Shown: positions 1 through 52,117 of the stretch, piece after piece
Numbering within the stretch: position 1 is the first letter of the stretch
How the letters are laid out: each line of letters begins with the position of its first letter
Source of the DNA: Verrucomicrobiota bacterium
GTDB lineage: Bacteria; Verrucomicrobiota; Verrucomicrobiia; Palsa-1439
NCBI GenBank assembly: GCA_016871575.1
Contig: VHCW01000026.1
Span: forward strand, 1-52,117
Length of the DNA: 52,117 bases
Direction: 5' to 3'
Position numbers and translations under genes: made by a program
Notes under the pieces: model-generated
The model's input: only the letters and a program-made list of their open reading frames with translations
Databases searched by the model: none
Told to the model about the DNA's origin: nothing

Positions 1-582
1 ATGTTCAGTTGGTTCTTCAACGCCGACCCGAAGGCGGTCATCGCCAGCGGCGGCATTGATTATTTCAAGACGCACGAATGGTACGACAACGTGATGTGCA
101 TTTACGAATACGACACGAAGGAAGGCGCCGCGCGCGCCATGTACAGCGTGTTGACGACGACCAGTTCGATGGGGTTCCTGGAGAAATACATGGGCATCGA
201 AGGCTCGATGGTCATCTCCGAGCTTCCGAACTGGAACCACGCCTACCGCGAGAAAGCCACCGCCCCCGAATGGACCAAGTGGGCTGAGAAAGGCCTTCTC
301 AAACGCAAGGAAGAACCGCCCGCGCCCGCCGCCGAGAAGAAGGACGAAAACGTGGACGTGCGCGTGTCGCCGCCACCGGAGACATGGGAAATCCCGGTGA
401 CGCTCGACAAACCGCCGCACCAGGCGCACCTCGAAAACTTCTTCGAGGCAATCAAGAAGGGAACGCCCTTGAATTGCCCCGCGGATGTGGCATATCGTAG
501 CTCTGTCGCGGTCCTCAAAGTCAACGAGGCCGTGGCAGCGCAGAAACGGCTCGAATTCAAACCGGAGGAATACAACATCTAA
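1..582 (+). CDS. Gfo/Idh/MocA family oxidoreductase, C-terminal part (cut by window edge)
   Basis: This is the C-terminal substrate-binding half of a Gfo/Idh/MocA-type dehydrogenase. The segment around IYEYDTKEGAARAMYSVLTT is the beta-sheet that follows the nucleotide-binding domain in this family, and the motif HLENFFEAIKKGTPLNCPAD near the end is the typical last part of these proteins. The N-terminal Rossmann domain (GxGxxG) is missing, so the true start lies upstream of the window and the ATG at position 1 is probably internal. Residues about 100-128 form a Lys/Glu/Pro-rich insertion (RKEEPPAPAAEKKDENVD) that looks like a flexible linker. Only one base separates its stop from the next start codon, so it should be the upstream gene of a transcript with the discoidin-like protein. 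The substrate, presumably a sugar or inositol derivative, cannot be told from sequence. Confidence 0.85.
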   Translation: MFSWFFNADPKAVIASGGIDYFKTHEWYDNVMCIYEYDTKEGAARAMYSVLTTTSSMGFLEKYMGIEGSMVISELPNWNHAYREKATAPEWTKWAEKGLLKRKEEPPAPAAEKKDENVDVRVSPPPETWEIPVTLDKPPHQAHLENFFEAIKKGTPLNCPADVAYRSSVAVLKVNEAVAAQKRLEFKPEEYNI

Positions 583-583
583 T

Positions 584-1246
584 ATGAAAACCAAACACAT
601 CGCAGTCGCAATGCTCATCGCCGCGTTCGCCATCAACGTCAGCGCGGCCGAAAAGAAAGTGGAACTGAAACTGGAATTGCCGAAGCCGATGTTCGTCGGC
701 ACGCCGATGCCGGTCAAGCTCCCCAACATGGAAGCCCCCAACACGCCCGCGCCGAAGATCATGGTGCCCGAAGGCACCACCAACCTCGCCAAGGGCAAGA
801 AAGTCACCTCCAGCGATTCCGCGCCGGTCATCGGCGAGCTGGAGATGATCACCAACGGCGACAAGGAAGCCACCGACGGCAGTTACACCGAACTCGGGCC
901 TGGACTCCAATGGGTACAGATTGACCTCGGCGCCAAGGCCAACATCTACGCGGTCGCCCTTTGGCATTACCATGCCCAAGCGCGCGCCTATCACGACGTC
1001 GTCGTGCAGGTCTCCAACGACCCCGACTTCGTCACCGACGTGAAGACGGTCTATAACAACGACCACGACAACTCCGCCGGGATGGGCATTGGCACCGACA
1101 AGGCCTACATCGAAGTCAACACCGGCCGACTCATTGACACCAAGGGCGTCACAGGCCGCTATGTTCGCCTCTACAGCAAGGGCAACACCGCCAACGAGAT
1201 GAACCACTACATCGAAGTTGAGGTGTTCGGCACACCGGCCAAGTAA
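584..1246 (+). CDS. Secreted discoidin (F5/8 type C)-like domain protein, copy 1
   Basis: A 220-residue protein with a Sec signal peptide (MKTKHIAVAMLIAAFAINVSA, cleavage near residue 21), a short charged and proline-rich linker ending at KIMVPEGTTNLAKGKKVTSS, and one beta-sandwich domain resembling F5/8 type C (discoidin) folds. The phrase VTSSDSAPVIGELEMITNGD followed by WVQIDLGA is the typical opening of such domains, and the ending RYVRLYSKG...HYIEVEVFG is the typical last strands. Such domains usually bind sugars or surfaces; no catalytic motif is visible. The start is fixed by the signal peptide and by a GGAGG 15 nt upstream inside the preceding gene. A close paralogue lies at 2845-3510, on the other side of the glycosyltransferase, so this is a local duplication. 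The ligand is unknown. Confidence 0.85.
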   Translation: MKTKHIAVAMLIAAFAINVSAAEKKVELKLELPKPMFVGTPMPVKLPNMEAPNTPAPKIMVPEGTTNLAKGKKVTSSDSAPVIGELEMITNGDKEATDGSYTELGPGLQWVQIDLGAKANIYAVALWHYHAQARAYHDVVVQVSNDPDFVTDVKTVYNNDHDNSAGMGIGTDKAYIEVNTGRLIDTKGVTGRYVRLYSKGNTANEMNHYIEVEVFGTPAK

Positions 1247-1256
1247 TCGGATTGCG

Positions 1257-1323
1257 GGACAGGCGACTCGCCTGTCCATCGTTACCACACACGGAGTGGG
1301 ACAGGCGAGCGCGCCTGTCCCAC
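1257..1323. repeat. Paired palindromic repeat (REP-like doublet)
   Basis: Two adjacent hairpins share the core GGACAGGCG/CGCCTGTCC. The first has 9-bp arms (1257-1265 and 1269-1277) with a 3-nt loop. The second has 12-bp arms (1296-1307 and 1312-1323) with a 4-nt loop. The doublet fills almost the whole gap between the discoidin-like gene and the glycosyltransferase and ends 7 nt before the latter's start codon. Architecturally it resembles the doublets at 23781-23847, 25822-25885 and 48649-48716. Confidence 0.9.
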
Positions 1324-1330
1324 TTTGTTT

Positions 1331-2794
1331 ATGAAACTGCACTGGATCGCCATACTCGCCGCCGCCGCCGTCGCGCTGGCGTTGCGCCTCCCCAACCTGG
1401 AGCAACGCCCGATGCACACCGACGAGGCGGTCCACGCCGTCCGGCTCGGCGACATGCTCGAACGCGGCGCCTACGAGTACGACCCACACGACTACCACGG
1501 CCCGACGATGTACTACAGCACCGTTCCCCTCGCCTGGCTGCGCGGCGAACGAACGCTGGCGCAGTTGACCGCCACCACCATGCGGCTCGTGCCGCTGGTG
1601 TTCGGCGTTGCGTTGGTTCTGCTGTTGCTGGCATCGGTCAACATCCTTGGCCGGGCCGAGGCGGCATGGGCGGCGTTGTTCACGGCGGTCTCGCCGTTTC
1701 TGGTTTATTTCAGCCGCTACTACATCATGGAGATGTTGCTGGTATTTTTCACCTTCGCGCTCCTGCTGGCCGCGTGGCGCTACTGGCAGACCGGACGAAT
1801 CGGCTGGGCCATCTTCGCCGGTGTGTGCGTCGGCCTGACGCACGCCACCAAGGAAACCTGTGTCATCACGTGGTTCAGCCTGGCTGTTGCGCTGGCTGTT
1901 TTCTGGCTCATTGAGCCGGCCCGACCGCAACTGCGACCGATGCATCTGGTGGCTTTTCTGTTGCCGGCGGCGATGGTGTCGGCCGTCTTGTTCTCCGTCT
2001 TCTTCACCGACTGGCGCGGCGTGCCGCAGAGCGTCCTCACCTACCTGAACTACGCCAAGCGCGGCCAGGGCAGCGGCCACGAACAACCGTGGTACCACTA
2101 CCTTCAACTCTACTCATGGCATCGCGCCGGCAAAATCCTCTGGACCGAGGCCGCCATTGTCCTGCTCGCCTACATTGGCATCTTCCGCTCGTTCCATGAA
2201 CGGCTCGGGTTTGGGAGATTCCTGGCCATCTACACTCTCGTCATCGCAGGAGTGTACGCTCTGATCCCCTACAAGACGCCGTGGTCCATGTTGTCGGTCA
2301 TCCACGGACACGTCCTGCTCGCCGGTATCGGAGCGGCCGGACTCGTCAAATGGATCCCCTGGGGCGCGTGGCCGCTGTTGCTCGCCGCTGCCGGTCACCT
2401 TGCCTTTGAGAGCGTGCGAAGCGACTCTGTGCGGTTTGACAGCGATGAACGCAATCCCTGTGTCTATTCGCACACCTCGCGTGATGCTGTCCGCCTTGCG
2501 GACCGCATCCACCAAATTGCCGCCGTCAGTCCCGACGGCAAACAGTTGGTCGTCAAATTCATGTCCAAGGAATACTGGCCAATGCCGTGGTATCTCCGCA
2601 ATCTGCCCAACATCGGCTACTGGGACAAACCCGCCGATCCCGCTGGCGCGTCCATCATCATCTCGTCGCCGGAGTTCAACCTCGACTTCGGCGACGGCTG
2701 GCAGACGGAACTCTTCGGTCTCCGCCCCGGTGTCCTACTGCAAGTCCACATCCGCCGCGATCTGTGGGACAAGTTCATGGAGACGCGGAAATAG
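1331..2794 (+). CDS. GT39-type membrane glycosyltransferase, Agl23-like family
   Basis: A 487-residue polytopic membrane protein with about ten hydrophobic segments. The first extracytoplasmic loop carries the acidic motif RPMHTDEAVHA (D31, E32), the position of the catalytic Asp/Glu of GT-C/GT39 mannosyltransferase-like enzymes. The following YDPHDYHGPTMYY and the GLTHATKETCVITW segment are characteristic of the family known as TIGR03663 or flippase-activity-associated Agl23. These proteins are thought to use a polyprenyl-linked sugar donor to modify proteins or glycans on the outer face of the membrane. The C-terminal 100 residues form a soluble domain. ATG 1331 was chosen over a TTG two codons upstream. 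No Shine-Dalgarno is visible because the repeat doublet occupies that position. Paralogous secreted proteins on either side are conceivable acceptors, which is inference. Confidence 0.85.
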   Translation: MKLHWIAILAAAAVALALRLPNLEQRPMHTDEAVHAVRLGDMLERGAYEYDPHDYHGPTMYYSTVPLAWLRGERTLAQLTATTMRLVPLVFGVALVLLLLASVNILGRAEAAWAALFTAVSPFLVYFSRYYIMEMLLVFFTFALLLAAWRYWQTGRIGWAIFAGVCVGLTHATKETCVITWFSLAVALAVFWLIEPARPQLRPMHLVAFLLPAAMVSAVLFSVFFTDWRGVPQSVLTYLNYAKRGQGSGHEQPWYHYLQLYSWHRAGKILWTEAAIVLLAYIGIFRSFHERLGFGRFLAIYTLVIAGVYALIPYKTPWSMLSVIHGHVLLAGIGAAGLVKWIPWGAWPLLLAAAGHLAFESVRSDSVRFDSDERNPCVYSHTSRDAVRLADRIHQIAAVSPDGKQLVVKFMSKEYWPMPWYLRNLPNIGYWDKPADPAGASIIISSPEFNLDFGDGWQTELFGLRPGVLLQVHIRRDLWDKFMETRK

Positions 2795-2844
2795 CTGAAT
2801 GTTCGGTTGTGGCGCAGCGTCTTTCTCCGGTGGAGGGTCAAGCC

Positions 2845-3510
2845 ATGAATAGCGGAAAACTTGCCACAGCCATCCTGATGGTCACAGCAATTGCGTTCGC
2901 CGCCGAAACAAAACAGGTGGAACTACAACTGGAATTGCCAAAGGCGGTTTCTCAAGGCACTCCACAGGCAATCAAAATTCCCAACTTGGAAGGCACCAAC
3001 ACGCCCCCGCCCAAGATCATGGTACCCGAAGGCATCACCAACGTTTCCAAGGGCAAGAAAGTCACCTCCAGCGATTCCGCGCCGGTCATCGGCGAATTGG
3101 AGATGATTACCGATGGCGACAAAGAAACCACCGACGGCTCTGTTGTAGAACTGGGGCCGGGAGTTCAATGGGTCCAGATTGACCTCGGCGCCAAGCACAC
3201 CCTCTACGCCATCGCCATTTGGCATTACCATGCCCGTCCGCGCGCCTATCACGACGTAATCGTGCAGATCTCCGACGACCCCGACTTTGTCACGAACGTC
3301 AAAACGATCTACAACAACGATCACGATAACTCCGCCGGCATGGGCATCGGAACAGACAAGGCATACATCGAAACGAACGCCGGGCGTCTCATTGACGCGA
3401 AGTCAGTCGTTGGCCGATACATCCGCTGCTACAGCAAAGGCAACACCGAGGACGAAATGAACCACTACATCGAAGTCGAAGTGTACGGCACGCCAGAGAC
3501 AAAGAAATGA
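2845..3510 (+). CDS. Secreted discoidin (F5/8 type C)-like domain protein, copy 2
   Basis: A 221-residue paralogue of the 584-1246 protein with the same plan: signal peptide (MNSGKLATAILMVTAIAFAA), a linker with VELQLELPKAVSQGTPQAIK in place of the copy 1 sequence, then a discoidin-like domain beginning VTSSDSAPVIGELEMITDGD. The domain is almost identical to copy 1 over long stretches (NNDHDNSAGMGIGTDKAYIE is shared word for word), while signal peptide and linker have diverged more. This suggests duplication with conservation of the folded part. The start has a good Shine-Dalgarno (GGAGGG, 7 nt upstream). Its stop overlaps the start of apbE (ATGA), so the two are probably translationally coupled. 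Confidence 0.85.
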   Translation: MNSGKLATAILMVTAIAFAAETKQVELQLELPKAVSQGTPQAIKIPNLEGTNTPPPKIMVPEGITNVSKGKKVTSSDSAPVIGELEMITDGDKETTDGSVVELGPGVQWVQIDLGAKHTLYAIAIWHYHARPRAYHDVIVQISDDPDFVTNVKTIYNNDHDNSAGMGIGTDKAYIETNAGRLIDAKSVVGRYIRCYSKGNTEDEMNHYIEVEVYGTPETKK

Positions 3511-4367
3511 TCCACCGCTTCACACATGGGGCCATGGCGACGCAGTTCGCCTTCCTCGTCGAGCACGACGATGAGCGTTACGCCGGGCAACTCTGCCAGG
3601 AAGCGTTTCACCAGATTGACCGGCTCGAAACCGAGTTGAGCCGGTTCGATTCGTCCACCGACATCGCCGGCATCAGCCAACTCAAACCGGGGGATTCAAT
3701 GGTGCTGACACTAGATGCGTTCGAGTGCCTGAAAATGGCGCAGTTCGTCGCCGCCGACACCAACGGTGCGTTCGACGTGACCATCGGCCCGGTGTTCGCC
3801 TGCTGGCGGACGCCCGACGGCAAGCCGCGCACACCTTCGCCGGAGGAACTCGCCGCCGCGCGCGAGCGGACGGGCTGGCAGTTGTTGATGATGGATGAGG
3901 AATCGCATCGTGTCGGCGTCCGCAAAGCCGGCATGCAGGTTGACCTCGGTGGCATCGGCAAAGGCTACGCGCTCGATTGCGCCGCTGCAATTTTCGAGGA
4001 ATGGGGCATTACGCGCGCCCTGCTGAGTGCCGAGAGCACCGTTCTCACGCTCGATCCGCCGGAGGGCAAAGCGGGATGGACGGTCAATGCCGACAAACCG
4101 GTCGTGTTGCATCAGCGCGCCCTCAGCGGTTCTGGTAGCGCCGTTCAAGGCGAGCATATCTTCGATCCGCGCACGGGGCACCCCGTCCGTGACCGCGAGC
4201 AGGTGTGGGCGTTTGCGCCAAGCGCTGCCTGGGCTGATGCGTTGTCCACGGCGTTCTTTATCATGCGAACGGAAGAGATTGAAAATTATTGTCGCCAACA
4301 CCCGGAGGTTTCGGGTATCGTGGTTGGCAGTCAGAAGCAACATTTCAACCTAGGAGAAAACAAATGA
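3507..4367 (+). CDS. apbE: FAD:protein FMN transferase (ApbE)
   Basis: ApbE family flavin transferases hydrolyse FAD and attach FMN covalently to a threonine or serine of extracytoplasmic electron-transfer proteins. The 286-residue sequence shows the N-terminal HGAMATQFAFLV (the family's MGT-x-F region), the glycine-rich VDLGGIGKGYALDCAA that forms the FAD site, SGSGSAVQGEHIFDPRTGHP, and the metal-binding end WADALSTAFFIM. No lipoprotein or Sec signal is seen, which is unusual because most homologues are exported. It may be a cytoplasmic form, or the true start may have been lost. It overlaps both neighbours by 4 nt (ATGA). No obvious flavinylation target (Dxx[S/T]GA[T/S]) is seen nearby, so its partner must be elsewhere. 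Confidence 0.9.
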   Translation: MIHRFTHGAMATQFAFLVEHDDERYAGQLCQEAFHQIDRLETELSRFDSSTDIAGISQLKPGDSMVLTLDAFECLKMAQFVAADTNGAFDVTIGPVFACWRTPDGKPRTPSPEELAAARERTGWQLLMMDEESHRVGVRKAGMQVDLGGIGKGYALDCAAAIFEEWGITRALLSAESTVLTLDPPEGKAGWTVNADKPVVLHQRALSGSGSAVQGEHIFDPRTGHPVRDREQVWAFAPSAAWADALSTAFFIMRTEEIENYCRQHPEVSGIVVGSQKQHFNLGENK

Positions 4368-5035
4368 TCAAGAAACTAGCAATCGCCGCCGTAATTGCCG
4401 CTGTAGCAGTGAGCGGATACTTCGTCTATCAAAACCGCGTCAACAAACAACAGCTCGCCAAGGCTGACGCGGGACAGTTGGTAACCAACAAAGTCGTGAG
4501 GACCTCCTCCTCCGCCCCGACCGGTCCTGTGCGCAAATTCAAGCTCACCAGCAAAGACAGCCCCGTCAAGTGGACCGGCTACAAGAAAGTCGGACGTCAT
4601 TCCGGCTGGTTCATCATGTTCGACGGCAGCGGCACGATGTGCGGTAACGACCTCACCACCGCCACCATTGACCTCAATATCGAGACCGAGTCAACCGAGA
4701 CCGATGACCCGACCGGCGTGCTTGCCGCGGTCATGAAGAAAGGCGACTTCTTCAACTGTGAAAAATTCCCCACCTCCAACTTCAAGAGCGTCAGCATCGC
4801 CAAAACCGACAAGCCCGACATCTACACCGTGACCGGCGATTTGCAGTTGCGTGATGTCACCAAGACGATTCAGTTCCCAGCGACCCTCACCGAAAGAGAC
4901 GGCGTCGTCAAACTCACCGCCGACTTCAAAGTGAATCGCAAGTGGTGGGGCATCGTTTGGAAAGGCGCTGGCGACAGCGTCCTTGAGGACGATGTCCGCC
5001 TTGAACTCAACGCCGAAGCCAAAGAGGCGAAGTAA
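4364..5035 (+). CDS. YceI family protein (lipocalin-like, periplasmic)
   Basis: A 223-residue protein with an N-terminal hydrophobic segment (IAAVIAAVAVSGYFVY, signal peptide or anchor), a linker of about 35 residues, and a YceI domain from about residue 60. Typical features are VKWTGYKKVGRHSGWF, the central KKGDFFNCEKFPTSNFKS, VTGDLQLRDVTKTIQFPATL and the final strand DVRLELNAEA. YceI proteins are eight-stranded barrels that bind polyprenyl or isoprenoid quinone-like chains in the periplasm; the ligand here is not known. The start has a Shine-Dalgarno (TAGGAG, 8 nt upstream) and overlaps the apbE stop. Coupling of a quinone-type carrier with a flavin transferase points to extracytoplasmic redox work, as inference. 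Confidence 0.88.
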   Translation: MIKKLAIAAVIAAVAVSGYFVYQNRVNKQQLAKADAGQLVTNKVVRTSSSAPTGPVRKFKLTSKDSPVKWTGYKKVGRHSGWFIMFDGSGTMCGNDLTTATIDLNIETESTETDDPTGVLAAVMKKGDFFNCEKFPTSNFKSVSIAKTDKPDIYTVTGDLQLRDVTKTIQFPATLTERDGVVKLTADFKVNRKWWGIVWKGAGDSVLEDDVRLELNAEAKEAK

Positions 5036-5048
5036 CTCAAACCCGAAC

Positions 5049-6275
5049 ATGAAGAGCACCGCCTATCTCATTACGGCGGTGCTCTTCGTTTCTACCCTGT
5101 TACGCGCCGCCGATCCGCTTTCACGGGAGGCGATAGAGCAGCGCATCCGCCAGCACCGGACCGCTGAGGCGACGTTCACCGTGCTCGCGCCCGACGGCAC
5201 GCCGCTGGCCGGACAGCCGGTGACGATTCGCCAGACGCGGCACAAGTTTCTGTTCGGCTGCAACGCCTTTTTGATCAACACAGCGGACGCTTCCGAACTT
5301 CAAAAAGCGTATCAGCGCCAGTTCGCTGCGATCTTCAATTACGCCACGCTCCCTTTCTATTGGGGCAGCTACGAGCGCGAGCAAGGCAAACCGAACGAGG
5401 AGAAGTTGCGAATGATGGCCGAGTGGTGCGTCCAGAACGATATCCGCGCGAAAGGCCATCCGCTTTGCTGGCACGAGGTCCAGCCCAAATGGCTGGAAGG
5501 ACGACAGACGAACGAGGTTCTCCGTCTCCAACTCGACCGCATTCAGCGCGACATCGCCGCCTTCAAGAGCACAGTTCCCATCTGGGACGTGTTGAACGAA
5601 GCGGTCGTGATGCCGAAACACAAAAACGCCATCGGCAATCTCTGTCAATCTCTCGGACAGCTTGAGTTGATTCGCCGGACCTTCGCCGAGGCGCGCCGGG
5701 CCGATCCGAAGGCGATGCTCATCCTCAACGATTTCATAATCAATGAGAAATTCCAGAACCTCATCCGCGAATGCCTCGACGCCGGCGTGCCGATTGACGC
5801 CATCGGCATCCAGTCGCACATGCACGACCGTTACTGGGGCGCAAAGAAGACATGGGACACCTGCGAGCAATACAAGCATTTCGGCAAGCCAATCCATTTC
5901 ACCGAGACCACCATCCTCTCCAAGCCCGACGCCGAGCAGGAACAAGCCCGGCAAGTCGAAGAGTTCTACCGCATTCTGTTCTCCCATCCGTCTGTTGAGG
6001 CCATCACGTGGTGGGACTTCAGCGACTTCAAAGCATGGAAGAACGCCGCCGCGGGGTTGGTCCGCAAGGACATGACCCCGAAACCCGCTTACGATATCCT
6101 TCTCCGCCTCATCAAGAAAGACTGGTGGACCGCCGAGATCAAGACCGCCACCGATGCCCAAGGCAAAGTCAGAGTGCGCGGCTTCCTCGGCGACTACCGC
6201 ATCGAGTGTTCCTACTGGCAGGGCACGTTTGCCCTCGACCGCAACAACAAAACCACCATCGTTCAAGTCCGCTGA
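5049..6275 (+). CDS. GH10 endo-1,4-beta-xylanase, secreted
   Basis: A 408-residue secreted glycoside hydrolase of family 10, cleaving the beta-1,4-xylan backbone with retention. After a signal peptide (residues 1-20) comes a short beta-rich module (ATFTVLAPDGTPLAGQPVTI), then the TIM barrel. Landmarks are KGHPLCWHEVQP (residues about 135-146), the acid/base Glu184 in IWDVLNEAV, and the nucleophile Glu286 in PIHFTETTIL. WWDFSDFKAW (321-330) closes the barrel and is followed by a small beta domain. All catalytic residues are present and length is normal. The start at 5049 is the only one that gives a signal peptide. It begins 13 nt after the YceI stop. A strong 13-bp hairpin starts at the G of its start codon. 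Confidence 0.92.
   Translation: MKSTAYLITAVLFVSTLLRAADPLSREAIEQRIRQHRTAEATFTVLAPDGTPLAGQPVTIRQTRHKFLFGCNAFLINTADASELQKAYQRQFAAIFNYATLPFYWGSYEREQGKPNEEKLRMMAEWCVQNDIRAKGHPLCWHEVQPKWLEGRQTNEVLRLQLDRIQRDIAAFKSTVPIWDVLNEAVVMPKHKNAIGNLCQSLGQLELIRRTFAEARRADPKAMLILNDFIINEKFQNLIRECLDAGVPIDAIGIQSHMHDRYWGAKKTWDTCEQYKHFGKPIHFTETTILSKPDAEQEQARQVEEFYRILFSHPSVEAITWWDFSDFKAWKNAAAGLVRKDMTPKPAYDILLRLIKKDWWTAEIKTATDAQGKVRVRGFLGDYRIECSYWQGTFALDRNNKTTIVQVR
5051..5087 (+). promoter_or_regulatory. 13-bp GC-rich RNA hairpin over the GH10 start codon
   Basis: GAAGAGCACCGCC (5051-5063) and GGCGGTGCTCTTC (5075-5087) are perfect inverted repeats with an 11-nt loop, followed by GTTTCT. The stem begins at the third base of the GH10 ATG and lies wholly within the signal-peptide codons. 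In RNA it could act as an intrinsic terminator for the upstream operon, although the U tract is poor, or limit translation of the xylanase. The structure is seen in sequence; its role is inferred. Confidence 0.6.
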
Positions 6276-6301
6276 CGATTGCTTAGGCATCCTCCCATTC
6301 C

Positions 6302-6353
6302 CCAGAAGTCATTCTATTTTGAAACATATGTTTCAAAATAGAATGACTTCTGG
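6302..6353. repeat. Perfect 52-bp palindrome without spacer
   Basis: A 26-bp arm running from 6302 is followed immediately by its exact reverse complement, centred on CATATG (6325-6330). All 26 pairs match. The inner 17 pairs are AT-rich (CTATTTTGAAACAT), unlike the GC-rich surroundings. It lies between the GH10 stop and the promoter of the GH50 gene. Neither side has a T tract typical of a rho-independent terminator. Candidate roles are a dimeric-regulator site, a cruciform, or a mobile-element footprint. Confidence 0.9.
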
Positions 6354-6360
6354 CCGTGGC

Positions 6361-6388
6361 TTGATTCGCCCAGTCTTCTTGTTACAGT
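6361..6388 (+). promoter_or_regulatory. Sigma70-like promoter of the GH50 gene
   Basis: TTGATT (6361-6366), a 16-nt spacer and TACAGT (6383-6388) lie directly after the 52-bp palindrome. Only 9 nt separate the -10 box from the ATG at 6398 and no Shine-Dalgarno is present, so the transcript would be leaderless or nearly so. Confidence 0.5.
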
Positions 6389-6397
6389 GCTCACCCT

Positions 6398-8443
6398 ATG
6401 CGAACCATTTCCAGTCTGCTGATTCTGTTCCTGGTGACCGGCACCCTGTCGCTCCCGGTCATCGCACAGGAACCAGAACGGCTCGTGACATTCGACCCCG
6501 CCACGATAAAGACCACCGACGCAAAGATCTTAGTCGTGCGCAACGGCGCACTGCGAATCGAAACCGGCCACAAGAATCCGTGGCCGGGCATCGTGCTGGC
6601 AGCGCCACAGGGCAAGTGGGACTTGTCGCGCCGGCAGTTTGTCGAGATGGACGTGAAGAATGTCGGCACGGAAGCCGTGACCGTTTCCTGTCGCGTGGAC
6701 AATCCGGGCGCTGACGGCAAGAACAATTGCATCACCGATCACCTTAAACTTGACCCCGGTGCCGGCGGGACGCTTCGCGTGGCGTTCGCCAGTTTTCCGG
6801 TGGCAGTCGCCGGCGGCGTGAAAATCATCGGGATGCGCGGCACACCGGGCGGAAGCGAGAAGCTTGACCCGGCCAACGTCACGCAGTTGGTGGTGTTCGT
6901 CGCCAAGCCGAAACGCGACCATATGTTCGAGATTTCCAACGTCCGCGCCGGTGGAACGCTCGAACTGATTGATGCGAAGAAGTTCTTTCCGTTCATTGAC
7001 GAGTTCGGGCAATTCATCCACCGCGACTGGCCGGGCAAGGTGCATTCGCAGGAAGAGTTCACCGTGCGACGCGAAGCGGAGAAGAAAGACATCGCCAAGC
7101 ATCCCGGCCCCGCCGACCGGAACCAATACGGCGGCTGGACATCCGGGCCGCAACTGAAGGCGGCTGGTTTCTTCCGAGCCGAGAAACACCAGGGCAAATG
7201 GTGGCTGGTGGACCCGGAGGGGCGGTTGTTCTGGTCGCACGGGACGGATTGTGTGCGCGTCGAGGCCGCCACGCCGATCACCGACCGCGAACATTATTTC
7301 CGGAACCTACCGGAAACCGGGAGCCCGTTTTACGGCAAAGGGCACTGGGCACCGCACGGTTATTACAAGGACCACTCGCCGTACAAGACCTTCGATTTCA
7401 GCGGCGCAAATCTGCGCCGCAAGTACGGCGAGGGTTATCTCCAGGCGCTCGCGGAGGTCACGCAGCGCCGGTTGAGGAGTTGGGGAATGAACACCATCGC
7501 CAACTGGTCCGACAGCGGTATCTATCTCCTCCGCAAAACGCCGTACACCACCACGTTGTCCATGTTCTCGAAGCGGTTGGAAGGCTCGCAAGGTTATTGG
7601 GGCAAGTTCGCCGATGTCTTTGACACGTCATTTCGCGAATCAATCCGTCGTGCCATCGAGAAAGAAAGAGGCCGCTCGGTGAACGACCCGTGGTGCATCG
7701 GCTATTTCGTGGACAACGAACTCGGCTGGGGCAGCGACACCTCGCTGGCTGTCGCCGCGCTTGCTTCACCTCCGAGCCAATCGGCAAAACAGGTGTTCAT
7801 CGCTGACCTCAAAGCCAAGTACGACGACATCGCGAAGCTAAACGAAGCGTGGGGAACTCAGTTCGCTTCGTGGGAAGCGGTGACTGCGCCGAAAACCAAG
7901 AAGGCCGACGATGATCTCCGCGCGTTCTACACCAAGACCGCCGAGACGTATTTCTCGACCATCCGCGACGAACTGAAGAAGGTCGCGCCGAACCAACTTT
8001 ATCTCGGCTGCCGGTTCGCTTGGGTCAACGACCGCGCGGCGCTTGCCGCCGCGAAGTTTTGCGACGTGATCAGCTACAACCGCTACGACTACAGCGTCGA
8101 AAAACTAAGTCTCCCCAGCGACCTCGACCGTCCGCTGATCATCGGCGAGTTCCATTTCGGCGCGCTCGACCGCGGGATGTTCCACACCGGCCTGCGCAAG
8201 ACCGTCAACCAGCAGGACCGCGCACAAAAGTATCGCGAGTACGTCGAGAGCGCGCTGCGCAACCCATTCGTGGTCGGCACCCATTGGTTTCAATACCGCG
8301 ACCAAGCCACCACCGGCCGCGGCGACGGCGAGAACTACCAAATCGGCCTCGTGGACATCTGCGACACGCCGTACCCTGAAACCGTCGCCGCACTACGCGC
8401 CGTCGGCGCCAAGATGTACGAATACCGTCTCAATCCACACTGA
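6398..8443 (+). CDS. GH50-like beta-agarase, secreted
   Basis: A 681-residue protein with a signal peptide (residues 1-23), a beta-sandwich region to about residue 190 that resembles the carbohydrate-binding-like N-domain of family 50 agarases, and a TIM barrel. In the barrel, WWLVDPEGRLFWSHGTDCVR (268-287), RLRSWGMNTIANWSDSG, GYFVDNELGWG with candidate acid/base Glu441, and IIGEFHFGALDRGMFHTG with candidate nucleophile Glu584 are the GH50 hallmarks. GH50 enzymes hydrolyse agarose or neoagaro-oligosaccharides. Remote members may act on other beta-galactosides, so the substrate is less certain than the fold. It stands alone behind its own promoter and converges with the GH43 gene, with 18 nt between stops. 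The nearby sulfatases would suit a sulfated galactan. Confidence 0.8.
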   Translation: MRTISSLLILFLVTGTLSLPVIAQEPERLVTFDPATIKTTDAKILVVRNGALRIETGHKNPWPGIVLAAPQGKWDLSRRQFVEMDVKNVGTEAVTVSCRVDNPGADGKNNCITDHLKLDPGAGGTLRVAFASFPVAVAGGVKIIGMRGTPGGSEKLDPANVTQLVVFVAKPKRDHMFEISNVRAGGTLELIDAKKFFPFIDEFGQFIHRDWPGKVHSQEEFTVRREAEKKDIAKHPGPADRNQYGGWTSGPQLKAAGFFRAEKHQGKWWLVDPEGRLFWSHGTDCVRVEAATPITDREHYFRNLPETGSPFYGKGHWAPHGYYKDHSPYKTFDFSGANLRRKYGEGYLQALAEVTQRRLRSWGMNTIANWSDSGIYLLRKTPYTTTLSMFSKRLEGSQGYWGKFADVFDTSFRESIRRAIEKERGRSVNDPWCIGYFVDNELGWGSDTSLAVAALASPPSQSAKQVFIADLKAKYDDIAKLNEAWGTQFASWEAVTAPKTKKADDDLRAFYTKTAETYFSTIRDELKKVAPNQLYLGCRFAWVNDRAALAAAKFCDVISYNRYDYSVEKLSLPSDLDRPLIIGEFHFGALDRGMFHTGLRKTVNQQDRAQKYREYVESALRNPFVVGTHWFQYRDQATTGRGDGENYQIGLVDICDTPYPETVAALRAVGAKMYEYRLNPH

Positions 8444-8461
8444 AATGAGCGTTGCGATGTC

Positions 8462-10015
8462 TTATTGGGATGTCTCCCAAATCTTCCGGAGCAACTCGAA
8501 CACTTCCGGCTTGGACTGTTTCAATTCGCCACGGTTGAACGGGTAGAAGTCGTTCATGCCGAAATAGGATTCGGTCATCTCGGCGAAGAATTCTTTCTGG
8601 TTCGTCAACGCGTAGTGCTTCTTCTTGCCGCCGAAGATGTGGAGCACCGAGTCGAAATGGCCGCTCTCCTTGACGCGTTTCCACGCCGCCGTGATCCCGG
8701 CGTTCTCGAAGCCGAGCACTTGATCGTGGTAAGCGTGTGCCAGTTCATGGAGCACCGCCCACGGTTGCCGCACGTAATGGTCTTCCGGCGTCACAAACCG
8801 CGAGGCGTCGGGAACGTGAACGCAGCGAGCCATGTTGGTCGAGTAGCCATGGTCGCACAGCCAACCCGCGCTGGGATGGTACTGCATGGAAGTGAGTTTG
8901 CCGTGTGAACGGTCCAGCCAGATCGGCACTTGACGGAGCCGCAGCAGTTTGTCAGGCGGCATCACCAAGGCAATGTTGAACAACCGGTTTTCCAACAACT
9001 GCATTGCGCTCTTGCCAAGCGCCGCATCGGCGTCGCCAAGCAACCGGTCGTCCACATGGACAGTCCAGCCTTCGATGGTTCGTGTCGTGTGCGAAGATGG
9101 TTTCGGCGGCGTCATATTCGGAGCATGTTGTTCGACATCGCGGGTGGCTTTGCCGAAAAGGCGGCCTTGCTCGTCGAAGTGAAGCGGGTCGAGACAGATG
9201 AACCGGTTCCACTCGCGCTTTGCGGTGTTCTTTTGGTGATAGACGTGCCACCACTGCCCCACGCGGTCTTGAACGGCGCAGCCGTGGCCGGGACCGAACA
9301 GGCCCTCGGAACGTTGAATGATCGGATTGTGCGGCGCGCGCTGGAATGGGCCGAGCGGGCTTGACGCTGTGGCGTAGCCGACGGCGTAGTCGGGCGTGTC
9401 CGCGCCGGAACCGCTGTAGAGCAAATAATAAAGTCCGTTGCGCTTGATCAACCACGGTCCTTCGGTCACATGCCCGGCGCGTTTCTCCCAGTCGCTCTCC
9501 GGCCGAAGCACAACCTTGGGGTTGCCTTCCGGTTCCGTCGGCGAGCGCATCGGCTGAACCATGATGCGGAAACCGGGGAACTTCACGAAGTACAAATACA
9601 GCCGCCCGTTGTCGTCGCGGAACAAATGCGCATCAATCGCGTCGTCGAACAACTTCCGCGGATTCGTGAACGGCCCCAACGGCCTGTCCGCCACGGCGAC
9701 GCCAACGGTTTTGTTGGCAGTGTAGTAGAGATGGAACTGGCCCGACACCGGGTCGCGCCAGACATCCGGCGCCCAGATATGCCGGTCGCCCGGCTGGAAG
9801 ACGACCGGCCCGCGTTGCCAGTTGACCAAGTTGGTTGAGGTGTAAGCGCGGTAGCCGTTGTCGCCATTCACGTCGCCGGTCGCGTACAGATAGTAACGGC
9901 CTTCGTGAAAGATGACGCACGGGTCGGCGAGATTACCCTTGATGATCGGGTTGCGATACGTGTCCGCTGCGAATGCCGCGGTGACAATCAGGAACAAGGA
10001 AGCGAGACGAGTCAT
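8462..10015 (-). CDS. GH43 glycosidase fused to an HELAH zinc-peptidase-like domain
   Basis: A 517-residue secreted protein (signal peptide MTRLASLFLIVTAAFAA) with two modules. Residues 18-290 are a five-bladed beta-propeller of family GH43 (xylosidase/arabinofuranosidase type). The three expected acids are visible: Asp31 in NLADPCVIF, Asp128 in DAIDAHLFRDD and Glu185 in HVTEGPWLI. Residues about 315-517 form a second domain containing WAVLHELAHAYHD (HExxH, His423-Glu424...His427) and a downstream KEFFAEMTESYFG helix whose Glu479 could be the third zinc ligand. This is the arrangement of gluzincin-like peptidases, including lethal-factor-like ones. Start 10015 gives a signal peptide; upstream codons do not. 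The gene is divergent from the alpha/beta hydrolase. The HExxH domain could be active or a binding domain; its substrate is unknown. Confidence 0.85.
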   Translation of the reverse strand: MTRLASLFLIVTAAFAADTYRNPIIKGNLADPCVIFHEGRYYLYATGDVNGDNGYRAYTSTNLVNWQRGPVVFQPGDRHIWAPDVWRDPVSGQFHLYYTANKTVGVAVADRPLGPFTNPRKLFDDAIDAHLFRDDNGRLYLYFVKFPGFRIMVQPMRSPTEPEGNPKVVLRPESDWEKRAGHVTEGPWLIKRNGLYYLLYSGSGADTPDYAVGYATASSPLGPFQRAPHNPIIQRSEGLFGPGHGCAVQDRVGQWWHVYHQKNTAKREWNRFICLDPLHFDEQGRLFGKATRDVEQHAPNMTPPKPSSHTTRTIEGWTVHVDDRLLGDADAALGKSAMQLLENRLFNIALVMPPDKLLRLRQVPIWLDRSHGKLTSMQYHPSAGWLCDHGYSTNMARCVHVPDASRFVTPEDHYVRQPWAVLHELAHAYHDQVLGFENAGITAAWKRVKESGHFDSVLHIFGGKKKHYALTNQKEFFAEMTESYFGMNDFYPFNRGELKQSKPEVFELLRKIWETSQ

Positions 10016-10101
10016 GGTGAATGTGAGAATACACCGACACGCGGAAATCTGAAATCCGGATTTGACTGGTTTGCGCCCGCCTGCAGCGATATAAATCAAG
10101 C

Positions 10102-12186
10102 ATGAAACACCGCGTCACAGGTTTGACCCGTCGCGACTTGCTCCGGAAAACAGGACTGGCTGTTCTCAGCGTTCCGCTCCTCGATTGGTTGCTTGTCAAC
10201 GAACTCCACGCCGCCGCCAAGGCGTCGCCACCGAAGCTCGAACCGCTCGCGCCGCTGAATCGGTTCCCGCGCATGGTGCACGAATACTTCGTCAATCGCG
10301 TCCGGCACATCGAACAGGAAGCCAACCAACGGCGCTCCGCGCTCCGAAGCCGATCCGATGCGCTGGCCTATGTCCGTTCGGTGCGCGAGAAAATCCAAAG
10401 CTCCTTCGGCCCGTGGACGGAGAAGACGCCGCTCAACCCGCGCATCACCGGTGTCGTGGAACGCGACGCCTACAACATCGAAAAAATCATCTTTGAAAGC
10501 CGGCCCGGTCTTCTGGTCACCGGCAACCTTTACGTTCCGAAAGGACGAAAGTTTCCCCTACCCGGTGTCATCGGGGTCTGCGGCCACTCGGCCAACGGCA
10601 AGGCGGCGGGTTATAACCAGAGTTTTTCGCAGGGCCTTGCGCGGATGGGCTACGTGACGTTGATCTTCGACCCAATCGGACAAGGTGAACGCTCGCAATA
10701 CGTGGATGCAAACCTGAAGTCGCGTATCGGTCTCGGCGTGGCCCAACATCTTCAAGCGGGAAACCAACAGTTTCTCGTTGGTGAATTTTTCGGAGCGTGG
10801 CGCGCTTGGGACGGCATCCGCGCGTTGGACTATCTTTCCACGCGGCCGGAAGTTGACCCAAAACAAGTCGGCGTTACCGGCTGTTCCGGCGGCGGCACAA
10901 TGACCACTTGGCTGGCGGGCGTTGAGCCACGATTCTCAATGGCCGCGCCATCGTGTTTCGTCACGACATTTCGCCGCAATCTGGAAAACGAACTGCCTGC
11001 TGACACCGAGCAATGCCCGCCACGGGCGCTCGCGCTCGGCCTCGACCATTCGGATTTTCTCGCCGCGCTGGCGCCGAAACCGGTGCTCATCCTCGCGCAG
11101 GAAAAAGATTACTTCGACGCGCGCGGAGCGGAAGAGGCGCTCGACCGGTTGCGCCGGCTCTACAGATTGCTCGGAGCGGAACGCAATGTCGAGTTGTTCA
11201 CCGGCCCGCTCTACCACGGTTATACACCGGAAAGCCGTGAAGCGATGTATCGCTGGTTCAATCACGTCACGAAGATTTCCGACGCCCAGACCGAGCCGCC
11301 GCTGACCATCGAGAAGGACGAGACGCTGTGGTGCACGCCGCACGGACAAGTCGCCGAATTGAAATCGCGCACGGTCTTTTCGTTCACGCAAGACAAGGCT
11401 CGCGCCTTGAGCCGGCGACGCAACTCGTCTCTTACAAAAGCATTAGCGAACACGCTGAAGCTTCCCCCGCGTTCCGGCGCTCCCGAGTACCGCATCCTGC
11501 GCCCGCTGAGCGGTCGCCGGTATCCGAAGAGATACACTGTCGTTTATGCGGTTGAGACCGAGCCGGGGATCCAGGCGGTTGTGTACCGGTTGTCGGACGA
11601 ACCGATCATGTCGCGCCCGCCGCGCGGGATTGACCGCGCGGTGCTGTACGTGTCGCACCAGTCCGCCGACGCCGAGTTGCGGGACGAACTGTTGATCGGC
11701 GAACTGCTGAAGTCGGAACCGGCCTCGGCGCTGTACGCCTGCGACGTGCGCGGCATCGGCGAGTCACAACCCGACACCGGCAGCCTGCGAAGTTTTCTGA
11801 ACGCCTATGGCAACGATTACTTCTACGCCATCCATTCCATCATGCTTGACTATCCTTACATCGGCCAGAAGACGCACGACGTGTTGCGGGTGATTGACTG
11901 GCTGGTCAGTTGCGGCCACAAGGAGATTCACCTGGCCGCCAAAGGCTGGGGCGCAATACCCGCGACATTCGCCGCGGTGCTGGCCAAGCCGGTTATGCAG
12001 GTCACACTGAAAAACGCTCTCGTCTCCTACTCTGCCATCGCCGAGTCGGAGGACTATCAATGGCCGCTCTCCACGCTGCTACCCGACGTCCTCAAACATT
12101 TCGACCTGCCCGACTGCTACCAGGCGTTGGCCGCCAAGAAACTCCGGCAGATCGAGCCGTGGGGCGCGATCCCCACACCGGTATAA
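10102..12186 (+). CDS. Tat-exported tandem alpha/beta hydrolase (acetyl xylan esterase / dienelactone hydrolase-like)
   Basis: A 694-residue protein starting with a twin-arginine signal (GLTRRDLLRKTGLAVLSVPLL). The first hydrolase domain (about 120-400) has the oxyanion region VIGVCGHSANGKAAGYNQSF, the DPIGQGERSQ loop, and the nucleophile elbow GVTGCSGGGTMTTW with Ser262. A histidine is available in LYHGYTPESREAMY. The second half (about 480-694) looks like another alpha/beta hydrolase domain (CDVRGIGESQPDTG, HLAAKGWGAIPATFAA) with the nucleophile serine apparently replaced, so it is probably non-catalytic. Homologues are annotated as acetyl xylan esterases or prolyl-oligopeptidase-like hydrolases. 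A TATAAAT sits 5 nt upstream of the ATG and no Shine-Dalgarno is seen. It converges with the sulfatase at 12196. Confidence 0.82.
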   Translation: MKHRVTGLTRRDLLRKTGLAVLSVPLLDWLLVNELHAAAKASPPKLEPLAPLNRFPRMVHEYFVNRVRHIEQEANQRRSALRSRSDALAYVRSVREKIQSSFGPWTEKTPLNPRITGVVERDAYNIEKIIFESRPGLLVTGNLYVPKGRKFPLPGVIGVCGHSANGKAAGYNQSFSQGLARMGYVTLIFDPIGQGERSQYVDANLKSRIGLGVAQHLQAGNQQFLVGEFFGAWRAWDGIRALDYLSTRPEVDPKQVGVTGCSGGGTMTTWLAGVEPRFSMAAPSCFVTTFRRNLENELPADTEQCPPRALALGLDHSDFLAALAPKPVLILAQEKDYFDARGAEEALDRLRRLYRLLGAERNVELFTGPLYHGYTPESREAMYRWFNHVTKISDAQTEPPLTIEKDETLWCTPHGQVAELKSRTVFSFTQDKARALSRRRNSSLTKALANTLKLPPRSGAPEYRILRPLSGRRYPKRYTVVYAVETEPGIQAVVYRLSDEPIMSRPPRGIDRAVLYVSHQSADAELRDELLIGELLKSEPASALYACDVRGIGESQPDTGSLRSFLNAYGNDYFYAIHSIMLDYPYIGQKTHDVLRVIDWLVSCGHKEIHLAAKGWGAIPATFAAVLAKPVMQVTLKNALVSYSAIAESEDYQWPLSTLLPDVLKHFDLPDCYQALAAKKLRQIEPWGAIPTPV

Positions 12187-12195
12187 CGCGCAGAG

Positions 12196-13638
12196 TTATT
12201 TCTCGTTCCTGCGTTTCTTGCCTTTGCGAGGCGCGTCGCGTTGGGGTGACACATACTTCTCATCATCGCTGACAGCCCAAGCAAGATCGGCGCGAATAGA
12301 GGGATGATCGGCGTGCGGTTCCTTGCAGCGCCGCGCGTACTCCAACAACGCGCGCGCCAAGTTGCGCACGATTGGACGCGAGCCAGGCGCAGAGAAGATG
12401 TTGCGCAACTCAAAAGGGTCTTGGTCAAGGTCAAACAAGCTCGGCTCCGCGTCTGTCGCAACGACCAACTTGTAGCGGCTCGACACGGCCATGAGCCAAC
12501 GGCCGTTGGCGTGGCGGGAAACAGTGATGTTCTTCCAATCCGGCGGCGTTTTGCCGGTGAGGAAGATCGTTGCAGCGTCGCGGCCTTCGTCGCGTTCGTC
12601 GCGCGGCAGGCCGAGCAATCCGAGCAACGTCGGCTTGAAATCCGTGGTGTTGAGCGCCTCGTGAACGACGCTGCCGGGCTTGATTTTGCCGGGATAACTG
12701 ATGAGGAACGGGATGCGGGCGGACGCTTCAAAAGGAACGCCTTTGTTGAGAAGCCCGTGTTCGCCGCACATATCGCCGTGATCGGAAGTGAAAACAACAA
12801 CCGTCTTTTCCATGAGGCCAGCGGCGCGAAGAGCGTCAAGGATTTTGCCGATGTTGTCGTCAAGGCACTTCACCATGCCAAAATACCAACTCATGTTTTC
12901 CATCCGTCCTTGCCCTTTTGCTGAGAGCGGCAATTGGAATTTGAAAGAATCGAACATGGTGTCGTAGGGCGAACGAACCCGATTGGGGCCATGCGGATCA
13001 GGAAAGCTGACCATGTAACAGAACGGCTTGTCCTTGTGTGCTTGGATGAAGCTGGCGGCTTTGTCAGCCAGAAAATCCGTGGTGTATGTTTTTTTGTCGC
13101 CCAGACCGCGCTCATTCACCGACGGACCGGAAGACGTTTCCAACACTTCCTTCCAATGACCGCGATTGAACATATAGCGGTTGTCTTGAAAGCCAAACTG
13201 GCGCGACGGCGTCCAGCCCGGTTTGGCGTCGCCGTCCAGATGCCACTTGCCGGCGTAGCCGGTCGCATAGCCGTGCCGGCGCAACGCCTCGGCGAATGTG
13301 ACAACATCGTCGTTCATCGGCTTGTCATTGACCGGCGCGCCGGTGTTTTGCGGATACCGCCCGGACACGAACGAGGCCCGCGACGGCGTGCAGACCGGCG
13401 AGGCGGCATAAAATCGGTCGCAGAGAGCGCCTCGCTTGGCAATCGAATCAATGTGCGGCGTCTCGACCGCAATGCCGTCGCCCCACGCGAACGACGCCTC
13501 CTTCGGCAACAGCGCCCGGTAACAGCCGAGCGTGCGAAAGTTCTGCTCGTCGGTGTGCAGGATAAGCACATTGGTTTTTTCCGCGGCGAACGTCTGGCCG
13601 CAGAGAAGAGCGAGTACCACGACAAACAGTGTCTTCAT
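12196..13638 (-). CDS. Secreted sulfatase, formylglycine-dependent (CTPSR)
   Basis: A 480-residue type I sulfatase that would release sulfate from a sulfated sugar or small ester. The signal peptide is MKTLFVVVLALLCGQTFAA. Metal-site residues include Asp30 in LILHTDEQN, where the usual second Asp is replaced, and Asp286-His287 in FTSDHGDMCGEHG. Cys83 in SPVCTPSRASFVSGRYPQNTG is the residue converted to formylglycine, and Lys131/His133 lie in YAGKWHLDGD. The C-terminal small domain has LFDLDQDPFELRNIF. A basic tail (RKGKKRRNEK) ends the protein. Substrate is not predictable; the family is closest to iduronate-2-sulfatase/choline-sulfatase-like enzymes. Its 30-nt 5' flank resembles that of the SGNH hydrolase upstream. 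Confidence 0.92.
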   Translation of the reverse strand: MKTLFVVVLALLCGQTFAAEKTNVLILHTDEQNFRTLGCYRALLPKEASFAWGDGIAVETPHIDSIAKRGALCDRFYAASPVCTPSRASFVSGRYPQNTGAPVNDKPMNDDVVTFAEALRRHGYATGYAGKWHLDGDAKPGWTPSRQFGFQDNRYMFNRGHWKEVLETSSGPSVNERGLGDKKTYTTDFLADKAASFIQAHKDKPFCYMVSFPDPHGPNRVRSPYDTMFDSFKFQLPLSAKGQGRMENMSWYFGMVKCLDDNIGKILDALRAAGLMEKTVVVFTSDHGDMCGEHGLLNKGVPFEASARIPFLISYPGKIKPGSVVHEALNTTDFKPTLLGLLGLPRDERDEGRDAATIFLTGKTPPDWKNITVSRHANGRWLMAVSSRYKLVVATDAEPSLFDLDQDPFELRNIFSAPGSRPIVRNLARALLEYARRCKEPHADHPSIRADLAWAVSDDEKYVSPQRDAPRKGKKRRNEK

Positions 13639-13730
13639 GGCGGTGTTGTATCAGAATCCAGCATCGAGGCGACAAGAAATATTCCGCTTTCGCTGAAGCT
13701 ACTGTACCGTCAATCCTATTGTAAGGGTGG

Positions 13731-13837
13731 TTGTAGTAAGCCACGCAGCGAAGCGAAGTGGCGCTGCACAACGTCGCTGTGTCCCAACGGCCCGCGCTCC
13801 GGCCCGAAACGGCATGGGACTGCGTGCGTAACTACAA
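13731..13837. repeat. Imperfect inverted repeat, TTGTAGT-ended family, copy 1
   Basis: TTGTAGTAAGCCACGCAGC (13731-13749) pairs with the reverse complement of ACTGCGTGCGTAACTACAA (13819-13837), 16 of 19 positions matching. Inner hairpins are GCCAC/GTGGC (13740-13744, 13758-13762) and TCCCA/TGGGA (13782-13786, 13815-13819). It lies in the 401-bp gap 13639-14039 between two - strand genes; no coding sequence is seen in that gap. A relative lies at 14992-15074. Confidence 0.7.
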
Positions 13838-13913
13838 ACGCACCCGAACATTCAAGATTGACGGAGTACTTGTGCCACAGGGGCAGGAAGTAACTGCGTT
13901 TCACATCTTTCGC

Positions 13914-13955
13914 CCGTCGGGTGTTGTGTAATAGCTGTTACACAACACCCGACGG
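13914..13955. terminator. 18-bp perfect stem with 6-nt loop
   Basis: Arms 13914-13931 and 13938-13955 (core TCGGGTGTTGTGTAA / TTACACAACACCCGA) are perfectly complementary around a 6-nt loop. It sits about 85 nt downstream of the SGNH hydrolase stop on the - strand, where a terminator is expected, but no clear T tract follows on either strand. Terminator is the best guess; a regulator site is possible. Confidence 0.45.
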
Positions 13956-14002
13956 CGGGAGACAGCGTTTTTTACAGCGTGACAAATTGTTCCGATTTCG
14001 TT

Positions 14003-14026
14003 CCGCCTTCGCGAAAGCCACGGCGG
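14003..14026. repeat. CCGCC...GGCGG short palindromic repeat, copy 1
   Basis: A 24-nt unit with CCGCC and GGCGG ends around an inner CTTCGCGAAAG hairpin. A second 24-nt unit with the same ends and related centre is at 22979-23002. Both stand in non-coding DNA. Confidence 0.6.
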
Positions 14027-14039
14027 ACAGTTCCGTCAA

Positions 14040-14849
14040 TCAGCGAAGCGCAACGAGGATTTCGCTGGCAACCTTCTTGCCGAGGAAATCGTAGCCGGCG
14101 CTGTTGAAATGACAGTCGTCCTTATTCTGGTATTCAGAGAGGTGCGGCTGAATGTGCGCGTGAAGATCGTCAATGGCGATGTTGTGTTTCTTCATCACGC
14201 GCGCGGCGATGGCATTGCGCTCAACGATGGCGTCGTCGCTGCCGTACTTGCCTTGTGGCGGCAACGGCGTGCTGCTGGCCCACATCAGTTTCGCACCGGT
14301 TTTCTGGAGGCGAGCGATGATCTGTTCGAGACGCTGCTCATAGTCGGTAGGCTTGGTGGCGCGGTCATGAATGCCGAAGTTGAAGTGGATGAGATTCCAT
14401 TTCCCGTCGCCAAGCCAGATGTCGAGCTTCTTCAAGCCGTTCGCAGTCGGGCCGCAATTCTCCGGCGCGCGATGAACGTTGACCTTTCCGTCGAGCGCCT
14501 TGCGGACGGGAAGCGTGTAGCCGCGCGAGATGGAATCGCCGATGAGCAGCACGCGCGGCAGTTTCGGGTCGTCCACCACAAAGTCCCAAGCGTTCGATTT
14601 GCCGGCAACCTTGTCTTTCTTGTGCAGCGGCAGATAAAAGCCACCGAGGCACTGCTGGAGGACGCGCTCCCACGCCTGTTGTTCCGGCGGCAGCTTGGCG
14701 ACCCACGCGGCGTATTGCTCGTCGAGAAGTTTGTCGGCAGCGGCTTTCTTCTCGGCGGACTCTTTCGCGTTGGTCGGCTCGGTCGCGGCGAAGACTTGGC
14801 CGCAAAAAAGCGCAAGAAGCGCAACAAGAAGGATGGATAGTGATTTCAT
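14040..14849 (-). CDS. Secreted SGNH/GDSL hydrolase
   Basis: A 269-residue extracytoplasmic esterase of the SGNH superfamily, probably removing acetyl or other acyl groups from carbohydrate. It has a signal peptide (MKSLSILLVALLALFCGQVFAA), then a helical N-terminal region of about 75 residues with LPPEQQAWERVLQQ. The catalytic domain follows: block I RVLLIGDSISRGY with Ser106, the Gly block near NVHRAPENCGPTANG, the Asn block HFNFGIHD, and block V DDCHFNSAGYDF with Asp244 and His247. All four SGNH blocks are present. Start 14849 gives the signal peptide. The gene sits alone between two repeat-bearing gaps and beside sulfatases, consistent with de-esterification of the same polymer. Confidence 0.88.
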   Translation of the reverse strand: MKSLSILLVALLALFCGQVFAATEPTNAKESAEKKAAADKLLDEQYAAWVAKLPPEQQAWERVLQQCLGGFYLPLHKKDKVAGKSNAWDFVVDDPKLPRVLLIGDSISRGYTLPVRKALDGKVNVHRAPENCGPTANGLKKLDIWLGDGKWNLIHFNFGIHDRATKPTDYEQRLEQIIARLQKTGAKLMWASSTPLPPQGKYGSDDAIVERNAIAARVMKKHNIAIDDLHAHIQPHLSEYQNKDDCHFNSAGYDFLGKKVASEILVALR

Positions 14850-14991
14850 GGGGATGTTGTACCAGAATCCTGCTTGCCCGGCCACGACCACGTTTTCAAG
14901 TTGTATCAAACCTCGCCCCACCGCCGCGACACCAAATGTTCCGGTGTTGTTCCGGATCGTTTGTTGTCGCCACATCATGCTGAAGTGGTAG

Positions 14992-15074
14992 GTTTGTAGT
15001 CAGGCACGAAGCTCTGAGCGGAGTGCCGTGGGGTCGCAAAACGCCACTCCGCAGGCTCCGTGGCTTACGACGAA
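14992..15074. repeat. Imperfect inverted repeat, TTGTAGT-ended family, copy 2
   Basis: The left half starting GTTTGTAGTCAGGCACGAAG and the reverse complement of the right half (starting GTTCGTCGTAAGCCACGGAG) match at most positions, including the inner GCGGAGTG. Ends resemble those of the repeat at 13731-13837, so the two flank the SGNH gene. The rest of the 318-bp gap 14850-15167 shows no coding potential or other clear signal. Confidence 0.65.
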
Positions 15075-15167
15075 CATCCGGTTAGCGGGCGTTGGCGCAA
15101 GCGCAAGATTCACAGTGCAGGCGGTTGATTGGCTCTTGGAGTCGGCGGGAGATTCCGTTCGCTAATC

Positions 15168-16598
15168 TCACTTCGGTAGTGGCTCGCCTTGCAACATCTT
15201 CAGCGTTGTTTCGTGCTGGGGCGAGGTGACGGCGCCGCGCAACAGCGGGTCGTCGGTCTCAACCATGTGCTTGTAAAGACGGCGGGCCAGTTCGTTGCGG
15301 ATGGCGGCGCACTCCGGCTTTTTCGCGAGATCAACCTGTTCCCACGGGTCTTTTACAAGATCGTAAAGTTCCAGATGTGGATGAAACGCGGTGGCCGGGT
15401 TTTCGGGCACTTTGGGATCGGACTTTGGCCGCCATTGTTGCGAGGAGTCCTGAAACGCCGGCGCGGTGGAGAAGTTGGCGATGAGTTTGTGCGTCTCGGT
15501 GCGGATGCTGCGTTGCGGGTCGTAGTAACCGTGGTAGGTCAACTCACCGAAGATCGCGCTGTTGGGCTTGTAAGCGCGTCCGTCGAGCAACGGCGCAAAC
15601 GAACGTCCTTGCACGTTGGCGGGCACGGAAACGCCGGCGAGTTCGAGGATGGTCGGCAGCATGTCAATGTTCGAGACCATCTCGTTACGGACAACGCCGC
15701 CGTGCCAGCCTTTGCGGCCAGCGTGACGAAGCAACAAGGCGATTTGCAGTCCCGGCTCGTACAGGCTGCACTTGGCGCGCGGCATCGCGATGCCATGGTC
15801 GGTCGTGGCGATGACGAGCGTGTTGTTCTCCAAGCCAAGTTCGCGAATGGCTTGCGTCCAACGCCCAAACTGCTCGTCCACGTGCTTCACAAGCCCCTGC
15901 AAACCGGCCAGTTCTTCGCGCGTGCCCGGCGTGTCGCGCAGATAGCCGGGCACGTCCACGCCGAGCGAATCATCCAATTGCACATAGGGACCAGGAAAAC
16001 CGACCAACCCGGACATCGGTCCCGAACCTTCCGGGTAACGAAGCCGGTGCGGCTCGATAAAACCGGCGTAGAGATAGAACGGTCGCTTGGCAGCAGCCAG
16101 TTGTTTGAGTTCTTCGAGAGCCGCCGTGGTGCCCTCGACGGCCTTGGCTTTGGGAATGTGTTTGTCGTAACCCCAGCGTTTCGCCGGGGAGTGTGTTTCG
16201 TGGGTGACACCGACGGCAACCGTGGCATAACCGGCTTCCTTGAGAAACTGGGCGAGATGTTTTTCATCAGGGCGAAGTTCCCAAGCGAAATTGGCGTGGG
16301 TCAACCCCATGACGCCGTTGCTGTGCGGATAGCGTCCGGTGAAGAGCGACGCGCGCGACGGGCTGCATCCGGGCTGCGTGCAGAAGGAGCGGGCAAACCG
16401 GACGCCCTGTTCCGCAAACTTGTCGAAATGCGGCGTCTGGACTGTCTTCACGCCGTAGCAATGCAGGAATTGTCCCAGGTCGTGGCAATGAAACATCACG
16501 ATGTTGGGCCGTTGCGCTTCAGGTTTGGCCTCGGTTCTGACCGGCAAGACACCGGTTCCAATGATCAGGCTGGCAAGGAAGGATATGGCTTTGTTCAT
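15168..16598 (-). CDS. Secreted sulfatase, N-sulfoglucosamine-sulfohydrolase-like (CSPSR)
   Basis: A 476-residue sulfatase. The signal peptide is within residues 1-24. The opening NIVMFHCHDLGQFLHCYGV and the active-site stretch TQPGCSPSRASLFTGRYPHS (Cys78 is the predicted formylglycine) resemble heparan N-sulfatase/SGSH-type enzymes more than arylsulfatases. Further landmarks are TTDHGIAMPRAKCSLYEPG (metal Asp/His) and the small-domain HLELYDLVKDPWEQVDLAKK. The ATG at 16598 was chosen over two upstream ATGs because it begins the signal peptide and lies just after a promoter. The substrate could be a 6-O- or N-sulfated sugar; sequence alone does not decide. Confidence 0.9.
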   Translation of the reverse strand: MNKAISFLASLIIGTGVLPVRTEAKPEAQRPNIVMFHCHDLGQFLHCYGVKTVQTPHFDKFAEQGVRFARSFCTQPGCSPSRASLFTGRYPHSNGVMGLTHANFAWELRPDEKHLAQFLKEAGYATVAVGVTHETHSPAKRWGYDKHIPKAKAVEGTTAALEELKQLAAAKRPFYLYAGFIEPHRLRYPEGSGPMSGLVGFPGPYVQLDDSLGVDVPGYLRDTPGTREELAGLQGLVKHVDEQFGRWTQAIRELGLENNTLVIATTDHGIAMPRAKCSLYEPGLQIALLLRHAGRKGWHGGVVRNEMVSNIDMLPTILELAGVSVPANVQGRSFAPLLDGRAYKPNSAIFGELTYHGYYDPQRSIRTETHKLIANFSTAPAFQDSSQQWRPKSDPKVPENPATAFHPHLELYDLVKDPWEQVDLAKKPECAAIRNELARRLYKHMVETDDPLLRGAVTSPQHETTLKMLQGEPLPK

Positions 16599-16604
16599 GC
16601 AGCA

Positions 16605-16634
16605 TTTATGGCGCAGAGACCGATCCATTTTCAA
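16605..16634 (-). promoter_or_regulatory. Promoter of the 15168-16598 sulfatase
   Basis: Read on the - strand: TTGAAA (16634-16629), an 18-nt spacer, CATAAA (16610-16605), then 6 nt to the ATG. No Shine-Dalgarno is present, so a leaderless mRNA is predicted. Confidence 0.5.
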
Positions 16635-16646
16635 GGCTCAATAAAC

Positions 16647-17888
16647 TTACATCGGGGATTGTCCTTGGAGCGGGCCGAGGCGACGGAGTTGCGGCCACGT
16701 CAGCGCCACCAATCCCACAACCACGATGGTGCCAACGCCGCCAAACACCACGGAAAACACCGCGCCACCAAGCGCGGCAAGCAGACCGGACTCGAACGCG
16801 CCGAGTTCATTCGATGTGGTGATGAACACGCTGTTGACAGCCGAGACGCGACCGCGCATCGGGTCGGGTGTGAGCACTTGCACGAGGGTGTGGCGGACCA
16901 CGACGCTGATTTGGTCGAACGACCCGAGCAGGTAGAGCATCCACAGCGATAACCAGAACCGATCGCTCAACCCGAACAGTATGGTCACCGCGCCAAAACC
17001 CGCCACACCCCACAACAACGTCACGCCCGCGCGCTGGGGCGGACGATGCGCGATGAACAACGCCATCACCAGCGCGCCGATCCCCGGCATGGCGCGCAGC
17101 CAACCGTACCCGGCCGGGCCGACGTGCAGGATGTCCTTCGCATAAATCGGCAGCAACGCCGTCGCGCCGCCGAACAGCACGGCAAACATGTCGAGCGTGA
17201 TCGCCGCGAGAATAAGTTTGGTGCTCCAGACAAACCGCACCCCGGCCAACGCCGACCGCAACGTGAGCGGCTCCGGCGACGCGGCGACAACCTGGCGTTT
17301 ACGAATGAACACAAGGCAAATGGCAAACGTGATCATCAGGCCTGCGTTGATGAAATACACCGGCGTCGCGGCCCGGTGCCACGCGATCAACCACCCGGCA
17401 AGCACGGGGCCGAGCACGGAAGCGAGTTGGAATCCGCTGCTGCGCCACGTGACGGCATTGGCGAACACATTGAGCGGGACCAGTTGTGGCAGCAGCGCGG
17501 CTTGCGCGGGGAAATTGAAGGAACGCGCGCAACCGCCAATGAACAAACAAAGATAAAATGCGTTGATCGGTCCGTGGCTGGAGGAAAGAAACGCAATGCC
17601 CAACGAAGTGAGCGCCATGACCAGTTGCATCACGATGGCGATCCGCCGCCGTTCAAACCGATCCGCCGCGTGCCCGGCGGGAAGCGCCAGCAAGAACACC
17701 GGCAACGCCTGCACCAGCCCGACCAACGCCAGCGGCATCGCCGAGCCGGTGCGCTCGTACAACTCCCATCCCACGGCGGCTTCCTGCATGGCGTGGCTGG
17801 TGTTGGCCAGCAACGCCCCCACGGCGAACAGGCAATAGTCCCGGTGCCGAAATGCCGCGTACGGATCGTGTCGGGAACCGTCGCTCAT
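16647..17888 (-). CDS. MFS transporter (MFS_3/EntS-like, 12 TM)
   Basis: A 413-residue inner-membrane major facilitator with about twelve hydrophobic helices. It opens with [20 protein letters not shown], typical of the MFS_3 branch that includes enterobactin exporter EntS. The loop 2-3 motif is [14 protein letters not shown], followed by the [20 protein letters not shown] helix. The family is generally of exporters or transporters of unknown small molecules; a sugar or sulfate-ester role is only suggested by context. Its ATG overlaps the stop of the sulfatase (ATGA, 17885-17888), so the pair is translationally coupled. No repeat or other gene lies between it and the next stop. Confidence 0.85.
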
Positions 17889-19501
17889 CCCGCCTTTTTC
17901 TTCTGCGCTCTCGGAGGAGGAAGCACTTCGTCAGTAAACGGCGAACGATCGAAGGTCTTGCCGTCGCCCGTCACGCGCGGGTCGCCGGCGTCAGTGAGAA
18001 TTTTCATCAACCGACTTGAAAGCTCACGCTTGGCGCGCGCATAGGCGGGATCGGCGGCAACGTTGGTGGCCTGATCGGGATCTTTGCGCAGATCGTAGAG
18101 TTCCTCGGCGGGACGTTTGCCGAAAGCGTATTCGTAATGCCATTTCCACTGCGGCACGTTGTATTGGCCAACGAGCCAGGCCTTGGTCGGACTGGCGTCC
18201 ATGTCGGCAAACGCAACGAACGTGTTGTGTTCCAGCGCCTCGGCGGACGGAAGATCAGCAGCGCCGATGAACTTCGGGTCGCCCATCGGCCAGCGGTCAG
18301 GCGCAAAATTGCGGACGTAAAGGAAGTCGCGCGTCCGAAATGCCCGGTGCGGGTACGGCAGGTTGCCGTCGCGCGCGGTCGCGACATGCCGCTCGCGTCC
18401 GGCCACCACCCACGTGCGCGTCGAGTCCACCAAGCCGGATTTGCTGGAGCGAAGCACGTTGAGGATGCTGCGTCCCGTCATGCAAGCGGGCGGCTTCAGG
18501 CCGCCGGCTTCGAGGAAGGTCGGCGCGAGGTCCATCAGGTTGACGAAGTCGTCCACGACGCGACCGGGTTTGACGCCGGGACCGCGGGCAATGAGCGCCA
18601 CGCCGACGCCGTGATCGTAGAGCGTGCACTTGCCGCCGGGGACGCCGGGAAAACCGTGGTCGCCGCTGAGGACGAGGAGCGTGTTGTCGAGTTCGCCGAT
18701 GGCGCGGAGTTTTTCGACGATGACGCCGATACCCTCGTCCAACGCCTGGATTTCGCCCATGTAATCGGCGTAATCGCCGCGCACTTCGGGGACATCGGGC
18801 ATGAACTTGGGCAGTTTGCCTTTCAGCGAATCCGGCTCGATACCCCAAAGCGCCTTGCCTGAGTTTTTCTCAAAGGTGCGATGGGTGTGCGTCGGCCCGA
18901 ACCAATAACAAAACGGCTGGCCGGGTTTGCGGTCGGCGAGGAACGCCTCGAAATTACCGCGCACTTCATCGAGCAGTTTCGCCTTGGCAGCATCAAAGGT
19001 CAGGCCGCTCTGGACAAGCTTGGTGGCATTCTGGGAAAACTGGTTGTACGCGCGCCCGGCTTTTTCATACGCGTGTTGCTGCCCACCGTACGGGGCGTCC
19101 ACCGGTGTGCCGGGACTCCAGACTTTGTAGCTCTTGCCGATGTGATAACCGGCGTCGCGCAACAACAACGGGTAACTGGGAATGTTCAAGTCCCATTCCG
19201 CGCCTTGGAGGATGGCGCCGCGATTGGTGCGGAAGAAATACTGCCCCGACAACAATGAACTCCGGCACGGCGTGCAGCTTGGCGATGTCACGAACGCGTT
19301 CTTGAAGAGGACACCTTCGCGCGCGACGCGGTCAATGTTCGGCGTCTTCAGAACATCGTTGATGGACGGACGCCCGTCCACGCCGGCGTAACAGTTGGCA
19401 TAACGCCCCCAATCATCTGCAAAACAAAAGACGATATTGACTTTGTCGGCGGCGTGCGATGCCGCAGCAAGAACAAGAGACAACGCGAGAAGTGTTTTCA
19501 T
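17885..19501 (-). CDS. Secreted sulfatase with CTPCR active-site motif
   Basis: A 538-residue sulfatase with signal peptide [17 protein letters not shown] and the canonical double Asp of the metal site in [16 protein letters not shown] (Asp29, Asp30). The formylglycine motif is [18 protein letters not shown]: Cys76 is the modified residue and the fourth position is Cys79 instead of the common serine. This still fits C-x-P-x-[21 protein letters not shown] carries the other metal ligands. The C-terminal part has [17 protein letters not shown] and ends in a basic tail. The coupled MFS gene downstream suggests a joint role in handling a sulfated compound. Confidence 0.9.
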
Positions 19502-19509
19502 GGCATCGA

Positions 19510-19538
19510 AGTATAGCGACGGCGGCGCTCTGATTCAA
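19510..19538 (-). promoter_or_regulatory. Promoter of the sulfatase-MFS operon
   Basis: On the - strand TTGAAT (19538-19533), a 17-nt spacer and TATACT (19515-19510) are followed by 8 nt and the ATG. The divergent gamma-glutamyltransferase gene may use TTGTGC and TAATTA on the + strand within the same 90-bp gap. Confidence 0.55.
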
Positions 19539-19591
19539 TCATTGTGCGGAACTTTCAAATGGTGTAATTAGGCGACGAAAAACAGGACGCC

Positions 19592-21298
19592 ATGAAAGAC
19601 ATAACATTCAAATGGTTTACCGTGTGCTTGTGGATAACTGTGACGCTTACTGTCGTTCTTGTTTCCCCGCTGCGCGCGGAGTTGGCGCACGGTGAACGCG
19701 GCATCGTCGCGACAGTTCATCCGCTGGCGACCGATGCGGCCATCAACGCATTCAAGCGCGGTGGCAATGCGATTGATGCCGTCGTGGTTGCGGCGCTAAC
19801 ACTCGGCGTCGTGGACGGACACAACTCCGGCATTGGCGGCGGTTGTTTCATGCTCATCCGTCTGGCAGACGGAAAGTTTGTGGCGATTGACGGACGGGAG
19901 ATGGCGCCCGCAGCGGCCACGCGCGACATGTACGTGCGCGACGGCAAAGCCGACACCACACTGAGCCAGATCGGACCGCTGGCGTCTGGCACGCCCGGCG
20001 CGCTCGCGGTCTATGCAGCGGCTTGCGAACGCCACGGACGGCTGCCATTGAAAGATCATCTGCTTGCCGCAGCGGAGATCGCCGAGCGCGGGTTCAAGGT
20101 GGACAGCAAATATGCTGGACGACTCAAGAGCCATGCCGCGACTTTTGCCAAGTTCGAAGGCTCGCGCAAAGTGTTCTTGAAACCAAACGGACAGCCGTGG
20201 GCGGAAGGCGAAACGCTCCGTCAACCCGACCTCGCGCGAACGTATCGCGCCATCGCAAAACACGGCACCGGTTGGTTCTATGGCGGCCCGTTCGCTCGAA
20301 TGGTCGGCGACTGGATGAAAAACAACGGCGGCATCATGACCGCTGACGATTTCCGCAACTATCGCGTCAAGTTCCGCGAACCGATTTCGACAACTTATCG
20401 CGGGTTCAAGGTCGTGAGCTTTTCGCCGCCCAGTTCCGGTGGTGTGCACGTCCTGCAAATGCTCAACATCCTCCAATCGTTCGACCTCAAGCCGCTCGGC
20501 CACAACTCGCCCGACATGATTCACCTCGTCATCGAGGCGATGAAGATCGCGTTTGCCGACCGCGCGTATTGGCTGGGCGACCCGGACTTCACGAGCGTGC
20601 CCCGCGGCCTCGTCAGTCCCGCCTACGCGAAAACCCTGGCGGCGCGCATCCGCATGGACCACGCAACCGTCGTTGCCGGTCACAGCACACCGGACCGCGC
20701 GGCGGACGACGTGTTCGGCAAACACACCACCCATTTCTCGACCGCCGACGCCGAGGGCAACTGGGTCGCTTGCACCGCGACCATCAACACCACGTTCGGC
20801 TCGAAGGTGGTCGTCCCCGGCACCGGCGTCGTGTTGAACAATCAAATGGACGATTTCTCCGCCCAGCCCGGCGTGCCGAACTCGGCAAAACTCATCGGCG
20901 CCGAGGCCAACGCCATCGCGCCCGGTAAACGACCGCTCTCCAGCATGAGCCCGACCATTGTGCTCAAGGACGGCCAGCCCATCCTCGCCATCGGCGCCGC
21001 CGGCGGGCCGACGATCATCAGCCAGACCTTGCTCGGCCTGATCGGCGTTCTCGATTTCGGCCAAGCCGTGGACACCGCGCTGGGCAACACGCGTTTTCAT
21101 CACCAATGGAGTCCCGACGAAGTGAAAGTCGAACGCACGATGAGTTCCCCCGTGCGCGAAGAACTGCGCCGTCGCGGCCACAAACTGACCGAGGTCAACA
21201 CACTCGGCGTCAGCCAAGCCGTCGCGCGCGACCCAGTCACGCGTCGTTTCACCGGCGCCCACGACCCGCGCGTCGCCGGCAAAGCGTCGGGCTGGTAA
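19592..21298 (+). CDS. ggt: Gamma-glutamyltransferase / glutathione hydrolase
   Basis: A 568-residue periplasmic N-terminal nucleophile hydrolase that transfers or hydrolyses the gamma-glutamyl group of glutathione and related peptides, releasing glutamate. It has a signal peptide or anchor (residues 1-29). NSGIGGGCFMLIRLADGKFVAIDGRE is split here only by its loop and fits the family. The autoprocessing site KHTTHFSTADAEGN has the catalytic Thr379 as the new N-terminus. Later substrate-binding glycines lie in PLSSMSPTIVLKDGQP and AAGGPTIISQTLL. Length and motifs are normal, so an active heterodimer is expected. Free glutamate released here could feed the symporter and fermentation operon at 35-47 kb, which is an inference. 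Confidence 0.93.
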   Translation: MKDITFKWFTVCLWITVTLTVVLVSPLRAELAHGERGIVATVHPLATDAAINAFKRGGNAIDAVVVAALTLGVVDGHNSGIGGGCFMLIRLADGKFVAIDGREMAPAAATRDMYVRDGKADTTLSQIGPLASGTPGALAVYAAACERHGRLPLKDHLLAAAEIAERGFKVDSKYAGRLKSHAATFAKFEGSRKVFLKPNGQPWAEGETLRQPDLARTYRAIAKHGTGWFYGGPFARMVGDWMKNNGGIMTADDFRNYRVKFREPISTTYRGFKVVSFSPPSSGGVHVLQMLNILQSFDLKPLGHNSPDMIHLVIEAMKIAFADRAYWLGDPDFTSVPRGLVSPAYAKTLAARIRMDHATVVAGHSTPDRAADDVFGKHTTHFSTADAEGNWVACTATINTTFGSKVVVPGTGVVLNNQMDDFSAQPGVPNSAKLIGAEANAIAPGKRPLSSMSPTIVLKDGQPILAIGAAGGPTIISQTLLGLIGVLDFGQAVDTALGNTRFHHQWSPDEVKVERTMSSPVREELRRRGHKLTEVNTLGVSQAVARDPVTRRFTGAHDPRVAGKASGW

Positions 21299-21332
21299 AG
21301 AAGAATTATCAGACATCGGCCAGATTTTTGTG

Positions 21333-21361
21333 TTGACATGAGCGGGGGGGGTAACTGTACA
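21333..21361 (+). promoter_or_regulatory. Sigma70 promoter with G8 tract in the spacer
   Basis: A perfect TTGACA (21333-21338), 17-nt spacer and TGTACA (21356-21361) precede the 21399 gene by 37 nt. The spacer holds eight consecutive G (21344-21351), a likely slippage site that could alter -35/-10 spacing. The gene it serves has a regular Shine-Dalgarno. Confidence 0.5.
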
Positions 21362-21398
21362 AGCCGCACTGAGGCAGAAAGAAACAACGGGAGGAACT

Positions 21399-22232
21399 AT
21401 GCAGACGAGATCATTCATCGCCGTGCTCACTCTGGGTGCGCTCAGCCTCGTGTTTACGACCGCCAGCTTCGCCGCCGAGAAGAAGGGAAAAGGGAAAAAA
21501 GCGGCCACGACGTCGTTTACGGGAGTCGTTGAGGCCTGTGACAGCGGGAGCATCAAGATCAGAGGGCTGACCGAAAGCAAGACGTTCGTCGTCAACGACA
21601 ACACTATGGTTGCCACTGCGGATAAGAAGGAAGCCGCGATCGGCGACGTCAAGTGCGGCACTACCGTAACGGTGTTCTTCTTCGTAGGACCGCGCGGTAG
21701 ATCGATCGCCAAGACGATTGCCCCAACCGCGGTGGCCAACCCAACGAGTATGGTCAGCGGTCAACAAGCTCAGGGGACAATAAACTTGCCCTGTCGGTAC
21801 ATACATACCACATGGAAGGTAGATGGTTACAGTGGGGCGAAGTACGATGAGAGAAAGCGTAAGCAGCTACAGCAAGTCGAAGTTACATTTTCGCGAATGG
21901 GGAGTGGTGCAACACCCAACAAGATCAAGATGCTTGTGCACTCCAAATCTGGCACAGACAAATCCAAAGACGAGGTTGCTACGATGCCTTACAAAGACAA
22001 AGCAAGTTTTATCGAGTCTCTGAAGAGTATAGCGCAACGGCGGATTTCACACAGGATGAAGCCAACGGACAAGGAGGAGATAATATTCAAATCGGGTGAC
22101 GTGAAGCTGCGACTATTTTACACAACCAGCGATAAACAGGTTCTTCCCGAGTTGTTCCTCGGCGGTCGTTGCATAGTTCTCCACAGCGATCCTGACATAG
22201 CAGCCCTTGTACGCGAAATAAACGTTCTCTGA
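21399..22232 (+). CDS. Secreted protein of unknown function with N-terminal small beta-barrel region
   Basis: A 277-residue protein with a Sec signal peptide (residues 1-25), then a lysine-rich stretch (EKKGKGKKAATT). Residues 40-105 alternate like a small beta-barrel of the DUF5666 type (TGVVEACDSGSIKIRGLTES ... IGDVKCGTTVTVFFF). The remaining 150 residues have no family I recognise and read KRKQLQQVEVTFSRMG ... LPELFLGGRCIVLHSD. The start has a strong Shine-Dalgarno (GGGAGG). From about 21780 on, the DNA is visibly AT-richer than neighbouring genes with less GC-ending codon use, suggesting a transferred segment together with the DUF4189 gene. Confidence 0.75.
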   Translation: MQTRSFIAVLTLGALSLVFTTASFAAEKKGKGKKAATTSFTGVVEACDSGSIKIRGLTESKTFVVNDNTMVATADKKEAAIGDVKCGTTVTVFFFVGPRGRSIAKTIAPTAVANPTSMVSGQQAQGTINLPCRYIHTTWKVDGYSGAKYDERKRKQLQQVEVTFSRMGSGATPNKIKMLVHSKSGTDKSKDEVATMPYKDKASFIESLKSIAQRRISHRMKPTDKEEIIFKSGDVKLRLFYTTSDKQVLPELFLGGRCIVLHSDPDIAALVREINVL

Positions 22233-22288
22233 AAGAGCACAGCAGTTCTAGTGAGGCACAACATTATGGTCACAACAAGCGGAGGAGT

Positions 22289-22684
22289 ATGAAGACGGTT
22301 CATTCCAACAAATGCATTGTTTCCCTGTTCCATGTGGCGGCGGTGTCCTTGGTATTTTTGAATCCGTGCTCCAAGTGCTTGGCTGCCGACCACCACGCGG
22401 CGATCGCTTACTCGCCATCCACAGGAGCCTACGGTTACTACTACGGGAATGTCAGCCTGAGCACTGCCAAGGTACGGGCGTTAAACCGATGTAAAGGCAA
22501 AGATGCCAGAGTTGTAGCATGGGTGCGGAATGGTTACGTTTGTCTGGCACTGGGTAAGGATCGTGGCGCTTATGGTTGGGGATATGGACCCAAGAAGGCG
22601 ATTGCTCGCTCGAACGCCTTGAATGCCTGCCGGAAGCGGACCACCGGCTGCTACATTGCCGTCATGGTTTGCTCAGGATGGTAG
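22289..22684 (+). CDS. Secreted DUF4189 domain protein
   Basis: A 131-residue protein. The signal peptide ends near residue 33 (NPCSKCLAA). The rest is one DUF4189 domain: AIAYSPSTGAYGYYYGNVSL, a Cys-containing helix (KVRALNRCKGKDARVVAWVR), NGYVCLALGKDRGAYGWGYG, and a second helix with KAIARSNALNACRKRTTGC and a final VMVCSGW. The conserved cysteines (RCKG, VCLA, ACRK, GCYI, VCSG) probably form disulfides. The domain has been seen in small secreted bacterial proteins, including surface or venom-like ones, and its function is unknown. GGAGGAG stands 2 nt before the ATG, closer than usual. Confidence 0.8.
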   Translation: MKTVHSNKCIVSLFHVAAVSLVFLNPCSKCLAADHHAAIAYSPSTGAYGYYYGNVSLSTAKVRALNRCKGKDARVVAWVRNGYVCLALGKDRGAYGWGYGPKKAIARSNALNACRKRTTGCYIAVMVCSGW

Positions 22685-23142
22685 AAGGCAGGGTCACACG
22701 CCTGTCCGAGTCGGCGGTCGGCGGGGTCACCCATAAAAGGTTCCGATCAAGACAAAAAGTTCCCTGACACTGGCTTTCACAGCCCGTCCTTTTCTTCTCG
22801 GTAACACCGCTCGCCGCACCGCTGACTCCCGTCCGCGCCTGGCTCTTTCGTCGCTGGGGTCGTGGGGTCAACTCCGTAAATTGTAAAAAGTGAGGTTATA
22901 CCGATGTGACCGGCCTTGCGCTGCATTTCTGCCGATGTCCGTCACTGACAGGAATCGGTGTTCATCGCAAAGAGCAATCCGCCTACGTCAGAACTACGGC
23001 GGACAAGTTTCGCCACGGCGGGCAAGTCGGTTTGCCGCCCTTACCCTCAGCGTCTCGCGGATTCGCTTCGCTCGGCTTGTTCCGGGCGCGTCAAGGTTAT
23101 GATCGCCTTGACACCTGTGCACTGCCGCAGCAATCTTGTTGC
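22685..23142. other. Non-coding 458-bp gap with repeat remnants
   Basis: No credible gene is seen. The stretch near 22865-22900 (GGGTCAACTCCGTAAATTG followed by an A-rich run) looks like debris of an insertion-related sequence, and a CCGCC...GGCGG palindromic unit lies at 22979-23002. The gap leads into the toxin-antitoxin remnant. Confidence 0.5.
22979..23002. repeat. CCGCC...GGCGG short palindromic repeat, copy 2
   Basis: A 24-nt unit beginning CCGCCTACGTC and ending CTACGGCGG, followed by ACAAG. It has the same ends and length as the unit at 14003-14026. From memory, similar units are widespread in Verrucomicrobia-like and candidate-phylum genomes, where they create spurious peptides ending YGGQ. 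Confidence 0.6.
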
Positions 23143-23376
23143 ATGAAACTGACTCTTGATCTGGAAAGCGACTTGTATGCGACGGCCAAGTCGCTCGCGC
23201 GCAAGTTGAACTGTAGCGTGAGCGCGGCGGTGCATGAATTGTTGCGCCGCTCGCTCCGACCCGCTCCGGTTGTCCCACCGAAGACCGCCCGTCGTTCCAA
23301 CGGTCTGCCCATCGTGCACGGCCGTCGCGCCTTCGGTTCCGAAGACGTTTACCGCATCGAGATCGAGGCCGCATGA
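23143..23376 (+). CDS. VapB-like antitoxin (ribbon-helix-helix type)
   Basis: A 77-residue protein starting MKLTLDLESDLYATAKSLAR followed by LNCSVSAAVHELLRRSL, a ribbon-helix-helix layout (short beta-strand, two helices) found in antitoxins of VapBC-like pairs. The C-terminal tail GLPIVHGRRAFGSEDVYRIE would wrap the toxin. Its stop overlaps the next start (ATGA at 23373-23376), typical of a toxin-antitoxin operon. It seems intact although the partner is not, so it may be an orphan regulator. Confidence 0.7.
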   Translation: MKLTLDLESDLYATAKSLARKLNCSVSAAVHELLRRSLRPAPVVPPKTARRSNGLPIVHGRRAFGSEDVYRIEIEAA

Positions 23377-23575
23377 CGTGGCTTCCGGATGGCAACGTGC
23401 TGGCCGCGCTGTTGATTGACACGCATGTGCACCATGCAAGCTGCTGCGCATGGTTCGACTCTCACGGCGACCGGTTTGCCACCTGCGCCATGACTCGCCG
23501 GGGTCGAGTCCTGACAACGGACAGCAGTTCGCACCTTTGGGCGGGAACGCTGCCATCCCACCCCGGTTGTGCGCA
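23373..23575 (+). pseudogene. Truncated or internally deleted PIN-domain toxin (VapC-like)
   Basis: The first 41 residues read like the start of a PIN ribonuclease toxin: TWLPDGNVLAALLIDTHVHH with the first catalytic Asp, then CCAWFDSHGDRFATCAMT. After that the frame continues (RRGRVLTTDSSSHLWAGTL) with a segment that may be the toxin's far C-terminus, while the central part with the other catalytic acids (about 60 residues) is absent. Downstream sequence to the frame's stop at 23864 is repeat DNA. The product is most likely inactive. The end coordinate is approximate. Confidence 0.6.
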
Positions 23576-23680
23576 AGTCTATGACCGCGTACCAGTCGGG
23601 ACGGAAGGTTCCCCTGTCCGGCCAAGAGACCTTGCGGTCAATGCCACGGCGCGGTCGAAGACCTGCGCCGAACAAGGAGG

Positions 23681-23704
23681 TCGCGAGCAGGCTCGCGGCT
23701 ACAA
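23681..23704. repeat. CGCGAGC/GCTCGCG hairpin repeat
   Basis: Arms CGCGAGC (23682-23688) and GCTCGCG (23691-23697) are followed by GCTACAA. It is a different short palindrome from its neighbours, in the remnant after the PIN gene. The whole stretch 23576-23889 has no gene. Confidence 0.65.
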
Positions 23705-23780
23705 ATCGGGCGAGAGCATAGTGGCAGTGGCGGATACGCCCGCTGACAAGGGTGTAGTTCAAAGTGTTGGGCAACCGCTC

Positions 23781-23847
23781 AATGTGGAGCAGGTTTGCAA
23801 CCTGCTCTTCAATTACAGGGAGGCAGGTTACAAACCTGCCCCACATT
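23781..23847. repeat. Nested paired palindromic repeat
   Basis: A 25-nt arm (23781-23805) and its near-perfect reverse complement (23823-23847; 23 of 25) enclose a 17-nt loop. Each arm contains its own palindrome: GAGCAGGTTTGCAACCTGCTC (23787-23807, 21 nt in all) and GGCAGGTTACAAACCTGCC (23822-23840). It has the same doublet architecture as the element at 1257-1323. Confidence 0.85.
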
Positions 23848-23889
23848 CCTGCCCAAAAGATTGAACTGCACCTCGCTGACAATTGCAAT

Positions 23890-23918
23890 TTGACACTGCG
23901 CCGGCTCTCGCATATTGA
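23890..23918 (+). promoter_or_regulatory. Promoter of the TIM-barrel isomerase gene
   Basis: A perfect TTGACA (23890-23895), 17-nt spacer and TATTGA (23913-23918) end 6 nt before the ATG at 23925. Transcription would begin at or within a base or two of the start codon. Confidence 0.6.
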
Positions 23919-23924
23919 ACAGGC

Positions 23925-24788
23925 ATGAACACGTCTCATTTTTCGCGCCGCCGTTTCCTGAAACTCACTGCCGCCACCGCGGCCACTGTTGCGCTCCGGC
24001 CCGAACGCCTGCTTGCGGCGGGCGGGTATGGCGGCAAGAAGATTCCCATCGGCCTCCAGCTTTACTCCGTTCGTAAGGAGTGCGCTGCGGATCTCGTCCG
24101 CACCATCACCGCTGTCGGCAAGATGGGCTACAAAGGCGTCGAGTTCGCCGGTTATTATGACCGCGATGCGAAGACGTTGCGCAAGCTGCTCGACGATCAC
24201 GGCTTGAAATGCTGCGGCACCCACACGCGCATTGACACGCTGGCTCCGGACAAGCTAACCGAGACCATCGAGTTCAACAAGATTCTCGGCAACAAGTTCC
24301 TCATCGTCCCCGGCCTGCCCAAGAAGCATACCGCAACCCGCCAGGCGTGGCGCGAGACGGCCGATCTGTTCAACGAACTGGCCGACAAGGTCAAACCGGA
24401 CGGGATGCTCGTCGGCTATCACAACCACAGCATCGAGTTCAAGCCGCTCGACGGCGAACTGCCGTGGGACACTTTCTTCGGCAACACCAAGAAGGAAGTC
24501 ATCATGCAGTTCGACACCGGCAACGCCATGCACGCCGGGGGCGAAGCGGTGACGTTCCTCAAGAAATATCCGGGCCGCGCCATCACCGTCCATCTCAAGC
24601 CGTTCTCGAAGGCCAAGCCGAAAGCGTTGATTGGCGAGGACGAGTTGCCGTGGAAAGACATCTTCGCCACCTGTGAAAGCGTCGGCAACACCGAGTGGTA
24701 TATCGTCGAGTACGAGAGCGACGCGTTCCCGCCGCTGGTCAGCGTTGAGAAGTGCCTCGACACGCTCCGCCGTTGGGGCAAATGCTGA
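23925..24788 (+). CDS. Tat-exported sugar phosphate isomerase/epimerase (AP endonuclease 2-like TIM barrel)
   Basis: A 287-residue protein with a twin-arginine signal (SRRRFLKLTAATAATVALRP) and a xylose-isomerase-like TIM barrel. PIGLQLYSVRKECAADLVRT opens the barrel, GYKGVEFAGYYDRDAK is strand 2, and VGYHNHSIEFKP and VIMQFDTGNAMHAGG carry metal-binding His/Glu/Asp. WYIVEYESDAFPPLVSVEKC provides the last Glu. This family includes 3-keto-sugar isomerases and IolE/IolI-like enzymes and commonly accompanies Gfo/Idh/MocA oxidoreductases. The actual reaction is not determined. The gene converges with the 24795 gene, with 6 nt between stops. Confidence 0.85.
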   Translation: MNTSHFSRRRFLKLTAATAATVALRPERLLAAGGYGGKKIPIGLQLYSVRKECAADLVRTITAVGKMGYKGVEFAGYYDRDAKTLRKLLDDHGLKCCGTHTRIDTLAPDKLTETIEFNKILGNKFLIVPGLPKKHTATRQAWRETADLFNELADKVKPDGMLVGYHNHSIEFKPLDGELPWDTFFGNTKKEVIMQFDTGNAMHAGGEAVTFLKKYPGRAITVHLKPFSKAKPKALIGEDELPWKDIFATCESVGNTEWYIVEYESDAFPPLVSVEKCLDTLRRWGKC

Positions 24789-24794
24789 ACGCGG

Positions 24795-27206
24795 TTATTC
24801 GTAAGTGAGAATCGCTGAGGCAGTGCAATCGCGGTCGGCGACGACGCGCACCCAGTAGGCGCCGAACGCTTCCGTGAATTGATGCTCGGTTGCTTTGCCG
24901 GGTGCAACGTCGAATGTCTTCCAGATTCGCCAGAGGCCGGTGCCGGTGATGTCAATCTCAACGCGAATCGAGACTGCTTTGTCGGCGGAGAGTGTCAGCG
25001 ATTTCTTGTCGTAACCGGTCATCAGATACGGGTCGCTCGGCGCGACGGCTTTGACGACGGTGTCTTTCCACGGGCCGCCGACTCCGCGCGGTTTGCCAAG
25101 CTGCCACAGATCATCTACAACACCAACCCAGAGCGACACTTTCCCGTCGTCGGAACGCGCCTTCCCCTCGATGCCGGACATTACGAGCAAGCCGCGATAT
25201 GAACAGTAATCGTGAATACGAAGGTTGTGCGTGGCGACGGGTCGGATTTTGGCGAACCCGCCGGCGTTGTTGGCAGGCAGTTCGTAGAACGTGCCGCCGG
25301 CGTTGAAGAGGTCGCGCTCGGTGCATACCTCACGGCAGATGCGGCCACCGGTAAGTTCGCCCTTCGGGATGCGCCAACGGTTGCCGGATTCGTCCACGTA
25401 AAGAATGGAGGCGGCATCGGCAATGAGCACGTCTTTCGGGATGGCAACGTTCTTCTTGAGATACCCCTCGGCTTTCGCATCATTCACGCGCTTCAACTTC
25501 AGGTCCGCGCCCATCTCGTAGTAACCGGCATCGCTGGCGAAGGCGAGTGTGCGCAAATTATCGCCGCGCGCGCGAATCAATCCGCCGGTGGCCGGCTGTG
25601 CGGCAGCAGGCGCGGGGCGTTTGAGCGGCGTGTTACTGTACTGGAAGAAGACGGTCGCCTTCGCGCAATCGCGATTGGCGCGGACGCGCACCCATGTGCC
25701 CTTCTCTTTCGGCGGGAACTCGATCCACGTGTAGCCGCGCACCTCGACTTCGCGCAGTTTCTTCCACTGGCCGTTGCCTTTCGTGTCCACCTCGAAGGTA
25801 AACGTCACCGGAGTGTTGTTGGCCGACTCTGTGAGTCGGCGCGTTGCGGGAATGGGCATCGCTTTCGCCGACTCGCAGAGTCGGCCTACACCGTCTTTGC
25901 CTTCAAGGTCGGCGGTCAGATGCGCGCCGCGCCGGTCGAACCCGGCGAACAGGAACGGATCGGACGGCTCGCCAGCCTTGACCGGGTCATCGAACCAGAC
26001 AGCGCCGCGCCCGATCGGCGTGCCGAGACGGTTGATGCGCTCTGGCTCGGTGAACCAAAGGTTCGACTGCGATTGACCGGGGCCGGCGATGTTGCCTTTG
26101 GCTTTGCGTTTGTTGAGAAATTCGCTCTGGGCAGTGTCGTCGCAACCGAACACGAGACGGTCGTTCCACCGGCAAAAATCGCCGATGACCTTCAGGTACG
26201 TCGAGCGCGGCGCGATGCCGGCGGAGTTTTTCGCGGTGAAGGTTTTGGGGAATCGCCAGAACATGCCGTGCATGGTCATGAGCAAATCCGTCTCCCCGAT
26301 CTCGCGGATGCGGGGCCATTCGGTGTTCCAGCCGTGCGCGCCGTCATAGCAATGGCTCGCTTTCGGCAGCCGGTACGCGTGCCACTGGCCGCGGTCGAGC
26401 AACATGAGGATGAGTGAACGGTAGTCCCAACCGACGCTCCAGATTGGGTCGGTGTCGGGGTTGGGATTGCCGTGGATGCCGCCGGGGCCGGTGACTTCGG
26501 TGAACTGGTTGCGACGGATGACATGCCACGCGGGTGATTTGCCGTCCCATTCCGCGAGGCAGCCGGAGGGGATGGATGGATTCACCAGCGCTTCTTTGCT
26601 GCGTTCGCCGTTGTTGGCGTAAACGACGCGGCCTTGGCCGGAATAAAAACCTTTGCCGTGGTAGCCGGGCAACAGCGTGCCCGCGAGGCCGCCTTTCTGC
26701 AGGTTGCCGTCTTGATAGAGTTCCTTCACTTCGAGTGTCTTCACATCCACCTCGTAAAAGCCTTCCTCCATCGTGGCGTAATAAATCTTGCCGGCAGGAT
26801 CAGCGAGGTGGCGGGCGTTGCCGGTGTGGCGGCCGAACATCTTCGAGTAGGGAATCACGCGGACGTTGCGCTGCGCGTCAATCGCGTACGGTCCGATGAA
26901 AAGCTGGTTCGATTCGCGGTGAATCATCCGGTTGGCCGGTGTGCCGCCGATGCTTTCGGGGCGGATGATTTGCTGGAGGTCGGGCGTGATTTCGTAAAGT
27001 TTGTCGGACGAACCTTTCGGTTTGTGCGGCGCGTAGGTGATGACCCAGAGCCGGCCGGCCCACGGCACGACGGCGCCGGTGCCGCACTCGCCTTCGTTGT
27101 TGAAGTAGGCGAGGTGCGGGTAAATGCCCGACACTTGAATCGGCTCCGCAGCCAAGGTGATTCCTGCCGTCGCCAGCAACAGGACAGATAATATGGTTGT
27201 TTGCAT
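24795..27206 (-). CDS. Large secreted protein of unknown function with internal duplication and a repeat-encoded insert
   Basis: An 803-residue protein with a signal peptide (MQTTILSVLLLATAGITLAA). The N-terminal 400 residues contain strand-rich, propeller-like segments (VVPWAGRLWVITYAPHKPKG, YYATMEEGFYEVDVKTLEVK, WRFPKTFTAKNSAG). Two copies of a module of about 80 residues are visible: residues about 414-523 (PSDPFLFAGFDRRGAHLTAD ... TWVRVRANRDCAKATVFF) and 723-803 (PSDPYLMTGYDKKSLTLSAD ... YWVRVVADRDCTASAILTY). The first copy holds an extra segment of about 26 residues, GRLCESAKAMPIPATRRLTE, that is exactly a palindromic DNA repeat read in frame. No family is recognised; substrate and role are unknown. 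Confidence 0.8.
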   Translation of the reverse strand: MQTTILSVLLLATAGITLAAEPIQVSGIYPHLAYFNNEGECGTGAVVPWAGRLWVITYAPHKPKGSSDKLYEITPDLQQIIRPESIGGTPANRMIHRESNQLFIGPYAIDAQRNVRVIPYSKMFGRHTGNARHLADPAGKIYYATMEEGFYEVDVKTLEVKELYQDGNLQKGGLAGTLLPGYHGKGFYSGQGRVVYANNGERSKEALVNPSIPSGCLAEWDGKSPAWHVIRRNQFTEVTGPGGIHGNPNPDTDPIWSVGWDYRSLILMLLDRGQWHAYRLPKASHCYDGAHGWNTEWPRIREIGETDLLMTMHGMFWRFPKTFTAKNSAGIAPRSTYLKVIGDFCRWNDRLVFGCDDTAQSEFLNKRKAKGNIAGPGQSQSNLWFTEPERINRLGTPIGRGAVWFDDPVKAGEPSDPFLFAGFDRRGAHLTADLEGKDGVGRLCESAKAMPIPATRRLTESANNTPVTFTFEVDTKGNGQWKKLREVEVRGYTWIEFPPKEKGTWVRVRANRDCAKATVFFQYSNTPLKRPAPAAAQPATGGLIRARGDNLRTLAFASDAGYYEMGADLKLKRVNDAKAEGYLKKNVAIPKDVLIADAASILYVDESGNRWRIPKGELTGGRICREVCTERDLFNAGGTFYELPANNAGGFAKIRPVATHNLRIHDYCSYRGLLVMSGIEGKARSDDGKVSLWVGVVDDLWQLGKPRGVGGPWKDTVVKAVAPSDPYLMTGYDKKSLTLSADKAVSIRVEIDITGTGLWRIWKTFDVAPGKATEHQFTEAFGAYWVRVVADRDCTASAILTYE
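25822..25885. repeat. Paired palindromic repeat inside a coding sequence
   Basis: Two hairpins of core GCCGACTC/GAGTCGGC (25822-25829 with 25833-25840, and 25867-25874 with 25878-25885) are separated by 26 nt. They lie within the 24795-27206 gene and are translated as residues about 441-462. The flank continues CTACA. The frame stays open through both hairpins. Confidence 0.9.
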
Positions 27207-27236
27207 CGTGCGCAAAGACTACCATGCCGCCTCGAA

Positions 27237-28277
27237 ATGAGAAAGCGTTTGGTGTTCCTCGCATGGCTATGGGTGGCTGCGGCTCAGGCCGCTGCTCCGG
27301 TGCAACTTCTCGATGATCGTGCAATCACGATTCATTCCGTGTTCGATGTGGGGGCGAAGCGGCAGGCGCTGATCAAGTACATCTGGGGCGCGGATGGATT
27401 TCCCCATCGTCGGCTGCCGGACATTGTCGTGACCAACGTTCCCAGCCCGGTGAAGATGCTGGCCGACCTTGCGCGCGTGGACGAGTTTCGACTCAACATG
27501 GCGCCGGGGCTGCAAGGATTGGCGTACCACTTCATCGCACAGCATCCGAACGGGGAACTGGTAGTGTTGCATCACGGTCATGGTTGCACGTTCGACGACA
27601 CACCGGGACCGAAAGACGTTGGTTTTGGCCTACAGCGCACCATTGCCGCGCTGTTGCGCGAAGGCTACGGCGTACTCGCCGTCTACATGCCGCGCAGGCG
27701 CCCCGGCGATTGCGGCGGGAGCCACGATGCGATGTTTCAGATGACCGGTGTCGTTGGCAACCCGATGAGGTTCTTCCTCGAATCCACCGCCACCGGTTTG
27801 AATTTGCTAAAAAAACAGTATCGAGCGTTTCACATGGTCGGACTGTCCGGCGGCGGATGGACGACCACGGTGTACGCCGCGATTGATCCGCGCATCCAAT
27901 GCAGTTTCCCCGTGGCGGGGAGCATTCCGCTGTACCTGCGGCTTGGCGGTTCCGTCGGCGACCGGGAACAATTTGAACCGACCTTCTACGCCATCGCCGG
28001 GTATCCGGACCTCTACATCCTCGGCGCGCACGGGAAGGGGCGCAAACAGGTCCAGATTCTCGTGCGCCGGGACAACTGTTGTTTTGGCGAGCGCCAGCAC
28101 GACGAGAAAGCCATCGGGAAACCGTACGCCGAGGCGATGCGCGAGTACGAGCAACGGGTGCGAAATGTTGTCGGCAGCTTCCGTCTGGTGATTGACGAAA
28201 TCGGTCCCAGCCACATGATTTCCCATCACGCCATCGAGGACGTCATTTTGCCGGAACTGAAGAACGCTTCGCGATGA
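27237..28277 (+). CDS. Secreted alpha/beta hydrolase
   Basis: A 346-residue protein with a signal peptide (MRKRLVFLAWLWVAAAQA). The hydrolase domain has LVVLHHGHGCTFDDTPG as the strand 3/oxyanion region, AVYMPRRRPGDCGGSHDAMF, the nucleophile elbow FHMVGLSGGGWTTT with Ser204, and a likely catalytic His in GPSHMISHHAIEDV near the end. Only the general esterase/peptidase fold can be assigned. It is divergent from the 24795-27206 gene with a 30-bp gap. The ATG at 27237 is chosen for the signal peptide; no convincing Shine-Dalgarno is present. It ends one base before the pseudogene on the other strand. Confidence 0.82.
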   Translation: MRKRLVFLAWLWVAAAQAAAPVQLLDDRAITIHSVFDVGAKRQALIKYIWGADGFPHRRLPDIVVTNVPSPVKMLADLARVDEFRLNMAPGLQGLAYHFIAQHPNGELVVLHHGHGCTFDDTPGPKDVGFGLQRTIAALLREGYGVLAVYMPRRRPGDCGGSHDAMFQMTGVVGNPMRFFLESTATGLNLLKKQYRAFHMVGLSGGGWTTTVYAAIDPRIQCSFPVAGSIPLYLRLGGSVGDREQFEPTFYAIAGYPDLYILGAHGKGRKQVQILVRRDNCCFGERQHDEKAIGKPYAEAMREYEQRVRNVVGSFRLVIDEIGPSHMISHHAIEDVILPELKNASR

Positions 28278-29338
28278 TCAACGCGCCGGCGTGGCAGCGG
28301 TGCGTTTCACCAGCTCGGCGGTTTTCTCGACGATCGTTTCCTCGACGGCTTCCGTGAACGGAGCGGGCCGGCCGAAATAGATCATCGCCTCGCCGCCTTC
28401 GTAACCGCCTTCCTTCAACACGCGCACGGAAGGAATGTAGGCGAGGATGTCGTTGCAGAAGCCGGCGACCCACGTGGTGTCCCAACCGTATTGCGCTTTC
28501 AGCCGAAGCGAGTAGTCCACGACAGTTTCACCCGCGAGCGCGATCAGTTTCAGCTTCGGGCCGAACTGCCAGACTTGGATCGGATACGGGTAGCTGGAAG
28601 GCAGCTTGCCGTCGCGGTCCATGATGTCGAGCAAGTAGCGGGCGTGATTGCGGCGATAGACGTTCTTGTCTTTCAAGCGAGCCTCGAGTTCCTCGCGGCT
28701 CGGCGGCGTTTGGAAAGCGACAGGGAGACATTCGTACGCCGTCTTCAACGGGCCGGTGAGCGGCGTCATCCGTTGTCCCAGCACCTCCTCGACTGCGGCC
28801 GCGATGGTCTGGCCGAGTCGCACGGCAAGCTCGACGGTGCGGCGGGGCAAAGGATTGGTGTCGGCCCCGCAACCTTGCACAAAGAGCGCGATGGCGCCGG
28901 GGTGCGTCTTCTCGATTGTTTCCTGCGCGTAGCCGGGACAGTCGCCGTTGATCTGGTAATCGCCGAGGCACGTGGCGTGGCACGCGTAACCAACCACCAC
29001 CGCGCGCAGCGTTCCCACGTCGTCAGTGACGGACGTTGCGTCTGCGACCAATCCACAGAGGCCCATTGGTGGGGAGTCTTGGTTTTCTGCCATGCGACAT
29101 CCAGTGCGGCGACCTTGTTCGAGTGACCGAATTCCACCAGAACCGCCCGCATCAATTGCCACATGCGCTCCTCATTGAGGCGTTCCTGCTCCAGCGCAGC
29201 GGCTGAACGATTCTCTGCAGCTTGTCCGGCCACAAGAATGCCTGCCGCCATGCCTGCTGCAAACAATGTTCGTATCGCTTTGATGCCATCACGCCTTCGC
29301 CCACGGCGCGATGCCGCCATACAGAGGGACCAATTCAT
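28278..29338 (-). pseudogene. Remnant of a neutral/alkaline ceramidase-like gene (frameshift plus deletion)
   Basis: From 29090 down to 28278 the frame encodes a good C-terminal half of the neutral/alkaline non-lysosomal ceramidase family domain: VTDDVGTLRAVVVGYACHAT, GDCPGYAQETIEKTHPGAIA, LFVQGCGADTNPLPRRTVEL and TTWVAGFCNDILAYIPSVRV. The N-terminal 190 or so residues of the family, which hold the zinc ligands and nucleophile region, are missing. Upstream, a second frame (29338-28766) supplies a plausible signal-like region and MWQLMRAVLVEFGHSNKVAA. These two pieces are in different frames and neither gives a full enzyme. Decay by deletion and frameshift is the simplest reading; a short independent protein starting at 29092 cannot be excluded. 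Confidence 0.65.
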
Positions 29339-29490
29339 GTCCCCATGCTATGAGAGAGAACGAAATGCTGTGAATCGGGTTGCAGCCGATTCTGCGCTGG
29401 GCACTCCGCTGAACACCACCCGACAGGCAACCCTCAGCGCAAACGCTCCTCGCGTGCCCAAGAAATGATGACGCCCCTGTCTCCGGTAAT

Positions 29491-32400
29491 TTACTGCACC
29501 AAGATCATTTCAGCGCCGCCGGGGAGAATCTCGATGACGGATCGGACGCGCCCGTTATCGGAGATCTGGAGTTTGTATCGGTGGTCGCCACTGCGGTAGA
29601 ACCAGAGCGCGCCTTCTTTCCGCTCCGGTTCGCCGACGAGCCGTTTCACGTCGTCGGCGCGTTGGCCGACGTGGATCGTGCGGAACAAATCGCGCTTGCC
29701 TTCCTTGATGACAGGAGCCGGCTTCACATCACCACCGAACCGGATTTCGCCGATGTCGGCGCGGTCGCGCGGCTTGTCGAGCCGGAGCGTCAACACCTGC
29801 TTCTTCTGGTTCGGCCGGCCGAAGTCGGTGAATACCGTCGCGGTGATGGTGCACGGGCCGATGACGGTCTGCTGCCGGGAGCCGTAGTAGTGCGCGAAGA
29901 TTTTGTACGGGCCGGGCATCGCGCGGCGGACCATGTACTCCTCGGGGCCGTAACCCTGCGTGAAATCCTTCGAGACGAGGCCGCCGATGGTCGTGCGGTT
30001 GTGATTGTAAGCGGCTTCCTCGCCGGACGGCTCGACGACGTGCAGGTCAACGTCAGTCGCATCGGCGTCCCACGACATCACGATGCGGACATCCACATCG
30101 AGGTTCTTCACGAGGCGCGGATCGAGCGACGACGGCGCAGGCGATTTCGTCCGCGCGATGAGCGCGTTGAGTTCCTCCAGCGCGATCAGTTCGATTTCCT
30201 CGAACCGTTGCCACTCGCCCATCACGACCTTGACGAGCAGTTCCATCGCTTCCGCTGTCTGGCCGTGTTCGGCCAACGCCAGCGCGAGATCGCGGCAGCT
30301 CTGCGGTTCTTCGGGGCGCAGCTTCTGGACTTTGCGTAGAACGACGATGGCACGCTCAAGCTCGCCGGCCTGCTGCAACCGCCACGCAAGCACGCGCAAC
30401 AGTGTCGCTTCTTCGAGCTTCATTTCGGCGAGATTGGTCAACACGCGCACACCAATGAGTTTGTCGCCCTCGCGCAGGAAAAACTCGGCGCAGTCCACAA
30501 AGAACGCCGGGCTGGCCGCGAACTTGTTGCGTTGTTCGAGATACACTTTGTAGCGCCGTTCTTTCGCGGCGGCCTTGAGCGCGGAGAGGTACGGCGTCGC
30601 CGGGTCCCACGCCTTGACGGTGATGGTCGCGCCGCCGCGGTTTTCTCTCTCGGCCATCTTGGCAACCTCGCGCTCCTGGGGGCTGGCCGGATGCGGTGCC
30701 TCAGCAGCCCTGTCTTGCATGCCCAACATCCGCATCGCTCCACCCAACACTGTGGCCGCGGGGCTGCTGGCCGGTCGAGGCTCGCCTTTGTACTTGAAAT
30801 CAGGCGGCACATGTCGCGGGTTCTCCCACCACGCGACGCGCTCTTTCCACATCGCGAGGAGACGATCCAATTTGCCGTCGCGCTTCTGTTGTTGCTGTTT
30901 CGCCAGCGTCGCCTTCCGGTCCTGCCATTGCCGTCGCAAATCGGGCAACGATGCCGGCGGCTCGATGTCGTGACGAACGTATTGGTCGAGATTCTCCAGC
31001 ACGATCAACGAGGTGGCCGGGCTGACGATGCCGAACCGGCGGCCGAGCGCGAGTAGTTCATCCTCGTTGGCGTCGGCGCGGACGGCGAGTTGGTTGACGC
31101 GCTTCGCGGCCCAGACGCTGGCGAGCAACGCGCCATCGGTCACGGTCTTCTTGTTGAGCTTGATCGGCGCGGATTTGTGGCCGTCAGAGTATTCGAGCCG
31201 CAACTCGGCGGTGTCGGCGGTGAGCTTGCCGTGAATGCTGACCCGGCCATCGGCGGTTGCGCCAATGCCCTGTACGCCGCTGATACCGGTGCCGTGGACG
31301 CGAACAAGGCGCGTCACCGGCGCGAGAATCGCAGCGGCATCGAGTCGCTGGAGGTCAACGACGTTGGCGCAAATTTGCCGGAGCAGTTCGCGGTTGGCGA
31401 CGGTCTGGCTGACGACGGCGGTGACTTGTTTGCCGCCAAAGTCCGGGAGTCTGTCGCTAAGCGTGTCGAGACCGTCGGTGAACAGCAGCCAGCGATCAAT
31501 GTCGCTCTTGCGAATCGCGTCGGCGGCAACGGCGAGGTCGGTGCCGCCGTCGTAGGCGATGTCGTCGAGAGACATTACACAGATCGCTTCGGGCCGGTCA
31601 CGAAAGACGAGAACGGAAAATTCGACGCCGAGCTTTTGCAGCGCAGCGATTTCCTTTTGGATGTGCTCGCCGTTGCGGCTGCCGGAAGCGTCCCACGCAA
31701 CGCCGATTTTACGGGGCCGCTTGGCGGGTTTGGCGGCGGAAACGTAGAGGTCGCTGATGGCGAAGTAAACGTCACCGTCAGCCGTGCGTTCGAGCGCGGT
31801 GACCTGCGACGGGAGTTTCGGGAGCGCAACCCAGATGTCTTCGCCGGGCTTGGCGTCGCGCAGTTCGGTCTCGGCGATCCAGAGGTTGTTGAACGATTGG
31901 AACCGGAGATTGCCGAAGCCGCCAATCTGCGGCTTCACGATGCCTTGCGAGACTTCGACGCGAATGGCGAGCTTCGCGACGGTCTCGCCGATGGGCATCG
32001 GCAGGAAACAGGCGGCGTCGCCATTCTTGTCGGCAGGAAGTTCGGCGACGTATTTGAGGCGAATGCGGCGCGTGCCTTGCGCGGGGAGCGGGTAGATGCG
32101 GGTGCGGTACACGTTGCCGGCGACGTGCTCGACGAGGCCGGGGTCAATACCGGCGCGGACTTCGGTCTCGAAGGCAACGCGGGCTTTTTCTTTTTTCACG
32201 ATGACGCCGTCCACCATCTGGCCGTTGACATCGAGCGCGTAGCCGGTGACGACGGCGCCGTCGGGCAATGGGAACTGTAGCTCGCCTTCGAGGAGGCGAT
32301 GGTTCGGATTGAAGAACGTCATCGTGGTGGTGGCCTCGACGTGGAGACCGACGATGCGGGCGCGGACTTCCATGTCGCGGAGTTCCATCGGTTTACCCGG

Positions 32401-32535
32401 TTCCTGCGGGCGCGGCGGGACAATGATGCGGGGCGGGCGCGGCGGCCACGGTGGCCGGGGCGGCCAGATGTGCCGGGTTTCCTGCGCGGTGGCGACGCTG
32501 AGGGCCAACAACCAAATCAATCCGATACGTTTCAT
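29491..32535 (-). CDS. Secreted VIT/vWA-like protein with TPR-like and DUF2135 regions
   Basis: A 1014-residue protein. After a signal peptide (MKRIGLIWLLALSVATAQ) comes a Pro/Arg/Trp-rich stretch (WPPRPPWPPRPPRIIVPPRP). A VIT domain follows at about 50-190 (VEATTTMTFFNPNHRLLEGE, EKARVAFETEV, NVYRTRIYPLPAQGTRRI). A vWA-like domain (about 265-420) has GVAWDASGSRNGEH with an intact DxSxS start of the metal site. A helical region with TPR character (about 690-810, RAIVVLRKVQKLRPEEPQSC) precedes a DUF2135/YfaP-like domain (SWDADATDVDLHVVEPSGEE). The C-terminus ends in a SmpA/OmlA-like FRTIHVGQRADDVKRLVGEP. VIT proteins in this phylum are linked to cell-surface or stress roles; none is proven. GGAGG 7-8 nt before the ATG fixes the start. 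Confidence 0.88.
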   Translation of the reverse strand: MKRIGLIWLLALSVATAQETRHIWPPRPPWPPRPPRIIVPPRPQEPGKPMELRDMEVRARIVGLHVEATTTMTFFNPNHRLLEGELQFPLPDGAVVTGYALDVNGQMVDGVIVKKEKARVAFETEVRAGIDPGLVEHVAGNVYRTRIYPLPAQGTRRIRLKYVAELPADKNGDAACFLPMPIGETVAKLAIRVEVSQGIVKPQIGGFGNLRFQSFNNLWIAETELRDAKPGEDIWVALPKLPSQVTALERTADGDVYFAISDLYVSAAKPAKRPRKIGVAWDASGSRNGEHIQKEIAALQKLGVEFSVLVFRDRPEAICVMSLDDIAYDGGTDLAVAADAIRKSDIDRWLLFTDGLDTLSDRLPDFGGKQVTAVVSQTVANRELLRQICANVVDLQRLDAAAILAPVTRLVRVHGTGISGVQGIGATADGRVSIHGKLTADTAELRLEYSDGHKSAPIKLNKKTVTDGALLASVWAAKRVNQLAVRADANEDELLALGRRFGIVSPATSLIVLENLDQYVRHDIEPPASLPDLRRQWQDRKATLAKQQQQKRDGKLDRLLAMWKERVAWWENPRHVPPDFKYKGEPRPASSPAATVLGGAMRMLGMQDRAAEAPHPASPQEREVAKMAERENRGGATITVKAWDPATPYLSALKAAAKERRYKVYLEQRNKFAASPAFFVDCAEFFLREGDKLIGVRVLTNLAEMKLEEATLLRVLAWRLQQAGELERAIVVLRKVQKLRPEEPQSCRDLALALAEHGQTAEAMELLVKVVMGEWQRFEEIELIALEELNALIARTKSPAPSSLDPRLVKNLDVDVRIVMSWDADATDVDLHVVEPSGEEAAYNHNRTTIGGLVSKDFTQGYGPEEYMVRRAMPGPYKIFAHYYGSRQQTVIGPCTITATVFTDFGRPNQKKQVLTLRLDKPRDRADIGEIRFGGDVKPAPVIKEGKRDLFRTIHVGQRADDVKRLVGEPERKEGALWFYRSGDHRYKLQISDNGRVRSVIEILPGGAEMILVQ

Positions 32536-32578
32536 GTGAACCTCCATTACACCTCCATTCGACACCGACAAATTTGTT

Positions 32579-32606
32579 TTGTTCCCGGCAAAGCTTCTGG
32601 TACTAA
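32579..32606 (+). promoter_or_regulatory. Promoter of the GHMP kinase gene
   Basis: TTGTTC (32579-32584), a 16-nt spacer and TACTAA (32601-32606) end 12 nt before the ATG. No Shine-Dalgarno is seen. Confidence 0.45.
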
Positions 32607-32618
32607 TCGCTACATCGC

Positions 32619-33836
32619 ATGACGCCCAACGATAAACGTCAGTTGGCGCAGGAGTTCGCCAGCCTGCGCGAGACAATCGTGCACGAAACGGAATTGACAC
32701 CCGCCACGCCGCGCCGGTGTGTGCTCGACGACCAGATCATCTGGGGCCGCAGTCCGGTCCGTCTGGATCTTGCCGGTGGTTGGAGCGACACCCCGCCGTA
32801 TTGCCTTCAGTGTGGCGGCCAAGTCGTCAACATCGCCGTGGATCTCAATGGCCAGCCCCCGATCCAAGTGTTTATCCGCACCAGTGAACAGCCCAATCTG
32901 ATGATCCGTTCGATTGACCTTGGCGTCGAGGAACGCGTCCGCACGTTTGACGAGCTGGCGACGTTCACACAGGTGGGCAGTGGGTTCACCATCGCCAAGG
33001 CGGCGCTGGCGCTGGCGGGATTCCTGCCGCGTTTCGGCGCGTCGGGCGCGTCGTCGCTGGAAGAACAATTGCGCGCGTTTGGCGGCGGCATCGAGGTGTC
33101 GCTGCTGAGCGCCGTTCCGAAAGGCTCAGGACTGGGCACGAGCAGCATCCTCGCGGCGACGTTGCTTGGCACGCTCAGTGAACTGTGCGGCCTGAACTGG
33201 AACGAGCACGTGTTGTTCCGTCGCACGCTGGCACTGGAGCAGTTGTTGACAACCGGCGGCGGCTGGCAGGACCAGATCGGCGGCATGCTGCACGGGTTGA
33301 AACTGATCGAGACGCAGCCGGGCCTCGCGCAGACGCCTACCGTGCGTTGGCTGCCGGGAGTGTTTTTCGAGGCACCACATGCCAACCAGACCGTGTTGCT
33401 CTACTACACCGGCCTGACCCGCGTGGCGAAGGACATTCTTCAGGAAATCGTGCGACAGATGTTCCGGAAGACGCCTGCGACGATGGACATCCTCGCGCAC
33501 ATCCGCCAGCACGCCGGCGTGACGGCGGATGTGTTGCTGCGCAGCGACTGGAGGGAATTCGGCCCTGCCATCGCAACAAGCTGGGAACTGAACCAGCGCC
33601 TCGACCGCGGCACCAACACACCGGCGGTGCAGGCGATTCTCGATGCCGTGTCCGATTATCTCGCCGGCGCGAAACTGCTGGGCGCGGGCGGCGGCGGATT
33701 TCTGTTGATGGTCGCCAAGGACGATGAGGCGGCGCGACGGACTCGCGCGATGCTGACGGAACGTCCGCCCAACTCAAAAGCGCGGTTCGTCGCGCTGCAA
33801 CTGTCGCGCAGCGGTTTCCAAGTCACACGGAGCTGA
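32619..33836 (+). CDS. GHMP-family L-fucokinase (C-terminal half of Fkp-type enzyme)
   Basis: A 405-residue kinase that would phosphorylate L-fucose (or a related sugar such as D-arabinose) at C1. It aligns closely from memory with the kinase half of bifunctional Bacteroides Fkp: VLDDQIIWGRSPVRLDLAGG, WSDTPPYCLQCGGQVVNIAV, GIEVSLLSAVPKGSGLGTSS (the GHMP ATP loop), LEQLLTTGGGWQDQIGGMLH and the C-terminal LLGAGGGGFLLMVAKDD. The N-terminal GDP-fucose pyrophosphorylase domain (about 500 residues in Fkp) is absent; the 82-bp upstream gap is taken by the divergent VIT gene. It could serve fucose salvage with a separate pyrophosphorylase. It converges with the sialate O-acetylesterase, whose stop abuts its own. 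Confidence 0.88.
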   Translation: MTPNDKRQLAQEFASLRETIVHETELTPATPRRCVLDDQIIWGRSPVRLDLAGGWSDTPPYCLQCGGQVVNIAVDLNGQPPIQVFIRTSEQPNLMIRSIDLGVEERVRTFDELATFTQVGSGFTIAKAALALAGFLPRFGASGASSLEEQLRAFGGGIEVSLLSAVPKGSGLGTSSILAATLLGTLSELCGLNWNEHVLFRRTLALEQLLTTGGGWQDQIGGMLHGLKLIETQPGLAQTPTVRWLPGVFFEAPHANQTVLLYYTGLTRVAKDILQEIVRQMFRKTPATMDILAHIRQHAGVTADVLLRSDWREFGPAIATSWELNQRLDRGTNTPAVQAILDAVSDYLAGAKLLGAGGGGFLLMVAKDDEAARRTRAMLTERPPNSKARFVALQLSRSGFQVTRS

Positions 33837-35333
33837 TCATTCGACGTCGGTGCGAAAGGGTGAGGCGGGCAGGCCGGCTTTGTTGAAGAGGTTCACGTCG
33901 GGGACGTTGGACCAGCCGTAACGAACGGCAACGGGCAGCGCAACCTGCGGACTGCTCACGACGACCTTGTCGCCCTCGATGCGCGCGGCGGCGGAGACAA
34001 AGTTTTTGTCGGCGCCGGCGATGGTGAATCCCTTGAGATCTCCACCCTTGGCGACGAGGCCGCCGCCGATGTTGCGGAAGGAAAGCACGAGTTCGTTGCC
34101 GCGCAATCGCAAGGAACGATAAACGGGGCCGGAATATTCAATTCTATCGCCGTAAGCCAACGCGCGGGCAGCGAGCGCGAGCCGCGCGCCGACGGGTTCT
34201 TTTTGCCGGGGATGAATGTCGGCCGCGTCGCCGTGGTCGGTGATGACAGCCATCGCGGTGTTCGGACAACGTTGCGAGGTGAGAAGCTGCGCTTCGCGAA
34301 GCTCCGGCGTCATGTTGTTGTGCGGGGCGATCTGGACGAAGAGGAACGGGAAATTACCCAGTTTCCAGTTGTCGCGCCAGCATTTGATCATGGCGGGGAA
34401 AAGTGCCCGGTATTCCATGGCGCGGGAATTGTTGGATTCGCCCTGATACCAGATGGCGCCCTTGATGGCAAACGGCAGCAACGGATGAATCATCGCGTTG
34501 TACAGAACAGTGGGACGATGAGGATCCTTGGCGGGGTCAGTCTCGGGACGCGGCGCGCGCGGCGCAGGCTTGCCGTCGGCCTTGGCCTTGGCGGCGGCTT
34601 CTTTGTACTTGGCAGCGGCAACCTTGTTGCGCTCGGCCATCTTGGCGGGATCATGCTTGGCAATCTTCAACTCCCAAGTGTCAATCAGACTCTTGAACAT
34701 CGGTTTTGCTTCGAGCACTTCTTTCGATGTCCACGCCTCGGCCGGCGTGCCGCCCCATGAAGTGTGAATCATGCCGACAGGCACGCCAAGCGCCTTGCGA
34801 AGGTCGCGCCCGAAGAAATACGCGACGGCGGAAAAACCGGTCGCCGTCTCCGGTGTGCAGGTCTGCCAGGCGGCGTCCACGTCACGCTGCGGCGTCTCGG
34901 CGGTGACGCGCGGGACGCTGAAGAGGCGCAACTGGGGATCCTTGGCGGCTGCGATGTCTTGTGTCGCATTGGAGGTCTGGCTTAGTGGCCACTGCATGTT
35001 GGACTGTCCGCTGGCGATCCAGACTTCGCCAACGAGGATATTTTTGATCTCGACGGTGTTTTCACCTTGGATGACCATCGTCTGCGGTTCGGCGCTGGCC
35101 TTGAGCGGCCGCAAGGTCACTTTCCACTGGCCGAACCGCGCGGTCGTGGTGCGTTTCTGCCCGGCAAAGGTGACCGTGATATCTTCGTAGTCTTTCGCCG
35201 TGCCCCAAACGTTGATCCATTCGCCTCGCTGGAGAACAGCGTTATCGGTGAACAAGGCGTGCGGCTTGACTGCCGCGCGGGAAACCGCGCTGGCGACCAA
35301 CAGCGCGACGATGATAAAAAGGAATCGCTTCAT
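33837..35333 (-). CDS. Secreted sialate O-acetylesterase family protein
   Basis: A 498-residue SGNH-type esterase that removes O-acetyl groups from sialic acids or, in plant-polymer degraders, from xylan or pectin. The signal peptide is MKRFLFIIVALLVASAVSRA. After an N-terminal beta domain (HALFTDNAVLQRGEWINVWG) comes the catalytic motif VGEVWIASGQSNMQWPL with Ser111. Next are GMIHTSWGGTPAEAWTSKE, KGAIWYQGESNNSRAMEYRA and the late DHGDAADIHPRQKEPVGARL that supplies the catalytic His. A helical Lys/Ala-rich insertion (KYKEAAAKAKADGKPAPRAP) lies mid-protein. Start 35333 is set by the signal peptide and promoter. With xylanase, GH43 and esterases nearby, glycan deacetylation is more likely than sialic acid metabolism. 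Confidence 0.9.
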   Translation of the reverse strand: MKRFLFIIVALLVASAVSRAAVKPHALFTDNAVLQRGEWINVWGTAKDYEDITVTFAGQKRTTTARFGQWKVTLRPLKASAEPQTMVIQGENTVEIKNILVGEVWIASGQSNMQWPLSQTSNATQDIAAAKDPQLRLFSVPRVTAETPQRDVDAAWQTCTPETATGFSAVAYFFGRDLRKALGVPVGMIHTSWGGTPAEAWTSKEVLEAKPMFKSLIDTWELKIAKHDPAKMAERNKVAAAKYKEAAAKAKADGKPAPRAPRPETDPAKDPHRPTVLYNAMIHPLLPFAIKGAIWYQGESNNSRAMEYRALFPAMIKCWRDNWKLGNFPFLFVQIAPHNNMTPELREAQLLTSQRCPNTAMAVITDHGDAADIHPRQKEPVGARLALAARALAYGDRIEYSGPVYRSLRLRGNELVLSFRNIGGGLVAKGGDLKGFTIAGADKNFVSAAARIEGDKVVVSSPQVALPVAVRYGWSNVPDVNLFNKAGLPASPFRTDVE

Positions 35334-35341
35334 GGGCCGTG

Positions 35342-35370
35342 ACACTACCAAGCACCGTCGCGAACTGCAA
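35342..35370 (-). promoter_or_regulatory. Promoter of the sialate O-acetylesterase gene
   Basis: On the - strand TTGCAG (35370-35365), a 17-nt spacer and TAGTGT (35347-35342) are followed by 8 nt and the ATG. No Shine-Dalgarno is seen. Confidence 0.55.
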
Positions 35371-35402
35371 GCCTGTGTCGTTGAATCCCGTCAGGACCGA
35401 TG

Positions 35403-36683
35403 TTACTGCCGTTTCTCGAAACGCTGGACAACCGCGGCAGTGACAAGATCACCGCTGACATTGAGCACCGTGCGGCACATGTCGAGAATCCTGTCCACGC
35501 CCAGGATGATGGCAATTCCTTCCGGCGGCACGCCGACCACCGCCAGCACCATCATCAGCAACGGAATCGAGCCGCTCGGAACACCCGCCGTGCCAACCGC
35601 CATGAGCACCGACATCACTACCACTATCAATTGCGCCTGCAACGGCAATTGCACCCCAAACACCTGCGCAAGAAAGAGCACGGTCGCGCCCTCAAACAAT
35701 GCCGTCCCGTTCATATTCATCGTGGCCCCCAAGGGCAACACAAAGGCCGACACTTCGCGGCGCAACCCCAATTCCTCTTCCGCCACCCGCATCGAAGTGG
35801 GAAGCGTGGCGTTGCTGGAGGACGTGGAGAATGCCGTGATGATTACGACACGGATCTTCCGGAAGAACTCCAGGGGAGAGCGGCGCGCAATGAATTTCAG
35901 AACGAGCGGATACACGCCAAACTCGAAAAGCGCCATCGTGCCGACAACGACGACGACGTATTTCAGAAGTTGAATCAACAACTCATAACCAAACCGCGCC
36001 GTGACGCTGAAGACCAGACAAAAGACCCCGATAGGGGCCACTCGCATGACCAGATGAATGATTGCCACGACAATCTGACTCAAGCTTTCCATGAACCGCA
36101 CCATCGGTTCGGCCTTTTCCCGTGGAATGAGCATCATGGCAACGCCCAACATCAGAGCCATGAAAATCACAGCAAGCATCTCGCCGTTCGCCATCGCCTG
36201 AATCGGATTGCGCGGGATGATTTTGACAAACATATCAATCCCAAACTTGCCAGTGGCCAATCCCATCGCGCCTTTTGCCTCGTCCTTGTAGGCCACCATG
36301 AGCTTGTCTCTCACAGCGGGATCCAATCCGCCGCCAGGCTGGAACACATTCATCGCAAACAATCCCAACGACGTGGAAAGCACTGTAAGCAACAAGAAGC
36401 CGAGTATGGTAAGAAGACCAATTCGCCCAAGTGTCCTGAGGTCGCCCAATCCCACAACTCCCAATGAAAGCGTCGCAAGAATCAACGGGATCACAATCAT
36501 GATCAAGGCGCTCAACCACATGCGACCGACCGGTTCCGTGACATTGGCGACAAACCCCTGAAGGTTACCACTGCCGAGTGTGAGGTTGGCCGTAATTCCA
36601 GCGGCAGCACCAAGGATCAGCCCGCCGAGGATCTTCGTGTGCGCTGGTATAGTTCTTTTTTCAGAACGAGATGTGACACTCAT
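35403..36683 (-). CDS. Dicarboxylate/amino acid:cation symporter (GltP/DctA family)
   Basis: A 426-residue inner-membrane transporter of the DAACS family, importing glutamate, aspartate or C4-dicarboxylates with protons or sodium. Signatures are the serine-rich hairpin TAFSTSSSNATLPTSMRVAE, the TM7 motif LGATMNMNGTALFEGA, and the hairpin 2 and TM8 sequence VGTAGVPSGSIPLLMMVLAV with VDRILDMCRTVLNVSGD. The Arg in DMCRTVLNV matches the position of the arginine that contacts the side-chain carboxylate in glutamate/aspartate transporters, favouring acidic amino acids. It is divergent from the GntR regulator and the glutamate-fermentation operon, so glutamate supply for that operon is a strong contextual inference. 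Regulation may be shared through the AT-rich gap. Confidence 0.9.
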   Translation of the reverse strand: MSVTSRSEKRTIPAHTKILGGLILGAAAGITANLTLGSGNLQGFVANVTEPVGRMWLSALIMIVIPLILATLSLGVVGLGDLRTLGRIGLLTILGFLLLTVLSTSLGLFAMNVFQPGGGLDPAVRDKLMVAYKDEAKGAMGLATGKFGIDMFVKIIPRNPIQAMANGEMLAVIFMALMLGVAMMLIPREKAEPMVRFMESLSQIVVAIIHLVMRVAPIGVFCLVFSVTARFGYELLIQLLKYVVVVVGTMALFEFGVYPLVLKFIARRSPLEFFRKIRVVIITAFSTSSSNATLPTSMRVAEEELGLRREVSAFVLPLGATMNMNGTALFEGATVLFLAQVFGVQLPLQAQLIVVVMSVLMAVGTAGVPSGSIPLLMMVLAVVGVPPEGIAIILGVDRILDMCRTVLNVSGDLVTAAVVQRFEKRQ

Positions 36684-36859
36684 AGTAGTTGACCATGCAT
36701 CCTAAAGTGCAACTGTTAATAAGAAAAGCACATAAATGCATTTTTTCTCGAGGTGGTTGTGGCCAGCCTGATTGATACGACATCTACCTATAATTTACTA
36801 TTGCCAAGTTGGTCTAGTCCATTTATTATTGGTATCAACCAGACACCCATGGTGCATTT
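36684..36859 (+). promoter_or_regulatory. Divergent AT-rich regulatory region with GntR/HutC-type operator
   Basis: A perfect TATAAT (36789-36794) lies upstream of the regulator gene, with no good -35 at normal spacing (TTGATA at 36772-36777 is too close), suggesting activator dependence or an unusual promoter. TTGGTCTAGTCCA (36809-36821) begins 14 nt after the -10 and differs at one base from the TGGTCTAGACCA operators of HutC-type GntR regulators. It overlaps the expected early transcribed region, so binding would repress. A 10-bp inverted pair, CATAAATGCA (36731-36740) and TGCATTTATG (36853-36862), spans the region. Confidence 0.65.
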
Positions 36860-37849
36860 ATGAGTTTAAGAATCAATCTCGACAAGAAAGCCAAGATGCC
36901 TGCCTATCGGCAGATCATTCAGCAGGTGACTGCGCTGGTTCGCGATGGGGAAATCAAGCCGGGAGACAAACTGCCGACAGAACGCGACTTGGCCTTCAAA
37001 CTCAAAGTCGCGCGGGGAACCGTCAAGAAAGCATATGAATCGCTGGTGCACGACAATGTAATCGAGGTTTCACGGGGACGCGGCAGTTTTGTTTCGACCC
37101 GACAAGACATCCACGTGGGAGACCGCAAGGAACGCGCTGTCGCGGCAATCGAACGCCTGATTCTCGACTTGGAGAAACTCAAGTTTTCAAGCCGTGAGAT
37201 TCGCACGCTGCTGGATCTCAAACTGATGGAAAGGGAGGAACGAATGGACAGCTTGCACATCGCTGCCGTGGACTGCAATCCCGAGGCGCTGGCCATTTTC
37301 GAACGCCAACTGACCCATCTCTACCAAGTCAAACTGACCCGAGTGCTGCTGGACGACCTCAAACAGGATCCGTCCCCGCAAGGGCGCATGGCTCAGTTCG
37401 AATTAGTCCTGACCACTTCGACTCACTACAGCGAAGTCATGGGCATTTTGCCCAAACTTCGCGACCGCTTGCTTCAAGTAGCGGTCTCACCCAGTCAAGA
37501 CACAATCATTGAAATGGCCGGCCTCAGCCCGGCCCAACGGATGGGGGTCATTTGCGAGAGCCAGGTTTTCCGCCGCATCGTGAAAAACAAACTCAAGGAT
37601 CTTGAACTGCTTTCCGCAAATCTTCCCTGTCTGCTCATTAGCGAAGAATCGCGTCTTCCTGAGTTTCTCGAAGACTTGGATGTGGTCTTCGTGCCGCCGG
37701 ATTATCAAATTCAGCGCAGGCGTGAAACCGTCTATGCCGTCCAAAATTTTATGCAGCGCGGCGGGCGCGTGATTGCATTCGATTATCAGATTGAACGCGG
37801 CTCGCTGCTGCACGTGGAGGAACGCATCCGCAAGCTATTGAACCGTTAA
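36860..37849 (+). CDS. GntR family transcriptional regulator of the glutamate operon
   Basis: A 329-residue DNA-binding protein. Residues 12-80 form the GntR winged helix: PAYRQIIQQVTALVRDGEIK, PGDKLPTERDLAFKLKVARG and TVKKAYESLVHDNVIEVSRG with RGSFV. The next segment (80-130) is a helical linker. Residues 130-329 form an effector/oligomerisation domain that I cannot place in a named subfamily with certainty. It has alternating strands (LHIAAVDCNPEALAIFERQL, FELVLTTSTHYSEVMGILPK) like a periplasmic-binding or YhcF-type fold, so the length exceeds simple YtrA regulators. Only 6 nt separate it from glmS, so it heads the operon and is probably autoregulated through the operator at 36809-36821. 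The inducer may be glutamate or a pathway intermediate. Confidence 0.88.
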   Translation: MSLRINLDKKAKMPAYRQIIQQVTALVRDGEIKPGDKLPTERDLAFKLKVARGTVKKAYESLVHDNVIEVSRGRGSFVSTRQDIHVGDRKERAVAAIERLILDLEKLKFSSREIRTLLDLKLMEREERMDSLHIAAVDCNPEALAIFERQLTHLYQVKLTRVLLDDLKQDPSPQGRMAQFELVLTTSTHYSEVMGILPKLRDRLLQVAVSPSQDTIIEMAGLSPAQRMGVICESQVFRRIVKNKLKDLELLSANLPCLLISEESRLPEFLEDLDVVFVPPDYQIQRRRETVYAVQNFMQRGGRVIAFDYQIERGSLLHVEERIRKLLNR

Positions 37850-37855
37850 ACCGTC

Positions 37856-38266
37856 ATGCAGAATCCTACTATTGTTTTGGGCGTAATCGGGGCGGATTGT
37901 CATTCCGTAGGGAACAAGATTCTTGAAATCTTCTTCTCTGGCGAAGGATTCAAGGTCGTCAATCTCGGCGTCATGGTCTCCCAGTCCGAATTCATTGACG
38001 CCGCCATCGAGACCAGTGCCAGCGCGATCCTGGTCTCTTCCCTCTACGGGCACGGAGAGATTGACTGTCAGGGCTTGCGTGATCGCTGTATCGAAAAGGG
38101 GTTGGACTCCATCCTTCTGTATGTCGGCGGAAATCTGGTCGTGGGCAAGACACCGTTTGACGAAGTGGAAGAAAAGTTCAAGGAGATGGGGTTTGACCGC
38201 GTGTTTCCACCGGATGCTGATCTCAAACAGGTGGCAGCATTCTTACAAGCCGAAGTTCAACCATGA
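37856..38266 (+). CDS. glmS: Glutamate mutase (methylaspartate mutase), B12-binding S subunit
   Basis: A 136-residue cobalamin-binding subunit of adenosylcobalamin-dependent glutamate mutase, which interconverts L-glutamate and (2S,3S)-3-methylaspartate. The base-off/His-on motif DxHxxG is [12 protein letters not shown], with Asp14, His16 (the cobalt ligand) and Gly19. Further hallmarks are [37 protein letters not shown] and [20 protein letters not shown]. Length (136) equals the clostridial subunit within a few residues. It is the first enzyme gene of the operon and its stop overlaps glmL (ATGA). Not to be confused with glucosamine synthase, which shares the symbol. Confidence 0.95.
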
Positions 38267-39675
38267 CCCCGGCAAGCGTCATCAGCATTGACATCGGCTC
38301 CACGTTCACCAAAGGGGCCTTGTTCTCGCTTGCTCCAACACGTCCGTCCGTGATTCGTCGTGCCGCATGTCCGACAACTCCAGACAACCTGACGCGCGGT
38401 TTCAGCCGGGTTCTGGCCATGCTTTGCGAACTGCCGGCGGACACGCCGCTTCATGACATTCGACCGGCTGCACCGGTGCGCATCTCTTCATCAGCCAAAG
38501 GTGGACTGGCCATTGCGGCCATTGGCTTGGTTCCGGACCTCACCCTGCAACTGGCCCGTCTGGCCGCCATGTCGGCCGGAGGCAAGGTCGTGAAAAGCTT
38601 TGCCTACACGCTCACGGAGTCTGACATCGCCGGGTTGGAACACGCCCGTCCAGACATTGTTCTTTTCTGCGGCGGCACCGACGGCGGCAACACAGCGTAC
38701 GTCATCGAAAACGCCGCGCGTCTTGCCGCTTCGCGGTTCGACGGGCCGATCATTTACGCCGGCAATCGTGCGGCGGCCGACCGCGTGGCCGAAATCCTTC
38801 GTCCTCGCCCATTGACCATCGTGTCGAATCTCATGCCCGAGATCAACGTGTTGAATCTCGAACCTGTCCGCGAGAAGATCCGGGAGATTTTTCTTCAAGC
38901 GATCGTCGCCGGGAAGGGGTTGTCCGAAATCGTTCGACGGTTTGAGACGGGCGTTCGTCCAACGCCTCTTGGCGTTTACGAACTGATGGAAGCCATTCCG
39001 CGTGTCCGTCCCGATTGGGACAACCTCTGCGCGGTTGATTTGGGCGGCGCCACAACCGATTTTTATTCCAACACGGACTCTTTTGGGGAAACCGACTCGG
39101 TCGTGCTCAAAGGCATCCGTGAGCCACGGCTGAAACGAACCGTGGAAGGCGATTTGGGTCTTCGCATCTCGGCGGCTGCCCTTGGGGAGTCGGCGGCAGA
39201 CTATTTCGCCGGTCCCCTAAACGAAGCCGGTCTGCGCGAGTACGTCGCGCGGCTGATCGAGGAACCCGGCCACATCGCTGTCACGGATTGCGAGAGAAAC
39301 ATGGACGACATTATGGCCGAGGCTTGTGTGTATCATGCCGCCCGTCGTCATGCCGGGTCGTTCCGCGAAACCTACACGCCGCAAGGCCGGGTGCATATCC
39401 AGACCGGGAAAGATTTGCGGCGGGTGCGCCGGGTGATCGGCAGTGGCGGTTATCTGGCAAGTTGCAAGGACAATGGCATCATGCGCCGCGCCTTCCGCAG
39501 GCTCAGCGAGACGGGACCGGAGGTTGTTCTGGCTCCGGAGGATCCCGTTTTCTACGCGGATGCTGACGGTCTTTTCCCGCTGCTCGGCAATCTGGCTGCG
39601 ATTGAACCCGAAGTGGCTGTGGCGCTGGCTTTGGAGAATTTGAAACCACTGGAACAGGAGAAAACACCTTGTTGA
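38263..39675 (+). CDS. glmL: Glutamate mutase reactivating protein / accessory protein GlmL (MutL)
   Basis: A 470-residue ASKHA-fold ATPase of the GlmL/MutL family, thought to reactivate glutamate mutase by exchanging damaged cobalamin. The phosphate-1 loop is [18 protein letters not shown], the second half has [20 protein letters not shown], and an adenosine-type motif is [13 protein letters not shown]. The segment [20 protein letters not shown] is typical of the family. It lies between the S and E subunit genes exactly as in clostridia. It overlaps glmS by 4 nt, and its stop overlaps the TTG start of glmE by 7 nt. Confidence 0.93.
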
Positions 39676-41117
39676 AAAACAAAAAAATTGAAATGACGGA
39701 GTTCAACTCCATTCGCAAAGAGGTTCTGACGGCTTGGCCGACCGGCAAGGATGTCCGTCTTGAAGATGCCTTCCGTTATCAACGCGCAATTCCTGCGGCC
39801 AAGAATTTTGCTGTCGCCATGAAGAACGCATTGGATCGCGGGCAGATCCTGCTTCAGCCGCGAGCCGGTGTCGCCTTGGTGGATGAGCATATCAAACTCT
39901 TGAAACACTTGGAAACCGAGGGCGAAGCCGACCTCTTGCCGACGACGATTGACGCTTATACCCGGCAGAATCGTTATGAGGAGGCCGCGCGTGGCATTGA
40001 GAAATCCATCGCCGCCGGGGCCTCGCTGCTGAATGGTTTTCCCGCTGTCAACCACGGCGTGCCCGGCTGCCGCACGGTGGTTGAGGCGGTCTCCAAGCCG
40101 ATTCAGGTGCGGCACGGCACACCGGACGCCCGGTTGCTGGCTGAAATCACTCTGGCGGCCGGGTTCACCAGTTTTGAGGGCGGCGGCATCTCCTACAACA
40201 TCCCCTACGCGAAAAAAGTCCCGCTCGAACAATCCATCCGCGACTGGCAGTACGCGGACCGGCTCGTCGGCCTGTACGAGGAGAATGGCATCCGCATCAA
40301 CCGCGAGCCGTTTGGTCCGCTGACGGGAACGCTGGTGCCGCCGTTCATCAGTCATACCATCGGTATCATCGAAGGGCTTCTGGCTCTCGAACAGGGCGTC
40401 CGCTCGATCACGCTGGGCTACGGGCAGGCCGGCAACATTCTTCAGGACATTGCCGCCATCACATCGCTGCGCGAACTGGCGCACGATTATTTTCGCGCCG
40501 CCGGTCATTCGGACTACGAGTTGACGATTGTCTTTCATCAATGGATGGGCGGTTTTCCCGAAGACGAAGCGAAGGCGTTTTCCGTCATCGGTTGGGGGTC
40601 GGTCGTCGCCGCGTTTGCGAAGCCGGAGAAGATCATCGTCAAGACGCCGCACGAAGCGATGGGCATTCCCACTCGCGCCGCCAACGCGCAGGGTCTCAAG
40701 GCCACCCGCCAGATCATCAGCATGCTGACCGACCAGCGCCTGTTCGACGCCCTTTCCATCCGCCAAGAAGTGGACGTCATCAAACACGAGGTCAAGAATC
40801 TCATGGACAAAGTGCTGGAACTCGGCCGGGGCGACGTGGCGGCGGGGACGGTGGCCGCCTTCCAAGCCGGTGTGCTGGATGTTCCGTTTGCGCCTTCGAT
40901 CTACAATGCCGGCAAAGTCATGCCCGTTCGCGACAACGAGGGGTTTCTCCGCATTTTCCAAAAGGGCAACCTGCCGTTGGACAATGAGATTCTGGCCTGG
41001 CATCGCAGCAAACTGTTGGACCGCGCGCGCGCCGAGGGACGCGAAATCTCGTTCCAGATGGTGACCGACGACATCTACGCCATCAGCAAAGGGAAACTCA
41101 TCGGGAGACCCAAATGA
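39669..41117 (+). CDS. glmE: Glutamate mutase (methylaspartate mutase), catalytic E subunit
   Basis: A 482-residue TIM-barrel catalytic subunit that binds glutamate and pairs with GlmS and adenosylcobalamin. Family segments are ALDRGQILLQPRAGVALVDE, HIKLLKHLETEGEADLLPTT, GFPAVNHGVPGCRTVVEAVS, PIQVRHGTPDARLLAEITLA and EGGGISYNIPYAKKVPLEQS. The length matches clostridial MutE (about 483). The start is TTG at 39669: AGGAG lies 8 nt before it, while the first ATG (39693) has no ribosome-binding site and would cut the conserved N-terminus. Its stop overlaps the ammonia-lyase start (ATGA). Confidence 0.95.
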   Translation: MLKNKKIEMTEFNSIRKEVLTAWPTGKDVRLEDAFRYQRAIPAAKNFAVAMKNALDRGQILLQPRAGVALVDEHIKLLKHLETEGEADLLPTTIDAYTRQNRYEEAARGIEKSIAAGASLLNGFPAVNHGVPGCRTVVEAVSKPIQVRHGTPDARLLAEITLAAGFTSFEGGGISYNIPYAKKVPLEQSIRDWQYADRLVGLYEENGIRINREPFGPLTGTLVPPFISHTIGIIEGLLALEQGVRSITLGYGQAGNILQDIAAITSLRELAHDYFRAAGHSDYELTIVFHQWMGGFPEDEAKAFSVIGWGSVVAAFAKPEKIIVKTPHEAMGIPTRAANAQGLKATRQIISMLTDQRLFDALSIRQEVDVIKHEVKNLMDKVLELGRGDVAAGTVAAFQAGVLDVPFAPSIYNAGKVMPVRDNEGFLRIFQKGNLPLDNEILAWHRSKLLDRARAEGREISFQMVTDDIYAISKGKLIGRPK

Positions 41118-42376
41118 AAATCCAGCAAGCCCTGTTCTCGCCCGGAAAATCCGCGTTCTTCTTCGATGACCAGCGCGCCATCAAAAGCGGCGCGACTCAC
41201 GATGGATTCACGTATCGCGGAAAACCGCGCACACCCGGTTTTCCGCGTGTCCGCATGGCCGGCGAGTGCATTTCGGTGTTGCTGCTTCTCGAGAACGGAC
41301 AAGTAGCCGTCGGCGATTGCGCGGCGGTGCAGTATTCCGGCGTTGGCGGACGCGACCCGCTGTTCTTGGCGCGCTCGTATTTGCCCTTCCTTCGCCGGCA
41401 GGTCGCGCCGTTGTTGGAAGGACGGACAGTTGAATCGTTTCGTTCCATGACCGCGTGGATGGAATCGCTCAGCTTCCGCAGCAAACGGCTGCACACGGCC
41501 ATCCGCTACGGTCTTTCCCAGGCGTTTCTTGACGCCTGCGCCCAAGCCAGTCGCCGGCTTCCCTGCGAGGTCATCGCCAAGGAGTATGGCCTGCCAGTCA
41601 TCGCCCGGCGCGTGCCCGTTTTCGGTCAGTCCGGCGACAATCGCTACGAGAACGTGGACAAGATGATTCTCAAGGAGGTTGACGCCCTGCCGCACGGGTT
41701 GATCAACAACATCACGGAGAAGCTGGGCCGACGTGGTGAAAAACTGCGCGCGTACATCCGTTGGATTCGACGGCGCATTCACGAGCTGCGCGCGCGCCCG
41801 TCCCACCGGCCTGCCTTGCACATTGACGTGTACGGCACCATCGGCGCCGCGTTCGGGGGCGATGTCGGGCGGATCGCCGATTACCTAGCTTCGCTTGAAG
41901 CGGATGCCGGTGAACTGCCGCTGTACATTGAAGGGCCGGTGGACATGGAGGAGAAACTGCGCCAAATGGAAACGCTTCTGCGAATCCGCACGCTCTTGCG
42001 GCGCAAAGGTTCCGCCGTCAAAATTGTCGCCGACGAATGGTGCAATACGCTCGACGATATCAGGGAGTTTACCGATGCCGGCGTCTGCGACATGGTTCAG
42101 ATCAAGACGCCGGATCTCGGCGGCATCCAAGACACCGTCGAAGCCGTTCTCTACTGCCGCGCCCACGGCATGGAGGCGTACCAAGGCGGCACCTGCAATG
42201 AAACCGACGTGTCCGCCCGCGCCTGTGTGCAAGCCGCGATGGCCACCCGTCCCGCACGGATCCTCGCCAAGCCGGGCATGGGCTTCGACGAAGGCTTCAG
42301 CATCATCAACAATGAGATGGAACGAACCATCGCCATCCTCAAACAGCGGAAAACAAGCACGGAGAACAACACATGA
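41114..42376 (+). CDS. mal: 3-methylaspartate ammonia-lyase
   Basis: A 420-residue enolase-superfamily lyase that removes ammonia from 3-methylaspartate to give mesaconate. The alignment register to the Clostridium tetanomorphum enzyme is such that the known residues fall at the same numbers: His194 (DALPHGLIN), metal ligands Asp238 (LHIDVYGT), Glu273 (YIEGPVDM) and Asp307 (KIVADEWCN), and catalytic Lys331 (VQIKTPDLGG). The late EAYQGGTCNETDVSARACVQ also matches. It is therefore very likely active. It overlaps both neighbours by 4 nt. Confidence 0.96.
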   Translation: MKIQQALFSPGKSAFFFDDQRAIKSGATHDGFTYRGKPRTPGFPRVRMAGECISVLLLLENGQVAVGDCAAVQYSGVGGRDPLFLARSYLPFLRRQVAPLLEGRTVESFRSMTAWMESLSFRSKRLHTAIRYGLSQAFLDACAQASRRLPCEVIAKEYGLPVIARRVPVFGQSGDNRYENVDKMILKEVDALPHGLINNITEKLGRRGEKLRAYIRWIRRRIHELRARPSHRPALHIDVYGTIGAAFGGDVGRIADYLASLEADAGELPLYIEGPVDMEEKLRQMETLLRIRTLLRRKGSAVKIVADEWCNTLDDIREFTDAGVCDMVQIKTPDLGGIQDTVEAVLYCRAHGMEAYQGGTCNETDVSARACVQAAMATRPARILAKPGMGFDEGFSIINNEMERTIAILKQRKTSTENNT

Positions 42377-43740
42377 ATCGCACCTCTGACGAGTTTCGCA
42401 TTTTGTCCGCCACCGCCATCCTTGGCTACGGCTTCCCGGAGCAGTCTTTCCAGAACGGACTTCGCAAGAAACCGCACCTGATCGCAGCCGACGCCGGTTC
42501 CACGGATCCGGGACCGTACTACCTGGGTGTCGGCAAATCGTTCACCAGCCGGACCGGAGTCAAGCGCGACCTCCGCCTGATGATTCGCGAGGGCGTGCGT
42601 CGTGGTATTCCGGTGGTCATCGGCTCCGCCGGCGGCTCGGGCGCGAGGCCGCACGTGGATTGGTGCGAGGCGATTATCCGTGAGATTGCCCGCGAGGAAA
42701 GACTCCGGTTCACACTGGGCATCATCTATTCCGACGTGCCCAAGAGCCTTGTCGGGCGCGCGCTGGCGCGAAAAGCCGTCAAGCCGTTGGCCTGCGTGCC
42801 GCGACTGACGCGGGAGGCGCTGGATGCCACGACTCATTTGGTCGCCCAGATCGGCGTGGAGCCGTTCATCCGGGCGCTTGACCGGAAATGTGACGTCATC
42901 CTGTGCGGTCGCTCCTACGACCCGGCGGTTTTCGCCGCGTTGCCCATTCGCTTGGGATACGATCCCGGCCTCGCGCTGCATTTGGGTAAGATTCTGGAGT
43001 GCGCCGCCATCGCCGCCACGCCGGGTTCCGGAGCGGACTGCGCTTTCGGCACGTTGAAGAAGGACTCCTTCATTGTGGAGGCGCTCTCCGATGTGCGACG
43101 GTTCACGCCGCAATCCACCGCAGCCCACACGCTTTACGAGAAATCGGACCCAGTCCATCTGCCCGGTCCGGGCGGGGAAATTGATCTGACCCAGTGCTCG
43201 TTCACCGATATCGGGGGCGGTCGCGTGGAAGTGCGCGGCAGTCGTTTCGTGCCAACCCGGAAGAACTGGGTCAAAATCGAAGGCGCACGGCCGGTCGGCT
43301 TTCGGTCTGTCAGCATCGCCGGTATTCGGGATCCCATGATGATTCGCCAGATCGATTCGATCATCGAGGCGGTTCAGCGGCAAGTGAAGAGTCTGCTTCG
43401 ACGGGAACGGCTCCGGGGCGAGGTGTTCTTTCACGTTTATGGTCGCGACGGCGTGATGGGCCGGATGGAGCCGGTAAAGAAAACGCGAAGCCACGAGCTG
43501 TGTATGTTGCTCGATGCCGTGGGCGAGACCGAGGAGGCGGCCGAGACGCTGCTTTCGCTCACGCGTTCGACGCTGTTGCACTACGGTTATCCCGGCCGCG
43601 TCGCGACGGCGGGCAATTTGGCGTTTCCGTTTTCGCCATCGGATGCAACAATGGGCGTGGTGTATGAGTTTTCCGTGTATCACCTGCTGGAGTTGGATGA
43701 GCGCCGGTTATTTCCGGTGTATGTTCGCAACATATCGTAG
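42373..43740 (+). CDS. AtuA family (DUF1446) protein of the glutamate operon
   Basis: A 455-residue protein of the acyclic terpene utilisation AtuA/DUF1446 family. Recognisable parts are ILSATAILGYGFPEQSFQNG, LIAADAGSTDPGPYYLGVGK, PVVIGSAGGSGARPHVDWCE, CDVILCGRSYDPAVFAALPI, SDPVHLPGPGGEIDLTQCSF and FRSVSIAGIRDPMMIRQIDS. AtuA is needed for citronellol/geranyl breakdown but its chemistry has not been shown; related proteins occur near glutamate mutase genes in other bacteria. Its presence with DUF4387 suggests a two-subunit enzyme or carrier acting on a pathway acid or CoA ester. No cofactor motif is decisive. Confidence 0.88.
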   Translation: MNRTSDEFRILSATAILGYGFPEQSFQNGLRKKPHLIAADAGSTDPGPYYLGVGKSFTSRTGVKRDLRLMIREGVRRGIPVVIGSAGGSGARPHVDWCEAIIREIAREERLRFTLGIIYSDVPKSLVGRALARKAVKPLACVPRLTREALDATTHLVAQIGVEPFIRALDRKCDVILCGRSYDPAVFAALPIRLGYDPGLALHLGKILECAAIAATPGSGADCAFGTLKKDSFIVEALSDVRRFTPQSTAAHTLYEKSDPVHLPGPGGEIDLTQCSFTDIGGGRVEVRGSRFVPTRKNWVKIEGARPVGFRSVSIAGIRDPMMIRQIDSIIEAVQRQVKSLLRRERLRGEVFFHVYGRDGVMGRMEPVKKTRSHELCMLLDAVGETEEAAETLLSLTRSTLLHYGYPGRVATAGNLAFPFSPSDATMGVVYEFSVYHLLELDERRLFPVYVRNIS

Positions 43741-43753
43741 AGAAGGATTCGAC

Positions 43754-44065
43754 ATGAAGAAAAACATATTGAAAGTGGCACGGGTGATCCGGTCGAAGAA
43801 CGCCGGTCCCTACGAGCTGACGCTGGACATCATGTTCAAGAGGCCGCGCGATTTCGAGATGTTCCGGAAGCGCCGGCTGATCACAGGGGCGAAGATTGCG
43901 CGCCTGTACGGCGTTCCCGTTTCGCATATTCTGAAAGTGGTCTGGTTTGAACCGAGTCATGCGGTGAAAATCACGATGAAACGCTGGATCCCATCGGGTG
44001 CAACGGGCGAGTCGGATGTCTATGGCGCCCAACAACACGCCCCGCTGTTGAACCTCTCGTTTTGA
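43754..44065 (+). CDS. DUF4387 family small protein
   Basis: A 103-residue protein wholly covered by DUF4387: LKVARVIRSKNAGPYELTLD, IMFKRPRDFEMFRKRRLITG, AKIARLYGVPVSHILKVVWF and EPSHAVKITMKRW. DUF4387 genes commonly follow AtuA/DUF1446 genes, or are fused to them, so the two probably form a complex. It follows AtuA by 13 nt, with AGAAGGA as Shine-Dalgarno. Function is unknown. Confidence 0.88.
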   Translation: MKKNILKVARVIRSKNAGPYELTLDIMFKRPRDFEMFRKRRLITGAKIARLYGVPVSHILKVVWFEPSHAVKITMKRWIPSGATGESDVYGAQQHAPLLNLSF

Positions 44066-44076
44066 GGAGATGCGCA

Positions 44077-45024
44077 ATGAACACACGGTTTCCCGGCCAA
44101 AATGAGACTTTGATCTACGCAGCCTATTACGCGCCGCGCGGCCGCCAACGGCTCTATCGCGTGGCCGCACAGCTTTCGCAGCGGTATCTCTCACCCGGCG
44201 ATTTGCTCATCGGCATCATCGGCGCCGAAGGATCGGGGAAATCCACGCTCATCCGTGGGCTTTTCCCGGGCTTGGAACTCACCAATGACGATGATGGCGT
44301 CAATGTCACCCCTGCCCCACTCCACTCGTTTTCGCCGGAGGATCATTTTTCCGGGCACACCTTCCACATTGATATCCGCTACGAACTGGCCTTCAAACAG
44401 AAGCATCAACTCGTGTCGCTCATCAAACAGGCAGTCGCCCATGGCCGGCGCGTGGTGGTCGAGCACTTCGATCTCATCTACGACGCGCTCGGCTACAATG
44501 CCCAGGTCATTTTCGGCATCGGCGAGGAAATCATCGTGGTGAGACCTTCCGTGTTCGGCCCGTTTCCCGCCAACATCAAGTCGGTGGTGGACAAAACCAT
44601 CAAGTTCCGCCTGATGGCACACTCGGGGGAAGACATTACCTCCATGATTCTGGCGCGCGATTACGGTTACAGACCTTCCGCGGCTCATTCCGACGTGAAA
44701 CACGGCTTCGTAATCGGTTTTCCCGAAACACCGGACATCAACTTGGACGAGTTGGAGGCCAAGATCAAAGCGGTCATTGCCCAAGACGTGCCCATCTGCA
44801 TTGCCGGCGAAGATCGCATCCGCATCGGCGATCAAACCATTGATTGCACCGGAACGCGGACTCACGTGAAGTCGTCCGGTCAAATCGAGAATTTCCGCCT
44901 CCTCAAGGACTACCGGCACAACCTCATCACCGGCGAATACATGCTCGTGGGGATCGTGGGACGCAAGGAAATCATCGGGTTCGAAAGCATCAACGAATTC
45001 AAAGAATTCAACCAACAGGAGTGA
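44077..45024 (+). CDS. P-loop NTPase with C-terminal segment reminiscent of AlaRS editing domain
   Basis: A 315-residue cytoplasmic protein with two parts. Residues 44-170 are a P-loop NTPase: Walker A IIGAEGSGKSTL (Gly49-Thr57) and a likely Walker B GRRVVVEHFDLIYD in which Glu129 and Asp132 follow the strand. Residues 175-275 contain RLMAHSGEDITSMILARDYG, RPSAAHSDVKHGFVIGF and DCTGTRTHVKSSGQI. The histidines His204 and His209, with Cys257 and His263, recall the zinc-binding HxxxH and CxxxH of the alanyl-tRNA synthetase second additional domain, though spacing differs. Similar proteins appear in glutamate-fermentation operons of other bacteria, in my recollection. An energy-dependent chaperone or cofactor loader for AtuA/DUF4387 or the mutase is possible. 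GAGGAG stands 8 nt before the ATG. Confidence 0.8.
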   Translation: MNTRFPGQNETLIYAAYYAPRGRQRLYRVAAQLSQRYLSPGDLLIGIIGAEGSGKSTLIRGLFPGLELTNDDDGVNVTPAPLHSFSPEDHFSGHTFHIDIRYELAFKQKHQLVSLIKQAVAHGRRVVVEHFDLIYDALGYNAQVIFGIGEEIIVVRPSVFGPFPANIKSVVDKTIKFRLMAHSGEDITSMILARDYGYRPSAAHSDVKHGFVIGFPETPDINLDELEAKIKAVIAQDVPICIAGEDRIRIGDQTIDCTGTRTHVKSSGQIENFRLLKDYRHNLITGEYMLVGIVGRKEIIGFESINEFKEFNQQE

Positions 45025-45026
45025 GC

Positions 45027-46628
45027 ATGCCAAGTTTCAAATACGTTCCGATGTTCCCGACGGGGAAAGACACCGCTCGATACCGCCGGTTGGACGGCGA
45101 ATTTGTCGCCGTGCGGCGCGAGAGCGGACGGACCGTGCTCCGCGTCTCTCCCCGCGCCTTGTCCATGCTGGCAGAGACTGCTTTCCACGATGCCGCATTC
45201 TATTTTCGCGCGCGCCACTTGGAACAGTTGGCCGCCGTCGCCGCCGACCGTCGGGCGTCCGACAATGACCGGTTTGTCGCGTATTCGTTGCTGCAGAATG
45301 CTGTGATCGCCGGCGATGGCATCCTGCCGGTCTGCCAGGACACGGGCACTGCCACGGTCGTCGCCGCGCGCGGCTACAACGTCGTCACTGCCGGTAACGA
45401 TGCTGCCTGGTTGAGCCGCGGGGTTCGAGCAGCCTACACCCGTTACAACCTGCGCGCCTCCCAGTTGGCGCCGCTGGGGATGTTGGAGGAATGCAACACC
45501 GGCGACAATCTTCCCGCCCAGATTGACATTCAGGCCGTGCCGGGAAGCGAGTACCGATTCCTCTTCATCGCCAAGGGCGGCGGCTCATCGAACAAGACGA
45601 TGTTGTTTCAGGAGAGCAAAGCCCTGCTCGCCAGCGAAGATCGCCTGCTTGCCTTCCTCGAAGAAAAAATCCGAACCATCGGCGTCGCCGCCTGTCCGCC
45701 GTATCACCTGGCCGTTGTCATCGGCGGCACATCGCCCGAAACGACGCTCAAGACTGTCAAGCTTGCCAGCGCCGGCGGCCTGGACACACTGACGACTCGG
45801 CCCACAGGACGCCCCCAAGCTTACCGCGATATTCCTTGGGAAAAGAAAATCCTCGCTGTGACGCGCAAGCTGGGGTTGGGCGCACAGTTTGGCGGCCGGC
45901 ATTTTGCGCTGGATGTGCGGGTCATCCGAATGCCGCGTCACGCCGGCTCCTTGCCGGTGGGGATCGGCGTCAGTTGCAACGCGCACCGCAACATCTCCGG
46001 AACAATCAACCGGCACGGCGTCTTTTTGGAACAACTGGAGACGCGACCAGATCGTTTTCTGCTTGGCCTGCCGGTCCCGGATACGACTGTTGGCGTCCCG
46101 GTGAATTTGGATCAGCCGATGGACCGGATCGCTTCTGAACTGGCACGCTATGCTGTGGGCACGCGACTGAGTTTGAGCGGCACGCTCATCGTCGCGCGCG
46201 ACGTGGCGCACGCGCGGCTCCATCAACGCCTCCGCAAGGGAAAACCCTTGCCGGAGTATTTTCTCAAGCACGCTATTTATTATGCCGGGCCGGCGCGCAC
46301 TCCGAAAGGGTTGCCCAGCGGCAGTTTCGGGCCGACCACTGCGCAGCGCATGGATTCCTACGTGGCCGATTTCATGAAACACGGCGCTTCTCGCATCATG
46401 CTTGCCAAGGGCAACCGCAGTCCCGCCGTGGCGGAAGCCTGCCGCCAACACAACGGATTTTACCTGGGAACAATCGGCGGCGCTGCCGCGCTCGTGGCCA
46501 GCCGTCACATTGTCTCGTCCGAGATGGTGGATTTCCCTGATCTCGGCATGGAAGCCGTCCGCCAACTATGTGTTCGCAATCTTCCCGCCTTCCTGCTGGG
46601 CGACAACCGTGGACGGACGTTGTACTGA
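45027..46628 (+). CDS. Class I fumarate hydratase family protein, probable mesaconase
   Basis: A 533-residue [4Fe-4S] hydro-lyase of the FumA type (alpha and beta parts fused). Cluster ligands appear to be Cys103 (GILPVCQDTGTATV), Cys223 (IGVAACPPYH) and Cys317 (GIGVSCNAHRN). Other marks are LEECNTGDNLPAQIDIQAVP, IAKGGGSSNKTML and, in the beta part, YYAGPARTPKGLPSGSFGPT, TTAQRMDSYVADF and MLAKGNRSPAVAEACRQHNG. Class I fumarases of such operons hydrate mesaconate to (S)-citramalate, the step after methylaspartate ammonia-lyase; fumarase activity is equally possible from sequence alone. Two nt separate it from the P-loop gene. It ends the operon, tail-to-tail with the peroxiredoxin gene 13 nt away. 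Confidence 0.9.
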   Translation: MPSFKYVPMFPTGKDTARYRRLDGEFVAVRRESGRTVLRVSPRALSMLAETAFHDAAFYFRARHLEQLAAVAADRRASDNDRFVAYSLLQNAVIAGDGILPVCQDTGTATVVAARGYNVVTAGNDAAWLSRGVRAAYTRYNLRASQLAPLGMLEECNTGDNLPAQIDIQAVPGSEYRFLFIAKGGGSSNKTMLFQESKALLASEDRLLAFLEEKIRTIGVAACPPYHLAVVIGGTSPETTLKTVKLASAGGLDTLTTRPTGRPQAYRDIPWEKKILAVTRKLGLGAQFGGRHFALDVRVIRMPRHAGSLPVGIGVSCNAHRNISGTINRHGVFLEQLETRPDRFLLGLPVPDTTVGVPVNLDQPMDRIASELARYAVGTRLSLSGTLIVARDVAHARLHQRLRKGKPLPEYFLKHAIYYAGPARTPKGLPSGSFGPTTAQRMDSYVADFMKHGASRIMLAKGNRSPAVAEACRQHNGFYLGTIGGAAALVASRHIVSSEMVDFPDLGMEAVRQLCVRNLPAFLLGDNRGRTLY

Positions 46629-46641
46629 CAGGGATCGTCGT

Positions 46642-47160
46642 TTATCTGCCGAGTTCACTCAACGCCTGGCGCAATTCGGCGCTGTGCCCGGCGGGACTGA
46701 CCTTCGGAAAGACACGCGCGATCCTGCCGTCCTTGCCGATGATGAACGTGACGCGCGACGGCACAAGGCTGCGCGGACCGGCTGCGCCGTAGGCGGTCGC
46801 AATCTTCTTGTCGGTGTCAGCGAGCAACACGAACGGCAGTTTGTATTTGGCGATGAATTTCTTGTGTGACTCCACCGTGTCGAAGCTGACGCCAAACACC
46901 GTGGCACTCAGTCCCTTGAACTCGCCGAAGGAATCACGGATGCCGCATGCTTCCTTGGTGCAGCCCGGCGTGTCGTCCTTCGGGTAGAAGTAAAGAACGA
47001 TCGGGCCTTTGCCGATGTGCTCTTGCAAGCGCACCAGGGAACCGTCGCTGGCTGCCACGGTGAAATCCGGGGCGACATCGCCGACTTTGAGCAGTCCTGC
47101 CTTGGATGAGAATGGGAACATGAGCAAGCCTCCGAGCGCGACTACGGTGATTGTTTTCAC
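46642..47160 (-). CDS. Secreted thioredoxin-dependent peroxiredoxin (Bcp/PrxQ type)
   Basis: A 172-residue peroxiredoxin that reduces peroxides. It starts with a signal peptide (VKTITVVALGGLLMFPFSSKA read with Met at the GTG), then VGDVAPDFTVAASDGSLVRL, and the active site YFYPKDDTPGCTKEACGIRD with peroxidatic Cys67 and resolving Cys72 five residues on, as in PrxQ. The later FVLLADTDKKIATAYGA and RVTFIIGKDGRIARVF are typical. The start is GTG at 47160, which gives the signal peptide and lies 6 nt after a TATATT box. An exported Bcp is unusual but has been seen in this phylum. Confidence 0.9.
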   Translation of the reverse strand: MKTITVVALGGLLMFPFSSKAGLLKVGDVAPDFTVAASDGSLVRLQEHIGKGPIVLYFYPKDDTPGCTKEACGIRDSFGEFKGLSATVFGVSFDTVESHKKFIAKYKLPFVLLADTDKKIATAYGAAGPRSLVPSRVTFIIGKDGRIARVFPKVSPAGHSAELRQALSELGR

Positions 47161-47166
47161 GAGGGC

Positions 47167-47194
47167 AATATAACCGGCTCCTGCCGTGGCGCAA
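47167..47194 (-). promoter_or_regulatory. Promoter of the peroxiredoxin gene
   Basis: On the - strand TTGCGC (47194-47189), a 16-nt spacer and TATATT (47172-47167) are followed by 6 nt and a GTG start. A leaderless mRNA with a GTG start is predicted. Confidence 0.55.
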
Positions 47195-47242
47195 CTCCAC
47201 GGCGGTTGTCGCAGCGTCTGTCACCCGTTGGCGACGCTTCGC

Positions 47243-48598
47243 TCAGACCTCTGTCCACTTGCCGGGGACTGGGGCGGGATAACGGCCTTCCGCGTCGGGC
47301 TTCACCGGCGGCGGACTGGCGTCGGTCATCGTGTCAATGTAGTCGCAGAAGAAGAACTTCGACTTCATCATTTCGTCCCACGTGACAATCCTGCCGCAGT
47401 GCACGGCGGCGCGGCCCATGATGGAAGCGAGGTTCGCCAGGCCGGCGCGCTCGGCTTCGTTGTGCGGTTTGTCCTTGCGAATGGCGTCGAGCAGCACGTC
47501 CCACTCGGCCTGGTGCGGGGCGACCTGTTCCTTTTCCGGTTTCCAGACGATGTTCTCCGGGTCAATCCGTTGGTCCTTGTAAATATGGACTGTCGGCGCG
47601 TGGATGTTGCCGGAGAACTGGCCGGCGCACTTGGTGCCGTGGGCGAACGTGGCGAATTCATTGTAGCAATTAGCAAGGAACCGGCCGTTGACCGTCGCCT
47701 TGGCGCCGTCGGCAAAGGTGTATTCCATGGCGTAGGTGTCGAAGTTCTGGCTGCAATCGGTGCTGCCGGCGAAGCGTCCGCCGAGGCCGTGCGCCGAGAT
47801 GGGCCACGCGTCCTTCAACCAGCAACACTCGTCCACCAAGTGAATCATGTTGTCCATCCACGTGCCGGCGGACCCCCACAACACCGACATCGGGCTGCGC
47901 ACCTGCGCCAACAACTCGCTGTCAACGCCTTTGCGCGGCCCCATCGGGCGGCCGCCCTGCATCCGATACGCGCGCATGAACTGAATCGGTCCCAGCGCTC
48001 CTTCCTTGACCTTCTGGATGAACGCCTGGCGGGAAGTGGAGTGACGGCACTGGAGACCGGCGGCGATCTTGAGGTTTTTCTTCTTGGCATCTTCACCGGC
48101 GCGGATGATGCGATGCGAGCCGCCGGGGTCGGACGCCAGCGATTTCTCCATGAACACGTGCACGCCCTTCTTGATGGCGTATTCGAGATGCGTCGGGCGG
48201 AACGCCGACCGCGTGGTGAGCGATGCGATGTCGCCGGGCCGCAGGCAATCAATCGCCTTCTTGTAGCCGTCGAACCCGATGAACTTCCGTTCGGGCGGCA
48301 CATCCATCTTGGCGGCGTATTGCTCGGAGAGCGCCTTGAACGAGCGTTGCAGCTTGTCCTCGAACACGTCGGCCATGGCGACGAGTTTGACCGGGCCGTT
48401 GGGCGATTCAAACGCGTTGACGATCGCGCCGGTGCCGCGCGGGCCGCAGCCGCAGATTGCGAGGCGGATGGTGTTGTCCTCGGCGGCGTGGACGTGCGGC
48501 AGCGTGATGCCGGCGAGCGCGGAGCCGGCGATGACTTTGCCGGTCAATTCGAGGAACTCACGACGAGAAGTGGTGGGGACTTGCTTGTTGTTGTTCAT
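47243..48598 (-). CDS. Tat-exported Gfo/Idh/MocA family oxidoreductase
   Basis: A 451-residue periplasmic NAD(P)-dependent oxidoreductase. The Tat signal is TSRREFLELTGKVIAGSALA. The dinucleotide loop is LAICGCGPRGTGAIVNAF. The catalytic region has KGVHVFMEKSLASDPGG, where the Lys of EKS is the usual family lysine, and KIAAGLQCRHSTSRQAF. The C-terminal domain shows TWMDNMIHLVDECCWLKDAW and MEYTFADGAKATVNGRF. It ends with a family-typical extension (FFFCDYIDTMTDASPPPVKP). Such Tat-exported members bind NADP tightly and act on sugars. The AAAGGAAT upstream can serve as Shine-Dalgarno. Substrate is unknown. Confidence 0.92.
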   Translation of the reverse strand: MNNNKQVPTTSRREFLELTGKVIAGSALAGITLPHVHAAEDNTIRLAICGCGPRGTGAIVNAFESPNGPVKLVAMADVFEDKLQRSFKALSEQYAAKMDVPPERKFIGFDGYKKAIDCLRPGDIASLTTRSAFRPTHLEYAIKKGVHVFMEKSLASDPGGSHRIIRAGEDAKKKNLKIAAGLQCRHSTSRQAFIQKVKEGALGPIQFMRAYRMQGGRPMGPRKGVDSELLAQVRSPMSVLWGSAGTWMDNMIHLVDECCWLKDAWPISAHGLGGRFAGSTDCSQNFDTYAMEYTFADGAKATVNGRFLANCYNEFATFAHGTKCAGQFSGNIHAPTVHIYKDQRIDPENIVWKPEKEQVAPHQAEWDVLLDAIRKDKPHNEAERAGLANLASIMGRAAVHCGRIVTWDEMMKSKFFFCDYIDTMTDASPPPVKPDAEGRYPAPVPGKWTEV

Positions 48599-48648
48599 GG
48601 CGGATTCCTTTCGTGGTGCGGAGTATTACACAGAGTCGTCCGAAGTGT

Positions 48649-48716
48649 AAAGTAGTCATCACGCTCCGCGTGATGAGTTGCGGCACGATCCTCACGCGGA
48701 GCGTGAGGACTACTTT
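48649..48716. repeat. Paired palindromic repeat supplying a sulfatase stop codon
   Basis: Outer arms AAAGTAGTC (48649-48657) and GACTACTTT (48708-48716) enclose two hairpins: TCATCACGC/GCGTGATGA (48656-48664, 48668-48676) and TCCTCACGC/GCGTGAGGA (48689-48697, 48701-48709). The right end overlaps the last codons of the sulfatase gene, and its TAG stop (48712-48710 on the - strand) lies in the element. Confidence 0.9.
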
Positions 48717-50224
48717 GTCATCGGGAAGACGTTCGCATCGGGCGGCATGTCCCAATAATCGGGCGTCGGCGTGGCGTACGCTTTGGCTTTCTTGAACGCC
48801 GCCTGCTGGCGTTCCTTGATCTGCGCGATGGCTTTCACCGTCCGCTCGCTGTCCCAGCCTTCGCGGACGCGACGCAACAGCCCGTCGCGGACCGCGGCGC
48901 ACGACGGATCGTCGCGGCGGTCGTTCATCTCCTGCGGGTCTTCGTCGAGGTTGAACAACTGCGGCTGGTCGTAACCGTGATGCGCGATGATCTTCCACGG
49001 TCCTTCCCGCAACATCCGGCTTGGATTTCCGGCGGAAAGGCCACTGCACTCGGCAAATACGTAGTCCGGCCAGCCCTTCACATCACCGGTGAAAAAGTCG
49101 GTCAGCGACCGGCCCGCGACGTTCTTCATTGGCGTCGCGCCGGCGAGGTCGAGCAATGTCGGCCCGATGTCGAGCAGGCTCGTCACGCGTCGCACGGTGC
49201 CTCCCGTGCGGAACTTGCCCGGCCACGACCAGATCATCGGCACGCCCACGGAAGCCTCGTAGAAAATGCTCTTGGTCCAAAGACCGTGTTCGCCGGCCAT
49301 TTCGCCGTGGTCGCTCGTATAGACAATCACCGTGTTGTCGGCAAAACGCGTCCGACGCAGCGCCTCGAATACGCGTCCGCAAAGACGGTCGTGATACTCG
49401 ACCAGCCCGTAGTAGGCCGCGAGGGCAACGCGCATCTGTTCTTCGTTCTGTTCACCAAAGCCTTGCCGCTGCCGCTGGGCGCGTTCGGCGGGATGCAGCT
49501 TGTCGAGGTGCCCCGCCGGCAACTTCGGCACCCGCACGCGCGAATAATAGTGGTTGAACAACTCTGGTGGACAGATGTACGGGCAATGCGGCAGCACATA
49601 ACCAACCACGAGCGCGAACGGCTTGCCGTCGGATTGACGGTCCTGCTCCGCGAGGAACTGACACGCCGATTCCGTCACCGCGTCGTCGTAAGCCATGTAG
49701 GACGTGCGGCCCGGCCCCGCTGTTTCGACAGCGGCCTTCGTCTGTCCCGTCGTCGCCTGTGGAATGTGACCGAGCAGCGGGCTTTTCCCCTTGGCCGGCA
49801 CGCGCGGCTGGCTCACGTCGCCGATGGTGCGCCTCGTGAACCCGTGGCGTTGGTCCGGCCCGGTGAAATGCATCCGGCCCGCCAGCACCGTTTCGTAGCC
49901 CGCCGACGCGAGCGCGCCTGGGAACGTCGGCATCTCCGAGTCGAGCACGCAACCGTTGGTCCAGACCTTGATGTCCGAACAATTCCGCGATGTCAGGAAC
50001 GTCATGCGCGACGGCACGCAGAGCGGCGAGCCGCAGTAGTTGGCGGCGAACCGCACACCGTCAGCGGCAAGCTTGTCCAGATGCGGCGTCCGCACGACGC
50101 GGTCGCCTGCGCAACCCATCACGTGCGGGCTTTGCTGGTCGGCCATGATGATCAGAAAATTCGGTTTGCGTTCGGCAGCGATGACCGATCCACACAACAA
50201 CACCAGAAAGATGGCAGCAATCAT
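48710..50224 (-). CDS. Secreted sulfatase (CVPSR), choline-sulfatase-like
   Basis: A 504-residue sulfatase with signal peptide MIAAIFLVLLCGSVIAA. The metal site opens with NFLIIMADQQSPHVMGCAGD, where the usual DD is replaced by DQ as in choline-sulfatase-like enzymes. The active-site motif CGSPLCVPSRMTFLTSRNCS gives Cys69 as formylglycine. YTSDHGEMAGEHGLWTKSIF supplies the other metal ligands, and QLFNLDEDPQEMNDRRDDPS is the small-domain motif. Its ATG overlaps the stop of the Tat protein upstream (ATGA at 50221-50224), so the two are translated together. The last two codons and stop are within a palindromic repeat. Confidence 0.92.
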   Translation of the reverse strand: MIAAIFLVLLCGSVIAAERKPNFLIIMADQQSPHVMGCAGDRVVRTPHLDKLAADGVRFAANYCGSPLCVPSRMTFLTSRNCSDIKVWTNGCVLDSEMPTFPGALASAGYETVLAGRMHFTGPDQRHGFTRRTIGDVSQPRVPAKGKSPLLGHIPQATTGQTKAAVETAGPGRTSYMAYDDAVTESACQFLAEQDRQSDGKPFALVVGYVLPHCPYICPPELFNHYYSRVRVPKLPAGHLDKLHPAERAQRQRQGFGEQNEEQMRVALAAYYGLVEYHDRLCGRVFEALRRTRFADNTVIVYTSDHGEMAGEHGLWTKSIFYEASVGVPMIWSWPGKFRTGGTVRRVTSLLDIGPTLLDLAGATPMKNVAGRSLTDFFTGDVKGWPDYVFAECSGLSAGNPSRMLREGPWKIIAHHGYDQPQLFNLDEDPQEMNDRRDDPSCAAVRDGLLRRVREGWDSERTVKAIAQIKERQQAAFKKAKAYATPTPDYWDMPPDANVFPMTK

Positions 50225-51564
50225 GATCCCTCTTTTATCATGGTTACGGTTGTTTTGCCCGTTGGGAGATCGAAGGCGAGGAACGTCCGGCGTCCTTCCA
50301 CGAGGAACGTACCGGCGCGAAAATCACGGCGAGAGCTCACCTGCCACAGGTCGCGTTTGTCCACCTTCACGCGTTTCGCGGCGACGTCGAGTCCGAGCGT
50401 GAAGTTGCGGGTCGGGAATTTAGTCTGGATCTGCACTCGATCCGCCGATTCGACTTTGATATCGCTCAACGTTCGCGCCATCCAATAGTGGCCGATCTCG
50501 CTGTTCTTCATCCAGAGCGTCTTCGTGCGGTCGGGATCGTAGGCGTCGAGGCGGCGTTTGACTTCCTTGAGCACTTTGAAGCCGGGGCCGTCGTTGACGT
50601 AGAAGCACGGCCAGTGGCCGACGAGGATGCACGGCCGTTCCTTTTCCAATACCGACGGCAACCGTCCGCCTCGCAGATCCTCGGTGATGAACAGATCGGC
50701 GTTCGCCGTGTCGAAGCCGGTCGCGCCGAACCAGTCGCCGGCGCATCCGATAATGCTCGCGACGGCGCGGCCATTCGCATTGTCCACGTGCCAGAGCGGC
50801 ACATCGGGCAGCTCCTTCGCGCTCAGCTTCATGTGGAGAAAGTAAAACGGCTGTGGGTTCTTGTTCACTCGCAACGCGGCGTCGAGCACCGCGCGGGCGT
50901 AGGCAGATTCCTTCTTCTTGCCAAACGCGCCGGGGCTGGTCACGCCTTCGCAGGTGATGCCGACGTTTTTCAACAACTGCATTGCGGTGGTGATGTAGTC
51001 GGTCAGCAGTTCCACGGGCGGGTCAACCCATTCACCTTGCTCCCACGCGTCGGTGAGTTGCCACGTCTTCAGGTCCACGACGCGCGTGTGCGTCAACATC
51101 TCGGGCGTGAGATCGAAGTTTTGCCAGATGATCTCCTTGGTTACGCGCAACCAGTCGCGCAGTTCGTTCTTGGGAAATCCATCAAAGCCCCGGTCAATCC
51201 GTCCAACACCCGCGGGGAACGGGACCATGCTGAACTTGCCCCGAACGCCCTGCTCGCCGCACCATTCGCCCCACTTCGCGGCGAACGCGGACGGGATTGT
51301 GTTCGGCATTTTGTCGAGCTTGTCGAAGTGGCGCTCCCAGCCGGAGCCCGGTTTGTCCGGCGCGTGTCGTAACCGCCATTCGTGCCGCTGCTTGATCCAG
51401 TAGTAGGCCTTGTTGATGACCGGGCAGGAGTCGTCAATGATGAGCGACAGCGGCGTGCGCAACAGGGGATTGCAAACCGTGACGCTGGCGGATTCGGCGG
51501 CCAAGCTGGCGCCGACGCCGCCCAGCACCGCGGCCTTGATGAATTGTTTGCGGCTAGTGTTCAT
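50221..51564 (-). CDS. Tat-exported protein, possibly polysaccharide-deacetylase-like (function unknown)
   Basis: A 447-residue protein starting with SRKQFIKAAVLGGVGASLAA, a Tat-like signal with Arg-Lys in place of Arg-Arg. The next segment, LSLIIDDSCPVINKAYYWIK, places two Asp in a strand end as in NodB-type polysaccharide deacetylases. HTRVVDLKTWQLTDAWEQGE and YFLHMKLSAKELPDVPLWHV could be later barrel strands. The last 90 residues (ESADRVQIQTKFPTRNFTLG) look like a beta-sandwich. I cannot assign a family with confidence; metal-dependent deacetylase is a guess. The gene is coupled to the sulfatase by ATGA overlap and overlaps the gene behind it by 11 nt, so all three are one operon. Confidence 0.7.
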   Translation of the reverse strand: MNTSRKQFIKAAVLGGVGASLAAESASVTVCNPLLRTPLSLIIDDSCPVINKAYYWIKQRHEWRLRHAPDKPGSGWERHFDKLDKMPNTIPSAFAAKWGEWCGEQGVRGKFSMVPFPAGVGRIDRGFDGFPKNELRDWLRVTKEIIWQNFDLTPEMLTHTRVVDLKTWQLTDAWEQGEWVDPPVELLTDYITTAMQLLKNVGITCEGVTSPGAFGKKKESAYARAVLDAALRVNKNPQPFYFLHMKLSAKELPDVPLWHVDNANGRAVASIIGCAGDWFGATGFDTANADLFITEDLRGGRLPSVLEKERPCILVGHWPCFYVNDGPGFKVLKEVKRRLDAYDPDRTKTLWMKNSEIGHYWMARTLSDIKVESADRVQIQTKFPTRNFTLGLDVAAKRVKVDKRDLWQVSSRRDFRAGTFLVEGRRTFLAFDLPTGKTTVTMIKEGS

Positions 51565-52117
51565 GTGTAAACCGGATAGCTTGATACGCCTCGACTCTGG
51601 GCAGCGTGATCTCGGCACCTTTCTGCTCGAACGGTCCTTCGACAAGCAGCGCAACGCGCCCTGTCGAGTTGCGGAGCCGGATGCGGACGTTTTCCACCGG
51701 CGTCGAACTCATCAAGTGCAACACACGCGTGACGCCGCGAACGGTCAGGTTGGTGATGAGGCCGTCGGGCGCGTTCACCGTGAATGGCGCCGGCTCCGGT
51801 GAAACTTGCGCGACGAGATCGGCGATGACATCAGCAACTTCGCGCAAGTTGGTTTGCAGGAACACGCTCTCCAGCGCCGGCGCGACGTAGGCGACGCGGC
51901 CTTTGCCGTGACGCGATTGAACAATGCCCGGCAACACGGGCTGCGACTCGCCCGCCACGATGTTGGCGGTCACGGTACCGCCATCGAGCGCGGCGACCGG
52001 CTGGTAATCGTAAACCGGCACGAATTTGTTCGCCCAGCGAAGATACAGATCTTGGAAACCGGGATGATCGGCGGTGTGACGCTCGACCAACGCGGCCTTT
52101 TCGCCGGTGAGCTTCTC
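51554..52117 (-). CDS. C-terminal part of a secreted enzyme, beta-galactosidase-trimerisation-like region (cut by window edge)
   Basis: The last 187 residues of a gene whose start lies beyond the window; the frame is open to the edge. The part VIQSRHGKGRVAYVAPALES, read here as GIVQSRHGKGRVAYVAPALE, resembles the end of class-I-amidotransferase-like trimerisation domains found in GH42 and related proteins, where a strand ending in GKGRV precedes a small helix. A final beta-sandwich (NLTVRGVTRVLHLMSSTPVE, VRIRLRNSTGRVALLVEGPF) is typical of a C-terminal glycosidase accessory domain. The stop overlaps the start of the next gene by 11 nt. The enzyme class is a guess. Confidence 0.6.
   Translation of the reverse strand, partial: EKLTGEKAALVERHTADHPGFQDLYLRWANKFVPVYDYQPVAALDGGTVTANIVAGESQPVLPGIVQSRHGKGRVAYVAPALESVFLQTNLREVADVIADLVAQVSPEPAPFTVNAPDGLITNLTVRGVTRVLHLMSSTPVENVRIRLRNSTGRVALLVEGPFEQKGAEITLPRVEAYQAIRFTHEH

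What the first reader, a model, noticed from the sequence alone, without database searches (positions are those of the whole stretch)
8462..10015. GH43 beta-propeller fused to an HELAH zincin-like domain
Seen: an intact GH43 catalytic triad (Asp31, Asp128, Glu185) and, 240 residues later, LHELAHAYHD with a downstream KEFFAEMTESYFG helix, in one frame with one signal peptide. Established: GH43 enzymes are usually followed by carbohydrate-binding or beta-sandwich domains, not peptidases. Inference: a bifunctional enzyme for glycoproteins or proteoglycans, cleaving sugar and peptide.
Basis: partly seen in the sequence, partly recalled or inferred. Interest (0 to 1): 0.75.

Follow-up and report, generated by a model that had tools for sequence, protein, structure and literature searches.

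The report
Sugar-cutting enzyme fused to metallopeptidase
A secreted bacterial enzyme joins a sugar-removing domain to an apparently intact zinc peptidase domain from a large uncharacterised family that has been attached many times to glycan-degrading enzymes, which suggests, but does not prove, joint attack on glycoproteins.

Summary
One 517-residue frame holds an intact GH43 domain (Pfam 9.9e-58; D31, D128, E185) and, after a short flexible linker, a complete zincin domain (HELAH 423-427, Y468, E475). The C-terminal model is very confident (pLDDT 96) and superposes best on Pro-Pro endopeptidases and the lethal-factor peptidase domain (Z about 12), but it stays below the Pfam ATLF and M90 cut-offs and lacks the PPEP Glu-Glu pair (0 of 143 relatives). 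It is therefore treated as an undescribed family of that fold, not as a PPEP or ATLF member. The family is common in Verrucomicrobiota and Planctomycetota, normally as a small secreted protein, and all 143 domains compared keep HExxH, Tyr and Glu. It is often fused: to SASA esterases, GH95, GH29, sulfatases, alkaline phosphatase, cytochrome/DUF6797 and others (22 of 80 database-named loci), with fused/stand-alone changing about 27 times on its tree. The GH43 fusion was seen only in this genome (1 of 384 genomes of the class). Most likely a real bifunctional secreted enzyme; the glycoprotein substrate is inferred. No activity is shown.

The parts
8462..10015 (-). whole gene: signal peptide + GH43 + M34/PPEP-like zincin domain, 517 aa (P0001)
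   Evidence: open frame without internal stop; Pfam; models
9965..10015 (-). putative signal peptide, residues 1-17
   Evidence: hydrophobic N-terminus MTRLASLFLIVTAAFA read from the sequence; no predictor available
9164..9958 (-). GH43 catalytic domain, residues 20-284
   Evidence: PF04616 9.9e-58, cut-off 32.2 bits, score 196.2; model matches 4qqs Z 36.5, rmsd 2.0, 278 aligned
9923..9925 (-). GH43 D31 (role of general base recalled)
   Evidence: position checked; in a matching column of 3kst and 4qqs
9632..9634 (-). GH43 D128 (role of pKa-modulating Asp recalled)
   Evidence: position checked; in a matching column of 3kst and 4qqs
9461..9463 (-). GH43 E185 (role of general acid recalled)
   Evidence: position checked; in a matching column of 3kst and 4qqs
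9089..9118 (-). interdomain linker, residues 300-309 (NMTPPKPSSH)
   Evidence: residues 302-306 have pLDDT below 50; stand-alone GH43 relatives end just before it
8465..9103 (-). zincin domain, residues 305-517 (P0002)
   Evidence: model pLDDT 96.2, pTM 0.93; PPEP-2, PPEP-3 and lethal-factor folds at Z about 12
8735..8749 (-). HELAH, residues 423-427: two zinc His and base Glu424
   Evidence: 143 of 143 relatives
8612..8614 (-). Tyr468, expected oxyanion Tyr
   Evidence: 143 of 143; 7 residues before the Glu as in lethal factor and PPEP-1 chains
8591..8593 (-). Glu475, expected third zinc ligand, in KEFFAE
   Evidence: 143 of 143
8861..8878 (-). family signature H380-P-x-x-x-W385 (role unknown)
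   Evidence: H in 139 and W in 139 of 143
4983..6275 (+). context: GH10 xylanase-type gene
   Evidence: PF00331 7.2e-43
6398..8443 (+). context: GH42-like secreted glycosidase
   Evidence: PF02449 1.9e-9
10102..12186 (+). context: AXE1/glucuronoyl-esterase-like gene
   Evidence: PF05448 9.7e-9
12196..13638 (-). context: sulfatase (others at 15168-16634 and 17885-19501)
   Evidence: PF00884 2e-50, 8.5e-36 and 1.1e-30

Best explanation
A secreted two-enzyme protein. A signal peptide exports it; the GH43 beta-propeller removes pentose units (arabinose or xylose) from glycan chains; a flexible linker of about ten residues carries a zinc metallo-endopeptidase domain of the fold shared by Pro-Pro endopeptidases and the lethal-factor peptidase domain, in which H423, H427 and E475 hold zinc, E424 is the base and Y468 steadies the transition state. 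Shown here by sequence and model: the architecture, the intact catalytic residues of both halves, the peptidase-type fold, and the recurrent fusion of the same domain family to other glycan-acting enzymes. Inferred: that both halves are active (peptidase about 0.75) and that they act together on glycoproteins or proteoglycans of plant or algal walls, the glycosidase clearing sugars while the peptidase cuts the backbone (about 0.35 for this joint-substrate step). The fusion is lineage-specific: a stand-alone secreted peptidase gene was joined behind a stand-alone GH43 gene.
For: GH43 at 9.9e-58 with the triad in matching columns of solved GH43s. Domain model pLDDT 96.2. Structural neighbours led by PPEP-2 (6fpc, Z 12.1, rmsd 3.5, 158 aligned), PPEP-3 (9g0j, Z 12.1), lethal factor (1j7n, Z 11.9), PPEP-1 (5a0p, Z 10.8), then Certhrax 9.3 and a Klebsiella putative metal-dependent hydrolase (3dl1) 8.8, above other zincins at 7.6 or less. 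HExxH, Tyr and Glu in 143 of 143, with the Tyr-to-Glu spacing of 7 seen in lethal factor and PPEP-1. The tree needs 27 fused/stand-alone changes, at least 8 forced by starred branches, and the window copy sits among stand-alone ones. GH43 relatives at 66-70% identity end where the linker begins. A neighbour cluster whose representative is a sulfatase lies within 6 kb of 24 of 116 loci, without a background control. The window context is a polysaccharide locus: GH10, GH42-like, AXE1-like, three sulfatases.
Against: No activity data. Foldseek alone gave no PDB match at E <= 0.001; the fold link rests on the second-look aligner. Pfam ATLF and M90 scores are below cut-off. A PPEP-like protein with intact HExxH and an extra N-terminal domain, C. 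difficile CD1597, showed no proteolysis in published assays (PMC11460543, passages), so an intact motif does not prove activity. Some partners (DUF6797/cytochrome c, alkaline phosphatase, S9 peptidase, NTF2-like) are not glycan hydrolases. The GH43 fusion was seen in one genome only. The immediate neighbours look like a xylan or sulfated-polysaccharide locus, not a glycoprotein one.
Confidence: 0.5

Rival explanations
1. Two independent enzymes merely co-secreted: neighbouring genes of a polysaccharide locus fused, and the halves have unrelated substrates (pentosans and any protein).
For: Flexible linker with undefined domain orientation (pTM 0.58, linker pLDDT below 50). Partners are diverse, with 33 label changes on the tree. 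The GH43 and the domain each have close stand-alone relatives.
Against: Partners are not random: carbohydrate esterases, GH95, GH29, GH43 and sulfatases recur. But sulfatases and esterases are abundant in these phyla and no background was computed.
Confidence: 0.25
2. A processing peptidase: the domain matures itself, its partner or other secreted proteins, for instance by cutting its own Pro-rich linker and releasing both enzymes.
For: The linker holds TPPKP, which fits the PPEP preference for Pro at P1, P1' and P3' (PMC12828418, passages). PPxP occurs in 11 of 143 pre-domain stretches against 2.3 +/- 1.4 in 500 shuffles.
Against: 132 of 143 lack PPxP, and plain PP is not enriched (35 against 28.9 +/- 4.5); related rows inflate the count. 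The PPEP Glu-Glu pair is absent.
Confidence: 0.12
3. The zincin domain binds metal but is not a peptidase in practice (pseudo-enzyme or other chemistry).
For: CD1597 precedent; distance from all characterised peptidases.
Against: 143 of 143 keep HExxH, Tyr and Glu; a pseudo-enzyme family would be expected to lose some.
Confidence: 0.1
4. Assembly artefact or missed stop: two genes joined by an error.
For: Single draft genome in 257 contigs; no second genome has this fusion.
Against: No signal peptide remains at the junction although 82 of 84 stand-alone relatives have a hydrophobic stretch there; same GC3 on both sides; other fusions of the domain occur in single-contig genomes (G472, G427).
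Confidence: 0.03

Closest known systems
Pro-Pro endopeptidases PPEP-1, PPEP-2, PPEP-3 (MEROPS M34, recalled)
   Same: Small secreted zincins; HExxH, Tyr, then Glu 7 residues on; fold Z 10.8-12.1
   Different: No Glu before the zinc Glu (0 of 143; PPEP-1 Glu184-185, PPEP-3 Glu196-197); 16-22% identity; fused to glycan enzymes; specificity unknown
ATLF domain PF07737 (lethal-factor peptidase domain)
   Same: Same active-site layout and fold (Z 11.9); weak Pfam match in 34 of 35
   Different: Below the Pfam cut-off (23.2 against 27.4 bits); no targeting or binding domains of the toxin; environmental PVC bacteria, degradative enzymes as partners
MtfA / Peptidase_M90 (PF06167)
   Same: Zincin, weak match in 35 of 35
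   Different: Below cut-off (18.6 against 26.2 bits); secreted, not cytosolic (MtfA location recalled)
GH43 of 3kst, 4qqs, 3qz4 type
   Same: 31-37% identity over 269-278 structurally aligned residues, triad, fold Z 32.2-36.5
   Different: Carries a peptidase domain instead of the usual beta-sandwich or CBM partner (usual partners recalled)

Membership tests
GH43 | Pfam curated cut-off | tested here: met
   PF04616, 196.2 bits against 32.2
GH43 | Asp, Asp, Glu catalytic triad | tested here: met
   D31, D128, E185 in matching columns of 3kst and 4qqs
GH43 | five-bladed beta-propeller fold | tested here: met
   model matches 4qqs Z 36.5, rmsd 2.0, 278 aligned
ATLF / M34 | HExxH plus Tyr and Glu 7 apart | tested here: met
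   143 of 143; spacing in lethal factor and PPEP-1 chains
ATLF / M34 | Pfam PF07737 curated cut-off | tested here: not met
   P0002 23.2 bits against 27.4; 2 of 35 members at E <= 3.4e-6
ATLF / M34 | fold of the lethal-factor or PPEP peptidase domain | tested here: met
   Z 12.1 (6fpc, 9g0j), 11.9 (1j7n) against 7.6 or less for other zincins; Foldseek itself not significant
PPEP | Glu-Glu tandem including the zinc Glu | tested here: not met
   position before E475 is K, M, Q, R, A or L in 143 of 143; tandem described in PMC12828418
PPEP | cleavage between two prolines | not testable with these tools
   needs a peptide library
Peptidase_M90 (MtfA) | Pfam PF06167 curated cut-off | tested here: not met
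   18.6 bits against 26.2

The most novel reading that the evidence does not exclude
An undescribed PVC-wide family of secreted zincins serves as a mobile catalytic accessory module of glycan-degrading enzymes: fused or neighbouring carbohydrate esterases, fucosidases, sulfatases and, here, a GH43 clear the glycans, and the module cuts the glycoprotein backbone (possibly at Pro- or Hyp-rich sites), giving these bacteria a one-protein way into algal and plant wall glycoproteins.
Probability: 0.3. Interest if true: 0.78.

Novelty: new variant of a known kind. Interest (0 to 1): 0.6.

Why it matters
If the domain is an active peptidase, a fold whose nearest solved structures are Pro-Pro endopeptidases and the lethal-factor group has a large environmental branch tied to glycan breakdown, present in 35 of 199 Planctomycetota genomes at E <= 1e-30 and 27 of 141 close relatives of the window genome at E <= 1e-3. 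It would give a new kind of module to look for in carbohydrate-degrading loci, a handle on how Verrucomicrobiota and Planctomycetota use glycoproteins, and a ready test: does glycan removal gate peptide cleavage in one chain?

Tried and rejected
Self-cleavage at a Pro-Pro linker: PPxP is present in only 11 of 143 and plain PP is not enriched; kept as a minor rival.

Filing the domain as PPEP or ATLF: rejected on the Pfam cut-off and the missing Glu-Glu pair.

A second GH43 fusion: none in 141 relatives or 384 class genomes, and no strong GH43 in any of the 80 named loci. G428 (L210) has the same GH43 fused to a different C-terminal region of about 400 aa.

Frames that looked fused but are probably just open upstream sequence: L114, L115, L117, L124, L126, L159, L168, L171, L198. 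L128 and L129 (domain + AXE1-like) have a second signal-like stretch inside and were not counted; L133 has an unassigned C-terminal 134 aa and was not counted.

Neighbour analysis of stand-alone copies: sulfatase-cluster frames directly beside 8 of 89 loci, same strand within 200 bases, with at least two pairs the same locus reached twice (L067/L113, L080/L158); no background control, so only suggestive. DUF1501, PSCyt and PQQ clusters are probably just common in these phyla (inference).

Literature: no report of such fusions in search listings (open-licence PubMed Central only). Passages read of PMC12828418 and PMC11460543 only. The HExxH/Y/E residue numbers of lethal factor are recalled; spacing was seen.

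Full report
WHAT IS THERE. Window 8462-10015, minus strand, encodes one 517-aa protein. Residues 20-284 are GH43 (PF04616, 9.9e-58), with D31, D128 and E185 in matching columns of the solved GH43s 3kst and 4qqs. Residues 305-517 form a separate domain with HELAH (423-427), Y468 and E475. Pfam sees it only weakly: ATLF 2.3e-4 and M90 0.0066 for the whole protein, both below cut-off. NCBIfam gives nothing relevant for it.

FOLD. An alignment of 35 relatives (A1) gave a model with pLDDT 96.2 and pTM 0.93. Foldseek found no PDB match at E <= 0.001. The second-look aligner on Foldseek's 418 candidates put PPEP-2 (6fpc, Z 12.1, rmsd 3.5, 158 aligned, 22% identity), PPEP-3 (9g0j, Z 12.1) and lethal factor (1j7n, Z 11.9) first, then PPEP-1 (5a0p, 10.8), Certhrax (4gf1, 9.3) and a Klebsiella putative hydrolase (3dl1, 8.8), with LTA4 hydrolase and other zincins at 7.6 or less. 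The full-length model (14-row alignment, pLDDT 82.7, pTM 0.58) shows two domains with a disordered linker at 302-306; its GH43 half matches 4qqs at Z 36.5.

THE FAMILY. Relatives of the domain at E <= 1e-3: 19 of 288 genomes of the phylum and 27 of 141 nearest relatives by single sequence; 140 of 384 class genomes by profile, many of them only C-terminal-half, distant matches; 35 of 199 Planctomycetota genomes at E <= 1e-30. After dropping 4 identical domains from 147 (profile score 100 or more, 180 or more positions), 143 of 143 keep HExxH, Tyr and Glu. Bias: the GTDB scan used a pattern containing the E475 region, so that Glu is partly selected in the 80; HExxH and Tyr were not in the pattern, and the loci from the genome search were found without patterns. 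H380 and W385, part of a YHPxxxW signature, are kept in 139 of 143 each.

STAND-ALONE AND FUSED. 82 of 84 stand-alone copies have a hydrophobic, signal-like stretch directly before the domain. Of the 80 named loci I classed 22 as fused (count in 80). Pfam was run on 13 frames; the rest were assigned by BLAST clustering with those. Partners: SASA esterase (PF03629) in L116, L119, L120, L127, L131, L134, L136, L137, L139, L141, L150, L153, L154, L165 and L172; GH95 in L131 (with SASA), L132, L152, L164 and L167; sulfatase in L155; alkaline phosphatase in L143; alpha/beta hydrolase in L118; L116 and L127 also carry cytochrome c and DUF6797. Among 32 further loci, 24 of them taken for their long frames and so not an unbiased sample: SASA (L178, L181, L183, L187, L199, L201), a glycosidase-like region that I read as apiosidase-like without a Pfam test (L194), an S9-like peptidase (L188), NTF2-like regions (L184, L195), and eleven tandems with a distant copy of the domain (partner names there are my reading, not Pfam).

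EVOLUTION. On a tree of 143 domains the fused/stand-alone label changes 27 times (shuffled mean 41), at least 8 forced by starred branches; all partner labels together change 33 times (quick method, 27 of 140 inner branches starred). The set is enriched for fusions by the choice of loci just told, so the number of changes is not a rate. The window copy lies among stand-alone copies (nearest L078, L076, L099), so its GH43 fusion is best read as independent of the others. GH43 relatives at 66-70% identity (L063, L064) end where the linker begins. The one other genome of the genus and the nine others of the family searched lack a close copy of the domain. Only the window genome has GH43 and the domain in one frame.

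CONTEXT. Neighbours are GH10, GH42-like, AXE1/glucuronoyl-esterase-like, three sulfatases, a GDSL esterase and an MFS transporter: a polysaccharide locus, with xylan-type signs.

HOW IT MOST LIKELY WORKS. The GH43 removes arabinose or xylose units; the zincin cuts peptide bonds by the usual Glu/zinc mechanism with Tyr468 stabilising the transition state, as described for PPEP-3 (Tyr190, Glu197; PMC12828418, passages). The joint substrate is inferred from the repeated pairing with glycan-acting enzymes. Against it: non-glycan partners, no activity data, and the CD1597 precedent of an intact HExxH protein with an extra N-terminal domain in which no proteolysis was found (PMC11460543, passages).

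KNOWN OR NEW. It works like an M34-fold peptidase but fails the ATLF and M90 cut-offs, and the PPEP Glu-Glu pair is absent in 143 of 143; I therefore file it as a new variant of a known fold, not as a member. Seven literature searches listed no such fusion (open-licence PubMed Central only).

Noticed in passing
L210 (G428:C193), + strand frame of 745 aa from 1384: The same GH43 type (69% identical) fused to a different C-terminal region of about 400 aa, so this GH43 lineage joins other domains too.
   Followed up: no
L180, L182, L185, L186, L189-L193, L196, L200: Tandem proteins holding the domain plus a distant copy with its own HExxH-region match, some with an N-terminal beta-like region ahead of it.
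   Followed up: partly
L127:5885-10651 and L116:8640-13511: Giant proteins combining cytochrome c, DUF6797, SASA esterase and the zincin domain in one frame, in different orders.
   Followed up: partly
L128:9476-11950, L129:9465-11651: Domain followed in the same frame by an AXE1-like esterase with its own signal-like stretch: two genes without a stop between them, or an unusual read-through.
   Followed up: no
L071-L074: Four close relatives have a beta-lactamase-family (PF00144, tested in L073) frame directly downstream, overlapping or within 12 bases.
   Followed up: no
window 12196-19501: Three sulfatase genes, a GDSL esterase and an MFS gene on the minus strand beside the finding.
   Followed up: partly
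window 29491-32700: 1069-aa VIT-domain/DUF2135 protein, likely surface or secreted.
   Followed up: no

Follow-up and report, generated by a model that had tools for sequence, protein, structure and literature searches.

The window, by which we mean the whole 52,117-nt stretch of DNA analysed, carries on its minus strand (24795..27206) a gene for a beta-propeller-like protein of 803 aa with two beta-sandwich-like modules, read without an internal stop across all 803 codons. The protein matched no family in a Pfam and NCBIfam search, and a Foldseek comparison with the PDB brought up only weak resemblance to propellers, the highest query-normalised TM-score in the 50 rows listed being 0.26; an Rfam scan of the whole window gave nothing reaching the gathering score. 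Self-alignment placed the two module copies at residues 414-523 (25638..25967, minus strand) and 723-803 (24798..25040, minus strand), which are homologous (E = 1e-10). As the original prediction had claimed, the first copy holds an extra segment that is missing from the second.

Within the first copy lies a REPIN-like doublet of 72 bp (25818..25889), made of two inverted 23-nt GTAG REPs and a 26-bp spacer (25841..25866; over 22 doublets measured, the spacers range from 9 to 30 bp). Each unit consists of a tetranucleotide, an 8-bp stem (GCCGACTC/GAGTCGGC) and a 3-nt loop, and the two palindromes, at 25822-25840 and 25867-25885, are perfect. Unit 1 (25867..25889, minus strand) reads GTAG followed by GCCGACTC TGC GAGTCGGC and gives VGRLCES in the frame of the gene; unit 2 (25818..25840, plus strand) has a perfect stem and a tetranucleotide altered to GTTG, a change seen in no other unit found in the genome. 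Read in the minus-strand frame of the gene, the doublet makes up host codons about 440-463 and leaves that frame open. As single-stranded DNA, the doublet plus 8 bases of flank at either end gave a folding energy of -30.3 kcal/mol (z = -7.16), with none of 200 shuffles as good. An in-frame hairpin doublet within this gene had been predicted, and the perfect palindromes, the open frame and the repetition across the genome bear this out.

The exact palindrome is present at 24 sites in the 5.19-Mb genome, a draft assembly of 257 contigs, as against none for the reversed control pattern, which excludes a chance origin. A pattern of GTAG with three free stem positions recovered 43 exact units, and the three free pairs were all Watson-Crick in 42 of them, one unit having a G-T pair. 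The stem types were ACT/AGT (22 units), CTT/AAG (13), ACA/TGT (5), CCT/AGG (2) and ATA/TGT (1), including four different Watson-Crick types. Sixty stretches taken from related genomes contained 76 such units, of which 68 were fully Watson-Crick, 4 had G-T pairs and 4 were broken. This compensation within stems suggests recognition of the hairpin itself. Family matches with up to one mismatch were detected in at least 18 of the 57 genomes searched (own genome included), few of which were rich in copies. The window unit is a GTAG-type REP: GTAG stands immediately 5′ of a palindromic stem-loop (in one exact unit, the other having GTTG), the family is dispersed and multi-copy, and the 8-bp stem and 3-nt loop fall within the limits of 5-13 bp and 2-20 nt given in Table 1 of Di Nocera et al. 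2013 (PMC3733652, in the part cited here). The doublet as a whole is REPIN-like, an inverted REP pair with a 26-bp spacer that can fold as one hairpin, in a genome that has a RAYT gene.

Nine Y1_Tnp matches were found in the genome. One of them, on contig C57 (C57:3590-3856), lies between two doublets of the GTAG REP family and scores 93 bits against NCBIfam NF047646 (REP-associated tyrosine transposase, REP_Tyr_transpos; cut-off 80); its flanking genes presumably encode two glutamate synthase subunits. In genome G005, of the same family, a protein 61% identical to the C57 RAYT likewise sits between two doublets. A broken third REP unit (L126, C57:3404-3426) stands ahead of the doublet that precedes the RAYT gene. 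The other eight Y1-type transposase matches (on C35, C132, C58, C27, C7, C49, C33 and C68) do not adjoin the GTAG REP family.

Homologues of the host protein were drawn from 80 named loci and from the 57 related genomes (one per species), 16 of which (own genome included) matched. Near full-length reading frames came from 103 loci. Of these, 77 (76 clusters at 97% identity) entered an alignment with the window protein. Opposite query residues 434-462, 76 of the 77 have no residue and the remaining one has 3. Two anchor positions stand 53 residues apart in the query; in 67 of the 77 homologues their distance is 24, and in the rest it ranges from 20 to 27; an earlier 90-row alignment gave the same picture for the inserted segment. 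The segment missing from the homologues comprises 87 bp (29 codons; 25821..25907, minus strand), with borders that shift by a few codons with the alignment. The earlier reading of this segment as an insertion therefore stands, with a net size of 29 residues (87 bp) instead of the 22 given there. The comparison of homologues that had been proposed as a check thus identifies an inserted element, not an ancestral loop, and none of the homologues aligned pairs the same peptide with a different DNA sequence. An AlphaFold model of the host protein from a 78-row alignment had a mean pLDDT of 92.2, and its only run of at least three residues with pLDDT below 50 was 437-456. This run is predicted to sit in a beta-hairpin turn, with strands 425-433 and 467-474 on either side. 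In the model, the inserted 29 residues are a floppy, predicted disordered loop.

The original prediction had further proposed looking for in-frame doublets elsewhere in the genome. Our search covered 28 REP loci and omitted eight two-mismatch places (on C4, C15, C18 (46484), C32, C52, C61, C78 (20698) and C124); at the two-mismatch threshold, the reversed control pattern yields 11 matches. Six of the 28 loci are in frame within genes, adding five genes to that of the window: a photolyase (DPRP, PF04244), an acid-amine ligase (GSP_synth, PF03738), an FtsX permease (PF02687), a RecQ protein, in which the repeat (606-625) lies between RQC (to 606) and HRDC (from 630), and a small protein. At five of these loci, the frame is open through the element, with codon-usage support on both sides (weak, 0.05-0.07, on the left side of FtsX). 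The sixth, the small protein, failed the codon score (left side negative), yet has a paralogue without the element in the same genome. Judged by sequence, this paralogue is an empty site, compatible with mobility of the REPIN as a unit. The gene beside the small REP-bearing protein is one that we take to be a sigma-factor gene. At two more of the 28 loci (L119 and L132), the TAG of GTAG terminates a gene, and the other 20 gave no sign of in-frame reading or of supplying a stop. Stops of this type are also seen at L230, L231, L233, L234, L236 and L237 in G005 and at L244 and L247 in G013; at L230 and L231, the TAG is used by reading frames of both strands.

In the GSP_synth protein, 23 residues are missing in all five homologue rows that reach the site (an AlphaFold model from 6 sequences had a mean pLDDT of 47.9), and in the photolyase, 14 residues are missing in all six. 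For FtsX, the closest relative (G001:C234) is without the element and 60 bp shorter there. One REP is present in each of two FtsX paralogues, G001:C23 (L226) and G009:C89 (L218), and ends at the same codon as the own-genome doublet; 25 nucleotides of REP DNA are identical, against only about 76% protein identity on that side. L226 and L218 belong to two genera; on the right side, identity between them reaches 97%, and that of either with the own-genome FtsX protein about 76%. The REP peptide of RecQ is present in none of its homologue rows, whose linkers are similar in length, and this case is therefore a linker replacement, not a gain.

The net gains were 87 bp in the window, 69 bp in GSP_synth, 60 bp in FtsX and 42 bp each in the photolyase and the small protein, all multiples of 3. 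The elements themselves, measured from GTAG to CTAC, are 72, 58, 64, 59 and 59 bp long in the same order; the frame was kept even though four of these five values are not divisible by three. The differences between net gain and element length (+15, +11, -4, -17 and -17 bp, respectively) show that these were not simple clean insertions. No target-site duplication was recognised when the junctions were inspected by eye.

GTAG repeats inside ORFs were described by Di Nocera et al. (2013; PMC3733652), who, in the sections cited here, found them most abundant in Opitutus terrae, reported that in-gene dimers encode 20-30 residues, many of them in DNA-repair genes (photoreactivating enzyme and helicases included), and already noted TAG stop codons supplied by REPs. 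Opitutus terrae belongs to the Verrucomicrobiota. The elements studied here share with those, as far as these sections describe them, the GTAG unit, inverted dimers, DNA-repair gene hosts, TAG stops and a nearby RAYT, and differ from them in genome and host genes. Reports of GTAG REPs within genes, Verrucomicrobiota included, date from 2013 (PMC3733652, same sections), which makes this a known kind of event: the phenomenon is already in print, and the window instance is new as far as the literature searched shows. Similarly, the doublet resembles the REPINs of Bertels and Rainey (2011; PMC3116915, in the part cited) in its inverted REP pair with spacer, its predicted single hairpin and its RAYT link. 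For P. fluorescens SBW25, that part of the paper gives 'only 14' gene-overlapping 16-mers in 1,067 occurrences, as compared to 6 of 28 in frame here (binomial p = 1.5e-6, for counts made differently). By build, the units can also be likened to those of the S. maltophilia REPtron Sm, which in the passages cited are 23 nt long with GTAG, an 8-bp perfect stem and a 3-nt loop (PMC8266576). In that REP system, a change to GTTG abolished cleavage (PMC8266576, same passages), and the window copy may by analogy have lost its mobility.

The element had earlier been called REP-like and set beside the coding palindromic elements of Rickettsia. Its REP-like identity holds, as a GTAG-type REP/REPIN with its own RAYT; the link to Rickettsia is an analogy of outcome. 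The Rickettsia elements, about 150 bp long and in ten families according to the portion of the source cited (PMC10969869), are likewise palindromic repeats in frame in unrelated genes (many there). Unlike them, the element described here is 72 bp long rather than about 150 bp, and is GTAG-tagged and RAYT-linked (PMC10969869, same portion).

Our preferred reading, to which we assign a probability of roughly 0.87, is that a REPIN-like GTAG doublet spread by a RAYT landed in a turn of the host protein with the frame kept, and that the resulting loop is tolerated, not selected. The doublet would have been mobilised in the genome by the C57 RAYT, acting as an HUH/tyrosine single-strand transposase, and would have inserted at the turn between the two beta-strands. 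Such doublets are open in two to five of their six frames, so that insertions with a net length divisible by three, and without the TAG of GTAG in frame, are read through as a flexible loop of some 20-30 residues. We infer that other in-gene insertions would have been purged, and that the loop would be neutral to the host protein; the simplest reading is that this insertion survived because the frame was kept. The window offers a clean, countable case of a RAYT-linked mobile repeat adding protein sequence. Empty and filled sites stand side by side, one pair of them in a single genome, so that rules of survival (frame, loops, linkers) become testable. For annotation, VGRLCES- or CRPTLRV-like stretches in this group should be regarded as element-derived.

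A stronger version would make in-gene REPINs recurrent, site-biased protein innovations, with REP DNA taken up, apparently on two occasions, at one and the same codon in two FtsX paralogue groups, and the window copy, its functional tetranucleotide lost, now a fixed and exapted loop; we consider this quite unlikely. The original prediction spoke of domestication, which would mean that the inserted peptide is useful and its amino-acid sequence kept by selection. The GTTG of the window unit, unique in the genome, would fit, as a copy with the change that abolished cleavage in S. maltophilia (PMC8266576, in the passages cited) may by analogy be immobile and fixed; a changed tetranucleotide is also present in the GSP_synth copy, but in some copies outside genes too. 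Moreover, the segment is predicted to be disordered, the in-gene copies sit in unrelated proteins, and the FtsX copies are identical in DNA, not just in peptide. In the single genome found to have the segment, we saw no sign of selection on the peptide. We therefore do not retain the term, and hold domestication to be quite improbable.

Alternatively, the hairpin could serve as a nucleic acid within the gene, for example in mRNA stability, translation pausing or supercoiling, with the peptide as a by-product. The stable fold of the doublet and the full pairing of stems in 42 of the 43 exact genomic units agree with this, but recently mobile copies, which a RAYT has to recognise, should have perfect stems just as well, and copies outside genes show the same perfect stems, which leaves such a function very improbable. 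Fusion of an intergenic repeat into the gene by assembly or binning is conceivable in a draft of 257 contigs, given that repeats break assemblies, but the element, which has its own spacer, is placed mid-contig, the frame is intact on both sides, and five sister cases exist in the genome, four of them with a measured frame-keeping net length; we give it hardly any weight. An ancestral protein loop resembling the repeats by chance is refuted by the empty homologues, whose record titles come from several phyla, and by the genome-wide repeat, and its probability is close to nil.

We also looked at REP clusters in other genomes, counted among the matches listed and the stretches giving clusters, an incomplete sample. 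In G005, a gene was spanned by score in 3 of the 12 clusters among the matches listed, and two further spans look antisense. The span in a gltD-like gene was confirmed against the G000 protein, with 23 residues inserted. G050 gave one weak 127-aa span among the matches listed. No gene span was seen among the clusters listed from G036 (17), G056 (15), G013 (6) and G020 (3), nor in the single clusters listed from G001, G006, G018 and G032.

At several loci, the REP doublet lies at a fixed offset (33, 52 or 34 bp) inside a larger element whose terminal inverted repeats are CCTCCGGTAAC/GTTACCGGAGG. These loci are L114, L117, L121 and L130 in the own genome, L271, L272, L274 and L280 in G036, and L249 in G013. 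The larger element looks like a MITE with the REPIN as cargo.

Follow-up and report, generated by a model that had tools for sequence, protein, structure and literature searches.

A TsaE-like P-loop NTPase joined to a SAD domain is a companion of GlmE in glutamate fermentation gene clusters

Gene content of the locus

The window, by which is meant the whole 52,117-nucleotide stretch of Verrucomicrobiota DNA that was analysed (contig VHCW01000026.1), carries a set of glutamate fermentation genes in the order GntR - glmS - glmL - glmE - mal - AtuA - DUF4387 - NTPase-SAD - fumarase. The NTPase-SAD gene is the subject of this study.

36860..37849, + strand, GntR-family regulator (PF00392)
37856..38266, + strand, GlmS, glutamate mutase B12 subunit (TIGR01501)
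38263..39675, + strand, GlmL/MutL accessory ATPase (TIGR01319, PF13941)
39669..41117, + strand, GlmE, glutamate mutase epsilon subunit (TIGR01503; match to the C. cochlearium structure)
41114..42376, + strand, Mal, methylaspartate ammonia-lyase (TIGR01502)
42373..43740, + strand, AtuA-like (DUF1446) protein (PF07287)
43754..44065, + strand, DUF4387 protein (PF14330)
44077..45024, + strand, NTPase-SAD protein, 315 aa from ATG to TGA, homologues found
45027..46628, + strand, class I fumarase, probable mesaconase (PF05681/PF05683; mesaconase role per PMC4682846)

These genes either overlap or are separated by 2-16 bases, with overlaps of a few bases in four successive gene pairs from glmS through AtuA, which is consistent with a single operon. 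The NTPase-SAD reading frame starts 11 bases past the DUF4387 stop codon, with a ribosome site of the AGGAG type ahead of it, and its end is separated by 2 bases from the gene for the class I fumarase. An Rfam scan of the window gave no match above threshold and thus no B12 riboswitch was found upstream. An earlier note on this DNA had placed the gene within a glutamate operon, and profile matches together with the neighbourhoods at other loci bore this out; the reading frame, the Walker A motif GAEGSGKST and the residues His204, His209, Cys257 and His263 had likewise all been located correctly.

The conversion of glutamate via 3-methylaspartate and mesaconate to citramalate is established, and so is the mesaconase function that class I fumarases have in clusters of this kind (PMC4682846, PMC8473912). 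AtuA (DUF1446) and DUF4387 genes were also seen downstream of mal in distant glm operons including that of E. coli (window 42373-44065, L165). What becomes of citramalate in E. coli has been stated to be unknown (PMC4682846), and AtuA and DUF4387 are therefore candidates for the missing citramalate-cleaving step.

An N-terminal TsaE-like P-loop NTPase domain

The following domains and motifs were recognised in the NTPase-SAD protein.

44116..44556, + strand, N-terminal P-loop NTPase domain, residues 14-160, TsaE-like (AlphaFold2, Foldseek, weak Pfam match)
44221..44247, + strand, Walker A GAEGSGKST, residues 49-57 (G49, G52, G54, K55 and S56 in 103/103 homologues)
44365..44373, + strand, H97-x-D99, invariant in 103 homologues, putative functional motif
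44461..44466, + strand, E129-H130, invariant, putative Walker B-like motif at the end of strand 125-129 in the AlphaFold2 model
44557..44970, + strand, C-terminal SAD/AlaX/ThrRS-editing-like domain, residues 161-298 (AlphaFold2, Foldseek, hhalign)
44620..44634, + strand, HSAED/HSGED, residues 182-186, equivalent of the SAD HxxxH (hhalign against HSCSH of ThrRS, conservation)
44686..44703, + strand, H204-SDVK-H209 (HxxxxH), aligning past the helix and not on HxxxH
44845..44865, + strand, C257-TGTRT-H263, equivalent of the SAD CGGTH/CAGPH with two additional residues (hhalign, Pfam tRNA_SAD at 257-280, conservation); CTGTRTHVKSSG begins at Cys257

Searches of Pfam, NCBIfam and PDB sequences with the protein returned weak matches only, most of them to P-loop proteins. 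A full-length AlphaFold2 model (pLDDT 85) had as its best Foldseek matches in the PDB the TsaE structures 1htw and 6n9a (E 1.9e-5 to 3.8e-5, with 1htw at 1.9e-5), the superposition having an rmsd of 6.9 A and a TMt of 0.56. The Pfam TsaE model matched the window protein over profile positions 7-108 at 15.8 bits, below its cut-off of 26.6, and matched 27 of 29 members weakly and likewise below the cut-off. A profile comparison by hhalign with TsaE scored 54 against at most 26 for shuffled controls, with an aligned part of just 37 residues around Walker A. The host genome has a separate bona fide TsaE (G000:C89), and TsaE (YjeE), the P-loop ATPase of tRNA t6A synthesis, differs from the NTPase-SAD protein in having no SAD domain. 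The N-terminal domain is accordingly described as TsaE-like and is not classed as TsaE. Matches to ABC transporter ATPases were mostly confined to the Walker A region (~25-45 residues) and fell below the cut-off, and neither the signature motif nor a full ABC domain was found.

The sole other fusion of a P-loop and a SAD domain that was encountered is a 556-aa TGS-SAD-uridine-kinase-like protein (L204:953-2623). In proteins of this kind the SAD domain comes first, a TGS domain is present and the kinase belongs to a different subfamily, so that the domain order recorded here is the reverse of theirs. The NTPase-SAD protein has no TGS domain and no PRK/UDK match and does not belong with them, and hhalign between the two gave a probability of ~10% per domain. 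The SAD end of the L204 protein, DFCYGPLVPSSG, is without a Cys-x3-His pair.

A C-terminal domain of the SAD/AlaX/ThrRS-editing fold

An AlaRS-editing-like segment had been suggested from the sequence, with structure prediction as the means of checking it, and the suggestion held. Residues 161-315 were modelled alone with AlphaFold2 (no templates, pLDDT 81.5), and the best 14 Foldseek matches of this model in the PDB were all of the SAD/AlaX fold with a probability of 1.00, followed by a wide gap to the next match at E 0.3. The best 14 include AlaX-M (2e1b), AlaX (1wnu, 1v7o), ThrRS (1nyq, 6vu9, 1qf6 and 1tje, the last being the editing domain), together with an AlaX-like clostridial protein and two scaffolds designed with this fold. 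Profile comparisons by hhalign were made with ThrRS and AlaRS SAD alignments from the host and its relatives, each with 100 column-shuffled controls and a reversed control. The NTPase-SAD family scored 57.2 against ThrRS SAD (best shuffle 30.6, reversed 13.4) and 52.8 against AlaRS SAD (best shuffle 23.7, reversed 16.8). Pfam tRNA_SAD (PF07973) matched the window protein over residues 257-280 at 15.0 bits, below the cut-off of 24, and matched 24 of 29 homologues at E values up to 0.1. One homologue searched as a protein (L206) reached 24.9 bits against the curated cut-off of 24, and two homologous places exceeded this cut-off in a genome scan. The C-terminal segment is a genuine tRNA_SAD/AlaX/ThrRS-editing fold.

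The ThrRS profile alignment placed HSGED (182-186) on HSCSH and CTGTRTHV on CAGTHV, and it is from this alignment that H182, D186, C257 and H263 are predicted to form a metal site as its ligands. The exact HxxxH and CxxxH zinc signature is absent; its equivalents H182xxxD/E186 and C257x5H263 are conserved among 103 homologues. Zinc ligands had earlier been proposed at His204, His209, Cys257 and His263, and the latter two were retained. His204 and His209 were rejected, as H209 varies in 24/103 homologues and the profile alignment puts HxxxH at 182-186 (His182/Asp186), and the residues so named have the spacings HxxxxH and CxxxxxH rather than those of the signature. The domain thus shares with SAD domains (PF07973) the order of elements and the Cys-His end, and differs from them in having HxxxD/E for HxxxH and CxxxxxH for CxxxH, in lying C-terminal to a P-loop NTPase with no synthetase attached, and in its genomic link to GlmE. 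To our knowledge, every SAD domain of known function acts on aminoacyl-tRNA.

Conservation was counted over 103 non-redundant homologues, with C257 and H263 scored on the 102 readable rows, and the motifs lie far above chance expectation. Residues K55, R178, H182 and E185 were invariant (103/103), D186 was Asp in 101 and Glu in 2, C257 was found in 102/102 and H263 in 101/102 with one Gln, and D206 and R261 were nearly invariant. H204 was kept in 100/103 homologues, H209 in just 79/103 with Ser, Asn or Arg in the others. Neither an unrelated fold nor a general loss of the His and Cys residues was therefore found, although the histidine pair differs from the one first named. The Prevotella nigrescens homologue (Bacteroidota, L164:11986-12930) has D186E, H204F and H263Q, and its SAD metal site is possibly decayed or altered. 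Masked stretches (X/N) occur within the homologue of L032, and likewise within citE/citF-like genes of L035 and L032.

Distribution and association with GlmE

A contig search found 30 homologues, from Aminicenantes, Riflebacteria, Planctomycetes, Spirochaetes, Myxococcota and Clostridia. The protein was carried by 6 of 195 genomes in the Verrucomicrobiota (phylum inferred) and by 74 of 398 in the clostridial phylum, where absences are slightly uncertain since scoring was limited to the top five candidates of each genome. Its occurrence is sporadic, as the gene was present in a single one of 11 genomes sampled within the family to which the window belongs.

GlmE was present in 49/50 clostridial carriers and in 2/30 non-carriers (Fisher p ~4e-18, kinship ignored), and in 6/6 carriers and 1/189 non-carriers of the Verrucomicrobiota (p ~1e-10, kinship ignored). 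The sole clostridial carrier lacking GlmE (G479) has the gene at a short contig end with a partial DUF4387 gene ahead of it. Outside the clostridial survey, GlmE, Mal or AtuA lay within the retrieved stretch at 32/35 loci. The gene is a nearly obligate companion of GlmE, and its near confinement to GlmE bacteria suggests that the protein probably serves that pathway. The reverse does not hold, as GlmE occurs without the protein in E. coli, G243, G257 and G151. The E. coli operon consists of glmSLE-mal-AtuA-DUF4387-symporter-fumarase-cobO without an NTPase-SAD gene. Glutamate mutase genes and Mal are present in E. coli, G243 and G151, with the protein absent from the stretches read, and the pathway is therefore not dependent on it. 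A 314-aa hypothetical protein upstream of glmS in E. coli was considered as a hidden homologue and rejected, its translation showing no resemblance.

Gene neighbourhoods and downstream routes

Four different downstream gene sets accompany the NTPase-SAD gene. An AtuA/DUF4387 and fumarase set was seen in the window and at most loci, a citrate-lyase-type CitFEDCXG set included CitG in L034 and CitXG in L035, SucCD-like and CitE-like genes were found in L027, and HgdB/HgdC-like and metallo-hydrolase genes in many Clostridia. In P. acidaminophilum (DSM 3953, protein WP_025436946.1) the gene lies between citC and citX; a replacement of the citrate lyase ligase CitC was rejected, since CitC is present in the same genomes and adjoins the gene in that organism. 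The constant across the downstream sets is GlmE. A survey of neighbourhoods had been proposed in the earlier note with GlmE and AtuA/DUF4387 among the expected partners, and of these GlmE was tracked closely while AtuA/DUF4387 was not constant.

The same survey bears on the idea that the protein loads or matures AtuA/DUF4387. In favour of this idea, the gene follows immediately after AtuA-DUF4387 both in the window and at most non-clostridial loci. Clusters with the NTPase-SAD gene but without AtuA/DUF4387 were found (L034, L103, L105, L106, L126 and P. acidaminophilum), and E. coli and G243 have AtuA/DUF4387 without the protein. These distributions largely refute the loading role, also put forward earlier, and we regard it as very improbable.

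It is also conceivable that the protein is a small-molecule kinase or an ATP-dependent ligase or hydrolase of the pathway, in which a C4/C5 dicarboxylate or an amino acid bound to the SAD domain would be phosphorylated or activated by the P-loop domain. The Walker A, H97xD99 and E129-H130 motifs, together with R156-P157, which is likewise invariant among the homologues, suggest a catalytic NTP site, and a P-loop kinase is fused to SAD, in reverse order, in the TGS-SAD-uridine-kinase-like proteins. However, enzymes are known for all steps from glutamate to citramalate with no ATP step known to be lacking (PMC4682846), the downstream sets are of four kinds, the gene is absent in E. coli and no Pfam kinase match was obtained, so that such an enzymatic role appears distinctly unlikely.

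In many Clostridia rph-rdgB-yfcE lies directly downstream, and no rph neighbour was seen outside Clostridia. In L135, L167 and L126 the order is murI - (glmS - glmL) - glmE - HgdB-like - HgdC-like - metallo-hydrolase, between gerM/murI and rph; the genomes of L135 and L167 have GlmE but no GlmS or Mal. Two clostridial genomes (L128, L129) have the NTPase-SAD gene as a tandem duplicate directly upstream of rph. A functional link to RNase PH was rejected as positional, given that the clostridial glm cluster is flanked by gerM/murI and rph and that the neighbour was seen in Clostridia only. Clostridial distance matrices, compared to see if the gene keeps step with GlmE or with the host, did not discriminate; the gene co-evolves with its neighbour rph too, so that GlmE does not stand out in the distance correlations.

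Carriers in which a GlmE-like protein occurs without GlmS and Mal

Of 51 sampled clostridial carriers, 40 had GlmS and 41 had Mal. Nine carriers (G240, G252, G271, G284, G294, G323, G462, G486 and G510) have a GlmE-like protein and neither GlmS nor Mal by the NCBIfam models, and their NTPase-SAD motifs are intact wherever the sequence was read. Degenerate GlmE-like proteins with 31-34% identity were observed in clostridial genomes without GlmS/Mal (L157:8294-9508, L159, L160, L161, L168, L169). The closest solved structure to GlmE is the glutamate mutase epsilon subunit, and the PRAG, TRQN and RHG arginines are what we take to be the glutamate-binding claw of the C. cochlearium enzyme. In L157, L159, L160 and L161 the N-terminal and arginine-claw motifs are lost, and identity to the consensus is 52-55% over GlmE positions 401-480 versus 7-21% over 1-200. 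The loss of these motifs with retention of the C-terminal 80 residues makes a GlmE with a non-mutase function seem likely.

These four loci carry GntR - degenerate GlmE - NTPase-SAD triplets before rph, an arrangement in keeping with a regulatory ligand sensor in which the SAD domain would sense an amino acid and the NTPase would report it, the simplest genomes having GntR and the degenerate GlmE adjacent. The protein has no DNA-binding or signalling domain and a GntR gene is absent from many clusters, which leaves a sensor quite improbable.

The nine carriers also bear on trans-editing, in which the SAD domain would hydrolyse 3-methylaspartyl-tRNA or another pathway amino-acid ester and so protect translation, with the P-loop domain gating or recycling it. 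Such a role follows most directly from the fold, for AlaX-M, AlaX and the ThrRS editing domain are the closest solved structures, and from the conserved metal site, and the gene accompanies the early genes that make 3-methylaspartate whatever the downstream route, with the GlmS and Mal counts given above. It is at odds with the nine carriers, which by these searches are unable to make 3-methylaspartate, and with the E. coli operon that lacks the protein. The second His of HxxxH is moreover Asp/Glu and CxxxH is CxxxxxH, no recognisable tRNA-binding module was found in the protein, and the literature searched contained no report of 3-methylaspartate mischarging. The guard against 3-methylaspartate mischarging suggested in the earlier note is thereby weakened, and editing in general is retained as a rather unlikely but serious alternative. 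Its more specific form, an NTP-driven trans-editing factor acting as dedicated quality control by clearing tRNA or another acceptor charged with a pathway amino acid, is judged unlikely; we know of no editing enzyme that is tied to a fermentation operon or powered by a P-loop NTPase.

Proposed role in the glutamate mutase step

There is little doubt that the protein consists of a TsaE-like P-loop NTPase and a SAD domain with conserved His182, Asp186, Cys257 and His263, and that it is a near-obligate companion of GlmE. The role that we favour, tentatively and at somewhat short of an even chance, is that of an ATP-dependent accessory factor of GlmE or the glutamate mutase step, since it is GlmE that the gene tracks, rather than GlmS, Mal, AtuA or a single downstream route, even where the GlmE-like protein is degenerate. 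The SAD domain would hold a small amino-acid-like or aminoacyl-ester ligand in its metal pocket, and binding and hydrolysis of ATP in the P-loop domain would be coupled to the docking of the protein on GlmE or the mutase complex and to its release, with the conserved C-terminal part of GlmE as the candidate docking surface. A possible precedent by analogy is the action of TsaE on the ASKHA proteins TsaB/TsaD, TsaE being a weak P-loop ATPase that docks on its partner complex and resets it (PMC9654439).

Several points count against an accessory role. The aminoacyl-tRNA activity of known SAD domains would be needless for it, the mutase already has GlmL as its accepted reactivating chaperone (PMC4682846), some glm operons, among them that of E. 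coli, lack the protein, and the distance correlations do not favour GlmE over rph. The NTPase-SAD protein shares the operon with GlmL/MutL and could plausibly act in an analogous way on the mutase. GlmL (Pfam MutL) is of the ASKHA type and not a P-loop/SAD protein.

Significance

Neither Pfam nor NCBIfam has a model for the family, and the two annotated homologues that were found are both recorded as 'hypothetical protein'. A 2015 survey of glutamate fermentation clusters mentions no ATPase or P-loop protein (PMC4682846). The protein was not described in the literature searched, whose coverage largely excludes older clostridial papers, in which an earlier mention is possible. Both domains are known; what is new within that literature is the order in which they are fused, the change in the metal signature and the association with GlmE.

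The methylaspartate route is textbook glutamate fermentation, and here a conserved gene is found in the majority of the sampled clusters from Clostridia and Verrucomicrobiota, as well as in clusters of Aminicenantes, Planctomycetes and Riflebacteria. If the quality-control role were true, the protein would be a quality-control enzyme dedicated to a catabolic pathway that makes the non-protein amino acid 3-methylaspartate. Either an ATP-dependent partner of glutamate mutase would have gone unrecognised, or a dedicated proofreading enzyme would be needed by anaerobes producing 3-methylaspartate.
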